This document shows, in pieces, positions 1-47,193 of a DNA stretch of 47,193 nt (positions are counted from its first letter, which is position 1; each line of letters opens with the position of its first letter). This DNA is from Okeania sp. KiyG1 (lineage in GTDB: Bacteria; Cyanobacteriota; Cyanobacteriia; Cyanobacteriales; Microcoleaceae): NCBI RefSeq assembly GCF_014132355.1, contig NZ_BLZO01000052.1, forward strand, positions 1-47,193, given 5' to 3'. Position numbers and translations under genes: made by a program. The notes beneath the pieces were generated by a model that did not search any database, was not told where the DNA came from, and saw nothing but the letters and a program-made list of their open reading frames with translations.

Positions 1-23
1 CTTTATGAGCGCAAGCCCTAATT
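1..23 (-). repeat. Terminal fragment of an AATTAGGG-type MITE
   Basis: The first bases are the reverse complement of the left end of the element at 262, sharing AGGGCTTGCGCTCATAAA. This is one end of another copy that lies mostly outside the window, facing the copy at 262 in inverted orientation. Confidence 0.6.
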
Positions 24-261
24 AGGGAAACTGGGAATAGAGGTGCAACCCTGCATCGGTGACAGACGCACCTGGTAGTACATCAAGAGAAAAAAGAACA
101 AAAACAACTGTACTTCAGTAGCTTGAAAAACGCTTTGAAGAAGGAGTCATATCATGTCCGGTTGAACAGTTATAAATAAACTACTCAGAATTGCTGAATT
201 GCTGAATTCTGAATTCAGGAGGGAAGAAAGAATAAAAGAAGGAGAAAGTTTTTTTATCACT
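24..261. other. Gene-free segment with hairpins between two inverted MITE ends
   Basis: No ORF is seen. The segment has a perfect 6-bp stem AGGTGC/GCACCT around 38-70 and a CTTCA..TGAAG stem near 112-140. It then has TCATATCATGTCCGG (148-162), a motif that recurs in inverted orientation at 487-503 and, diverged, near 21598, 22013 and 22313. The structure could be the end of a transposon or an RNA-like region, but I do not recognise it with certainty. Confidence 0.35.
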
Positions 262-487
262 AATTAGGGCTTGCGCTCATAAATATCAAAGCATTTACAG
301 GTAAAGGTTTTAGACTTTTTAGGTCTAGAAATTGTACCTGATTTTCAACTCTTCATGCTCAAAGAAAGAGCGTATTTTGGGCGAGAGTTGGGCAAAAAAA
401 TTCTCCCCTACTCCCCTACTCCCCTACTCCCCTACTCCCCTACTCCCCTACTCCTTAAAAAAGACTAGTGAAGCGCAAACCCTAATT
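262..487 (+). mobile_element. AATTAGGG-type MITE, copy 1
   Basis: The element is bounded by the inverted ends AATTAGGGCTTGCGCT and AGCGCAAACCCTAATT. Its interior shares the segment after the left end (ATATCAAAGC, AAAGGTTTTAG) with the copies at 23062, 30582 and 40797. It carries a tandem CCCCTACT run at about 403-453. It has no coding capacity. The parent transposon family cannot be named from the ends alone. Confidence 0.7.
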
Positions 488-857
488 ATCCGGACATGAT
501 ATCAAGAGTCAGGAGTCAGGAGAATGGGGTCGATGGGAATTGGTCCCCCGACAACCACATTTACACCCCCGCTGACGGTGGGGTATTAAACCCATATAGG
601 GATAAAGATAATTTTTTTTTATTTGGTCCTCTAAATCCCAATTTTTTTATCTCATGGCACCCATCGAAGCTATAAACTAATTTGAATTTTACTTCTATCG
701 ATTTTGGATTACTTACAACCTGAATTTCCCGATATTTTTAATAAATCTATAGTAAATTTTACCCAGAAAAGCTTTTAACTATATAATAAAAGCTGAAAGA
801 TAGTTTCCTTCAGCTCGATATTATGTCAACTAACTATAAAAGATAAAATCTATACCT
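488..857. other. Intergenic, no gene seen
   Basis: AT-rich DNA downstream of the minus-strand fcl gene. It begins with the recurring motif TCCGGACATGATAT. I see no ORF, RNA gene or clear terminator. Confidence 0.5.
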
Positions 858-1807
858 TTAAACTTGGTCAGCATTTTCTCGATACCATTCTATTGTATTC
901 TTCAGTCCTTGCTTAAAATCTACATTAGCAATAAAACCAAACTTTTCTTTTGCTTTTTGTGTATCCAAACATCTTCTAGGTTGACCATTTGGTTTATCAG
1001 TTTCCCAAATTATTTCTCCTTGAAATTCCATTAGATCGCAAATTAACTCTACTAAATCACGAATCTTTACCTCATAATTAGTTCCTAAATTAATAGGTTC
1101 AGATTCATTGTAAAATTGAGTTGCCATAACAATTCCTCTAGCCGCATCTGTAGAGTATAAAAATTCACGACTAGGACTACCATCACCCCAAACAGGTAAT
1201 TCTTTATCCCCTCTAATTTGTGCTTCATGCACTTTTTTAATCAAAGCAGGAATAACATGGGAACTCTTTGGATTAAAATTATCTTCAGGGCCATACAAAT
1301 TAACAGGTAGTAAATAAACTCCATTAAAACCGTACTGTTGACGATAAGCTTCTAATTGAACTAAAAGAGCTTTCTTAGCAATACCATAAGGAGCATTAGT
1401 TTCTTCTGGATAACCAATCCAAAGGTCTTCTTCTTTAAATGGAACAGGAGTAAATTTAGGATAAGCACATATTGTACCTACACAAACAAATTTTTCTACA
1501 CCTGATTTATAAGCAGAATCAATTAATTGAACCCCCATCATTAGATTGTCATAAAATAACTCAGCAGGTTTTTCTTGATTCAAACCAATACCACCTACAT
1601 GAGCAGCAAGATGAATTACAATATCTTGTCCATCAACTACTTTTTGACAAGCTTCTAAGGTACAAAGGTCATAATCACGCGATCGCGGTATAGTAATCTG
1701 ATTAGGATTAGCTCCTGCCTGATGAAGTTGATCTAAAACTTGGCGTCCAAGAAAACCAGATCCACCTGTTACTAGAATTTTTTGTTTTCTAACTCTAATT
1801 TAGTCAT
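858..1807 (-). CDS. fcl: GDP-L-fucose synthase (GDP-4-keto-6-deoxymannose epimerase/reductase), frameshifted near the start
   Basis: This gene carries out the last step of GDP-L-fucose synthesis, epimerising and reducing the product of Gmd in the cytoplasm. Translating back from the stop gives the whole SDR-type protein: the Rossmann motif TGGSGFLG directly after the start, the family signature HVGGIGLNQEKPAELFYDN, the active-site YGIAK (Tyr and Lys) after a TICAYPK segment, and the usual C-terminus, about 316 residues. The ATG at 1805-1807 follows GGAG at good spacing (GGAGATTTTTATG), but its frame (MTKLELENKK) hits a stop after 11 codons. The body of the gene lies in the neighbouring frame, and one extra A in the AAAAAA run at 1778-1783 would join them. 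The simple uninterrupted ORF starts only at a TTG at 1583, which would lack the NADP-binding motif and cannot be the real start. The lesion is a true frameshift, a sequencing error or a slippage site. gmd lies upstream on the same strand. Confidence 0.85.
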
Positions 1808-2683
1808 AAAAATCTCCGAGATTGATATTCATCAAACATTAAGTCTAGGGTTTAGGGAATTAGAATCAGTCAGTTTGGAAAAACAAGCGATGCAATATTA
1901 GTATCTCAGAAATTAGACTGATATGAAGTTATAGGAAAAATCCTCTATTTGCCAGTTGAGGAATGTAATTGATATTATATATTGCTGATTTTCTCTTCTC
2001 AAGTTTACCAATCGTTTGGCATTTATAGTAGTTCAATTTAATTTGTCATATTTTCCTGAAAATTTAGAATTGTTCTGAGATATTTTTGCAGTTTATCAGA
2101 ACCTTATTTATCACTTTAAAGTTGATTATATTCCTCATATTCAGGTCAGAGCTATTTCATTCTAAACTGTGCCATTTTATTTATTGACGAAATCACGTTA
2201 TTTCAAGCTTGAGGAAATTTATCTTTCACTGCCTGAAAATCAATAAATTCATTGCTAAAATCTAGAATTAAATGACCCTGATATTTAGGTATAGCAAACT
2301 ATCTATAAATTTCTACAAGGCATTCAGTTTCTTAGTTCTAATGCCTAACTTTATTTCACATCTATTTAAAACCTTAAAAATCATTAATTCTCCTCAATAT
2401 AACTGTAGCTCTCTGCCATCTTATTAGTAATACAAATTTTCGAGTTCATTTATCTTAATTGATTAGGGATGTTATTCTATAAATTATTGACTACTGGAAC
2501 TCAGATTAATTTTATAGATACACCCCATTTTTTTTACTTTTCAGCAGAGCAGATTTTAAAGTCCCAACTTTTTGTCAACTTTTAGTTATATAGCGCAAAA
2601 AAATCAGCTAAATAAGTATCACTTCAAAATAATTAAAGATTGACTTCAACAGTAATTACGAGCCTAAATTTAGGCAAAAAACT
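1808..2683. other. Long gene-free spacer between gmd and fcl
   Basis: About 875 bases, very AT-rich. No ORF worth calling on either strand and no recognisable repeat copy. It presumably holds the gmd 3' end and the fcl promoter, but I cannot place either. Confidence 0.5.
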
Positions 2684-3712
2684 TTAATCAAACCCACTAC
2701 CAACCATAGTAGATTTTTCCAAAGCTTTAATGTCAGAATCAACCATCAAATGTACTAACTCTGTAAACGTAACCGATGGCTGCCAACCTAATTTTTCTTT
2801 TGCCTTTGTACAATCACCAATCAATAAATCTACTTCTGCAGGGCGTAAATAACGAGCATCAAACTCTACATAATCCTGCCAATTTAGATTAACATGAGTA
2901 AATGCTATTTCTAGAAATTCCTTAATAGAATGAGTTTCATTAGTAGCAATCACATAATCATCTGGTTGCTCCTGTTGTAGCATCATCCACATAGCTCTGA
3001 CATAATCCTTTGCATATCCCCAATCTCGCTTAGAATCTAGATTACCAAGATAGAGTTTCTTCTGTTTACCTGCTACAATTCTAGCTACAGCACGAGTAAT
3101 TTTGCGAGTTACAAAAGTTTCTCCCCGACGTGGACTTTCATGGTTAAACAATATGCCATTACAAGCAAAGAGATTGTATGATTCTCTGTAATTTAGAGTT
3201 TGCCAGTGGGCATAAACTTTAGCACAAGAATAAGGACTACGAGGATAAAAAGGCGTAGTTTCCTTCTGAGGTACTTCCTGAACTTTACCAAACATTTCAG
3301 AAGAACCAGCTTGATAGAAACGGACTTCAATTCCAGTACGATATTGGTAGTCTCGAATTGCTTCTAGTAAACGTAGAGCGCCCATTGCTACTGTATCTAC
3401 GGTATACTCTGGAGAATCGAAGCTCACTCTCACATGGGACTGGGCGCCCAAATTATATATTTCTACTGGTCTAACTTCTTCAAGGATACGGCGTATAGTA
3501 GTTCCATCAGTTAAATCTCCATAATGCAGAAATAAACTAACATGGGGATTGTGAGGGTCTTGATAAATATGGTCTATTCTATTTGTATTGAAACTAGAAC
3601 TACGTCTAATAATACCGTGAACCTCATAGTCCTTCTCTAACAAAAATTCGCTCAAGTATGAACCATCTTGACCTGTAATACCAGTAATTAGCGCTCGTTT
3701 CTTTTCAGTCAT
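2684..3712 (-). CDS. gmd: GDP-mannose 4,6-dehydratase
   Basis: Converts GDP-D-mannose to GDP-4-keto-6-deoxy-D-mannose, the first committed step to GDP-L-fucose and GDP-rhamnose. The 342-residue protein is close to the family length. It opens with the nucleotide-binding motif [10 protein letters not shown] (residues 11-20), followed by [15 protein letters not shown], typical of GMDs. The SDR active site is visible as SSE (137-139) with Tyr161 and Lys165 in YSCAK. The C-terminal half has the GDP-sugar binding region with [10 protein letters not shown] and the helix KAKEKLGW. It lies between the sugar transferase (470 bases upstream) and fcl (880 bases downstream), all on the minus strand. This fits one surface-polysaccharide pathway, though the long gaps argue against a compact operon. 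I see no strong ribosome site before the ATG. Confidence 0.95.
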
Positions 3713-4181
3713 TGGAGTTAATATTTACAAGGTAATAAATTGGCAGGGAATGTCCATAATAATTAGTTCCATCGCTACAGTGCAAAAGCAATAAATATAT
3801 ATTTATTTTTTTGCTTAATAGTAGGGTTATACTCTCTACCATTCCCAGATATCTAGACTAACCTAAAATTGTTCTCATAACCAAGAGCTTTGAGTTAATA
3901 TTCATCAACTTGATTCCTTGAAAAATACTATTTCTCTCAAGGAAATAAAACAGATTTTATAGCAAGGTACGAGTTGGTTAGGACATAGACTGGTGATAAA
4001 TCTTAGACAGATAAATTCTTTTCTCACTGTTCCCTGTTCCCTGTTCCCTGTTCCCTGTTCCCTGCTATATTTAAACTTATAAATTTGGGTTAGAAAGATA
4101 ATAGTTGGAAAAATACTATCAACCTCTAACCCCATAATAACTTCAGTTGATTTTAAATCACTTAGTCATTAATGACAAGCC
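3713..4181. repeat. Intergenic repeat with TATAGCAAGG ends and TTCCCTG heptamers
   Basis: At about 3958-4068 a segment starts TATAGCAAGGTACGAGTTGG and ends in TTCCCTGCTATA, i.e. near-inverted ends. Between them are five tandem TTCCCTG heptamers (4026-4062). The same left and right arms recur at 9663-9862. No gene is seen in the spacer. Confidence 0.55.
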
Positions 4182-4913
4182 TTAGTAAGCACCATTGTTT
4201 TTTGGGAAAACAACAATACCAATTGTTTTAAACATAATCCATATATCTATCCAAAAATTTCTGAAGTTTACATAAAAAAGGTCGATTTGAACTCTCTTAG
4301 GATAGGGAATGTCATTCCGACCAGAAACTTGCCATAAACCTGTAATTCCCGGTTTGATGGTCAGAATTTTATCCATGTGATGACCGTATTTTGGTAGTTC
4401 CTCAACCACTAATGGTCTAGGCCCTACAACGCTCATATCACCTTTCAAAACATTCCAAAATTGGGGAAATTCATCTAAACTCGTCACCCTAAGAAATTTA
4501 CCTATCCATGTAATTCTAGGGTCATGTTTTAATTTAAAACTTTCTTGAAATTCTTGGCGCAGATGAGGAGATGTTTCCATAATTTCTCCTAACATTTCAT
4601 CTGCATTTTTCACCATAGTTCTAAACTTCAAACAACGGAAAAGCTTTCGATTTTTACCCACTCTTTCTTGAACATAAAAAACCGATCCAGGTGAGCTAAA
4701 GACAATTAGTAAAGCTATAAACAGGTAAACGGGGGCAAACAATATCAGAACCGACAGAGAGAACAGGATATCAAATAATCGTTTATAAAACCCTACCTCT
4801 AGGCCCTCTAGAAATCGACTTTTTTGTCTATCTCTGGAGAGGAAAGGTTGAAAACCACGTCCTGTAAACCCTCTAATTACCTTGCCAGAGATGAATTGGC
4901 TATCGGCAGTCAT
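4182..4913 (-). CDS. Exopolysaccharide/undecaprenyl-phosphate sugar transferase (WbaP/EpsL-like)
   Basis: A bacterial sugar transferase (Pfam Bac_transf type). It would transfer a sugar-1-phosphate from a nucleotide sugar to undecaprenyl phosphate at the inner face of the plasma membrane, starting a repeat unit of an exopolysaccharide, capsule or O-antigen. The 243-residue protein has one hydrophobic segment (about residues 45-70, KRLFDILFSLSVLILFAPVY). The catalytic domain follows with family signatures: GSVFYVQERVGKN, FRCLKFRTM, the Asp-Glu pair in TSLDEFPQFWNVLKGDMSVVG, then GPRPL, KPGITGLWQVSGRN and the C-terminal DIWIMFKTI. It has only the single N-terminal hydrophobic segment of the short class, not the multi-span N-terminus of WbaP/WbaZ. 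The start is supported by AGGAG five bases upstream. Which sugar it uses cannot be read from the sequence. Confidence 0.9.
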   Translation of the reverse strand: MTADSQFISGKVIRGFTGRGFQPFLSRDRQKSRFLEGLEVGFYKRLFDILFSLSVLILFAPVYLFIALLIVFSSPGSVFYVQERVGKNRKLFRCLKFRTMVKNADEMLGEIMETSPHLRQEFQESFKLKHDPRITWIGKFLRVTSLDEFPQFWNVLKGDMSVVGPRPLVVEELPKYGHHMDKILTIKPGITGLWQVSGRNDIPYPKRVQIDLFYVNFRNFWIDIWIMFKTIGIVVFPKNNGAY

Positions 4914-5127
4914 CTTACTCCTTCACTTCACACCACACACAGTCCTGATCATAAAGCTTATAGCGAAATAGAGGGAAATTTTAGTTACGAAAAAGATGAC
5001 TTATTTTGAAAAAGGACAATTATTTCCCTCTCGCTTCAGATTCTTCCGTGTCTATATTAATAAACTTTATACAAATCAAAGATTTGTTTTAATCTCAAGA
5101 TTAATCATCAGGATTATTTCAACGTTG

Positions 5128-5410
5128 GTTGGAGACCCGCGCTCTCCGGTCAGGGGAGCGTCGGGAGGAAAACCAATCAATGTTGTGGTTCTTAAAATAA
5201 TATGCTATTATCAATATAATAAGGCTGCTGGGCTCGCAGTATCAGTCTTCGGAGAAATTAAACGGACATGGAGGAAGCGTGGTAACAGGCAAGTCAGCAT
5301 TTTCCAGCGAGGTGTCAAACCGCCCTGAGTCGTTCGTTCAGCAAGTGTCTGTTTGAATGATAGATGGGAATCCCGCGCTGTCTCGCAGAGCAGTGTAGGG
5401 AGGATGTCAA
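5128..5410 (+). mobile_element. Remnant of an IS200/IS605-type element (right end, no tnpB body)
   Basis: GC-richer than its surroundings. It has an 8-bp hairpin CGCTCTCC/GGGGAGCG at about 5140-5160. The block from about 5225 to 5400 could include the last codons of a TnpB-like frame (AAGLAVSVFGE). It closes with GGGAATCCCGCG, a small hairpin and GGAGGATGTCAA (5399-5410). The pattern GGAATC-hairpin-GAGGATGTCAA is what I know from right ends of cyanobacterial IS200/IS605 elements, where the TnpB guide RNA (omega RNA) is encoded. The same pattern is seen inverted at 45191. No intact transposase is present. Confidence 0.5.
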
Positions 5411-5572
5411 AATAGACATCTAGTGATAATCAAAAATAAGATCAATTATCGCACAAAAATCATCAATTCTTTCCCCCTACTCCCTACTCTCTACTCCCTA
5501 CTCCCTCTTTTCCAGAGGGGTCTAATGTGATTTTCTACATCTGGGATGCATAGTTGTTCAACTACTAATAGG
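5411..5572. repeat. Short spacer with TACTCCC heptamers
   Basis: About four imperfect TACTCCC heptamers at 5472-5506, just downstream of the RTX protease gene (minus strand). Nothing else is recognised. Confidence 0.5.
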
Positions 5573-7264
5573 TCAAACACTAACAGTCGTAGAATTAGCA
5601 GTCTCAATAATTATATTCTCAATTTCCTCAACAGATAAACTAGGATTAGCTTGTTTAATTAAAGCTGCGACACCTGCAACATGAGGCGTTGCCATAGAAG
5701 TACCAGCAAAGAAACTATATAAATTACCAGTTATTGAAGGAACTACAGGTCCATAAATATCTCCTGCATCTTCAGGAAAACCATTTCCTCCAGGGGCCAC
5801 AACATAATCCAGTTCGCTACCAGCTTTATTAGAGAAAGAAGAAAATTGGGCATTTCGATCTACTGACCCAACTGCAATTCCATATTCATCAGCTAATCTT
5901 GCTGGATAATCAGGACTGCTTAAACTATCATTACCTGCGGCAGAAACAAATACAACACCTCGATCGGCAGCATAACGAATGGCATCGAGTTCCCTGCTAA
6001 CTAAATTTCTTCCACCAGAACTAAAGTTAATTACATCTGCTCCATTATCAACAGCATAGCGAATAGCTGATATTCCATCGCTAACTCTACCGACTCCTTC
6101 ATCATTTAGTACCCGGAGAGACATAATTTCAGCATTTGGAGCTACTCCAGTTGTTCCTATTCCATCTCTCTTGGCAGCAATTGTACCTGCTATATGAGTT
6201 CCATGACTTTCTTCATCCATTGGGTCATTATCATCATTTACAAAATCCCAGCCCCAGGTATCATCTATATAACCATTGTCATCATCATCAATACCATTGT
6301 TGGGAATCTCGTCGCTATTGCTCCACATTTGCCCTGTTAATTCAGGATGGGTATTATCTACACCACTATCAATGACAGCTACTACAATACCTTCTCCCTG
6401 AAAACCTTGATTCCAAACTTCTGGTGCTTTAACTAAATCTAGTCCCCACTGATTTCCGCCGACATCTGGAATATCTGGAAAAGGGGCAGTTCCAATAGCA
6501 CTGGCCACTGCTGCTGAGGCATCGACTAAACCATATCCAAAAGTACTGTTAAAGCTTGACTGTATAGAACTAGCTGTTTGTGGAACTTCATTTATACTTA
6601 TAGTATCCCCAAAAATTAAGCGACTTTCAATAAGTTCTGTGTCAGATATTGCTTTAACTCTTGCTAAGATTAAGCCATTTGTCTGAACTTGAATTAATGT
6701 ATCCCCCGATAAAGAATCTGCTGTTAATAAGATGTCATTTTCTGTTAAGTTTTCTGGTATTTTAATTCTGTCAAAATTAGCATCAAAATCATCAATAATG
6801 TCTGCCGCATCTATATTATTGCTTTGAGGTTCTCGCAGCACAAATGTGTCATTCCCTGCTCCTCCAATTAATGTATCTTTTCCTAAGTCTCCAGAAATTA
6901 AATCGTTACCATCTCCACCTAATAAAATATCGTTTTCTTTACCCCCAAACATTGTATCGTTACCAATTTCTCCATAAATTGTATCGCTACCAATTTCTCC
7001 AAAAATTAGATCGTTACCTTGGTTAGCATAAATTAAATCATTATCTCTACCTCCTCGTAAAGTATCAGAACCGTCCCCACCAAATAGGTTGTCGTTGCCT
7101 TTATTACCATTAATTAGTTCAGGATTTGATGAACCTATTACTGTATCATTACCATCTAGAGCTTGTAGACCTCCTGGGTATGGATTCAGTAAATTTACGG
7201 GTACAATAAAGTTATTAGGGTCGTTATCTAATAAATAAGAGAAACCATCAGAACTAGGAGCCAT
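5573..7264 (-). CDS. RTX-repeat subtilisin-like serine protease (peptidase S8)
   Basis: A 563-residue predicted secreted protease. Residues about 36-145 are calcium-binding RTX nonapeptides (GGxGxDxLx type, e.g. GGDGSDTLR, GGDGNDLIS, GGAGNDTFV), ending in the usual transition to a beta segment. Residues about 270-555 are a peptidase S8 domain with the complete triad in order: Asp299 (VVAVIDSGVD), His354 (SHGTHIAGT) and Ser523 (GTSMATPHVAG), plus the oxyanion Asn445 (SAAGND). There is no cleavable Sec signal and no evident propeptide. RTX proteins are normally exported by type I secretion using an uncleaved C-terminal signal. Here the RTX block is N-terminal, an arrangement I associate with cyanobacterial RTX proteins. 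No ABC/HlyD exporter genes are nearby. Substrate unknown. The protein ends shortly after the catalytic Ser region, so a C-terminal extension may have been lost. Confidence 0.9.
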   Translation of the reverse strand: MAPSSDGFSYLLDNDPNNFIVPVNLLNPYPGGLQALDGNDTVIGSSNPELINGNKGNDNLFGGDGSDTLRGGRDNDLIYANQGNDLIFGEIGSDTIYGEIGNDTMFGGKENDILLGGDGNDLISGDLGKDTLIGGAGNDTFVLREPQSNNIDAADIIDDFDANFDRIKIPENLTENDILLTADSLSGDTLIQVQTNGLILARVKAISDTELIESRLIFGDTISINEVPQTASSIQSSFNSTFGYGLVDASAAVASAIGTAPFPDIPDVGGNQWGLDLVKAPEVWNQGFQGEGIVVAVIDSGVDNTHPELTGQMWSNSDEIPNNGIDDDDNGYIDDTWGWDFVNDDNDPMDEESHGTHIAGTIAAKRDGIGTTGVAPNAEIMSLRVLNDEGVGRVSDGISAIRYAVDNGADVINFSSGGRNLVSRELDAIRYAADRGVVFVSAAGNDSLSSPDYPARLADEYGIAVGSVDRNAQFSSFSNKAGSELDYVVAPGGNGFPEDAGDIYGPVVPSITGNLYSFFAGTSMATPHVAGVAALIKQANPSLSVEEIENIIIETANSTTVSV

Positions 7265-7718
7265 TATTGTATTCTTTTATTGTGTTGACGCTAATTTTTA
7301 GTATAGACGTGCTTTATTTATTTTTGGTCAAATAATATTTTCTCTTTATTCCTGATTTCTTACATTTCATTTAAAATCCTAAAAATTAATTATCTTGGTT
7401 TGGCAATTTTTAAAAGTTATTCTTTCTGATTATTCCTATTCATTAGGAGTCTTATATCATGTCTCTTTGAATACCCACAATAAAAATTTTAGGTAACAGG
7501 GAATACGGAACAGGGAACAGGGAGAAATTTATCAGAGAAAACATTTTTATTATGGCTAATTAATGAGACTTGATATTACTCATTCCTATCTTAATTATTT
7601 TCCATTTCATATTCAGCTTTTTAATAATTATTTTTACTGTCTTTTTACTTGCCTTTATTTACACTTTATTTTTAATTTTAAGCATAACTTTATTAAGAGT
7701 TTTGGGTTGATATTTTAT
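7265..7718. other. Gene-free spacer upstream of the RTX protease
   Basis: AT-rich, no gene. It contains a diverged ATATCATGTCTCTTTGAATA motif at about 7455-7474 and a short GGAACAG/GGGAATA-type tandem at about 7497-7525. It probably includes the protease promoter, which I cannot place. Confidence 0.4.
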
Positions 7719-8207
7719 CCCACATTCCGCACTTCAAGAGCGTAACATAAAAATTAGTATAAAATCCTTAGCTTGCTTAGGTATTTATACTATATAAATT
7801 ATCTTCATTTACCTCAATCGAGAGTCAAATTCTCAGATTACTTATGCCAGCATAAACACTTACTGAATCCTTGACTCCTATTGACCACCATAATTTACTT
7901 CTGTAAGCATTCAGCTATTAGCTCTCAGCTATCAGCAACAAGACTCTCTCATACTAGGACAGTGTTTAAATTAATATAGACTTTAAGGGCAAGGGAGGCA
8001 ACTTTTATAGTAAGACAATTAATAAAACTTTTATCCTAAACTAAAAGCAATAGCTGATAGCTGATAACGTAGTTCCGACCATAGGAGGCTGGCTGACGGC
8101 TGAATGCTTACTTACTTCTTACTTCTTACTTCCTTCTTAATGCATGACTTTTGAATGCATGACTTTTGACTTATTTTTCTACTACATTTTGTGGTGCGGA
8201 ATGTGGG
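7719..8207. mobile_element. 489-bp non-autonomous element with 14-bp perfect inverted ends
   Basis: The ends are CCCACATTCCGCAC (7719-7732) and its exact reverse complement GTGCGGAATGTGGG (8194-8207). They are flanked by the 6-bp direct repeat TTTTAT (7713-7718 and 8208-8213), consistent with a target duplication. There is no transposase ORF inside. The interior is interrupted by a second element at 7903-8111 with its own target duplication, so this is the older insertion. Confidence 0.75.
7903..8111 (+). mobile_element. GTAAGC-type MITE (IS66-like ends), copy 1, 209 bp
   Basis: Starts GTAAGCATTCAGC and ends GCTGAATGCTTAC (inverted), flanked by the exact 8-bp direct repeat TTACTTCT (7895-7902 and 8112-8119). 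IS66-family elements have ends beginning GTAA and make 8-bp duplications, so an IS66-type transposase is the likely mover. It shares length and core (GGACAGTGTTTAAATTAA, AAACTAAAAGCAATAGCTGA) with the copy at 25219. Non-coding. Confidence 0.85.
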
Positions 8208-8737
8208 TTTTATCGTCTCTTTTCTCTGATTTTTTGAAAATCATCCTTACCGTTTACAGCGCTTTTCGCTCTTGATGAACCACATCTTCACAAGCAAAAA
8301 TCCTGTAGGGGAGCCATTCGCAGCTTTGCGGAACGCAAATGGCCATTTGCTTCGCATAACTATCGTTAACGCCCCTACTGTGGTTTACCCAAATGAAAAC
8401 TGCTGTAATTCTCAATTTTGTCAATTACTCTTTACTTTTTGTATACAAAGAGCAACTTTATTACTCAGATAAATATTACCATCTGATAGTTTTATAGCAG
8501 TAGAAGGAAAAGTTAGGGCAGATCAAAAGCTTAAAACTCAGACAAAGCAATATTTTTCCTTCTTCCCTCTTCCTTCTTCCTTTTTCCTTCTGCTATTACT
8601 CTAATCTTTTATTGATTTTTTTGATTTGCTATTCCCTTAAAATAGGTTTTTTCCTATTTACCTTCGTTCGTTATTGTTTAAATTTTTGAGTACTCTATCT
8701 CCTTGATTATTGTATCTTTATAAAAATTTATTTTTCA
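8208..8737. repeat. Gene-free spacer with palindromic repeats
   Basis: At 8275-8390 a large imperfect palindrome pairs AACCACA and GTAGGGG with CCCCTAC and TGTGGTT. At its centre is a 16-bp perfect palindrome GCAAATGGCCATTTGC. At about 8493-8596 lies a TATAGCAG..CTTCTGCTAT element also found at 39615-39727, rich in CTTCCTT heptamers. No gene is seen. Confidence 0.55.
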
Positions 8738-9358
8738 TCAGGTAAATAGAGAAGGCTGACAAGGACTAAATGAGAGCCGATGTTGAGACGATAGCCCATA
8801 ATTTAATATTCCTTGCTTGTGTTTAGGAGTACCATAACCTTTGTTATTAGTCAAGTCATAAACAGGATACTTTTTTGCCAAACGTATAATCAATGTATCT
8901 CGCCAGACTTTAGCCACAATACTTGCAGCAGCGATCGCCAAACACTTAGTATCTCCTTTAACAATAGCTTTCTGAGGTATAGACAAATCTTTAATTTGCT
9001 GATTCCCATCAACCAAAACCAAATTTGGCCTATATTTCAACTTGAGGACAGCTCGCTTCATAGCCAATAAAGAAGCTTGTAAAATGTTCAAGCGGTCAAT
9101 CTCGCGCACAGAAGCTATACCAATTTTACAATCCAAAGCTATAGCTTGAATCTCATTAGCCAAACTACAACGACGCTTTTTTGTTAATTTCTTACTATCT
9201 GTTATTTCACCTCCCTTATAGAGGGAAAAAGGGGATGGCAAATCATCCAATTCTGGCAAAATTACTGCTGCTGCTACTACAGGTCCAAATAATGCTCCAC
9301 GTCCTACTTCATCCACACCAGCAGTAAAAGGTTCAATTATATTAATAGGGTATACCAT
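8738..9358 (-). CDS. rnhB: Ribonuclease HII
   Basis: Degrades the RNA strand of RNA-DNA hybrids and starts removal of single ribonucleotides misincorporated in DNA. The 206-residue protein has the RNase HII motif GVDEVGRG with acidic Asp16 and Glu17, then DSKKLTKKRR (54-63), the third metal ligand Asp117 in LVDGNQ, and the fourth, Asp154, in AKVWRD. It has no N-terminal extension of the HIII type. It lies on the same strand as rne, about 520 bases downstream. In other cyanobacteria the two are commonly adjacent and co-transcribed. Here repeats have been inserted between them, so coupled transcription is uncertain. Confidence 0.96.
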   Translation of the reverse strand: MVYPINIIEPFTAGVDEVGRGALFGPVVAAAVILPELDDLPSPFSLYKGGEITDSKKLTKKRRCSLANEIQAIALDCKIGIASVREIDRLNILQASLLAMKRAVLKLKYRPNLVLVDGNQQIKDLSIPQKAIVKGDTKCLAIAAASIVAKVWRDTLIIRLAKKYPVYDLTNNKGYGTPKHKQGILNYGLSSQHRLSFSPCQPSLFT

Positions 9359-9879
9359 TTATTCTTGAGTAGGGGAGTAGGGGAGTAGGGGAGAAGCCAT
9401 TTCAGTTATCAGTTATCAGTTATCAGTTATCAGTACCTCTGCAATAAGGAAGCTTGACATAAGGAATATTCTCTTTTTTTTTATCCCCTTAAAAGGAGAG
9501 GATTTAGATCACAATTTCTCGGTAAACATCAGAATAATTAACAATAACTGGTTAATAATTATCAAAAAAATCTTCATTATATGTTAATTACTTAATAACT
9601 GAAGTTTCACTTAAGCGTAGCATTTTTTTTCAAATTGGTATTACAGAACTGAGGTTATAGATATAGCAAGGAACGAGTTGGTGTTTGACAGAGATTGACG
9701 ATTAACCTGAGACAGAGAAAAGCTTTTACCGAATAATTAAGGTTTAAAGCCTCTCATTTAAAGGAGAAAAAATTTTCCCTTTTGCGTCAATCCTATCCGC
9801 TTTCAAGGAGAGGTAATAATTAATAATTAATAATTATTAATTGTTGAACACTGTTCCCTGCTATGAATATAAATTCTGT
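9359..9879. repeat. Repeat-filled spacer between rne and rnhB
   Basis: From left: GTAGGGGA octamers (about 9368-9392); TCAGTTA heptamers (9400-9434); a truncated family-A palindromic element on the minus strand (about 9471-9527, ending in CGGTAA); and a TATAGCAAGG..TTCCCTGCTAT element (9663-9862) that also occurs at 3958. Inside the last is a shortened family-A copy (about 9726-9840) lacking the central palindrome. No gene is seen. Confidence 0.6.
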
Positions 9880-11934
9880 TTATTCTTCTGTAGCTGCTGA
9901 AGAACGACGGCGACGACGCCGAATTGGCCCGGAATCATCAGAGTCATTGCTATCTGAACTTAGATCGACATCTGAATCACTCAATTCTGCCTCGTACTGA
10001 CCATCTTCCTCATCACTATCAAAATCACTTTGATCTTCTGGTTCTAAAGAAATTGATGAGTCAACCTCTTCTAATTCCCTATCCTCATCGTTATTATTCT
10101 CTTCGTACTCTACTACTGACTCCAACTCAACATCTTCTTTTTTTTCTGCTATTTCTCTAATACTATTTTCCCCTGGTTCCTGAATAGAAATAATTACTGA
10201 TTTAGGATTTTTTACCGTTCCCTCTTCTAAAAGTGTGATTGGAGAAATACCCATCAAAGCATACACATCTTGCTCATCAGGAGTCATTTCTACTTTCACT
10301 ATCTCTGGAGGTTCAGTAATAGGTCTAATTATCTCTCTTCCCGGGCGTCGATTGGGTGCTGTAATTGGATATCCTTCTGAAAGCGTAGGATATTCCATCT
10401 CTGTACCCATTTCTCTTTCTTGCAATTCCAATGATTCATCTTGCATTGTTTCACCTACTACTACTCGCCGCCGTCGTCGCCGTCGGTTAGATTCTTGATA
10501 ACTAGGATGATTCAACAATTCTAAGTCTGAGGAATGATTAGTAGGTTCTACTTCTTGATACCGCTGTGTAGTTTCCCCATTAGGGGTCTGAGTTGCTGTT
10601 ACTAAAGTTGGAGGAGCAATAGTTACAGGTCTTGTGGTTTCTTCGACCTCTGGGGTACGACTAACCACAGGCAAATTAACTTCTTCCATGGGAGTTTCTG
10701 ATTCCCCTGGTAAACGAACTAAATGTCCTAATCCATTACAGCTAGGACAAGTGTGACCGAAAAGTTCATATACATTTTGACCTTGGCGTTTACGAGTCAA
10801 CTCAACTAACCCCAATTCTGATAACTGAGCTATTTGAGGTCTGGCTTTATCAGCTTTGAGAACTTGATTAAAGTGTTCAAGAACTTGTAATTGGTCTCGC
10901 CGTGAGTCCATATCAATAAAGTCAACAATAATGACTCCAGCAATATTACGCAGGCGTAGTTGACGGGCTATTTCTGTAGCTGCTTCACAATTTGTCCAAA
11001 GTACTGTTTCGCGAGCTGTAGCGGAGCGTGTGAAAGAACCGGAGTTGACATCTATTACAGTTAGTGCTTCAGTCGGTTGGATAATAATGTAACCACCAGA
11101 GGGTAAGTCCACTCTGGGTCTAAGAGCTTCTCGAATGGCTGCATTAACGCGGAAATATTCTAGAATGGGGATACGATCGCTATGATAATCAATTAAAACT
11201 TGTAGTGGTTTGCCACCGCTCCAGTTAAGCAGGTGTTTTTTGACTCGCTTTACTGCTTCATTGGAGTCCACTACAATCCTATTTACATCTGTGTTATACA
11301 TATCCCGCAGGACTCGTTGAATAAAGTCACTATCACGATTTAGTAGTGCAGGTGCTCTATTGGAGTTGCCTTCCATTTGGACTGTTTCCCACTGTTTCTG
11401 CAAGAGTTCTAAATCTTCTAGAATTGCTTCTTCTTCCATTCCTTCTGCTTCAGTACGGACTAATAGTCCCATACCTGCTGGTTTGATTAAAATCGCTAAT
11501 GCTCTGAGGCGATTTCTTTCGTTTTCAGAACGAATACGTCGGGATAGGTTGACACCTCGTCCATAAGGCATTAGGACTAAATAACGGCCTGGTAGAGTTA
11601 TGTTGCCTGTTAAGCGTGGTCCTTTTGTACCAGTGGGTTCTTTCATTACTTGCACCAGGACTTTTTGTTGGGGTGTAAGTAGTTCTGTTATTGCACCGGA
11701 AGACCGTTTTAATCTTAATGGCCCTAAATCGCTAACATGAATAAATCCGTTGCGCTCTGGATCTCCAATGTTTACAAATGCTGCATCTATCCCAGGTAGT
11801 ACATTTTCTACTACTCCTAGGTATATATCACTAACTTGATGGCTGCCTGTAGCAACGACAAGTTCTTGTATTTGGTCTTCAGAAAATACCGCAGCAATTC
11901 TATGTTGCTCGGCAATAATTATTTGCTTTGGCAT
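9880..11934 (-). CDS. rne: Ribonuclease E/G family endoribonuclease
   Basis: The main endonuclease of bacterial mRNA decay and rRNA/tRNA processing. The 684-residue protein has the short cyanobacterial layout. A catalytic half (residues 1 to about 405) starts with an S1 domain (about 35-115), followed by the 5'-sensor region and the DNase I-like domain with metal-binding Asp295 (VIDVNSGSFTRS) and Asp338 (VDFIDMD). The Zn-link CPSC (396-399) allows dimerisation. The tail (about 410-684) is non-conserved and highly acidic, with an Arg run near 490 and, at the very end, RRRRRRSSA (672-680). This is the nonapeptide shown in Anabaena to bind polynucleotide phosphorylase, so a degradosome-like complex is expected. 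The start is supported by GAGGGA five bases before the ATG. rnhB follows on the same strand. Confidence 0.96.
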   Translation of the reverse strand: MPKQIIIAEQHRIAAVFSEDQIQELVVATGSHQVSDIYLGVVENVLPGIDAAFVNIGDPERNGFIHVSDLGPLRLKRSSGAITELLTPQQKVLVQVMKEPTGTKGPRLTGNITLPGRYLVLMPYGRGVNLSRRIRSENERNRLRALAILIKPAGMGLLVRTEAEGMEEEAILEDLELLQKQWETVQMEGNSNRAPALLNRDSDFIQRVLRDMYNTDVNRIVVDSNEAVKRVKKHLLNWSGGKPLQVLIDYHSDRIPILEYFRVNAAIREALRPRVDLPSGGYIIIQPTEALTVIDVNSGSFTRSATARETVLWTNCEAATEIARQLRLRNIAGVIIVDFIDMDSRRDQLQVLEHFNQVLKADKARPQIAQLSELGLVELTRKRQGQNVYELFGHTCPSCNGLGHLVRLPGESETPMEEVNLPVVSRTPEVEETTRPVTIAPPTLVTATQTPNGETTQRYQEVEPTNHSSDLELLNHPSYQESNRRRRRRRVVVGETMQDESLELQEREMGTEMEYPTLSEGYPITAPNRRPGREIIRPITEPPEIVKVEMTPDEQDVYALMGISPITLLEEGTVKNPKSVIISIQEPGENSIREIAEKKEDVELESVVEYEENNNDEDRELEEVDSSISLEPEDQSDFDSDEEDGQYEAELSDSDVDLSSDSNDSDDSGPIRRRRRRSSAATEE

Positions 11935-12574
11935 TCAATTCCCTCAATTGCTTAATAAAAATGTGGCGCTATGGATTAAGTCACCTTTGGTGTTATTTAG
12001 GTTATTTTTAATCGTGAATATTCACTACAATGCTTGTTTTTTCGGTGAATTTTACTTCTTTTTTTTTGATAATGCTTGGTCTGGTTTTGAGTAGTTTATG
12101 CTTCAGTTTACCCTTACCAATTTGAATAGTTTCACCAAATTATATATTACGGTATTTTCAATTATTCACACTAAAAATAATCCAATTTTTTACAAATCTT
12201 CATTTTTTGATCGGTTCTATTAAATCGTTTAAAGTATTTAATTTTTCAGGCACTTAGAATTAGTTGACGCTTTCGCCATTAAATAAGGGCGATTATAACG
12301 GGAGATTCTTGTTTAATAGATTCTCGGGCTAGATAACAAATCAAGTAAACTGAGTTGTACTCCTGTCATACTAAGCGTGATAAATGTTTGTTACAAATGG
12401 TAGGGACGCCCTTATGCAACGTCCGTACGAAAGAAGGAAGAAGGAAGAAGGAAGAGGGGAAAAATATTTAAAAAAAGGGAAAAACAATAGATATAAATAT
12501 CTAAAATGAACTGGAGATGCTATTTCTAAGCATATCCGATAAAACTCTACCCTTTTGTAGCATTCTTTTTTCAA
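11935..12574. other. rne upstream region, A-rich on the sense strand
   Basis: About 640 bases before rne with no gene. Read in the rne sense it is A-rich, with a run of nine A at about 12060-12068. Long AU-rich leaders of rne take part in autoregulation in other bacteria, including cyanobacteria. Whether this one does cannot be told here. A GGAAGAA heptamer tract lies at about 12431-12456. Confidence 0.35.
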
Positions 12575-13535
12575 AGTGGTATCAGACCATCTCCACAAGC
12601 CTTCTTGCTCCCTCTTGACGCTGAGGAAACCTCCGCGCAGGCGGTGCGCTTTTATTTAACTGTGCGCCCCACGGCTATTAAACCTCTATTTCTAATTACT
12701 TTTGCAGCAGCTATATCACGATTAGTTTGATATTCACAACTGCTACAAATATGTTTTCTATTCTTACGGAATGCTATGCAAAAAGAGAGTTTTTTATTTT
12801 CAATCTGCCCGCATTTAGGACATTTTTGAGATGTATGATTTTTATCAATTTTAGCAAAATACTTACCTCTTTTCCAGTATATATTAAGGTAATATTTGAT
12901 TGATAAATTGACCTATACCACTATCGTAAGCATTCAGTTATTAGCTAGCCTCCTGTGGTCGGAACTGCGGACTTCAGCTAGCCTCCTGTGGTCGGAACTG
13001 CGGACTTCAGCAACAAGACTTTCTCATATAGGACAGTGTTTAAATTAAAATAGACTTTAAGGTCAAGGGAGCCTACTTTTCTAGTAAGACAATTAATAAA
13101 GCTTTGATAGTAAACTAAAAGTAATAGCTGATTGCTGATTGCTGACGGCTGTTTGCGCAGCATTCTGGAGGAAATGCTTACCCACTATCTAAAGATTGTT
13201 TTCTAACAATTCCTCTAGACTAAGACTTAAAGTTAATATCTTCTACAAAAATATTATCTGTTAAATCGCAAAGTTTATGAGCTAGTTTTAAATACCAATC
13301 ACGTCTAGTATTAGCTATTTTTCATGTATTATAGCTATCTTTTTCTGAAGTTTTAACCAATTACTTAACCCCTTCTTTTTTTATTAAGTCTTCTTTGCAG
13401 TAATTTAAACTCGCGCAGTTGACAATAGCAAAAACTTAGGAGATTTGATTATTTGATTAACTTTCCTGTGGAAGTAGCGACAAAACTTTCGATTCCGGCA
13501 TCAATGCCTAATTATCTTTCACCTACTGGATTTTC
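12575..13535 (-). pseudogene. Decayed IS200/IS605-type tnpB (RNA-guided nuclease/transposon protein)
   Basis: Reading the minus strand from about 13530 gives LGIDAGIESFVATSTGKLI (the RuvC-I region of TnpB). An in-frame stop precedes it and others follow. Next come DWYLKLAHKLCDLTDNIFVED, IGQFINQ, GKYFAKIDKNHTSQKCPKCG, the second zinc-ribbon pair ICSSCEYQ, and NRDIAAAKVIRNRG with the last RuvC Asp (about 12670-12870). The N-terminal part is missing, cut off at the element that begins at 13536. The frame is split by a 256-bp MITE at 12926-13181. A small palindrome (12761-12783) is inserted in phase between the two zinc-ribbon halves. The gene is dead. Confidence 0.85.
12926..13181 (+). mobile_element. 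GTAAGC-type MITE (IS66-like ends), copy 2, 256 bp, inside tnpB
   Basis: Begins GTAAGCATTCAG and ends AAATGCTTAC, with an exact 8-bp duplication CCACTATC (12918-12925 and 13182-13189). Removing it and one repeat restores the tnpB protein (RKQSLDSG joined to IGQFINQ). It is longer than the 209-bp copies because a segment containing GTCGGAACTGCGGACTTCAG is present twice in tandem and a GTTTGCGCAGCATT palindrome sits near its right end. Confidence 0.88.
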
Positions 13536-13690
13536 GTAAGCATTTCCGTTTGTCATGCTGCGCAAACAGCCGTCAGCTATTAGCTAGCCTTATAAGGTCG
13601 GAACTGCGAACTTCAGCTATTAATTTTGAGGAAGATAAAAGTAACCTTTATAATTGAGAAATAATAAAAGTTACTGGCATGCGTCCCCTT
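13536..13690 (+). mobile_element. Truncated GTAAGC-type element, second subfamily
   Basis: Starts GTAAGCATTTCC and carries the core AGCTATTAATTTT..GA.GATAAAAG...AATTGAGAAA that is also in the element at 29958-30168. The right end is missing, lost near the 3' end of the radical SAM gene. It forms the boundary of the tnpB remnant. Confidence 0.6.
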
Positions 13691-13737
13691 CCTAAACATT
13701 AGAAGTAATTACTCATTAGATTCTTATTTAATTTATA

Positions 13738-16449
13738 TTACCTCAAAAACAACTTTTTCCGGTGAGAATGCAGTAATTCAAATTCCTGTTTGCTTACTTG
13801 TTCCAGCATATAAATTATATGTTGTGGTCTTAGTAAAGTTCCATCATTCTGATAACTTCCTACATAACGAAGAATGCCATCTATTTTAGCGTCCCATTTG
13901 GTTTCTAAAGAAAAAATATCAGTGGTTGGATACTCTATAAACTCCAACTCAAATAAGCGATCGCGTAAGTTAATAACTTTTACTTTACCCGATTTTGTGG
14001 TTTGTTCCCACAGAATTGATTCACTATTATTAATTGCCTCTACCCACTCTTGCCAATTTGGCTTTTCTTCAGTTGTTTGATTGTGGAAATCTTTTGTTAA
14101 ATTTTCTGAAGATTCTGCTATTTTCCGGACCTTCAAAATATATTCTGCTTTTTCCAATATCTGAGATACAGAAGGACTCTTTACCTCTACTTCTTCAACC
14201 TTATATATAGGTATATCTTTTGGTAAAGCAGCTCCCAGTTTATTTTGAAATGCTACCACATCCATTGGTTCTGTCAACTCAAAATCCACAATTTCCCCTG
14301 TGCTAGTTGTTCCAAGAGATAAAGCACTAGCCGGAATAATTCGTGGACTTGGATGATATCCGCCTGTAAAAGCAATGGGTATAGAGCTACGACGAACTGC
14401 ACGAGCGAATAGTCGAGCTAAATCTAGATGACTAACCAAAGCCATTTCTCCCAACTTCCCTAGCCAAACTCTTAGACGTTGTACCTTATTCTGGTTTGGC
14501 ACAAACTGACCATCAAATTCTGGAATAGGCAAAGGCGGTACTACAATATTATGACCTAAATCTGGACCACATACACCACAATGAGAACAAGTTGCGAAAA
14601 AGCAGTCCGGAACAGTTATTGCTGCTAAAGCTCTGTGCAAATCTTCTTTTAGCCAATTTTTATCAATTCCAGTCTCTATATGGTCCCAAGGTAGAGGTTG
14701 GTCAAGTAGAGATGATAGGTTTTGAGCGGGAGTCATTTCAGTAGAAATTTCTGTATTATGAAATACATTCCACTCACCATTTTCTACTTGGCGATATTTC
14801 CAACTCAAGTCTGATTCTGCAATAGCTTCACTCCATGCAGCAAAAGCTCTGTCCAAACTTTCCCACCAAGAGTCCATTCCTGCTCCTCGTTCCCAAGCAC
14901 GGCGAATTACAGATGCTAGACGGCGATCGCCCCTACCCAGAAAGTCTTCCATTGCTGAGATACGAACATCGGTATAATTTACCTTTACACCTTTGATTCT
15001 TCTAAATTCTGTCTTCAGTAATTCTTGTTTACGTTCAAATTCAGCTACTGAGACAGAATGCCACTGAAAAGGTGTATGAGGTTTTGGAGTAAAGTTGGAA
15101 ATTGTCAGAGTCACCTGTAGTTTCTTCCGACCTTTAGTTCTGCACTCTTGTTGTAACCAATTAACGGTTTCTGCAATACCCAACACATCCGCATCAGTTT
15201 CACCAGGTAAACCAATCATAAAATAGAGCTTAACTTTATCCCAACCTTGTTCATAAGCGGTTTTGACTCCTCGCAAAAGTTCTTCATTTGTCAATCCCTT
15301 ATTAATAATGTCCCGCATTCTTTGTGTGCCTGCTTCTGGTGCAAAAGTTAGACTACTTTGCCTCGTACCACCAATAATATTGGCAATATTCTCATCAAAT
15401 CTATCAACTCTTTGACTTGGTAGAGATAAAGCAATATTTTCATCTTTGAGGCGGTTTCTAATTTCAGTGCCCACTGCTGGCAATGCCAGATAATCAGAAC
15501 AACTTAGGGAAAGTAAAGAAAACTCATTATGTCCGGTAACTCTCAAACCCTTTTCAATAGTATCTACTATTTCTTCTGGTTCTACATCTCTTGCTGGTCG
15601 AGTCAACATACCTGGTTGACAAAAGCGACATCCTCTGGTACATCCACGTCTTACTTCTATCACCAGTCGGTCATGGACTGTTTCTACATAAGGAACTAAA
15701 CCTATAGAATAAGCTGGCATGGGAGCGGCCACTCGGCGCAATATTTTTTCTGGCACATCCTTACGAATGGGAAACACAGAACCATCTTTCGCCATTTCAT
15801 AAAATTGTGGCACATACACCCCAGGAATTTGGGCTAAATCTAACAATAATTCTTCTCTAGTTAGTCTATTAGTTTTCCCTTGCTCGACTATTAGTCCAAT
15901 TTCTGGCAGTAATTCTTCTCCATCTCCTAGAGCAATAAAGTCAAAAAAGTCTGCATAAGGTTCTGGGTTTGAAGTTGCTGTTTGACCACCTGCAAAAATT
16001 AAAGGATAGGTTTGTTGTGCTTGAGGAGAGTGGGACGTTAATTTTCGTTCTTGCCAAGTTAGGGGAATACCTGCCAAACTTAGCATCTCTAAAATATTTG
16101 TGGCTCCTAATTCATAACTGAGGCTAAATCCTAGAATATCAAAGTCAGTCAGCGATCGCCTTGATTCTACAGCAAATAGTGGGGTATCTGTAGCTCGTAA
16201 TTTCTGTGCTAAGTCTGGAGCTGGTAAATACGCGCGATCGCATAGTTGTCTTGGTTGAGAGTTTAATATGTTATAAAGAATTATATGTCCTAAATTAGAA
16301 GCTCCTACTTCATAAACTTCTGGATAGGTCAGTACCCAGCGGACTTGAGCGTTTTCCCAAGGTTTATGGAAAGCTCCCAACTCATTACCGAGGTAACGAG
16401 CAGGTTTTAAGATTTCGGATGTTAGTAAATTCTCTACTGCTACTGCCAC
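13738..16449 (-). CDS. TIGR03960/TIGR03936-type radical SAM protein (DUF2344 fusion)
   Basis: A 903-residue radical SAM protein of unknown reaction. The N-terminal ~230 residues resemble a B12-binding-like Rossmann region of the family (YEVGASNLGHIILYNILN, IFAGGQTATSNPEPYADFFD, GDGEE). The radical SAM core follows, with the 4Fe-4S cysteines Cys270, Cys274 and Cys277 in RRGCTRGCRFCQPG. The glycine-rich GLPGETDADV is further on. A small cysteine group CSHCGVCG precedes the C-terminal domain (about 655-860; LVSHLDLARLFARAVRR, FTGGYHPSPRI), which is the DUF2344/TIGR03936 module. Here the two are fused. A gene of this type next to rne is a usual cyanobacterial arrangement; here 1.8 kb of inserted DNA separates them. 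The ORF begins with GTG and I see no better ATG. Confidence 0.9.
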   Translation of the reverse strand: MAVAVENLLTSEILKPARYLGNELGAFHKPWENAQVRWVLTYPEVYEVGASNLGHIILYNILNSQPRQLCDRAYLPAPDLAQKLRATDTPLFAVESRRSLTDFDILGFSLSYELGATNILEMLSLAGIPLTWQERKLTSHSPQAQQTYPLIFAGGQTATSNPEPYADFFDFIALGDGEELLPEIGLIVEQGKTNRLTREELLLDLAQIPGVYVPQFYEMAKDGSVFPIRKDVPEKILRRVAAPMPAYSIGLVPYVETVHDRLVIEVRRGCTRGCRFCQPGMLTRPARDVEPEEIVDTIEKGLRVTGHNEFSLLSLSCSDYLALPAVGTEIRNRLKDENIALSLPSQRVDRFDENIANIIGGTRQSSLTFAPEAGTQRMRDIINKGLTNEELLRGVKTAYEQGWDKVKLYFMIGLPGETDADVLGIAETVNWLQQECRTKGRKKLQVTLTISNFTPKPHTPFQWHSVSVAEFERKQELLKTEFRRIKGVKVNYTDVRISAMEDFLGRGDRRLASVIRRAWERGAGMDSWWESLDRAFAAWSEAIAESDLSWKYRQVENGEWNVFHNTEISTEMTPAQNLSSLLDQPLPWDHIETGIDKNWLKEDLHRALAAITVPDCFFATCSHCGVCGPDLGHNIVVPPLPIPEFDGQFVPNQNKVQRLRVWLGKLGEMALVSHLDLARLFARAVRRSSIPIAFTGGYHPSPRIIPASALSLGTTSTGEIVDFELTEPMDVVAFQNKLGAALPKDIPIYKVEEVEVKSPSVSQILEKAEYILKVRKIAESSENLTKDFHNQTTEEKPNWQEWVEAINNSESILWEQTTKSGKVKVINLRDRLFELEFIEYPTTDIFSLETKWDAKIDGILRYVGSYQNDGTLLRPQHIIYMLEQVSKQEFELLHSHRKKLFLR

Positions 16450-16539
16450 TATTTGTACCTAACTTGTATTTTTTGGACACACATATTTCAAGATAACACC
16501 AAAAACTTATACTTACTGTGAAATTATGATTCACAGATT

Positions 16540-16723
16540 ACCGAAAAATTGTGGTATAAAGCCTCCCCTTTTAAGGGGATAAAAAGCGGTCGAGGGATGG
16601 CGAGGTCTCCTCGCCATATCCAATCGACCAAGAGAGGAAAAATTTCATGATTAGTCAATCAATTCCGTTTTAAAGGAGAGGTAATTCTAAATTCTAAATT
16701 CTAAATTCTAAATTATTGAAAAT
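16540..16723 (+). repeat. Family-A nested-palindrome element, copy A3
   Basis: The near-complete plus-oriented form. It runs from CCGAAAAATTGTGG through GCCTCCCCTTTTAAGGGGAT, then GCGGTCG, a perfect inner palindrome GCGAGGTCTCCTCGC, CAATCGACC, and AAAGGAGAGGTAATT. It ends in four ATTCTAA heptamers. Nested stems pair GGTCGA with TCGACC and CCTC...GAGG. Other copies lie at about 9471, 9726, 19761, 21339, 22883, 24736, 24856, 28475, 30363, 30870, 37657 and 38238. The rest of the 16450-16838 spacer holds nothing recognised. Confidence 0.75.
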
Positions 16724-16853
16724 TTACTCCTTATTTATAGTCCAAATGATTAATATCACTGTCTTATCTGGGATTGGATCACCTACTAGAGTAAGCATTT
16801 AGCAGAGAATTTAATTATGTAGAGTTTTTCTATTAGCAATGGAAGCAAAATGT

Positions 16854-17033
16854 ATGATTCGCAAACTTGTATCTAAAGCTCTCTATTTTCGCAGGTTGAC
16901 TCCTGAAATCGAAAATCAAATCAATTTTGAGTTGACAAGACTTGGCCATATTTCTGATGTAGATTATGAAGCTTTAGAATTATTAATGGAGGAGATGGAT
17001 GCAGGTAGAGTTCAGCTTGTTCCTACTATCTAA
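16854..17033 (+). CDS. Small protein of unknown function (59 aa)
   Basis: A short acidic ORF, MIRKLVSKALYFRRLTPEIE at its start, then DVDYEALELLMEEMDAGRVQ. It resembles the small conserved cyanobacterial proteins that begin MIRxLVxKAL and end in a two-helix acidic segment, but I do not know a function. The frame opens with an earlier ATG at 16839. I prefer the ATG at 16854 because GGAAG lies eight bases before it and the conserved-looking start is MIR. There is no membrane segment or metal motif. It stands alone between the TIGR03960 gene (opposite strand) and a gene desert. Confidence 0.6.
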   Translation: MIRKLVSKALYFRRLTPEIENQINFELTRLGHISDVDYEALELLMEEMDAGRVQLVPTI

Positions 17034-17917
17034 ACTGCAAATCGTTTTAACTTTATTTTGGTTGAAAATTTGAGATATTTAATTTATATCTAAGGTCTAT
17101 CAATTGTTGGTCTTTGGTATATATAAGTCATTGATAGATAGTTTTGGTCAATGGATAGTGAATGCTTTAATTGGTACAATTATCTAGTTGAGATTGTATC
17201 TGAATCTAGTGATGAAGTTTAATTATAATGATATATTTTTTTAGGGTGCATAAATCTGGGTTTTATATATAATTTTGATATTTTATCTAGAGTTTTTGAA
17301 GTAGATTTATTTGATTTGGTTGGAGATAAATTTAAGAGGCGCAAGTGAAGTTTCTTAGATTTAGATTTAGATTTTGAGTGTTGATTATTTATTATTTTCA
17401 GGCTTTATTTTCTACATTATTAACACAATATCTAAACTTAATAAGTTTTAATTAAAATGTTTAATTACTTTTATAGTGCTACGCACAAGGCTACAGGGAA
17501 ATACAAAAGGGTTTTCCTACGGAATGCTGCGCAAACAGTTTCTATTCATGTCAAACACCTTAATGTGTAGTGCTTTAACGAAGTCAGAAGTCAGATGTTA
17601 TTTTTGTAACGGGGATTTGAGCAACTCTCCAAAAATATTTCACCTTAAAAGCGGGGTTTTAGACCCATGTTATTTTGATAACTTTAGTCAAATTCATTGA
17701 AGAAGGCAGCTATGTTGTTTGCGCAGCATTACCTAGGAAAAGGGAAATTGCTTATTGAGTTCTTATAGCAAATTGATAAATATTTGCTACAAATAGCTAG
17801 TGCTGCTACGCGAAAGTTAAAAGTCATGCATTTTAAAGTCAAAAGTATTGATTTGGGCGTTGCTGAGTGGTAATGATTTTTGGATTAAGTATCAACGCAA
17901 AATATAAGTTTTTTAAT
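17034..17917. other. Gene desert with scattered short palindromes
   Basis: T-rich DNA to about 17470 with no ORF. At 17517-17540 and 17716-17737 are copies of the small palindromic repeat built on GTTTGCGCAGCATT (in opposite orientations). Short AAAAGTCA-type repeats lie near 17815-17850. No gene or RNA was recognised. Confidence 0.5.
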
Positions 17918-18297
17918 GTTGAACAAAAAGTCATGTATAGGGGCGAGTTACACCCAATGATTACATGGTATCACGATTTTATTGAGGATGCAAGAGGAAA
18001 ATCCTTGCCGTTTTTTTGAGCTTCACAAAATGATGACTTTTCTTTGGTTTGTGAATAATAGCGATGGCTTCTACATGAGTAAATATATGAATGTGTTGAT
18101 GGGGCGGGTAAATTTTGCGTCCGCTACTTTTTTATCCGAGTGCTTCACAGGATGACAATTTTCTGGTGCTTTGATGGTGTGAGTATCTCTGTATCTCTAT
18201 ATATATTCAGTGGCGAAATGCTATTTTTGGGTTGAATAAAAAGTCATGCGTAGGGGCGAGTTACACACAATGATTACATGGTATCACGATTTGTCTT

Positions 18298-18340
18298 GAG
18301 TGTGTCTTTCATTCCGAGGTCTCCTCGGAATTACACACTC
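18298..18340. repeat. Small palindromic insert in the second 310-bp unit
   Basis: GAGTGTGTC...GACACAC-like arms (GTGTGT/ACACAC) around the inner palindrome TTCCGAGGTCTCCTCGGAA. It is absent from the other units. A related palindrome with GTGCGTC/TTACGCAC arms occurs at 40659-40697. Confidence 0.6.
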
Positions 18341-18353
18341 GCTTTTTGAGGAT

Positions 18354-18381
18354 GCAAGGGAAAATCCTTGCCGTTTTTTTT
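18354..18381 (+). terminator. Terminator-like hairpin in unit 2 of the tandem array
   Basis: A perfect stem GCAAGG/CCTTGC with a 6-base loop, followed by CG and eight T. The same structure with a 2-base bulge is at 17990-18017, 18795-18822 and 19100-19128. Confidence 0.55.
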
Positions 18382-18474
18382 GAAGCTTCACAAGATGATA
18401 ATTTTTCTTTGGCTTGTGAATATAGGGTTGGTAGAGCGAGTGCGGTAACTACATTACTTCTACATGAGTAAATA

Positions 18475-18576
18475 GTATCCGCTCAATAAATGGGGGCGGA
18501 CTACCAGTTTAGGAACGATTTTACGCCATTTGAGCCTTGCAATTTACCGATTTACCCCGAATTATTGAGCGGTTAC
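18475..18576 (+). mobile_element. 102-bp MITE with GTAACCGCTCAATAA-type ends in the tandem array
   Basis: The ends are GTATCCGCTCAATAA and TTATTGAGCGGTTAC (one mismatch in 15). Flanks are AGTAAATA (18467-18474) and AGTAAATT (18577-18584), a 7/8 match. Other units of the array give the empty site. Ends starting GTA and an 8-base duplication are IS66-like. No coding capacity. Confidence 0.8.
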
Positions 18577-19411
18577 AGTAAATTATATGAATGTGTTGAT
18601 GGGGCGGGCAAATTGTGCGATCGCTACTTCTTTATCTGAGTGCTTCACAGGATGATGATTTTCTGGTGCTTTGATGGGGTGAGTATCTCTATATATATTC
18701 AGTGGCGAAATGCTATTTTTGGGTTGAATAAAAAGTCATGTGTAGGGGCGAGTTACACCCAATGATTACATGGTATCACGATTTTATTGAGGATGCAAGA
18801 GGAAAATCCTTGCCGTTTTTTTGAGCTTCACAAAATGATGACTTTTCTTTGGTTTGTGAATAATAGCGATGACTTCTACATGAGTAAATATATGAATGTG
18901 TTGATGGGGCGGGTAAATTTTGCGTCCGCTACTTCTTTATCTGAGTGCTTTACAGGATGATGATTTTCTGGTGCTTTGATGGGGTGAGTATCTCTATATA
19001 TATTCAGTGGCGAAATGCTGTTTTTGGGTTGAATAAAAAGTCATGCGTAGGGGCGAGTCGCACCCAATGGTTAAATTGTATCACGATTTTATTGAGGATG
19101 CAAGAGGAAAATCCTTGCCGTTTTTTTTGAAGCTTCACAAAATGATGATTTTTCTTTGGTTTGTGAATAATAGCGATGACTTCTACATGAGTAAATATAT
19201 GAATGTGTTGATGGGGCGGGTAAATTTTGCGTCTGCTACTTCTTTATCCGAGTGCTTCACAGGATGATAATTTTCTCTGCTTTGATGGTGTGAGTATCTC
19301 TGTATCTATATATATTCAGTGGCGAAATGCTGTTTTTGGGTTGAATAAAAAGTCATGCGTAGGGGCGAGTTACACGCAATGATTACATGGTATCACGATT
19401 TTATTGAGGAT

Positions 19412-19440
19412 GCAAGGGGAAATACCTTGCCGTTTTTTTT
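19412..19440 (+). terminator. Terminator-like hairpin in unit 5 of the tandem array
   Basis: A perfect stem GCAAGG/CCTTGC with a different loop (GGAAATA) from unit 2, again followed by CG and eight T. The stem is kept while the loop varies. Confidence 0.55.
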
Positions 19441-19655
19441 GAGCTTCACAAAATGATGAATTTTCTTTGGTTTGTGAATAATAGCGATGGCAGAGCAAGT
19501 GCGTTAGCTACAGTGAAATTCTCAAGATATTAATAACTAGAATAATTCACTATTAAATAGCTTTCAGCTAACATCTTGGGTAGACATTTCTTTGAAATTG
19601 TATTGTTCTTAGTTTCAGTAGAAGAAATATAAGTTGTTTGGGGAGCATCCCGTCA

Positions 19656-19718
19656 TTTCAGTTATCAGTTATCAGTTATCAGTTATCAGTTATCAGTTAT
19701 CAGTTATCAGTTATCAGT
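19656..19718. repeat. TCAGTTA heptamer array (about 8-9 copies)
   Basis: A perfect 7-bp tandem repeat of the STRR kind known from filamentous cyanobacteria. The same heptamer is at 9400-9434 and 37917-37934. Confidence 0.85.
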
Positions 19719-19760
19719 ACCTCTACCTAAAGTCAGAGACTTGAAATATTGAAATTTATT

Positions 19761-19857
19761 TTCTCTTGGTCGAGGGATGGTGAGGAGACCTCGCCATCCC
19801 TCGACCGCTTTTTTATCCCCTTGAAAGGGGAGGTTTCAGACCTTATTTTTTGGTGAG
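19761..19857 (-). repeat. Family-A element, truncated copy A4
   Basis: Minus-oriented: CTCTTGGTCGAGGGATGG, the inner palindrome GCGAGGTCTCCTCACC (reverse strand), CGACCGC with a T-run, then the CCCCTTGAAAGGGG stem. The AT-rich heptamer arm is missing. Confidence 0.6.
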
Positions 19858-20068
19858 AAAATGCTGAATGCTGAATGCTGAATTGCTAAAAGCTTTTAGT
19901 AGATAATAATTTGTGAGACCGGGATTTTAACTACAGGTACAAGGAAAAAAATCCGAAATTTTTCAATTTTTACTTTTGACTTTGAAAAACTCCTGACTCC
20001 TTTTTAATTTGATAATATACACTTTGCTGTTGTACATTAACTTAATTCAGGAGTCTATAGAAATTACT

Positions 20069-21244
20069 ATGCAGCTTGCCAAAAGGTTAGAACGAATACC
20101 ACCTTATCTATTTGCTGAAATTGACCGTAAACGGAATGAATTAGTTGAAAGAGGAGTTGACATCATCAACTTGGGTGTAGGAGATCCAGACCAACCAACA
20201 CCAAAACATATTATTCAGGCAATGCACGAAGCAATTCAAGACTCTACCAATCATCATTATCCTCCCTACAAAGGTATAAAAGAATATAGACAAGCAGCAG
20301 CAGATTGGATGAAACGTCGGTTTGCCATTGAAGATTTAAACCCAGAAACAGAAGTAATTTCTTCAATAGGTTCAAAAGAGTCAATTCACAATACTTTCCT
20401 AGCTTTTGTAGACCCAGGAGATTATACCATAATTCCTGACCCTGGTTATCCAGTTTATCGCACCTCAACAATTTTTGCGGGGGGTCAACCTTATCCAATG
20501 CACCTCCAGAGTGAAAATTGGTTGCCAAATTTAAAGACTATTCCTCAAGAAGTGGCTCAAAAAGCAAAATTATTGTGGGTTAATTATCCTAATAATCCTA
20601 CTGGTGCCACAGCTACTTTAGATTTTTTTGAGGAATTAGTAAACTTTTGTCGGCATTATGACATATTACTATGTCACGACCATGCTTATTCTGAAATGGC
20701 TTATGATGGTTATAAACCTCCTAGTGTGTTACAAATTCCTGGTGCAAAAGATGTAGCAATTGAATTTCATAGTTTATCTAAGTCTTACAATATGACAGGA
20801 TGGCGGATTGGTTTTGTAGTAGGAAATAGTTTGGGAATTAAGGGATTAAGTCAAGTTAAATCTAATGTAGATTCTGGAGTATTTAAAGCAATTCAAAAAG
20901 CAGCGATCGCTGCTTTTTCTACTACTGAAGAAGAGTTGCAAGGTTTAGTAGTTGTTTATCAAAAGCGAAGAGATATTTTAATTGAAGGTTTACAATCTTT
21001 AGGGTGGCCGATTAAGCCTAATTTAGCAAGTTTATATGTATGGGTTCCGGTTCCCAAAAATTATACATCTCAAGAATTTGTTAATTTATTGTTAGACAAA
21101 TGTGGGATTATTGTGCCTCCTGGAAATGGATATGGTGCTTCTGGAGAAGGGTTTTTTCGTATTGCGTTAACAGTGGAACAACAGCGGATTTATGCAGCAT
21201 TAAAAAGAATGAAAGATGCAGGTATTAGTTATCAATTAAAGTAA
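20069..21244 (+). CDS. dapL: LL-diaminopimelate aminotransferase (class I/II PLP aminotransferase)
   Basis: Converts tetrahydrodipicolinate plus glutamate directly to LL-diaminopimelate, the lysine/peptidoglycan branch used by cyanobacteria and plants. From the ATG at 20069 it has 391 residues. Visible fold-type I landmarks are INLGVGDPDQPTP near the N-terminus, HHYPPYKG, the cofactor-contacting NPTG (about 176-179), Asp204 and Tyr207 in CHDHAYSEM, the Schiff-base Lys238 in HSLSKSYNMTGWRIGF, and the carboxylate-binding Arg in GFFRIAL. The start MQLAKRLERIPPYLFAEID is typical of the DapL subgroup, so I do not use the in-frame TTG at 20009. AGGAG lies rather far upstream (15 bases). A general aspartate-type aminotransferase is the alternative. 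It stands alone between two repeat blocks. Confidence 0.85.
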   Translation: MQLAKRLERIPPYLFAEIDRKRNELVERGVDIINLGVGDPDQPTPKHIIQAMHEAIQDSTNHHYPPYKGIKEYRQAAADWMKRRFAIEDLNPETEVISSIGSKESIHNTFLAFVDPGDYTIIPDPGYPVYRTSTIFAGGQPYPMHLQSENWLPNLKTIPQEVAQKAKLLWVNYPNNPTGATATLDFFEELVNFCRHYDILLCHDHAYSEMAYDGYKPPSVLQIPGAKDVAIEFHSLSKSYNMTGWRIGFVVGNSLGIKGLSQVKSNVDSGVFKAIQKAAIAAFSTTEEELQGLVVVYQKRRDILIEGLQSLGWPIKPNLASLYVWVPVPKNYTSQEFVNLLLDKCGIIVPPGNGYGASGEGFFRIALTVEQQRIYAALKRMKDAGISYQLK

Positions 21245-21290
21245 GAAGGAAGAGGGAAGAGGGAAGAGGGAAGAGGGAAGAGGGAGGAAG
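21245..21290. repeat. AAGAGGG heptamer tract
   Basis: About five tandem AAGAGGG/GAAGAGG units immediately after the dapL stop codon. Related purine-rich tracts recur at about 21650, 22060 and 22360. Confidence 0.75.
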
Positions 21291-21338
21291 GTTATTAAGC
21301 AAGAAAAAACTTAAATTTCCTGTATATATTAACCTTTG

Positions 21339-21575
21339 GGTTTACCGAATAATTAATAATTCAATAATTCAGGTTTAAAGCTGACCCTTTTAAGGGGAAA
21401 AAAGCGGTCGATGGATGGCGTTTGCTATCGCAAAGCTGCGCTAACAGCGGAGCGGCTCTGATAAGAGCGGGTCTAGGAGCTATATCCAATCGACCAAGAG
21501 AAGAAATAATATTTCCTTATATTCAATTCCGTAACGGTTTTAACCAGAGGTAATTATCAATTATCCATTATCAAT
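21339..21575 (+). repeat. Family-A element, copy A5 with a variable insert
   Basis: It has the ACCGAATAATTAATAATTCA arm, the GCGGTCGATGGATGGCG core, then an insert AGCGGAGCGGCTCTGATAAG that is also present in the copy at 38238, then ATCCAATCGACC and the closing AGAGGTAATTATCAATTA arm. The insert replaces part of the central palindrome. Confidence 0.65.
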
Positions 21576-21582
21576 TAATGAA

Positions 21583-22860
21583 ACAAACTATTGCCTTCGG
21601 ACATGATATTAAGGGTTAAAAAGCTGAGTATTTTTAACTAATAAAGGAAAAAGGAAGAGGGAATAAGGAAGAGGGAGGAAGGTTATTAAGCAAGAAAAAA
21701 ACTGAAATTTACTGTAGATATTCACCAAAAAATAAGGTCTGAAGCCTCCCATTTCAAGGGGATAAAAAAAATCAAGTTCAATATTTCAAGCTTCTGAATT
21801 TCCTAGGTCATGCTGCGAAAAAGGTAGAGGTACTGATAACTGATAACTAATAAAGGTCTAAAGCCTCCCATTTCAAGGGGATAAAAAAAATCAAGTTCAA
21901 TATTTCAAGCTTCTGAATTTCCTAGGTCATGCTGCGAAAAAGGTAGAGGTACTGATAACTGATAACTAATAACTGAAATTACCTTTTAGTTTACACAAAC
22001 GATTACCTTCAGACATGATATTAAGGGTGAAAAATCTGAGTATTTTCAACTAATAAAGGAAGAAGGAAGAAGGAAGAGGGAATAAGGAAGAGGGAGGAAG
22101 GTTATTAAGCAAGAAAAAAACTGAAATTTCCTGTAGGTATTCACCAAAAAATAAGGTCTAAAGCCTCCCATTTCAAGGGGATAAAAAAAATCAAGTTCAA
22201 TATTTCAAGCTTCTGAATTTCCTAGGTCATGCTGCGAAAAAGGTAGAGGTACTGATAACTGATAACTAATAACTGAAATTACCTTTTAGTTTACACAAAC
22301 GATTACCTTCAGACATGATATTAAGGGTGAAAAATCTGAGTATTTTCAACTAATAAAGGAAGAAGGAAGAAGGAAGAGGGAATAAGGAAGAGGGAGGAAG
22401 GTTATTAAGCAAGAAAAAAACTGAAATTTCCTGTAGATATTCACCAAAAAATAAGGTCTGAAGCCTCCCATTTCAAGGGGATAAAAAAATCAAGTTCAAT
22501 ATTTCAAGCCTCTTATACCAATTTCATAAAATATTACTACAGTCATGGCACAGGTATGGAGGGAATAGGTATGGAGGGAATAGGGAAAGAAAAACAGAAA
22601 TATTAAAGAGGAAAAAAGGTTGAATTGTTAGAATTTATGGAATTTATATTTTTTATTGTAGGAATAAATTATCAACTAAGATGTAACTACCTTTTTTGAA
22701 TTTGGTATTACTTTCCTAGGTCATGCTGCGAAAAAGGTAGAGGTACTGATAACTGATAACTGATAACTAATAACTGAAATGACCTTTTACTTTACACAAA
22801 CGATTACCTTCAGACATGATATTAAGGGTAAAAAATCTGAGTATTTTTAACTAATAATTG
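21583..22860 (+). repeat. 300-bp non-coding tandem duplication block
   Basis: The segment 21961-22260 is repeated at 22261-22512 with an offset of exactly 300 bases and almost no differences. Upstream is a diverged copy (about 21590-21850) that contains a 119-base internal duplication (21734 against 21853). Each unit has TTCAGACATGATATTAAGGG, a GGAAGAAG/GGAAGAGG purine tract, AAGCCTCCCATTTCAAGGGG, and GGTAGAGGTACTGATAACTG. The last copy is interrupted by an insert at 22513-22710 and then resumes. No gene is present. Confidence 0.85.
22513..22710. mobile_element. ~198-bp insert with TACCAATTT-type inverted ends
   Basis: It interrupts the 300-bp unit between CAAGCCTCT and CTTTCCTAGG, so its borders are known from the uninterrupted copies. 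The ends ATACCAATTTCA and TTGAATTTGGTATT are imperfect inverted repeats. Similar TACCAATT or AATTGGTAT ends occur near 9640, 37460 and 40572. Non-coding. Confidence 0.65.
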
Positions 22861-22882
22861 TGTTTTAACAAAAAATATTTTG

Positions 22883-23061
22883 CCAAATAATTAAGGTTTA
22901 AAGCCTCTCCTTTAAAGGAGAAAAAAGCGGTCTATCTTCGGAGCTTCCCGTAGGGTGGAATGGTGAGGTTTCCTCGCCATATCCAATCGACCAAGAGAAG
23001 AAAAAATTTTCCCTACCGCGTCAATCCTCTTCTTTTCAAGGAGAGGTAATTGTTAATTATT
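22883..23061 (+). repeat. Family-A element, copy A6
   Basis: AATAATTAAGGTTTAAAGCC arm, CTCCTTTAAAGGAG palindrome, GCGGTC, an insert TCGGAGCTTCCCGTAGGG, GAGGTTTCCTCGCC, ATCCAATCGACC, then CAAGGAGAGGTAATTGTTAA. The AATTAGGG-type element at 23062 is inserted at its right AT-rich end. Confidence 0.7.
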
Positions 23062-23289
23062 AATTAGGGTTTGCTGAAAAAGTCTTTTAGTAGGGGTAGG
23101 AGACAGGAGGAACGGGGAATTATAGAGGAGGTAGTCGGAAAAATTGTAAGAGTGATTTTTCTGCCATAATCGTCCCAAAATACTAGCTTTTTGAACTTTT
23201 TGAGCTGAAAAACTGGCACTTTTTTAGACCAAAAAATACTAAAACCAATATCAGTCAATGCTTTGATATTTAATCAGCAAACCCTAATT
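23062..23289 (-). mobile_element. AATTAGGG-type MITE, copy 2
   Basis: The ends are AATTAGGGTTTGCTGA and TCAGCAAACCCTAATT (inverted, perfect over 16). It is read in the opposite direction to copies 1, 3 and 4. The interior carries the shared GCTTTGATATTTAATCAGC end. A 64-codon frame across it is not a gene. Confidence 0.75.
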
Positions 23290-23304
23290 ATTAATTATTA
23301 ATTA

Positions 23305-24720
23305 TTAATTATTAATTATATTCCGCCCATACCAATGGCGAACTACTAACCAAATAATAGAAAGTAATCCGGCAATACTTAAAGTTAATCCACTATAGGG
23401 AACTAATAATGCAAAAATAGGTAAAATTCCGCCTGCAATAGTACAAATAATTGCGGCTAAAGAAGCTTGACGATTTGAGCCTAAACCCCAAACTAAAAAT
23501 AGCAAAATAGGAGAAATTAAACTCCAGACAAATTTTGCATCAATTAAGCGACTAAAGTAAGTCAAAGTCAATAAACAAGCAAAGAAAATTCCGCCTAATA
23601 TTGCCACATCTCGTAAATTCAAAGGTAGGGAAAAATATAAGAGAATTAACCACCATAAAAATAATAATGGAGTTAATATTAATAGACGGGGTAAAATGCC
23701 AGTATTTTTAACTGGGTCTGTGGCGGTAAAAACTCCAAAAGGATTTTTGACAGAAACATTGTCATTAAATATCCAAGTAAATTTACGACCCTGATTTGAT
23801 TCGATAGTTTCAGTGGGAACAATGCCACTAGCAAAGTCTGCTTTGGGAAAATTTGCTAATGCTGTTAATTGAAAGTTTGATAATAGTTGATTATTGGCAT
23901 TATAAATCCAACGAGGTCTGCCTTGAGCTTGATAGTTTACTTTGAAATTGATAGTTTCTCCAGGGGATAAATTAAAGGGAAAATTATAATTTTCAGGGTT
24001 AGTAGGAATTAATCTTTGATTATTTTGTTCAACGCGAAAGTTTTGAAGTAAAGAATAGCCATAAGGAGGACGAATTTCAAAGAAAAAATCCTGGATATCT
24101 TGAAGTTGGTTAGTAACTTGATATTCTGCGGAAAAATCTACAACATAAATGGCTTTAAGATTTTGAACATCTTTGGCTTGATTAATATTTACTTCAATTT
24201 CTGAGGAATTTATTCTGAGATATTTATCCACATTTCTCATACTTTTAATTTCAACCCGTTTATTATCAACCCACTGATAATATGTATATGGTTCTTCTAC
24301 TATATAACGAACTTTTGGAGCAATTTGTTCGAGACGATAGAACTCCGTTCCGTTTGCACGATCGCCTGCTACTCCAGCAGCAATTTTGGCGATTTTTGCT
24401 TGTTCCCAATTATGGTAACGATTACTAAGAGTTGAACAGAGAAAAAATCCTCCTACTAGCAAAATTAAAACTAGAATTAGATGTGCCAACTTTTTAAGTA
24501 AATTGAAATATTGAGATACTAATTCATTAATCAAAATATTTGGTTCTGATTTTTGCGTATGACGGAAAGAAGAATTTAAAATTGCTATTCCTATACCTAA
24601 GAAACCAATGAGAATAATTAATATGAGAGATACTTTGAGAATTTGATTGCCAAATTCAATTAATTCTTGGGGATGAGTAATATCGGGAATATTGGGAATA
24701 CCTTGAGTAGATTGCCACAT
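23305..24720 (-). CDS. Membrane protein of unknown function
   Basis: A 471-residue protein I cannot assign. Two hydrophobic segments lie near the N-terminus (about 30-50, VSLILIILIGFLGIGIAI; about 75-97, KLAHLILVLILLVGGFFLC). A large soluble domain (about 100-345) follows, with beta-rich stretches and no cysteines or obvious catalytic motif (RPPYGYSLLQNFRV, NFPFNLSPGETINF, VKNPFGVFTATDPV). Four or more transmembrane helices occupy about 345-465. The layout of N-terminal helices, one big external domain and a C-terminal helical bundle recalls CreD-like inner membrane proteins, but I see no diagnostic match. It is encoded alone on the minus strand, with repeats on both sides. Confidence 0.75.
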   Translation of the reverse strand: MWQSTQGIPNIPDITHPQELIEFGNQILKVSLILIILIGFLGIGIAILNSSFRHTQKSEPNILINELVSQYFNLLKKLAHLILVLILLVGGFFLCSTLSNRYHNWEQAKIAKIAAGVAGDRANGTEFYRLEQIAPKVRYIVEEPYTYYQWVDNKRVEIKSMRNVDKYLRINSSEIEVNINQAKDVQNLKAIYVVDFSAEYQVTNQLQDIQDFFFEIRPPYGYSLLQNFRVEQNNQRLIPTNPENYNFPFNLSPGETINFKVNYQAQGRPRWIYNANNQLLSNFQLTALANFPKADFASGIVPTETIESNQGRKFTWIFNDNVSVKNPFGVFTATDPVKNTGILPRLLILTPLLFLWWLILLYFSLPLNLRDVAILGGIFFACLLTLTYFSRLIDAKFVWSLISPILLFLVWGLGSNRQASLAAIICTIAGGILPIFALLVPYSGLTLSIAGLLSIIWLVVRHWYGRNIINN

Positions 24721-24735
24721 ATTTTAAAAGTATAT

Positions 24736-25128
24736 TCAACAATTAATAATTAATAATGACCTCTCCTTGAAAAGAAGAGGATTGACGAAAAGGAAATTTT
24801 TTCTCCTCCTTGTCCATTGGATATGGCTAGGAAACCTAGCTATCTCACCCTTCGTTCAACAATTAATAATGAATAATGAATAATGAATAATTACCTCTCC
24901 TTGAAAAGAAGAGGATTGACAAAGAGATGAAAATTTTTCTTCTCTTGGTCGATTGGATATGGCGAGGAGACCTCGCCATCCCATCCTAACGGACTGCTCC
25001 GCAAACGACCGCTTATTATCCCCTTAAAAGGGGAGGCTTTAAACCACAATTTTTCGGTAAGCTGCACTAACGACCGCTTTTTTTTCCTTTATTTAAAGAA
25101 GAGAGTTTAAACCTTAATTATTCGGTAA
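24736..25128 (-). repeat. Family-A element A7, split by another family-A copy
   Basis: Left half to about 24855: AATTAATAATGACCTCTCC, GAGGATTGACG, CATTGGATATGG, CTCACCCTTCG. Right half from 25061: GCTGCACTAACGACCGC, a T-run, AAGAAGAG, TTATTCGGTAAAA. The copies at 30363 and 30870 show these halves joined as CCCTTCGGGAAGCTGCGCTA, so the intervening DNA is an insertion. Confidence 0.75.
24856..25060 (-). repeat. Family-A element A8, nested in A7
   Basis: A complete copy: AATGAATAATGAATAATGAA arm, CCTCTCCTTGAAAAGAAGAGG, GGTCGATTGGATATGGCG, the palindrome GCGAGGAGACCTCGC, ACCGCTTATTATCCCC, and TTTTTCGGTAA at the right end. It sits inside A7, and it carries its own small insert GGACTGCTCCGCAAACGACC. 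Confidence 0.78.
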
Positions 25129-25218
25129 AAACTCAAAAAATAGATAAAAAGTCTGAAGCTTTTACTCCTGTTGTATATTATTTTTCAGAGCTGTTGCGTT
25201 TTTCAACGCTATTTTTTA

Positions 25219-25427
25219 GTAAGCATTCAGCTATTAGCTGTCAGCTATCAGCAACAAGATTCTCTTCTTAAGGACAGTGTTTAAATTAATATAGATTTTA
25301 AGAGCAAGGGAAGCAACTTTTGTAGTAAAACAATTAAATATTGCTTTTATCCTAAACTAAAAGCAATAGCTGAAGTCCGCAGTTCCTCCGGAGGAGACTA
25401 GCTGATGGCTGACTGCTGAATGCTTAC
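25219..25427 (+). mobile_element. GTAAGC-type MITE (IS66-like ends), copy 3, 209 bp
   Basis: GTAAGCATTCAGC and GCTGAATGCTTAC ends, with an exact 8-bp duplication ATTTTTTA (25211-25218 and 25428-25435). Same length as the copy at 7903 and the same core, differing mainly in the palindromic patch before the right end. It lies about 110 bases upstream of the first TPR-glycosyltransferase gene and could affect its promoter. Confidence 0.88.
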
Positions 25428-25538
25428 ATTTTTTACATAACCAAAATAGAACCACTATAATCATAGCTACAAATTGAAAAATTTAATTCCACTACTCTAG
25501 CTAATTTGAATCAAAAATTTTGTAAGTAGGCTCAAATT

Positions 25539-27041
25539 ATGGAAAATCAGACATCAGAAAATCTTTTTAACTCCGCAAAGAAAAATTATCAAAAAGGAAA
25601 TTTAAAATTAGCGACAAAAATCTGCCACAAAATCTTAGAAAGAGAGAGAGAAAATTCGCGATCGCTACATTTATTAGGAGTTATTGCTGGTTTAGAGGGG
25701 CAACCAAAAGAAGCAATTTCTTACCTAACTCAAGCTGTGAAACTAAATCCAAATAATCCCGAAATTCATAGTAATTTGGGTCTGGCACTGAAGGATAACC
25801 AGCAACTTGAAACAGCCATTAAACATTATCAAAAAGCCATTGAACTTAAACCAAATTATGCCGAACCATATAACGGTCTAGGTAACACATTTTTAGAGCT
25901 AGGAAAATTTGAAACAGCCATTAAACATTATCAAAAAGCCATTGAACTTAAACAAAATTATGCCGAACCATATAATGGTTTAGGTAATACATTTTTAGAG
26001 CTAGGAAGACTGGTGAAATCTCAACAATATTATCAACAAGCTCTTAAATTAGACAAAAATCATGCAAATGCTCACTTTGGTTTGGCAGTTATTTTACTTA
26101 AACAGGGAAATTTTATTCAAGGATTTTCTGAATATGAATGGCGCTGGCAAAAGAAAGGTTTTAGAACTCGTAATTTCTCTAAACTTTTGTGGGATGGCTC
26201 AAGTTTTAATGGTAAAACTTTGTTAGTTTATACTGAGCAAGGTTTGGGAGATTCTATTCAATTTATCCGCTATATTTATCTGGTGAAAAAATTAGGAGGG
26301 CGTGTAATAGTTGAACTTAATCAAGCTGGATTGAAATTATTATTTAGCACTATCTCAGGAATTGATAAATTATTTGTTATAGGTGAAAAATTACCAGATT
26401 TTGACCTGCAAATTCCATTGATGAGTCTACCTCGAATTTTGAGAACTACCTTAGAAACTATACCTGCTAAAATTCCTTATTTATCTGTACCAAAATCAAC
26501 TGATTTTTCCATCCCATATGCTCCAGAAAAAAATCTCAAAGTAGGGATATGTTGGCAAACAAGTAGTAATACTAAAACCAGTCAAAAACGTTCTTGCCCA
26601 GTTCAATATTTAGAGGGAATTCTAAGTATAGGTAAAGCTAATTTTTATATTTTACAAAAGGAGGTATTGCCAGCAGATTTAGAATGGTTGAACTCTCAAA
26701 CTAAAATACATAATTTAGGTTCATCTTTTAATGATTTAGCCGATACCTCCGCAGCTATCCAACAACTAGATTTAGTAATTACAATAGATACAGTTATTGC
26801 TCACCTAGCAGGAGCATTAGGAAAACCTGTTTGGGTAATATTAAATTTTGATTCTGATTGGCGATGGATGTTAGATAGAAATGATAGTCCTTGGTATCCC
26901 ACAGCTCGATTATTTAGACAGGCAAAAATAGGAGATTGGAATAGTGTATTTATTGAGGTAAAACAAGCACTAATTCAATTTCAAGAATCTCCAGAAAATC
27001 TTTTAACTCTGCAGTTAAAAATTATCAAAAAGGAAATTTAA
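25539..27041 (+). CDS. TPR protein with GT9-like glycosyltransferase domain (module 1)
   Basis: A 500-residue protein in two parts. Residues about 1-190 are tetratricopeptide repeats (e.g. EAISYLTQAVKLNPNNPEIH, two near-identical units AIKHYQKAIELK.NYAEPY). Residues about 195-490 are a GT-B-like domain resembling glycosyltransferase family 9/heptosyltransferases: TEQGLGDSIQFIRYI at the start, KVGICWQ in the middle, and LDLVITIDTVIAHLAGALGK followed by PVWVILNFDSDWRWMLDRND. Related TPR-GT proteins are often linked to protein or surface glycosylation; the acceptor and sugar are unknown. The last ~15 residues (LLTLQLKIIKKEI) are module 2's N-terminus read out of frame: module 1's own start has AATCTTTTTAAC, this site has AATCTTTTAAC. 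It is therefore probably the broken front end of a longer protein. Confidence 0.85.
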   Translation: MENQTSENLFNSAKKNYQKGNLKLATKICHKILERERENSRSLHLLGVIAGLEGQPKEAISYLTQAVKLNPNNPEIHSNLGLALKDNQQLETAIKHYQKAIELKPNYAEPYNGLGNTFLELGKFETAIKHYQKAIELKQNYAEPYNGLGNTFLELGRLVKSQQYYQQALKLDKNHANAHFGLAVILLKQGNFIQGFSEYEWRWQKKGFRTRNFSKLLWDGSSFNGKTLLVYTEQGLGDSIQFIRYIYLVKKLGGRVIVELNQAGLKLLFSTISGIDKLFVIGEKLPDFDLQIPLMSLPRILRTTLETIPAKIPYLSVPKSTDFSIPYAPEKNLKVGICWQTSSNTKTSQKRSCPVQYLEGILSIGKANFYILQKEVLPADLEWLNSQTKIHNLGSSFNDLADTSAAIQQLDLVITIDTVIAHLAGALGKPVWVILNFDSDWRWMLDRNDSPWYPTARLFRQAKIGDWNSVFIEVKQALIQFQESPENLLTLQLKIIKKEI

Positions 27042-27172
27042 AATTAGCGACAAAAATCTGCCACAAAATCTTAGAAACAGAGGGAGAAAATTCGCGATCG
27101 CTACATTTATTAGGAGTTATTGCTGGTTTAGAGGGGCAAGTAAAAGAAGCAGTTGCCTACCTTTCTCAAGCA

Positions 27173-28321
27173 GTGAAACTGAATCCAAATAATCCCGAAA
27201 TTCATAGTAATTTGGGTCTGGCACTGAAGGATAACCAGGAACTTGAAGCTGCCATTAAACATTATCAAAAAGCACTTGAACTTAAGCAAAACTATGCTGA
27301 ACCATATAACGGTTTAGGGAAGATATTTTTAGAGCTAGGAAAACTGCTGGAATCTCAACAATATTATGAACAAGCTCTTAAATTAGACAAAAATCATGCA
27401 AATGTTCACTTTGGTCTGGCAATTATCTTGCTCAAACAGGGAAATTTTATTCAGGGATTTATTGAATATGAATGGCGCTGGAAAAAGAAAGATTTTATCT
27501 CTCCTAATTTTTCTCAACCTCTGTGGAATGGGTCTAATTTTAATGGCAAAACTTTGTTGGTTTATACCGAGCAAGGATTAGGAGATTCTATTCAATTTAT
27601 CCGCTATATTCCTTTAGTGAAAAAATTAGGAGGGCGTGTAATTGTTAAATGTAATCAAGCAGGGTTAAAATTATTATTTACTACTGTCTCAGGGATAGAT
27701 GACTTATTTGTTAAAGGTGAAAAATTACCAGATTTTGATTTACAAATTCCATTAATGAGCTTACCTAGAATTTGCGGTACTACCCTGGAAACTATACCTG
27801 CTGAAATTCCTTATTTATCTATTCCTAAATCTACCCATTTTCAGATTTCATCTGCTCCAGAAAAAAATCTCAAAATCGGGATATGTTGGCAAACAAGTAG
27901 TAATACTAAAACCAGTCAAAAACGTTCTTGCCAAGTTAAATATTTACAGCAAATTCTCAGTATAGGTAAAACTAATTTTTATCTTTTACAAAAGGAAGTC
28001 TCAGTAGCAGATTTAGAATGGCTGAATTCTCAGACTAAAATACATAATTTAGGTTCATATTTTAATGATTTAGCTGATACAGCAGCAGCAATAAAACAAT
28101 TAGATTTAGTAATTACAATAGATACAGTTGTTGCTCACCTAGCAGGAGCATTAGGAAAACCTGTTTGGGTAATATTAAATTTTGATTCTGATTGGCGGTG
28201 GATGTTAGATAGAAATGATAGTCTTTGGTATCCCACAGCTAGATTATTTAGACAGGCAAAAATTGGAGATTGGGATAGTGTTTTTATTGAGCTAAAACAA
28301 GCAGTAATTGAATTTCTATAA
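27173..28321 (+). CDS. TPR protein with GT9-like glycosyltransferase domain (module 2)
   Basis: A paralog of module 1, with the same TPR units and the full GT9-like domain (EQGLGDSIQFIRYIPLVKKL, KIGICWQTSSNTKTSQKRS, VITIDTVVAHLAGALGKPVW). The GTG at 27173 is only the first usable start. The homologous frame is open and conserved back to about 27002 (AVKNYQKGNLKLATKICHKI), so the coding segment begins there, in continuity with module 1 apart from one missing T. The stop (28319-28321) comes at the point where module 3 begins with the same TCTCCAGAAAATCT junction. Whether it is translated without module 1 is doubtful. Confidence 0.75.
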   Translation: MKLNPNNPEIHSNLGLALKDNQELEAAIKHYQKALELKQNYAEPYNGLGKIFLELGKLLESQQYYEQALKLDKNHANVHFGLAIILLKQGNFIQGFIEYEWRWKKKDFISPNFSQPLWNGSNFNGKTLLVYTEQGLGDSIQFIRYIPLVKKLGGRVIVKCNQAGLKLLFTTVSGIDDLFVKGEKLPDFDLQIPLMSLPRICGTTLETIPAEIPYLSIPKSTHFQISSAPEKNLKIGICWQTSSNTKTSQKRSCQVKYLQQILSIGKTNFYLLQKEVSVADLEWLNSQTKIHNLGSYFNDLADTAAAIKQLDLVITIDTVVAHLAGALGKPVWVILNFDSDWRWMLDRNDSLWYPTARLFRQAKIGDWDSVFIELKQAVIEFL

Positions 28322-28474
28322 TCTCCAGAAAATCTGTTTAAAACCGCAGTTAATAATTATCAAAAAGGAGATTTAAAATTAGGAGCAAAAATCTTCCACA
28401 AAATCTTAGAAAGAGATACAGAAAATTGGCGGTTGCTAGATTTATTAGGAGTTATTGCTGGTTTAGAGGGGCTA

Positions 28475-28612
28475 TTAAACAATTAATAATTAATAATTAA
28501 CAATTAACAATTACTTCTCCTGGAAAAGAAGATGATTGACGCGGTAGGGAAAATTTTTTCTTGTTTCTCCTTTAAAGGAGAGGCTTTAAGCCTTAATTAT
28601 TCGGTAAAAAAA
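28475..28612 (-). repeat. Family-A element, short copy A9, inserted in module 3
   Basis: AACAATTAATAATTAATAAT arm, a CTCCTGGAAAAGAAGATGATTGACG-like stem region, CTCCTTTAAAGGAG and the end TTATTCGGTAAA. The central palindrome is missing, as in the copy at 9726. Modules 1 and 2 show the uninterrupted protein (AGLEGQ.KEA) at this point. Confidence 0.75.
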
Positions 28613-29151
28613 ATAGTTGCCTACCTTTACTAAGCAGTGAAATTTAATCCAAATAATGCCAAAATTAATAGTGATTTTGGTCTAGCACTGAAGGACAAGC
28701 AGAAACTTGAAGCTGTCGTTGAAAATCATCAAAAAGCATTTGAACTTAAGCCAAATTATCCTGAACCAGATAACGGTTTAGGGAACATATTTTTAGAATT
28801 AGGAAAACTTACAGAATCTCAATTTGGAGTAGCTATTGAACATTATCAAAAAGGAAATTTAAAATTAGCGAAAAAAATCTGCCATAAAATCTGAGAAAGA
28901 CATATAGAAAATTGGCGATCGCTACATTTATTAGGAGTTATTGCTGGTTGAGAGAGACAAGTAAAAGAAGTAGTTGCCTAATTTTCTCAAGCAGTGAAAT
29001 TTAATCCAAATAATGCCTAAATTCATAGTAATTTTGGTCTAGCACTGAAGGACAACCAGAAACTTGAAGCTGTCATTGAAAATCATCAAAAAGCATTTGA
29101 ACTTAAGCCAAATTATCCTGAACCAGATAACGGTTTAGGGAACATATTTTT

Positions 29152-29266
29152 GGGTGCATCTCATATTTGCAAAAATACTATTTTCCTATATATTCCTTGT
29201 TGCCTTTCGGAGCTGTTGTCTAAAAGCGATAAATTTTTGGCTTTATTCACGCATTGAGATGCACCC
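29152..29266. mobile_element. 115-bp MITE with GGGTGCATCTCA ends, inserted in module 3
   Basis: 12-bp perfect inverted ends GGGTGCATCTCA / TGAGATGCACCC and an exact 8-bp duplication ATATTTTT (29144-29151 and 29267-29274). Modules 1 and 2 provide the empty site (GGTAACACATTTTTAGAGCT). The family of the parent transposon cannot be named from this alone. Confidence 0.88.
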
Positions 29267-29957
29267 ATATTTTTAGAGCTAGGAAAACTTATAAAATCTC
29301 AATAATATTATGAACAAGCTCTTAAATCAGACAAAAATTATGCAAATGCTCACTTTGGTTTAGCTGTTGTTTTGCTCAAGCAGAGAAATTTTATCCAAGT
29401 ATTAGGAGTTATTGGTTAGTGATTTTGGCTTGTCAAAAATCTTTAATTAAATTGCTGGAAACTATTCCTGGAATTGAAAAATGTGTATACCGCAAAGCAA
29501 ATTTTCATAATTTTGATGTTCATTCACCATTGTTAGAATTACCTCGGATATTGGGAAGTACTTTAGATAATATTCCTCTACCAATTCCGAATTTAAAAAT
29601 ACTCAATACTCAACCTATAAAATTAGAGCTACCAGTCGGAAGTTTCTTGAAATTTGGTATTATTTGGGCTGCCAAAGCAAGCAATCCAACTGCTGCTAAA
29701 CGTTCTTGTAAGTTAAAATGTTTTCAATCATTGTTAGACATAGCAGGAGTGACTTTTTATAGTCTGCAAAAAGAGGCTGGAGTAGATATTCAATTATTAG
29801 AAATATTACCTATATTAGATTTAAGTAGTGAGTTAAATGACTTTGCTGATACGACTGGAATTATTGCTAAACTTGACTTAGTAATTACTGTTGATACGGC
29901 AGTAGCACATTTAACAGGAAAATTAGGTAAACCTGTGTGGATTTTATTACCTTGTGT

Positions 29958-30168
29958 GTAATAATTTCCTGCGGAATGCTGCGCAAACAGCTATTAGCTA
30001 TAAGCTATTAATTTTAGAGAAGGTAAAAACAACCTTTGAAATTGAGAAAGAATAAAAATTTACTGCCAAAGTCCCATTTATAAACCTGAAAAGTAATTAT
30101 TCATTACTAATTGCTGAATGCGAGCGCATTCCGTAGGAATAGCTGACTGCTAATAGCTGAATGCTTAC
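29958..30168 (+). mobile_element. GTAAGC-type element, second subfamily, 211 bp, inserted in module 3
   Basis: The left end GTAATAATTTCC is degenerate, the right end TAGCTGAATGCTTAC is good. Flanks CCTTGTGT (29950-29957) and CCTTTTGT (30169-30176) match 7 of 8. It splits the GT9-like domain between WILLP and DW. It carries palindromes of the GGAATGCTGCGCAAAC kind at both ends. Confidence 0.72.
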
Positions 30169-30231
30169 CCTTTTGTGCCAGACTGGTGATGAATGTTAGA
30201 TAGAAATGATAGTCCTTGCTATCTCACAGCT

Positions 30232-30321
30232 AATCCCGCTACGCGGAAGTTAAAAGTCAATCATTTTTGATTTGTAATTGTTTTAGGATTTTGTAACCAG
30301 TTATTTCCGCTATCCTGCACT
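30232..30321. repeat. Repeat fragment shared with 37155-37290
   Basis: CGCTACGCGGAAGTTAAAAG at the left and TTTTAGGATTTTGTAACCAG followed by ATCCTGCACTAG at the right. It is inserted between the CACAGCT and AGATTATTTAG parts of the module-3 glycosyltransferase. Confidence 0.6.
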
Positions 30322-30362
30322 AGATTATTTAGACAGCCAAAAATTAATGATTGGGATAGTTT

Positions 30363-30581
30363 CATTAATTGATAATTGATAATGGATAATTGATAATTAC
30401 CTCTGGTTAAAACTGAGAGGATTGAATATAAGGAAATATTATTTCTTCTCTTGCTTGATTGGATATGGCGCAGGTTTCCTCGCCATCCCACCCTTCGGGA
30501 AGCTGCGCTAACGACCGATTTTTTCTCCTTAAAAGGGGAGGTTTAAAACTAGAATTATTTAATTATTAATTATTAATTATT
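30363..30581 (-). repeat. Family-A element, copy A10
   Basis: ATTGATAATTGATAATGGAT arm, CTGGTTAAAACTGAGAGG, GATTGGATATGGCG, CAGGTTTCCTCGCCATCCC, CTTCGGGAAGCTGCGCTAAC, then a T-run and AAAAGGGGAGG. It is inserted at the end of module 3 (after GATTGGGATAGTTTCATT). Its AT-rich right arm hosts the MITE at 30582. Confidence 0.72.
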
Positions 30582-30854
30582 AATTAGGGCTTGCTGATTA
30601 AATATCAAAGCTTTTACAGACAAAGGTTTTAGCATTTTTAGGTCTTGAAAAAGTACCTTTTTTTTTAGCTCCAATCGTTCAAAAAGTTAGCATTTTGAGC
30701 ATTTCGATGAGAAGAAAATCAAGGGAAGATTCTTCCTCCTACCTCTTCTATAATTCCCATTCCTCCTGAATTGCAGGATTGCTGTTTGCGGAGCATTCCG
30801 TAGGAAATTCTGGATTCTCCCCTGACAAAAAGACTTTTTCAGCAAGCCCTAATT
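30582..30854 (+). mobile_element. AATTAGGG-type MITE, copy 3 (273 bp)
   Basis: The ends are AATTAGGGCTTGCTGA and TCAGCAAGCCCTAATT, perfect inverted repeats over 16 bases. It sits in the AT-rich arm of the flanking family-A element. It holds a GTTTGCGGAGCATTCCGTAG palindrome inside. Non-coding. Confidence 0.8.
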
Positions 30855-30869
30855 ATTCGGCAAGGATTC

Positions 30870-31113
30870 AGTTCAATAATTGATAATTGATAATTGATAA
30901 TGGATAATTACCTCTTCCTTTTAGGGAGAGGATTGAATAAAAGGAAAAAATTTCTTCTCTTGGTCGATTGGATATGGCGCAGGTTTCCTCGCCATCCTAC
31001 CCTACGGGAAGCTCCGCTAACGACCGCTTTTTTCCCCTTGAAAGGGGAGGCTTTAAACCTGAATTATTGAATTATTGAATTATTGAATTATTGAATTATT
31101 AATTCTTCGGTAA
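30870..31113 (-). repeat. Family-A element, copy A11
   Basis: ATTGATAATTGATAATTGAT arm, the same core order as A10, and a right arm made of ATTGAATT octamers ending TTCGGTAAAAC. Together with 30363-30854 it separates module 3 from module 4. The protein-coding homology (AAACAAGCATTAATTGAATT) resumes directly after it. Confidence 0.72.
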
Positions 31114-31145
31114 AACAAGCATTAATTGAATTTATAGAATCTCAG

Positions 31146-34100
31146 ATGAAGTTAACAGAAAGATTTCAAATTGCATATCAGTATTATCAACAAAATAATT
31201 GGGCAGCAGCAGAAAGAATATGTCGTCGAATACTTGAGGAAAAACCACAATATTTTGATGCACTGCACTTATTAGCTGTACTGGAATATTTATCAGGTAG
31301 AAATGAAACTGCTATTAATCTTTTTCATCAGGTTATTAATCTTCGCCCTAACTTTAGTCAAGGTTATTCAAATTTAGGAAATATCCTGAAAAAAGAAGGT
31401 CGTTTAGAAGAAGCGATCGCTCATTATCAAATAGCTATTTCTCTGGAATCTAGTGATAGTAGTAACTATTCAAATTTAGGACTAATTTTTTTAGAAAAAG
31501 GTCAAATTGATTTGGCAATTATTAACTATGAAAAGTCTAGAGAAATTAATCCTGACAACTCATACACAAATCTCAATTTAGGCTTTGCTTGGGAAAAAAA
31601 GGGAGACTTATCAAAGGCGAGTACCTATTATCAACAGGCAATTAAAATTAATCCTAATTATGCTGAAGCATGGTACAACTTAGGACATATTTTACGAAAA
31701 CAAGGTCAAGTTGAAACAGCTATTGAATATTATCAAAAATGTCTTGAACTCAATCCAGATTATACTGAAGCATATAATGCTTTAGGCTTTATTTTTTTAA
31801 GACTTGGAAAAGTTGCAAAATCTCAAAAATATTATGAACAGGCTCTGAAATTAGACAAAAATTATGTAAATGCTCACTTTGGTTTAGCTGTTGTTTTGCT
31901 CAAACAGGGAAATTTTATTCAAGGTTTTTCTGAATATGAATGGCGCTGTCTAGACAAGAAGACTAATACTCGTAGTTTTTCTCAACTTTTGTGGGATGGT
32001 TCAAATTTTCAGGGTAAAACTTTGTTAGTTTATACCGAACAGGGATTAGGAGATTCTATTCAATTTATCCGCTATATTCCTCTGGTGAAAAAATTAGGAG
32101 GATGGGTAATTTTTGAATGTAATCAACCTGAGTTGAAATTATTATTTACTTCTGTCTCAGGAATAGATGAATTATTTGTTAGTGGTGAAAAATTACCAGA
32201 TTTTGACCTGCAAATTCCATTACTTAGCTTACCTAGAGTTTTCGGTACTACCCCAGAAACTATACCTGCTAAAATCCCTTACTTATCTATTCCTAAATCT
32301 ACTCATTTTCAGATGCCACCTATCCCAGAAAAAAAATTTAAAGTAGGGATATTTTGGCAAACAAGTAGTACTACTAGAACGAGTCAAGAACGTTCTTGTT
32401 CTATTCAATATTTCAGAGACATTTTAAATATATATATAGATAAGGCTAACTTTTATATTTTACAAAAAGAAGTCTCTCAAACAGATTTAGATTGGCTTAA
32501 CTCTCAGACTCAAATCCATAATTTCAGTTCATCTTTGAATGATTTAGCTGATACAGCAGCAGTTATAAAACAATTAGATTTAGTAATTACAATAGATACA
32601 GTTGTTGCTCACCTAGCAGGAGCATTAGGAAAACCTGTTTGGGTAATGTTAAATTTTGATTCTGATTGGCGGTGGATGTTAGATAGAAATGATAGTCCTT
32701 GGTATCCCACAATGAGGTTATTTAGACAGTCAAAAATTGGAGATTGGGATAATGTATTTGAACAAGTGAAAGACAATTTAAGAGATTTGTTGGAGAATAG
32801 TTCTTCTCAAAAGAAAGTCCCAGAAATTATGGGTATAAAATTTTCTGATTCTCCAATGAAACAAACTTTGAAAAAATACAAATCTGGAAACTTGAAAGAA
32901 ACGGTGAGTATTTGTCAGAAGATTGTTAAAAAACAGCCCAATAACTTTTTAGCTTTAGAACTTTTGGGTGTATGTGCTTATCAAAGCAGTGAAATAGAAC
33001 AGGCGTTCGCTTATTATCAAGAGTCTTTAAAAGTAAATCCTAATTATGCGGAAACTCATAATAATTTAGCTGTTGCACTTCAAGATAATCAGGAAATTGA
33101 TGCTGTGCTTAATCATTGTCAAACTGCAATTAATTTTCACCTTAATTGTGCTGAAGCATGGCATAACTTAGGACGTATTTTGCGAGATAAAGGTCAAGTT
33201 GAAGCAGCTATTGAGCATTATCAAAAATCTCTTGAACTTAAACCAATTTATGCAGAAGTTTATAATAGTCTAGGCAGTATATTTTTAGAGTTAGGAAAAT
33301 TTGCAGAATCTCAACAATATTATGAACAAGCTCTGAAATTAAATAAAAATCATGTAAATGCTCACTTTGGTTTAGCTGTTGTTTTGCTCAAACAAGGAGA
33401 TTTTATTCAAGGTTTTTCTGAATATGAATGGCGTTGTCAACGTAAAGATTATGTAACTGGTAATTTTCCTCAACCTCTATGGGATGGGTCAGATTTTTCA
33501 GGAAAAACTTTATTGGTTTATACCGAACAAGGTTTAGGAGACTCTATTCAATTTATTCGCTATATTCCTTTGGTGAAAAAATTGGGAGGGCGTGTAATTG
33601 TTGGATGTAATAAAGCTGGATTAAAGTTATTATTTACCACTGTTCCAGAAATAGATGAATTATTTGTTATAGGTGAAGAATTACCAGATTTTGACCTGCA
33701 AATTCCATTGATGAGTCTACCTAAAATTTTTGGTACTACCCTAGAAATTATACCTGCTGAAATTCCTTATTTATTTGTGCCAGAATCAAAAAAAATTAAA
33801 CTGCCAGACACTGGAAATAGTTTCAAAATAGGCATAACCTGGGAAACAAATAGTCAAAGGAAGACTAGCAAAAAACGTTCTTGGTCTGTAGCAGATTTTC
33901 AATCTATTTTGAATGTAGAGAATGCTAGCTTTTATATTTTACAAAAAGAAGTCTCTTCCATAGATTTAGAATGGCTGAAATCTCAAACTAAAATTCATAA
34001 TTTAGGTTCATCTTTTAAAGAAGTCTCTTCCATAGATTTAGAATGGCTGAAATCTCAAACTAAAATTCATAATTTAGGTTCATCTTTTAATGACCTAGCT

Positions 34101-34568
34101 GATACAGCAGCAGCAATAAAACAATTAGATTTAGTAATTACAATAGATACAGTTATTGCTCACTTAGCAGGAGCATTAGGAAAATCAGTTTGGGTAATGT
34201 TAAATTTTGATTCTGACTGGCGCTGGTTAATAGACCGCGAAGATAGTCCTTGGTATCCCACAATGAGATTATTTCGTCAGAGTAAATCTGATAATTGGCA
34301 AGGAGTATGTCGAGAAGTTGTCAATGCTTTATCATCTAAATTACTGAATTTTAATCAAACAGATTATCCATCAATAATTCAACCAGGGTCATCAGTTACA
34401 ACTGAGCAGTTACTGACAACAGCGTTAGAAAAATGTGAAGGAGAAAACTGGAAGGAAGCAGAGAAAATATGTCAGTTTATTATTCAATATCAACCCCATT
34501 GCGCTGCTGCATTTGAGATACTTGCTCTATGTGCAAAAAAAAACAGGCAAAATAGATTTAGAAATTGA
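31146..34568 (+). CDS. Large two-module TPR plus GT9-like glycosyltransferase (modules 4 and 5)
   Basis: A 1140-residue protein: TPRs (about residues 5-265), a GT9-like domain (about 270-560; EQGLGDSIQFIRYIPLVKKL, VITIDTVVAHLAGALGKPVW), a second TPR block (about 575-740), a second GT9-like domain (about 745-1075) and the start of a third TPR block. This direct fusion supports the view that the whole 25.5-37.1 kb array was one polymodular gene. Residues near 940-985 contain a perfect 24-residue tandem duplication (KEVSSIDLEWLKSQTKIHNL...). The C-terminus (KKNRQNRFRN) is out of frame after a run of nine A at 34534-34542; with eight A it would continue into the next ORF as KKTGKIDLEI. Likely cytoplasmic. 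Sugar and acceptor unknown. Confidence 0.88.
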   Translation: MKLTERFQIAYQYYQQNNWAAAERICRRILEEKPQYFDALHLLAVLEYLSGRNETAINLFHQVINLRPNFSQGYSNLGNILKKEGRLEEAIAHYQIAISLESSDSSNYSNLGLIFLEKGQIDLAIINYEKSREINPDNSYTNLNLGFAWEKKGDLSKASTYYQQAIKINPNYAEAWYNLGHILRKQGQVETAIEYYQKCLELNPDYTEAYNALGFIFLRLGKVAKSQKYYEQALKLDKNYVNAHFGLAVVLLKQGNFIQGFSEYEWRCLDKKTNTRSFSQLLWDGSNFQGKTLLVYTEQGLGDSIQFIRYIPLVKKLGGWVIFECNQPELKLLFTSVSGIDELFVSGEKLPDFDLQIPLLSLPRVFGTTPETIPAKIPYLSIPKSTHFQMPPIPEKKFKVGIFWQTSSTTRTSQERSCSIQYFRDILNIYIDKANFYILQKEVSQTDLDWLNSQTQIHNFSSSLNDLADTAAVIKQLDLVITIDTVVAHLAGALGKPVWVMLNFDSDWRWMLDRNDSPWYPTMRLFRQSKIGDWDNVFEQVKDNLRDLLENSSSQKKVPEIMGIKFSDSPMKQTLKKYKSGNLKETVSICQKIVKKQPNNFLALELLGVCAYQSSEIEQAFAYYQESLKVNPNYAETHNNLAVALQDNQEIDAVLNHCQTAINFHLNCAEAWHNLGRILRDKGQVEAAIEHYQKSLELKPIYAEVYNSLGSIFLELGKFAESQQYYEQALKLNKNHVNAHFGLAVVLLKQGDFIQGFSEYEWRCQRKDYVTGNFPQPLWDGSDFSGKTLLVYTEQGLGDSIQFIRYIPLVKKLGGRVIVGCNKAGLKLLFTTVPEIDELFVIGEELPDFDLQIPLMSLPKIFGTTLEIIPAEIPYLFVPESKKIKLPDTGNSFKIGITWETNSQRKTSKKRSWSVADFQSILNVENASFYILQKEVSSIDLEWLKSQTKIHNLGSSFKEVSSIDLEWLKSQTKIHNLGSSFNDLADTAAAIKQLDLVITIDTVIAHLAGALGKSVWVMLNFDSDWRWLIDREDSPWYPTMRLFRQSKSDNWQGVCREVVNALSSKLLNFNQTDYPSIIQPGSSVTTEQLLTTALEKCEGENWKEAEKICQFIIQYQPHCAAAFEILALCAKKNRQNRFRN

Positions 34569-35529
34569 TTGCCACCAGAAAGCAATTAACTTCAACCCTA
34601 ATAATTATCAAACTCATCTAAGGTTAGCTATTGCTCTGAAAAAACAACAGAAACTAGAACAGGCAATAGTTCATAATCAAATAGCGATTGAACTGAAACC
34701 AAATGATGCTTCAACTTGGCATAATTTAGGTCTAATATTTGAACTTCAAGGCAATATTTCAGAAGCAATTCGTTGTTTTGAACAATCTCTACAGATTAAA
34801 CCAAATAATGCTGATATTTATTACTCTTGGGGTAATATTCTGAAAGAACAGGGCAATTTAACAGAAACAAAAGTTCTTTATGAGAAATGTCTTGAGTTCA
34901 ATCCTAACCATATCAATGCTCACTTTGCTAAAGGATTTATTCTTCTTAAACAAGGAGATTTTTTAGCTGGATTTTCTGAATATGAATGGCGCTGCCAACG
35001 TCAAGATTACATAACTCGTAGTTTTGCTCAACCTGTATGGGATGGCTCAGATTTTTCCGGAAAAACTTTATTAGTTTATACCGAACAAGGTTTAGGAGAT
35101 TCTATTCAATTTATCCGCTATATTCCTTTGGTGAAAAAATTAGGAGGGCGTGTAATTTTTGAATGTAATCAAGCTGGATTAAAATTCTTATTTACCACTG
35201 TTTCAGAAATAGATGAATTATTTGTTGAAGGTGAAAAATTACCAGATTTCGACCTACAGATTTCATTGATGAGTCTACCTCTAATTTTCGGAACTACCCC
35301 AGAAACTATACCTGCTGAAATTCCTTATTTATCTGTACCAAAATCAATCAATTTTCCCATTCCACTTATTCCAGAAAAAAATCTCAAAGTGGGAATATGT
35401 TGGCAAACAAATAGTACCAGCGAAACCAGTCAAATACGTTCTTGCCCAGTTGAATATTTACAAGCAATTATTAATATAGATACAGTCAATTTTTACATTT
35501 TACAAAAGAAGTCTCTTCCGCAGATTTAG
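34435..35529 (+). CDS. TPR plus GT9-like glycosyltransferase, module 6 (frameshifted at both ends)
   Basis: It overlaps the previous gene by 134 bases in another frame. The first ~30 residues (MKEKTGRKQRKYVSLLFNIN) are the out-of-frame reading of module-6 TPR sequence and are not native. True homology begins at KKTGKIDLEIDCHQKAINFN after the A9 run. TPR units occupy about residues 40-175 and the GT9-like domain follows (EQGLGDSIQFIRYIPLVKKL, KVGICWQTNSTSETSQIRSC). It ends prematurely at FYILQKKSLPQI because this copy has four A (ACAAAAGAAG) where the sister copy at 35893 has five. The missing C-terminal half of the domain is present downstream in another frame. Without slippage this is a non-functional fragment. 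Confidence 0.75.
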   Translation: MKEKTGRKQRKYVSLLFNINPIALLHLRYLLYVQKKTGKIDLEIDCHQKAINFNPNNYQTHLRLAIALKKQQKLEQAIVHNQIAIELKPNDASTWHNLGLIFELQGNISEAIRCFEQSLQIKPNNADIYYSWGNILKEQGNLTETKVLYEKCLEFNPNHINAHFAKGFILLKQGDFLAGFSEYEWRCQRQDYITRSFAQPVWDGSDFSGKTLLVYTEQGLGDSIQFIRYIPLVKKLGGRVIFECNQAGLKFLFTTVSEIDELFVEGEKLPDFDLQISLMSLPLIFGTTPETIPAEIPYLSVPKSINFPIPLIPEKNLKVGICWQTNSTSETSQIRSCPVEYLQAIINIDTVNFYILQKKSLPQI

Positions 35530-36152
35530 AATGGCTTAACTCTCAAACTAAAATTCATAATTTAGGCTCATCTTTTAATGACCTAGCTGATACAGTAGCA
35601 GCAATAAAACAATTAGATTTAGTAATTACAATAGATACAGTTATTGCTCACTTAGCAGGAGCATTAGGAAAACCAGTTTGGGTAATGTTAAATTTTGATT
35701 CTGACTGGCGCTGGTTAATAGACCGGGAAGATAGTCCTTGGTATCCCACAATGAGATTATTTCGTCAGAGTAAATATGTTGGCAAACAAATAGTACCAAC
35801 AAAACCAGTCAAATACGTTCTTGCCCAGTTGAATATTTACAAGCAATTATTAATATAGATACAGTCAATTTTTACATTTTACAAAAAGAAGTCTCTTCCA
35901 CAGATTTAGAATGGCTTAACTCTCAAACTAAAATTCATAATTTAGGCTCATCTTTTAATGACCTAGCTGATACAGTAGCAGCAATAAAACAATTAGATTT
36001 AGTAATTACAATAGATACAGTTATTGCTCACTTAGCAGGAGCATTAGGAAAACCAGTTTGGGTAATGTTAAATTTTGATTCTGACTGGCGCTGGTTAATA
36101 GACCGGGAAGATAGTCCTTGGTATCCCACAATGAGATTATTTAGACAGGCAA
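35395..36152 (+). repeat. 379-bp tandem duplication of the glycosyltransferase C-terminal half
   Basis: The sequence starting ATATGTTGGCAAACAAATAG at 35395 recurs at 35774. The offset is 379 bases, becoming 380 after the A-run difference. The junction CGTCAGAGTAAATATGTTGG places the second copy directly after a complete first copy and introduces a TAA in the frame. Confidence 0.88.
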
Positions 36153-37120
36153 AAATTGGAGATTGGCATAATGTATTTAAGCAAGTTAAAGACAACTTAA
36201 AAAATTTGCTAGATAATAATTCTCCAACCAATAAAATTTCTGAAAAAAGGGTATTAATCGGAATTATTTTCTCAGAAAATACTCAATTTACCTCAGAACA
36301 AATTAATCGCTCTAAAGCTTATGATTTGATTATTACCGGATCTACCTGGAATACCAAAATTCTAGAAACTAATGGTATCAAACCCGTACAAAAAATTTTA
36401 CAAGGCATTGACCAAACAATTTTTCATCCCGCACCTAAATCTAATATTTTTAGCGATCGCTTTGTTGTTTTTTCTGGTGGAAAACTAGAATATCGTAAAG
36501 GTCAAGATATTGTCATAGCAGCTTTTAAAATCTTCCAAAAACGTTATCCAAAAGCACTATTAATTACAGCTTGGCATAACTTCTGGCCTCAATTTATGGT
36601 AGGAATTGAGCAAACTGGAAATGTTGTAGGATTACCGAAAATTAGTCAAAATAAACGTTTACAAATTACTCAATGGTTACTAGAAAATGAAATTCCTAGC
36701 AATGCAGTTATTGATGTTGGTCCGATTCCTAATTATATGGTAGGACAAATATTACGAGAAGCTGATGTGGCTGTATTTACAAATCGCTGCGAAGGCGGTA
36801 CAAATCTTGTTGCAATGGAAAGTCTTGCCTGTGGTATCCCAACAATTATTTCTGCTAATACTGGGCATTTAGATATTATTAATAACTCTCATTGTTATCC
36901 CTTACATAATCAAAATTCTGTGAAACCTACTCCACAATTTCCAGGTGTAGATGGTTGGGGAGAATCTGATGTTGAAGAAGTAGTAGAAATGTTAGAAAAG
37001 GTTTATTTTGACCGAGAAGATGCTCAACTTAGGAGCAAAACTGCTGTTAGTATTATGCAAGACTTGACTTGGGAAAAACAAATTCAACGTCTGCTTGTTG
37101 TTCTGCAAAATGTAATTTAA
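36065..37120 (+). CDS. GT4-like glycosyltransferase domain, terminal part of the TPR-GT array
   Basis: Residues 1 to about 55 (MLNFDSDWRWLIDREDSPWY...) are the tail of a GT9-like domain; the same frame is open and homologous back to about 35775 but lacks a start. From about residue 60 there is a separate GT-B glycosyltransferase of the group 1 (GT4) kind: NRSKAYDLIITGSTWN, FVVFSGGKLEYRKGQDIVIAAF, then the nucleotide-sugar binding region ADVAVFTNRCEGGTNLVAME (E-x7-E motif) and SLACGIPTIISANTGH. It ends with the helix LTWEKQIQRLL. The ATG at 36065 is inside the GT9 tail, so it was most likely once the C-terminus of the polymodular protein. Whether it is expressed on its own cannot be judged. 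Confidence 0.8.
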   Translation: MLNFDSDWRWLIDREDSPWYPTMRLFRQAKIGDWHNVFKQVKDNLKNLLDNNSPTNKISEKRVLIGIIFSENTQFTSEQINRSKAYDLIITGSTWNTKILETNGIKPVQKILQGIDQTIFHPAPKSNIFSDRFVVFSGGKLEYRKGQDIVIAAFKIFQKRYPKALLITAWHNFWPQFMVGIEQTGNVVGLPKISQNKRLQITQWLLENEIPSNAVIDVGPIPNYMVGQILREADVAVFTNRCEGGTNLVAMESLACGIPTIISANTGHLDIINNSHCYPLHNQNSVKPTPQFPGVDGWGESDVEEVVEMLEKVYFDREDAQLRSKTAVSIMQDLTWEKQIQRLLVVLQNVI

Positions 37121-37656
37121 TAAGTTATGCCAATTTGGTAAATGTTTACTAAAAATAGCTAGTGTCGCTACGCGGAAGTCAAAAGTTAAAAGCTAAAAGT
37201 TAAAAGTTAAAAGTTAAAAGTATTGATTGGTAAGGCTTTTAGGATTTTGTAACTGGTTAGTTATTTCTGCCATCCTGCACTAGGGTATTTCTTAGGAGTC
37301 AACCCACCCTAACCCCTCCCAGGAGGGGAAGGGAATTCAGGAGTCGTATGGGAATGGCTTTAATGGCAAATTTTAGGTCTGAATTTATCTTTTTAGTCCA
37401 TTAAGTATCTCTTATAAACTATTTTAATTGCTCTTATTATTCGTAACATTATTTTTTAAAATTGGTATGATAAGTTATATAGCAGTTTTCATTAACATAG
37501 AATAGAGAGATTTTGACTTAAAGGCAGAAGGCAGAGGGTAGAAGTTTTATAGTCTATTTTTATTTGTGAAAAACGCTATAAATAGTAGCAAACACCAGGA
37601 TATAAAGGACTCAAAACAGCACTTTTTTTCTGGGAAAAAACCTCAATCTATATTTA
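37121..37656. repeat. Repeat-filled region after the TPR-GT array
   Basis: 37155-37290 carries the CGCTACGCGGAAGT / TTTTAGGATTTTGTAACTGG repeat also seen at 30232, expanded by TTAAAAG heptamers. 37303-37330 holds ACCCCTCCCAGGAGGGG, also in the MITE at 40797. 37480-37583 has TATAGCAGTTTTCAT and GTGAAAAACGCTATA as near-inverted ends. No gene. Confidence 0.5.
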
Positions 37657-37845
37657 CTGAAAAATTGTGGTATAAAGCCTCCCCTTTTAAGGAGATAAAA
37701 AGCGGTCGAGGGATGGCGAGGTCTCCTCGTCATATCCAATCGACCAAGAGAAGAAAAAATTTCCTTTGACTCAATCCTCTTCTTTTAAAGGAGAGGTAAT
37801 TATTAATTCTTAATTCTAAATTCTAAATTATTGAAATATTATTTG
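37657..37845 (+). repeat. Family-A element, copy A12
   Basis: Nearly identical to the copy at 16540: ACTGAAAAATTGTGGTATAA, GCGGTCGAGGGATGGCGAGG, TCTCCTCG, CAATCGACCAAGAGAAG, AAAGGAGAGGTAATTATTAA, with ATTCTAA units at the right end. Confidence 0.75.
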
Positions 37846-38072
37846 AAAATACTATACCCATTGGATAAATATTTGCTACAAATAGTGAGACTTTTTACAG
37901 GAATCAGGAGTCAATTCAGTTATCAGTTATCAGTTAACCTCCTCCGGAAGAACTACTTTAAAAGTTAGCCTCTTGACAGAGGAGTTACACTATCAGTAAT
38001 TCCTGCAATAGGCAGGGGAGAAGATGCATAATTTTCTTTTTTATTTCCTTACCTTAAAAGAGCAAACTTGAA

Positions 38073-38098
38073 GTAAGCATTTCCTCCGGAATGCTTAC
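38073..38098. mobile_element. 26-bp palindrome: minimal GTAAGC-type element
   Basis: GTAAGCATTCC-like left arm and CCGGAATGCTTAC right arm almost directly joined, flanked by AACTTGAA (38065-38072) and AGCTTGAA (38099-38106), a 7/8 match. It looks like an IS66-type element reduced to its two ends. Confidence 0.5.
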
Positions 38099-38237
38099 AG
38101 CTTGAAACCTGATTTTTTGGTCATAATAAATCACTTAAATATCATTTATTTCTTAATCAAAGAGACATCATTGACTATCTTTGAAAACAAAATATTTTAA
38201 GTAAAAAAACTGATATTTTATCGGCAATGTACCAATT

Positions 38238-38462
38238 ACCCAATAATTAAAGTTTAAAGCCTCTCCTTTAAAGGAGAAAAAAGCGGTCGTTTGCGCAGCA
38301 TTCCGTAGGATGGGATGGCGTTAGCGGAGCGGCTCTGATAAGAGCGGGTCTCCTCGCCATATCCAATCGACCAAGAGAAGAAAAAATTTTCCCTACCGCG
38401 TCAATCCTCTCCTTGAAAAGAAGAGGTAATTATTAATTATTAATTATTAATTATTAATTATT
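38238..38462 (+). repeat. Family-A element, copy A13
   Basis: Full-length with two nested small inserts (GTTTGCGCAGCATTCCGTAG and TTAGCGGAGCGGCTCTGATA) in its core. It ends in TAATTAT heptamers beside the 3' end of pheA. Confidence 0.75.
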
Positions 38463-38473
38463 TAAGATATCTT

Positions 38474-39364
38474 TTAATTCAGTGCCATAATCCTATAACT
38501 GCCAAATATTTTTAGAGTTTCCGTATAGGTCTTCAACTCCTCTATTGCCATTGTTATCAAATTATCATTATTCTTAGTTTCTATATCAATAAAAAATAAA
38601 TAATCCCCTAGCGATCGCTTCGTAGGACGAGACTCTATTCTACTCATATTAATTCCCCTTTTAGCAAATACTTCCAAAGGCTTCACTAAAGCTCCTGGTA
38701 CATTTTCAGGAACACTAAAACCTAGAGAAATAAAAACATAACTTCCCGGTTGATTTATCCCATTAATTATTAGTTTTAAATCAGAATTATCTATTTCTGT
38801 ACATCCTTCTTTCAATACCCAAAAACGAGTATAATTGTCAGGATAATCATTAATTGGATAAGCTAATATAGGTAATTGATAAAGTTCAGCCGCTCTTTGA
38901 GAAGCGATCGCTGCGGCACTCCGGTCCTTACCTAAATGTCGCAATGCTTCTGCAGTAGAATTATCAGGAATTTGCTGTACTTGTGGCAAAAATTTTTCTA
39001 ACCAACCTTGACATTGAGCTAAAGCTTGTGGATGAGAATAAACAGTTTTAATCTCCTCAAAACTATCAGCTAATGATATTAACCCATGAGAAATAGGCAA
39101 GATTAATGCTGTTTGAATCTCTAAAGAGTCCAATTGCCAAAGCGTATCCAGAGTAACAGTAACACTCCCTTCAATAGAATTTTCTACAGGTACAACTGCC
39201 AAATTAACTTCCCCTTGAGAAACTGCCCATAAAGTTTGAGCAATACTAGGATATGGACACAGAAAAGATTTTTGACCAAACTGACTCAGTTTATTAGTAA
39301 ATGCCACTGCTGCTGTCTCGGCATTAGTACCAGCGGGGCCAAGATGTGCAATTGATATGGTCAT
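38474..39364 (-). CDS. pheA: Prephenate dehydratase
   Basis: Converts prephenate to phenylpyruvate in phenylalanine synthesis. The 296-residue monofunctional form has no chorismate mutase domain. The catalytic PDT domain (1 to about 185) shows HLGPAGTNAETAA, PVENSIEG (59-66) and the catalytic TRF (179-181, YTRFWVL). The C-terminal ACT domain (about 208-292) has GALV (224-227) and ESRP (244-247), the residues that bind phenylalanine for feedback inhibition, so the enzyme is expected to be Phe-sensitive. The start is supported by GGAG before the ATG. It is divergent from the two DUF1997 genes. In several cyanobacteria pheA, DUF1997, rnhB and rne are close neighbours; here they are about 30 kb apart. 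Confidence 0.95.
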   Translation of the reverse strand: MTISIAHLGPAGTNAETAAVAFTNKLSQFGQKSFLCPYPSIAQTLWAVSQGEVNLAVVPVENSIEGSVTVTLDTLWQLDSLEIQTALILPISHGLISLADSFEEIKTVYSHPQALAQCQGWLEKFLPQVQQIPDNSTAEALRHLGKDRSAAAIASQRAAELYQLPILAYPINDYPDNYTRFWVLKEGCTEIDNSDLKLIINGINQPGSYVFISLGFSVPENVPGALVKPLEVFAKRGINMSRIESRPTKRSLGDYLFFIDIETKNNDNLITMAIEELKTYTETLKIFGSYRIMALN

Positions 39365-39976
39365 AGAATCTCCATTTTCTTTTAGATTTTAGATTAAAAA
39401 TAGTTTCGCTCCGGAATGTGGAACTAAAAGTATTTCAGCGTTTAACAGTCAGCTTTGGGCGTTTGTGGAGCATTCCGGAACGGAAAGGGGATACGCGACC
39501 CTCCTAAAATTAAGCGAGTTATAGAAGTCGGGAATTTAAACCCAAGCTTTTAGCGCGCTGAAAGCTGCGTACTGTTTGTAGAGCATTCCGGTACGGAAAA
39601 TGCTTATAGCTAGTTATAGCAGTCGAAGTAAAGGTTAGGACATATCAAAAGCTTAAAAACCCAGACAACGCCAGATTTTTCCTTCTTCCTTCTTCCTTCT
39701 TCCTTCTTCCTTCTTTCTTCTGCTATAAACCCAATTTCTTTTCTATAAAATTGAATAAGTTACACTTCGTAAAATTACGTTACATTTCTTTAATCAGTTC
39801 TCATCCATTAACCATTATGATGACTAGAATTACTCAATTTTACCTAAATCCCCTGCTGGAGAATGACTAAACTTGAGTAAATACTTCAGTATGATCCAAG
39901 TCACATGAATAAATGTGAAGATTTCATAAAATTTAGATATTAAAATATTTATTTTTATTTATCTTTTATACAAATA
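39365..39976. repeat. Spacer with small palindromic repeats upstream of pheA
   Basis: Three copies of a GGAGCATTCCGG-type palindrome (about 39405, 39460, 39580). A stem of TTTAAACCC and GCTTTTAGCGCGCTGAAAGC lies at about 39533-39566. A TATAGCAG..CTTCTGCTATA element at 39615-39727 is shared with 8493 and full of CTTCCTT heptamers. From 39728 the AT-rich DNA probably holds the promoter of the first DUF1997 gene. No gene. Confidence 0.5.
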
Positions 39977-40567
39977 ATGATTACTAGATTTACCGCATCC
40001 CAATCTGTAAATATTCCCGTAGTTGAACAACAAGTTCCTATTCATCATTATCTTCGTCAACCGAAGCGCCTAGTCAATGCTTTAGTAGATCCAACAAGAT
40101 TGGAGCAATTAGACAAAGATAGCTTCCGCCTCAAAATGCGTCCACTACACTTTATGATGTTAACTATTCAACCAACTGTAGATATACGGGTTTGGGTGAG
40201 TGCTAATGGCACAATTTACTTAAAGTCAGAGGGTTGTGAAATTCGTGGCGTAGAATATATTAATCAGCGTTTTGCCCTCAATCTAGTTGGTATTCTCCAA
40301 ACCTACCAAATTAAAGGAGTTACTCATCTCAAAGGCAATGCAGATTTAGAAGTTAAGGTAGAATTACCCCCTCCATTATGGTTAACACCTCTACCAGTTT
40401 TAGAAACAACTGGTAATGGTTTACTGAAAAGTGTATTAATGACAATTAAGCAAAGATTGACCCATCAACTATTAGCTGATTATCATAAATGGGCTTGTGA
40501 TGAAACTGAAATATTAACACATAGCGAACAAGGTTCAGTTTTATCTCCTGGTAGTCAGGCAGTTTAA
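39977..40567 (+). CDS. DUF1997 family protein (paralog 1)
   Basis: A 196-residue protein of the cyanobacterial/plastid DUF1997 family; function unknown. It starts FTASQSVNIPVVEQQVPIHH, followed by the alternating beta strands of the family (FRLKMRPLHFMMLTIQPTVD, GTIYLKSEGCEI) and a closing helical segment (VLMTIKQRLTHQLLADYHKW). No signal peptide or membrane helix is evident and there are no catalytic-looking motifs. The fold is predicted to be lipocalin/START-like from the strand pattern, which is inference. A second copy follows 553 bases downstream on the same strand. Confidence 0.85.
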   Translation: MITRFTASQSVNIPVVEQQVPIHHYLRQPKRLVNALVDPTRLEQLDKDSFRLKMRPLHFMMLTIQPTVDIRVWVSANGTIYLKSEGCEIRGVEYINQRFALNLVGILQTYQIKGVTHLKGNADLEVKVELPPPLWLTPLPVLETTGNGLLKSVLMTIKQRLTHQLLADYHKWACDETEILTHSEQGSVLSPGSQAV

Positions 40568-40796
40568 TTTATACCAATTCACTTTCAAAATAAATTACTG
40601 TAGCATCAAAGTTTTGAGCTTCTATAAAATCTTAATGAATAACTTTTGACTGTCAGATGTGCGTCTTACATTTTGAGGAAACCTCAGAATTACGCACTCG
40701 ATGCCTGACTTTTAACTTCGGTGAAACGGTATTTAGTTCTCTCCACTCAAGCTTGACAGAAGTTGTTACAATACTTAATATCTTCTAATATAAGGT
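40568..40796. repeat. Spacer with a palindromic repeat
   Basis: At 40659-40697 the arms GTGCGTCTT and ATTACGCAC flank TTGAGGAAACCTCAG. It is related to the insert at 18298 in the tandem array. TTATACCAATTCA at 40568-40580 resembles one end of the 22513 element. No gene. Confidence 0.5.
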
Positions 40797-41085
40797 AATT
40801 AGGGCTTGCTGATTAAATCTAAAAGCATTGACATATAAAGACAAGTGCCTTTTTGGGGTCGAATTGCAGTGCGCCTGTTTCAGTCTAAAACGCTCAAAAA
40901 GGAGCGTATTTTAGGCTCATAGTTGGGCAGAAAAATCCCAAATTGACAATTCTTACTCCTCGCTCCTGTCTCCTGTCTTCCCCTCCCCTCCTGGGAGGGG
41001 TTAGGGGTGGGTTGGGAGGGGTTAGGGGTGGGTTGTCTCCTGTCTCCTACCCCAGCAAAAGACTTTCCATAAGCAAACCCTAATT
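40797..41085 (+). mobile_element. AATTAGGG-type MITE, copy 4 (289 bp)
   Basis: Left end AATTAGGGCTTGCTGATTAA, right end TAAGCAAACCCTAATT. The interior includes AAAGGAGCGTATTTTAGGC, shared with copy 1. A run of GGGAGGGGTTAGGGGTGGGTT (two tandem units) has been inserted. It separates the two DUF1997 paralogs. Confidence 0.72.
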
Positions 41086-41120
41086 AATAGTTTTAATAAA
41101 AGTTACTTTTACTAGCTACT

Positions 41121-41672
41121 ATGTATAATAATTTTTTTGCATCCCAATCTGTCAATATACCTGTTCCAGAGCAGTCTATAAGTATTCACAGTTATTTAAG
41201 TCAACCACAACGTATTGTAGAAGTTCTAGCAAACCCTAATTGTATAGAAAAATTAACTAACGATACATATCGTTTGAAAATGAAGCCTCTCAAATTCTTT
41301 ATGTTGAAAATTGAACCAATTATCGACATGAAAATTTTGACAACTTCTGAAGGAGTAGTCAAATTAAAGTCTGTTGGTTGTGAACTTAAAGGGATTGAAA
41401 TGATTAATGAACATTTTCAATTGAATCTCAATGGTACAATGCAGCCTACCAAAATTCAGAATAAAACTATTCTAGAGGGAAAAGTAGAGTTAGCCTTACA
41501 AATATTTTTACCTGCTCCTTTCAACAAAATACCCAAATCAATTTTGCTATCTACAGGTAATAATTTATTAGGTAGTATTTTACTCAAAATGAAGAAAGGA
41601 TTGATGCATAAATTATTATTAGACTATAGCAACTGGGCAAAGTCAGAAGAGAGGAGTTTACTAGCTGCTTAG
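41121..41672 (+). CDS. DUF1997 family protein (paralog 2)
   Basis: 183 residues, clearly related to the gene at 39977 along its whole length (FFASQSVNIPVPEQSISIHS at the start, YRLKMKPLKFFMLKIEPIID, VVKLKSVGCELKGIEMIN, LKMKKGLMHKLLLDY). It lacks the ~12-residue C-terminal extension of paralog 1. The function is unknown. Divergence is large enough that the duplication is not recent. No clear ribosome site precedes the ATG. Confidence 0.82.
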   Translation: MYNNFFASQSVNIPVPEQSISIHSYLSQPQRIVEVLANPNCIEKLTNDTYRLKMKPLKFFMLKIEPIIDMKILTTSEGVVKLKSVGCELKGIEMINEHFQLNLNGTMQPTKIQNKTILEGKVELALQIFLPAPFNKIPKSILLSTGNNLLGSILLKMKKGLMHKLLLDYSNWAKSEERSLLAA

Positions 41673-41994
41673 TTTACTCAAAAAGTACTTGATGACCTTG
41701 TCATACCGTTTCATGGAAGTCAAAAGTCAAAAGTTAAAAGTTAAAAGTAATATTTTTAGGAGTCAAAACTTTGACACTACAGTAATTTCACATCTAAAGG
41801 AGCGAAACTATTTGTAACATTCTTTTTTCACACTTGGTATCAGAAAGCTGATGGAAAAATTAGATTGAGGAAGTGAGTCAGAAACTACAATTAAGTAGCT
41901 TCCGTGCTTCCCACTACCAATATATTAGGCTATATATTCTATTAATAACTTCCTCTAAACAAAAGCCTTGAATTTACAACATCAATGCTACAGT
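41673..41994. other. Intergenic, convergent with the LON-domain gene
   Basis: About 320 bases between two genes pointing at each other. TTAAAAGT heptamer-like repeats at about 41721-41745. AACATTCTTTTTTCACACTT at 41817 resembles a block at about 12558-12580. No gene. Confidence 0.4.
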
Positions 41995-42633
41995 TTATTT
42001 TAAAGTATCTTTCAGAACAGTTCTAGCTGCAAGATGATTCCTAGTAGATGTGAGAATTTCTACTTCTCTCTCTAACCTAGTAGCAGTATCCTGCATCTCC
42101 AAAAGAGCTTGCTGTTCAGTTGCTACTCCATAAAGATTGCTAGCCACCCAATATGACAATTCTTTTGGTAAACTAGGAATATCAGTTGGTAATTCTATAC
42201 TCTGATCCATAAGTTTACCTGAAAGATGAACTACATCTTTTAGCAGAGCTTCAACTTGATTTGCTAATTCTCCCAGAGTATTTTCTGAAGAATTATCTTC
42301 TATCCACTCAACTAAACCAACTAGATAAGGTTTCTCTCTAATTGTGTCTAAAACTCTAAATCTTTGCTCGCCTACTGTCAAAATCTTCATCCGATCATCA
42401 GGTAAGCGTTGGTAGTTTTCAATTTTAGCGCAACATCCAGTGGCCACAACTCGGTCTTGAGTAGAATCCCACATCAAAATTCCAAATCTACTATCGCTTT
42501 CTAGAACTGTATTCATCATAATTCTATAGCGAAATTCAAAGATATGTAGTGGTAGGGGTCTACCAGGAAATAATACTACTTCTGGTAGTGGAAATAGGGG
42601 AAGTTCTCGAACAGCTACAGAAGAGGATGCCAT
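41995..42633 (-). CDS. LON substrate-binding-domain protein (peptidase S16 N-terminal domain only)
   Basis: 212 residues made up almost entirely of a LON N-terminal substrate-binding domain (about residues 8-200): RELPLFPLPEVVLFPGRPLP, then LHIFEFRYRIMM and the conserved VGEQRFRVL. There is no AAA+ ATPase and no Ser-Lys protease dyad, so it is not a protease. Stand-alone LON-domain proteins are widespread in cyanobacteria and their role is unknown; substrate or degron binding is the usual guess. It follows rpsJ on the same strand, the common cyanobacterial order. Confidence 0.88.
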   Translation of the reverse strand: MASSSVAVRELPLFPLPEVVLFPGRPLPLHIFEFRYRIMMNTVLESDSRFGILMWDSTQDRVVATGCCAKIENYQRLPDDRMKILTVGEQRFRVLDTIREKPYLVGLVEWIEDNSSENTLGELANQVEALLKDVVHLSGKLMDQSIELPTDIPSLPKELSYWVASNLYGVATEQQALLEMQDTATRLEREVEILTSTRNHLAARTVLKDTLK

Positions 42634-43159
42634 CTTTCATTATTAAAATAAAGTTTTGGTTCTTAATACTTCTTATACTTTAGCTGATTTTTCTATTCTT
42701 TAGATATCTATGGGCTTACTATTTTTGATTTTAAGATTTTTGGGAGTTGGTAAATTTAGCTATAGTTTTCGTACTTAGGGAATAGGGAACAGTTAGGGAC
42801 TTTGCATACAACGTCCTTACAGATTAGTTCGTTCTTATGTTGTTCGGGATCAAATAATTAAAATCGTTAACTAGCTATCAGCTTTTCCGTTCCGGAGTGC
42901 TTTCCTACAGAATGCTACGCAAACGCAAACAGTATTTAGCTGGAGCCTAAAAATTCAAGGGTTTAAGTCCCACGCTTATTTGAAAAAGCGCGTGGTGCGC
43001 CTTTTATGGAGGTTTTAATCCCCTATTATACACGCAACTAGAAGCTGATTGCTGATAGCTGAGTGCTGAGTGCTACTTCAATATAAGTCCGAGGGATAAC
43101 TGTAGGCCATGGGTACATTCAATAATTCTAGACTACCAACTACCCATGGACTAATTTTG
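42634..43159. repeat. Spacer between rpsJ and the LON-domain gene with palindromic repeats
   Basis: At 42888-42925 are TTCCGGAGTGCTTTCC and ACAGAATGCTACGCAAACG palindromes. At 42960-43010 is a stem with GGTTTAAGTCCCACGC and GCGTGGTGCGCC, followed by four T. The last could act as a terminator for rpsJ transcripts only if read in the plus direction, so it more likely belongs to the repeat. No gene. Confidence 0.45.
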
Positions 43160-43477
43160 CTATAACTTCACTTCAATATCTACACCTGCTGGTAAGTCAA
43201 GTTTCATCAGCGCATCAATTGTTTTTGATGAAGGTTGATAAATATCTATAATTCTACGATGTGTCCTAGTTTCAAAGTGTTCTCGTGAATCTTTATCAAC
43301 GTGAGGCGATCGCAATAGACAATAAATGCGTCGTTTTGTGGGCAAAGGTATTGGCCCAATTGCTGTGGCTCCCGTTCTATTTGCTGTATCTACAATTTTT
43401 TCACAAGATGTATCTAGTAAACGGCGGTCAAATGCCTTGAGACGAATACGAATTTTTTGCTGTTGAATTGTGGCCAT
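43160..43477 (-). CDS. rpsJ: 30S ribosomal protein S10
   Basis: Small-subunit protein of the 30S head, also NusE in transcription antitermination. 105 residues, full length: [20 protein letters not shown] at the start, the loop motif [20 protein letters not shown], the conserved [13 protein letters not shown] and the end [11 protein letters not shown]. It follows tuf on the same strand after 410 bases, preserving the cyanobacterial str order fusA-tuf-rpsJ. A weak AAAGAGA lies just upstream of the ATG. Confidence 0.98.
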
Positions 43478-43888
43478 TTCTCTTTAATTTTCTAGGTTCA
43501 GATTTTTTAGTTTTCAATTATCAATTGCTAGTTTTCTTAACCAGCAATAGACTTTAATGAAGTCAGAAGCCAGAAGTTATTTTGATCACGGAAATGTTTA
43601 AAGATAGCTTATCCAAAATGCACAAAAAGGTAGATATAAACTCAATATAGTTAAAAATAGCTGCTCTAATTCATTTTAGATAGTCATCTCTATCGGTTTC
43701 TCCTTTTTTTTCAATCTCTACCCTTCTTCCTCTCTTGGTGCGCATTCCCTTGCGACTGGCGTCGTCGCGGGGTCGCACCGCTTCTTCCCTCTTCCTTCTT
43801 CCTTCTTCCTTCATTAATAAGCAGCAGAAAAGCAAATATCTATTTATATATGTACTTTTCTGCCACTTATATCTTTGAGAAAGTTGTT
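43478..43888. other. tuf-rpsJ spacer
   Basis: 410 bases without a gene. A CTTCCTCTT/CTTCCTT heptamer tract (43725-43812) is interrupted by a GC-rich palindromic patch around GACTGGCGTCGTCGCGGGGT (43756-43775). No terminator with a T-run was recognised on the minus strand. Confidence 0.45.
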
Positions 43889-45118
43889 CTACTCTATAAT
43901 CTTAGAAACAACACCAGCGCCAATAGTCCTCCCACCCTCACGAATGGCAAAACGCATACCTTGTTCAATTGCCACTGGGTTAATTAGTCCAACTGTCATT
44001 TTAATCCGGTCACCAGGCATTACCATTTCTGCCGCACTACCATCATCAGCAGTAAAAGACTCAATAGCACCAGTCACATCTGTTGTCCGGATGTAGAATT
44101 GAGGGCGATAATTTGGGAAGAAAGGTGTATGACGTCCTCCTTCTTCCTTTTTCAGAACATATACTTCTGATTCAAATTTTTTGTGGGGAGTGATAGAACC
44201 TGGTTTGGCCAAAACCATACCACGTTGAATATCATCTTTCTGCATACCACGCAGTAGTAATCCCACATTATCACCAGCCATTCCTTCGTCCAGAATTTTC
44301 TGGAACATTTCCACACCGGTAACTGTAGTATTACGAGTTTCTTTGATACCTACCAATTCCACAGTTTCACCAACTTTGACCTTACCACGCTCAATCCGGC
44401 CTGTAGCTACAGTACCACGACCAGTAATAGAGAATACGTCCTCTACCGCCATGAGGAAAGGCTTATCAACATCACGTTCTGGTGTAGGAATATACCCATC
44501 AACCTCATCCATCAGAGCGAGAATTTTATCTACCCACTCATTTTCACCCTTTCCGATGCCTGGGTTAGCTGTTAATGCTTCTACCGCCTGTAAAGCAGAA
44601 CCAGCAGCGATAGGAATATTATCTCCATCAAAATCATAGTCACTTAAAAGTTCCCGAACTTCCAGTTCAACCAGCTCCAAAAGTTCCTCATCATCCACCA
44701 TATCTTGCTTGTTGAGGAAAACAACTATATTAGGAACCCCTACCTGCTTGGCCAATAGAATATGTTCGCGAGTTTGAGGCATTGGGCCATCAGCAGCAGA
44801 AACTACTAGAATTGCACCGTCCATTTGAGCTGCACCTGTAATCATATTTTTTACATAGTCAGCGTGTCCAGGACAATCAACATGAGCATAGTGACGGTCT
44901 TCTGTTTCATACTCTACATGAGCAGTATTAATTGTAATACCCCGTGCTTTCTCTTCTGGAGCTGCATCAATATCAGCATAATTCCTTGCCTTCGCTTTTC
45001 CTTGCGCTGCTAGACTCATTGTAATTGCAGCAGTCAAAGTTGTCTTACCATGGTCAACGTGGCCAATAGTTCCAATATTGACGTGAGGCTTATTTCTTTC
45101 AAATTTTGCGCGTGCCAT
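43889..45118 (-). CDS. tuf: Elongation factor Tu
   Basis: GTPase that brings aminoacyl-tRNA to the ribosome. 409 residues, the usual cyanobacterial length. Domain 1 carries the P-loop GHVDHGKT (19-26), DCPGH (81-85) and the guanine-specificity NKQD (136-139). Domains 2 and 3 follow ([35 protein letters not shown]). The C-terminus is [23 protein letters not shown] lies upstream of the ATG. It lies between fusA (505 bases upstream) and rpsJ, all on the minus strand. Confidence 0.99.
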
Positions 45119-45190
45119 TAATTACTCGTTCCTTTTTTCCGTTGTTAATTCCGCTCCCCTTAAATTAGGAAACGGATGCACTGATTCATA

Positions 45191-45440
45191 TTGACATCCT
45201 CTCCCGTTATAATCTTTGATTTAACGGGAGATTCCCAAACCTCACGATTTAGGTTTACTGCTTGAATGGCACTTATCTAGACTGTTGCCAGTCCCCCGAC
45301 AGTACGCCTACACAGTCAATTTATTCTACGATCTGCCCAACCGCAGTAACACCTCAATGATGGAGTGCTTATTGTTTGTTTGGTCGCGATTCATCTCCCG
45401 GTAAATTAGAGATTATACCTGGAGTCCTCTCGATCCATTG
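45191..45440 (-). mobile_element. IS200/IS605-type right end inserted between fusA and tuf
   Basis: On the minus strand the segment ends GGGAATCTCCCGTTA, a stem CCCGTTA/TAACGGG (45203-45227), then GAGAGGATGTCAA (45191-45203). This is the same end pattern as at 5365-5410 and the form I know from cyanobacterial IS605 relatives. The GC-richer 200 bases upstream have no intact tnpB. The outer border (about 45440) is a guess. It may be a solo guide-RNA end or a degraded element; the str operon is interrupted here. Confidence 0.5.
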
Positions 45441-45624
45441 TTGATAGATAAATTTTGAAAACTCTGCCTATCCCTTTACCTAAATCTTTGTTAGCTTCGG
45501 TTTTAGACAATTACCTAAATTTTTTTAGTAACCTGTAAGTTTTCATTTACTTATCTATTTTATTTTCACATTATTCAACCCAAAGCTAAAATTTTAACCT
45601 AAAAATAGACAATTTCACAAACTA

Positions 45625-47193
45625 CTAAACATATCCTCTGCTTTTAGCAATGATAGTCTCAGCCACATTACGAGGTACTTCCTCGTAGCTACTAAATTCC
45701 ATTGAAAAGATACCACGACCTTGAGTTTTTGACCTCATGTCAGTAGCATAACCAAACATTTCTGCCAAAGGAACCTTTGCCGTCACTTTGGCCACACTTG
45801 ATTCTAACTCTTGATTCTCTATTTGTCCTCTTCTAGAGTTCAAGTCTCCAATAATATTACCGATAAAATCTTCAGGTACTTCTACCTCTACTTTCATCAT
45901 AGGCTCTAATAATACAGGTGAAGCCTTGGTAACACCTTCCCGAATTGCCATAGAGCCAGCAATTTTAAAAGCCATTTCTGAAGAATCCACATCATGGTAA
46001 GATCCGTCTACCAGAGTAGCCTTAACATCTATTAATGGATAACCAGCTAAGACACCTGTTTCACAAGCTTCTTTCATTCCTTGCTCTGCTGGACTAATAA
46101 ATTCTTTAGGTATTGTCCCTCCAACAATTTTAGAGACAAACTCAAAGCCACTACCTAGCTCTCCTGGTTCGATCTCTACGACTACATGGCCATACTGACC
46201 TTTGCCACCACTTTGACGGATAAATTTACCCTCTGCCTGAACCTGTTGGCGAATAGTCTCTCGGTAAGCAACCTGTGGTTGACCCACATTAGCTTCCACT
46301 TTATATTCCCGAAGCATTCTATCTACCAAGATTTCTAGGTGCAGTTCGCCCATACCAGCAATTACCGTTTGATTGGTTTCTGGATCAACACTAACTCGGA
46401 ACGTAGGGTCTTCATCAGAAAGAGCTTGAAGAGCCTTAGACAATTGTTCCATATCTTGTTTGGTTTTCGGTTCCACAGCCACAGATATAACTGGCTCAGG
46501 AACATAAAGAGACTCTAGGACAATTGGATTTGCTGTATCACAAACCGTATCTCCTGTCAAGGTATATTTCAACCCCACAACTGCTCCCAAATCTCCTGCC
46601 CGCAATTCATCAACATCTATTCTGTCATCAGCTTTCAGAACAATTAGACGAGAAATTCTTTCTTTCTTATCTTTAGTAGAATTTAGAATATAACTACCTT
46701 TAGCAAGGACTCCTGAATATACCCGAAGAAATGTGAGACGGCCATAAGTATCTGACATAATTTTGAATGCCAGAGCTGATAGAGGTGCCTCATCATCTGA
46801 TAGCCTAGTATCCAATTCTCCATCTGGTAGAGTTCCTTGAATTGCTGGAACTTCTGTAGGAGCTGGTAAATAATTTACCACTGCATCCAATAAAAGCTGA
46901 ACGCCTTTGTTTTTGAAAGCAGAGCCACAGAGCATAGGTACAATTGTACCTGCAATTGTCCCTTGACGTAGACCTTGAAGAATGTCCTCTGCTGTTAACT
47001 CCTCACCTTCAAGGTACTTTTCTGTCAGAGCATCATTAATTTCCGCCACTGACTCAACTAACTTAAGACGATATTCTTGAGCTAACTCTTCTACTTCTGC
47101 TGGAATTTCCGTTTCTTTAATATCTGTTCCCAGGTCATTGGTGTAGATAAAAGCTTTCATCCCCACCAAATCTACAATTCCCCTAAATTCATT
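45625..47193 (-). CDS. fusA: Elongation factor G, 5' part beyond the window
   Basis: Translocase GTPase of the ribosome. The frame is open to the window end ([20 protein letters not shown] at the edge), so the 522 codons seen are the C-terminal three quarters; the G domain with the P-loop lies outside. Visible parts are the end of domain I ([24 protein letters not shown]), domain II ([20 protein letters not shown]), domain III ([14 protein letters not shown]), domain IV ([14 protein letters not shown], the [10 protein letters not shown] loop) and domain V (ending [18 protein letters not shown]). The in-frame TTG at 47169 is not a start. tuf and rpsJ follow. Confidence 0.98.

Follow-up and report, generated by a model that had tools for sequence, protein, structure and literature searches.

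To our knowledge, the multi-module glycosyltransferases known to date have two or three catalytic modules. OGT and SPINDLY (GT41), the latter a fucosyltransferase, have a single catalytic domain per chain, with a TPR superhelix leading into a GT-B domain as in each module of the family described here; the GT domain of this family, taken alone, nevertheless matches GT9 structures before those of GT41. The GT9 heptosyltransferases WaaC and WaaF and the heptosyltransferase TibC, which acts on autotransporter proteins, all share the GT-B fold and are among its top Foldseek matches in the PDB, with an identity of 10-13%, while alignment of the GT9-like domain against PDB sequences gave no chain at E ≤ 1. 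As compared with these enzymes, the domain is shorter, linked to TPRs and serially repeated. A TPR protein of a Synechococcus phage also closely matches the predicted GT domain. Single-module TPR-GT9-like proteins, such as an 822-aa paralogue (L004; 44% identity over the shared part) encoded elsewhere in the genome studied here, have the same TPRs and a compact GT9-like domain, but are of ordinary size with one catalytic module, and no GT4 domain was found in them.

The polymodular O-antigen enzyme WbbB of Klebsiella and the Actinobacillus capsule multienzyme (8qoy) resemble the family in having multiple GT modules per chain, with helical spacers, for one glycan, which is putative for the present family. 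In WbbB, one polypeptide combines three GT modules, each from a different CAZy family (PMC11231755), whereas the present family strings together five to seven homologous GT9-like modules with TPRs between them. No description of this architecture was found among the literature matches listed, as judged by their titles and the beginnings of abstracts.

Modules of the Okeania locus

The window, i.e. the whole stretch of 47,193 nucleotides analysed from Okeania sp. KiyG1, includes six TPR plus GT9-like modules followed by one GT4-like domain, all on the forward strand. This arrangement had been predicted from the sequence, and is borne out by the domain coordinates and by Pfam matches to TPR, PF01075 and PF00534. 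Module 1 (25539-27041, GT9 domain at 26073-26963) is an open 500-aa ORF with the same start, MENQTSENLF, as in Okeania SIO3B5, and retains the motifs EQGLGD, IDTVIAHL and DWRW. Module 2 (26957-28321, GT9 domain at 27407-28297) follows after a frame change and terminates at an in-frame TAA at 28319. Module 3 (28322-30360) is a decayed remnant of a divergent GT9 type with many stops and one frame change, its GT9 part at 29419-29952 being partial. An insert of dispersed repeats (30361-31094), with 91 matches in its own genome including the self-match, separates module 3 from module 4 (31095-32790, GT9 domain at 31875-32771), and homology resumes by 31113. As noted from the sequence, modules 4 and 5 are fused, module 4 forming the first half of a 1140-aa ORF (31146-34568) that also carries module 5 (32772-34340, GT9 domain at 33363-34319). 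The GT9 domain of module 6 (34429-36190) lies in three frame pieces at 34921-36190, and the GT4-like domain (36251-37120, profile match at 36251-37111) lacks its N-terminal lobe. The boundary words by which each module was said to continue directly from the previous one were located at 26984 (module 1/2), at 28320 (module 2/3, in a 16-base version) and at 31113 (after the insert). Module-to-module comparison gave identities of 70-86% among the GT9 domains of modules 1, 2, 4 and 5 and the first GT9 piece of module 6, but of 32-44% between the GT9 piece of module 3 and the remaining modules.

In the 22 loci of relatives with an intact gene (see below), EQGxGD was present in 109 of 109 modules, a DTxxxH-type motif in 107 of 109 and [DN][WY]RW in all 109. 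EQGxGD and DTxxxH are taken by us to be the GT9 N-lobe and nucleotide-binding motifs, with roles as in WaaC; by these counts the GT9 catalytic acid and nucleotide motif are conserved. PF01075 (cut-off 22) scored 37.5 bits in the two-module ORF of the window and 54-97 bits in three intact giant proteins, and fell just under the cut-off in the three ORFs with module 1, 2 or 3 (17.6-21.5 bits) and in the ORF that combines the last GT9 piece with GT4 (19.9 bits). The first piece of module 6 had no PF01075 match listed. The best stretch of the PF01075 matches covered 33-46 profile positions. The GT4 domain of the window scored 47.2 bits with PF00534 (cut-off 26.4), and its motif EGGTN-x4-E is found in the window and in 22 of 22 intact loci.

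The predicted fold of module 4 (pLDDT 95.5) combines a TPR superhelix with a GT-B domain of GT9-like type, the two being joined as in GT41, and the best long PDB matches of the whole-module model were SPINDLY and OGT. The GT domain modelled alone (pLDDT 91.1) gave the GT9 protein 3tov, WaaF, WaaC and TibC at Foldseek PDB ranks 1-9 (E 7.6e-8 to 2.1e-5, TMq 0.50-0.59). Its closest structures are therefore GT9 proteins with a GT-B fold; the GT41-type protein 2vsy appeared at rank 50 of the 50 best PDB rows (E 2.5e-3). VIA-align with the whole module returned mostly TPR chains and gave little information on the GT domain. Each intact module is predicted to be, and probably is, an active glycosyltransferase.

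A single giant gene in relatives

The original prediction held that the modules are the remains of one giant gene, and this origin was upheld by relatives. From the 410 confirmed relatives, the survey took the 80 that ranked highest by GT4 similarity; these include two pairs of loci from the same genome (L079/L083 and L102/L103). Scanning covered the forward strand with 10-kb flanks of loci with a related GT4 domain, so that longer arrays are undercounted; ORF lengths are given without values from the genome search, which reads through stops. In 22 of the 80 loci, one ORF of more than 3,000 codons encodes five GT9 modules and a GT4 domain in the domain order of the window, and the same architecture was recovered in whole genomes. 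One such ORF, from Trichodesmium erythraeum GBRTRLIN201 (L057; 3157 codons, GT9x5-GT4), a member of the same taxonomic family as the source of the window, seems to start in the linker behind a lost module. Pfam identified TPRs in L033, L035 and L034, three of the intact giants, and homologous spacers suggest that the remaining giants carry them too. An ORF with about two or more GT9 domains plus GT4, uncut by the locus end, was found in 36 of the 80 loci, four of which (L050, L058, L072 and L079) have the later parts of a gene split upstream; L058 is from Trichodesmium sp. MAG_R02. The GT4 ORF has one GT9 domain in 17 loci and none in 15, and a number of these ORFs are fragments of broken genes. 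Filamentous cyanobacteria keep (TPR-GT9)n-GT4 open with n = 1 to 5, and the architecture, at first regarded as a one-off, is widespread in relatives. An initial scan of genome contigs with the two-module ORF found no relative.

It is very unlikely that the locus was built from tandem, independent single-module TPR-GT9 genes that merely abut, each with its own start and stop. Such genes would resemble the 822-aa paralogue in the same genome, and one-module ORFs are known at related loci: in G025 (L040) a single stop separates two abutting one-module ORFs of 570 and 738 aa that share a frame, and in Okeania SIO2B3 and SIO1I7 module 1 is a separate 485-aa ORF. Hormoscilla has 14 modules across three ORFs and GT4 in a fourth; one ORF holds seven GT9 modules, and GT4 lies in the next. 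Relatives with independent module genes were the finding named beforehand as contrary to the giant gene, and G025 and Hormoscilla come nearer to that format, but five modules and GT4 share a single ORF in the 22 loci. Furthermore, the first ATG, GTG or TTG in module 2 of the window is a GTG at 27173, inside TPRs whose sequence runs on from module 1, and in SIO3B5 modules 1 and 2 are within one 1001-aa ORF. The boundary stops examined in Okeania (the window, SIO2B3, SIO1I7 and SIO3B5) are TAA codons followed by homology in the same frame. Positions 25539-37120 are, with high confidence, a decaying copy of a single giant (TPR-GT9)n-GT4 gene.

Decay of the Okeania copy

No single ORF spans the window copy, in which homology follows the frame path 2-1-3-(insert)-2-3-2-1. 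There are 11 in-frame stops within 27033-29398 and 13 within 29416-30360, the end of the latter stretch possibly exceeding true homology. Tandem duplications of 72 bp (33945-34090) and 380 bp (35394-36142) lie inside modules 5 and 6, respectively. Between GT9 and the GT4 profile match the window has a spacer of about 20 aa (20-21), as compared with 113-359 aa in every one of the 57 relatives retained by the filters, and the GT4 N-terminal lobe is absent also in an alignment with 13 relatives; the window copy hence does not have both GT-B lobes of GT4. Single-base homopolymer differences, which had been named beside inserts as what needs repair, are not the main damage; it includes stops, the repeat insert, the two duplications and the loss of the GT4 lobe. 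Against the five closest relatives, dN/dS is 0.55-0.79 for module 3 and 0.14-0.39 for the other modules, except module 2 against SIO3B5 (0.60, with 16 substitutions). The low values outside module 3 indicate that decay is recent or partial.

Sequencing or assembly errors in an actually intact giant gene are a most improbable source of these breaks. The genome is a draft of 198 contigs, near-perfect duplications such as those of 72 and 380 bp can arise in assembly, dN/dS is low outside module 3, and SIO2B3 (L031) and G017 (L030) each have one split at an N run, which makes these two splits uninformative. However, further long genes in the window, those for RNase E, a radical SAM protein, EF-Tu and prephenate dehydratase, are all open, and errors would not account for the stops and raised dN/dS of module 3, the inserted dispersed repeat or the deleted GT4 N-lobe. 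SIO2B3 and SIO1I7 also have one in-frame TAA in common, and at least that stop is thus inherited. Three named Okeania relatives have interior copies, each of which is broken as well, and the break sites differ among the Okeania copies.

The broken copy might still be used, either as pieces acting as separate enzymes or by recoding past frame changes and stops. Modules 1, 2, 4 and 5 retain their motifs, and dN/dS is mostly 0.2-0.3, near that of prephenate dehydratase against Trichodesmium (0.27). Low values are expected under recent decay as well, though, and the ratio of the neighbouring radical SAM gene is lower (about 0.13 against SIO1I7). As the Okeania copies break at differing places, and the damage to module 3 and GT4 is beyond help from recoding, continued use is improbable. 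The frame change between modules 1 and 2 lies at a short T run, which suggested programmed frameshifting; this was rejected as the main explanation, since SIO3B5 is open there and other Okeania break by in-frame stops elsewhere. A decaying gene remains the preferred reading, and the window copy could at best yield isolated pieces, e.g. module 1 (500 aa) or modules 4-5 (1140 aa).

Module positions and putative function

In 19 of the 22 giants, those of Microcoleus type, each of the five module positions forms its own clade in all 19 loci, with supports of 1.0, 0.999, 1.0, just 0.664 and 0.999 for positions 1-5, respectively. A four-species ML tree was also taken as evidence for positional identity. 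Median dN/dS per position is 0.12-0.19 in these loci, indicating purifying selection. As the sequence type of each position is preserved from species to species, redundancy of the stations is unlikely in the Microcoleus group. In L062 and L092 the modules do not correspond to these positions, and those of Okeania and Trichodesmium are alike and reshuffled.

The intact protein may be a soluble multi-enzyme assembly line for a glycan. Each module would pair a separate GT-B active site of GT9 type with a TPR superhelix, which would bind or position the acceptor like the TPRs of OGT and SPINDLY; one acceptor, whether a protein or a carrier-bound glycan, would receive sugars from successive modules, and GT4 would carry out a chemically different step. 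Recombination among the repeats would alter the module number between lineages, and in Okeania the gene is breaking down. Taken as a whole, the giant gene, the assembly line and decay in Okeania very likely form the best explanation of the locus. That the modules and GT4 form an ordered line on one acceptor is, by itself, possible at slightly under even chances, and the acceptor could equally be a protein or a lipid-linked glycan.

Alternatively, the repeats may give avidity or dosage without any assembly line, a multi-headed protein glycosyltransferase placing the same sugar on many sites. The module number differs across lineages, the similar and reshuffled modules of Okeania and Trichodesmium would fit, and the protein O-glycosyltransferases SPINDLY and OGT rank first among the long structural matches to the module, with TibC among the best of the GT domain. 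This is nevertheless rather unlikely, as the 19 Microcoleus-type loci have kept the five positions distinct and the chain ends in a domain of a different enzyme family (GT4). The assembly line is preferred here, and in its strongest form five to seven ordered GT9-type sites, each with its own donor or acceptor preference, plus GT4 would encode a sugar chain by their order and number, in the manner of a modular PKS, with lineages changing the glycan through recombination of modules and Okeania losing it; this form is doubtful. Should the modules work in sequence, the structure of the glycan could be deduced from that of the gene and altered by exchanging modules. Five homologous GT modules and a sixth enzyme share one chain, which is open, with its positions distinct, in the 19 loci. 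The decaying Okeania copies, set against the open Trichodesmium copy, offer a natural loss series by which a surface glycan or glycoprotein could be assigned to the gene.

Among the neighbours, gmd and a GDP-fucose synthase-like gene (858-3712) are more than 20 kb distant, and a GDP-fucose link, which the fucosyltransferase SPINDLY had brought to mind, was rejected, there being no tie to the giant gene. A gene of UbiA type, annotated as homogentisate phytyltransferase in those members that were scanned, is directly upstream in 27 of the 80 loci; this is read as conserved position, not function, and a link to tocopherol synthesis was not adopted. The Rfam scan of the window gave no match at gathering scores. 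A divergently placed 471-aa protein (23305-24720, reverse strand) has hydrophobic stretches, as seen by eye, and no match in Pfam or NCBIfam; it lies beside the giant gene also in SIO2B3 and G017, and near it in pieces in L043 (G004) and as a partial copy in L047 (G003). Downstream, prephenate dehydratase (38474-39364, reverse strand) trails the giant gene in 8 of the 80 loci, all from Okeania, Trichodesmium or the related MO_207.B10.

The damaged giant gene and its copies in Okeania and Trichodesmium

As predicted, six GT9-like domains, with TPRs ahead of each, and a GT4-like domain are present between positions 25539 and 37120, all on the forward strand, in a genome of 10.98 Mb (198 contigs). 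The predicted fusion of modules 4 and 5 was also found, as both are carried by a single 1140-aa ORF; homologies of the strength seen there (TPR_1 match, E 1.6e-75) are far beyond chance. The sequence words said to join the modules occur at 26984 and 31113, and only a shorter form is present at 28320. When the modules were aligned to each other, the GT9 domains of modules 1, 2, 4 and 5 and of the first piece of module 6 were 70-86% identical, and the GT9 piece of module 3 shared 32-44% identity with the other modules.

Judged against the proteins of relatives, the reading frame follows the order 2-1-3-(insert)-2-3-2-1, with no in-frame stops in 25539-27032, 11 in 27033-29398, 13 in 29416-30360 and none in the remainder. 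The insert at 30361-31094 is one of a family of dispersed repeats, with 91 genome matches including itself, a count for which 40 of 1,927 first-look candidates were scored. Many of the genome matches to the part at 30400-31060 are ~185 bp long, and a string that looks similar by eye is seen at a break in the Okeania relative SIO2B3 (L031). Module 5 contains a 72-bp tandem duplication and module 6 a 380-bp one. The GT4 domain lacks its N-terminal lobe, a gap visible in an alignment with 13 relatives, and the spacer preceding it has a length of 21, as compared with 113-359 in all 57 relatives that passed the filters (from 80).

Against the five closest relatives of each domain, dN/dS was 0.20-0.33 for module 1, 0.24-0.60 for module 2 (the value of 0.60 rests on 16 substitutions), 0.55-0.79 for module 3, 0.23-0.31 for module 4, 0.24-0.39 for module 5, 0.23-0.33 for the first piece of module 6 and 0.14-0.33 for GT4. 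The controls gave ~0.13 (radical SAM neighbour versus SIO1I7) and ~0.27 (prephenate dehydratase versus Trichodesmium). By these values, module 3 has been under weak constraint for a long time, and the rest only recently, if at all.

The interior copies, present in three named Okeania relatives, SIO2B3, SIO1I7 and SIO3B5, are all broken, at sites that differ from those in the window; one TAA after module 1 is common to SIO2B3 and SIO1I7. In SIO2B3, ORFs of 1798 and 1881 aa are separated at a run of N, and this split is not countable as a break. Copies in SIO2C9, O. hirsuta and SIO3I5 start at contig ends, and a second contig assigned to SIO3I5 (L030) carries three ORFs, of 449, 2537 and 528 aa, the final one again with a split at N. 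The copy in Trichodesmium sp. MAG_R02 (L058) is split, and the open T. erythraeum ORF starts, by eye, with an apparent linker of a lost preceding module.

Open relatives and module number

Among loci drawn from a 40-genome search, the domain order was found in one ORF in T. erythraeum (L033, 3157 aa, GT9x5-GT4) and, also with five GT9 domains, in L035 (3131 aa), L036 (3253 aa) and L037 (3353 aa). Single ORFs with fewer GT9 domains occur in L039 (2576 aa, four, one of them interrupted by an insertion) and L034 (2066 aa, three), and that of L038 (2985 aa, same order) is cut at a contig end. The TPRs were confirmed by Pfam in L033, L035 and L034.

A wider search with a GT4-domain profile gave 410 confirmed relatives, the best 80 of which were retained. 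ORFs of more than 3,000 codons in the same order, for which the original prediction had proposed searching, were found in 22 of these 80 loci, every one with five GT9 modules (the count for L062 includes two insertion-split modules). The GT4-bearing ORF is cut on its 5' side in 12 loci; the 68 uncut ORFs carry five GT9 modules in 22 cases, ~4 in 2, three in 6, ~2 in 6, ~1 in 17 and none in 15, where the small numbers are partly pieces of broken genes (e.g. L050, L051, L052, L058, L072, L079, L083). Among the 22, 19 loci are of the Microcoleus type; 17 of these have a third spacer of 363-368 aa and 18 a fourth spacer of 267-268 aa, the remaining spacers being more variable.

Hormoscilla sp. GUM202 has 14 GT9 modules in tandem on a single strand over ~25 kb (L059, L132, L133; G040:C10:10371-35570), the largest array seen. 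ORFs of 3063, 1048 and 3695 aa carry 5, 2 and 7 of them; an unrelated-looking 325-aa ORF precedes the 3695-aa ORF, and GT4 lies in a separate ORF after it.

Module structure, history and proposed working

The AlphaFold2 model of module 4, built from its alignment with 52 other modules (pLDDT 95.5, pTM 0.90), has sixteen helices forming eight TPR-like pairs, followed by a GT-B domain. PDB matches to the whole module were SPINDLY (E 1.1e-18, TMq 0.49, rmsd 11), designed TPR proteins and OGT, and TPR chains predominate in VIA-align of the whole module; SPINDLY and OGT share its build but are not superimposable on it as a whole. For the GT domain modelled alone (pLDDT 91.1), GT9 structures came first, namely 3tov (E 7.6e-8, TMq 0.59), WaaF 1psw, WaaC and TibC, with a plant photosystem supercomplex chain (rank 10) and UDP-GlcNAc 2-epimerases lower down. 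A sequence search of the PDB with the GT9-like domain gave no match at E<=1. A one-module phage relative, the TPR protein of Synechococcus phage S-SRM01 (BFVD A0A879R292, 449 aa), matched the GT9-like domain model with TMq 0.80 and 25% identity.

The 22 open loci contain 109 modules, all of which have the motifs EQGxGD and [DN][WY]RW, and 107 a DTxxxH-type motif; their catalytic roles are presumed to be those in GT9 enzymes. Window modules 1, 2, 4 and 5 retain all three, and the examined pieces of modules 3 and 6 one each.

An ML tree was built from 79 GT9 domains. In four species from Microcoleus, Tychonema and Lyngbya, each with five modules, the modules cluster by position, those of Okeania and Trichodesmium form their own clade, the module 3 type excepted, and those of Hormoscilla form two clades of their own. 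Each of the five positions was an exclusive clade across all 19 Microcoleus-type loci (FastTree, midpoint root; supports 1.0, 0.999, 1.0, 0.664 and 0.999 for positions 1-5), and the L062 and L092 modules fall outside these positions. Median dN/dS per position was 0.12-0.19 (calculated on the first 10 loci of the 19; with dS values outside 0.05-1.2 excluded, 41-45 of the 45 pairs remained). The open relatives have a single long ORF encoding many GT domains that are conserved and specific to their position. The TPRs may bind or position an acceptor that successive sites would glycosylate, and GT4 would perform a chemically different step.

In the tree of 79 domains, window module 1 clusters with the first modules of SIO3B5 and SIO1I7, and window module 2 with the second module of SIO3B5. 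The SIO2B3 modules that cluster with window modules 5 and 6 sit before the module 3 type in SIO2B3, and modules 5 and 6 after it in the window; the array has therefore been rearranged within the genus Okeania. As an alternative to successive action, the modules could be redundant heads for one sugar, a reading that fits shuffled arrays, as in Okeania and Hormoscilla, better than the frozen ones of Microcoleus. No published description of the (TPR-GT9)n-GT4 architecture was among the literature matches listed, subscription papers being mostly outside the coverage; Klebsiella WbbB is reported to have three GT modules (PMC11231755).

Gene neighbourhood

The window gene is flanked by a divergent 471-aa gene (23305-24720, reverse strand) and a prephenate dehydratase gene. 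The 471-aa protein has hydrophobic stretches and matched no Pfam or NCBIfam family; its gene also neighbours the giant gene in several other Okeania loci (L030 and L031, L043 where it is fragmented, and L047 where only part of it is found), with 80-89% identity over the matched parts. By BLAST clustering, prephenate dehydratase follows the giant gene in 8 of the 80 loci, which belong without exception to Okeania, Trichodesmium or MO_207.B10; the T. erythraeum member is 79% identical to the window protein.

In the Microcoleus and Laspinema types the giant gene occupies another conserved site, after a UbiA-type gene, which lies just upstream (median 109 bp) in 27 of the 80 loci (e.g. L061, L074, L088, L108) whatever the module number (n = 5, 4, 3 or 1), and was named homogentisate phytyltransferase by NCBIfam in the three scanned (L037, L061, L108). 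A related convergent protein is encoded downstream in 16 of the 80 loci; of three scanned, two (L037 and L071) carry a glycosyltransferase 2 domain, and the third (L074) only methyltransferase domains. An FkbM-type methyltransferase cluster, two members of which were scanned, is common to seven loci. These neighbours are compatible with glycan work, without being proof of it.

More than 20 kb from the giant gene, the window encodes on the reverse strand a GDP-mannose 4,6-dehydratase (2684-3712) and a GDP-fucose synthase-like protein (858-1583), the ORF start of which falls inside the domain, its frame running on upstream without a usual start codon. Long tandem arrays are found at 18577-19489 (three units of 305 bp) and 21734-22513 (119/300 bp units), accompanied by many 7-base repeats.
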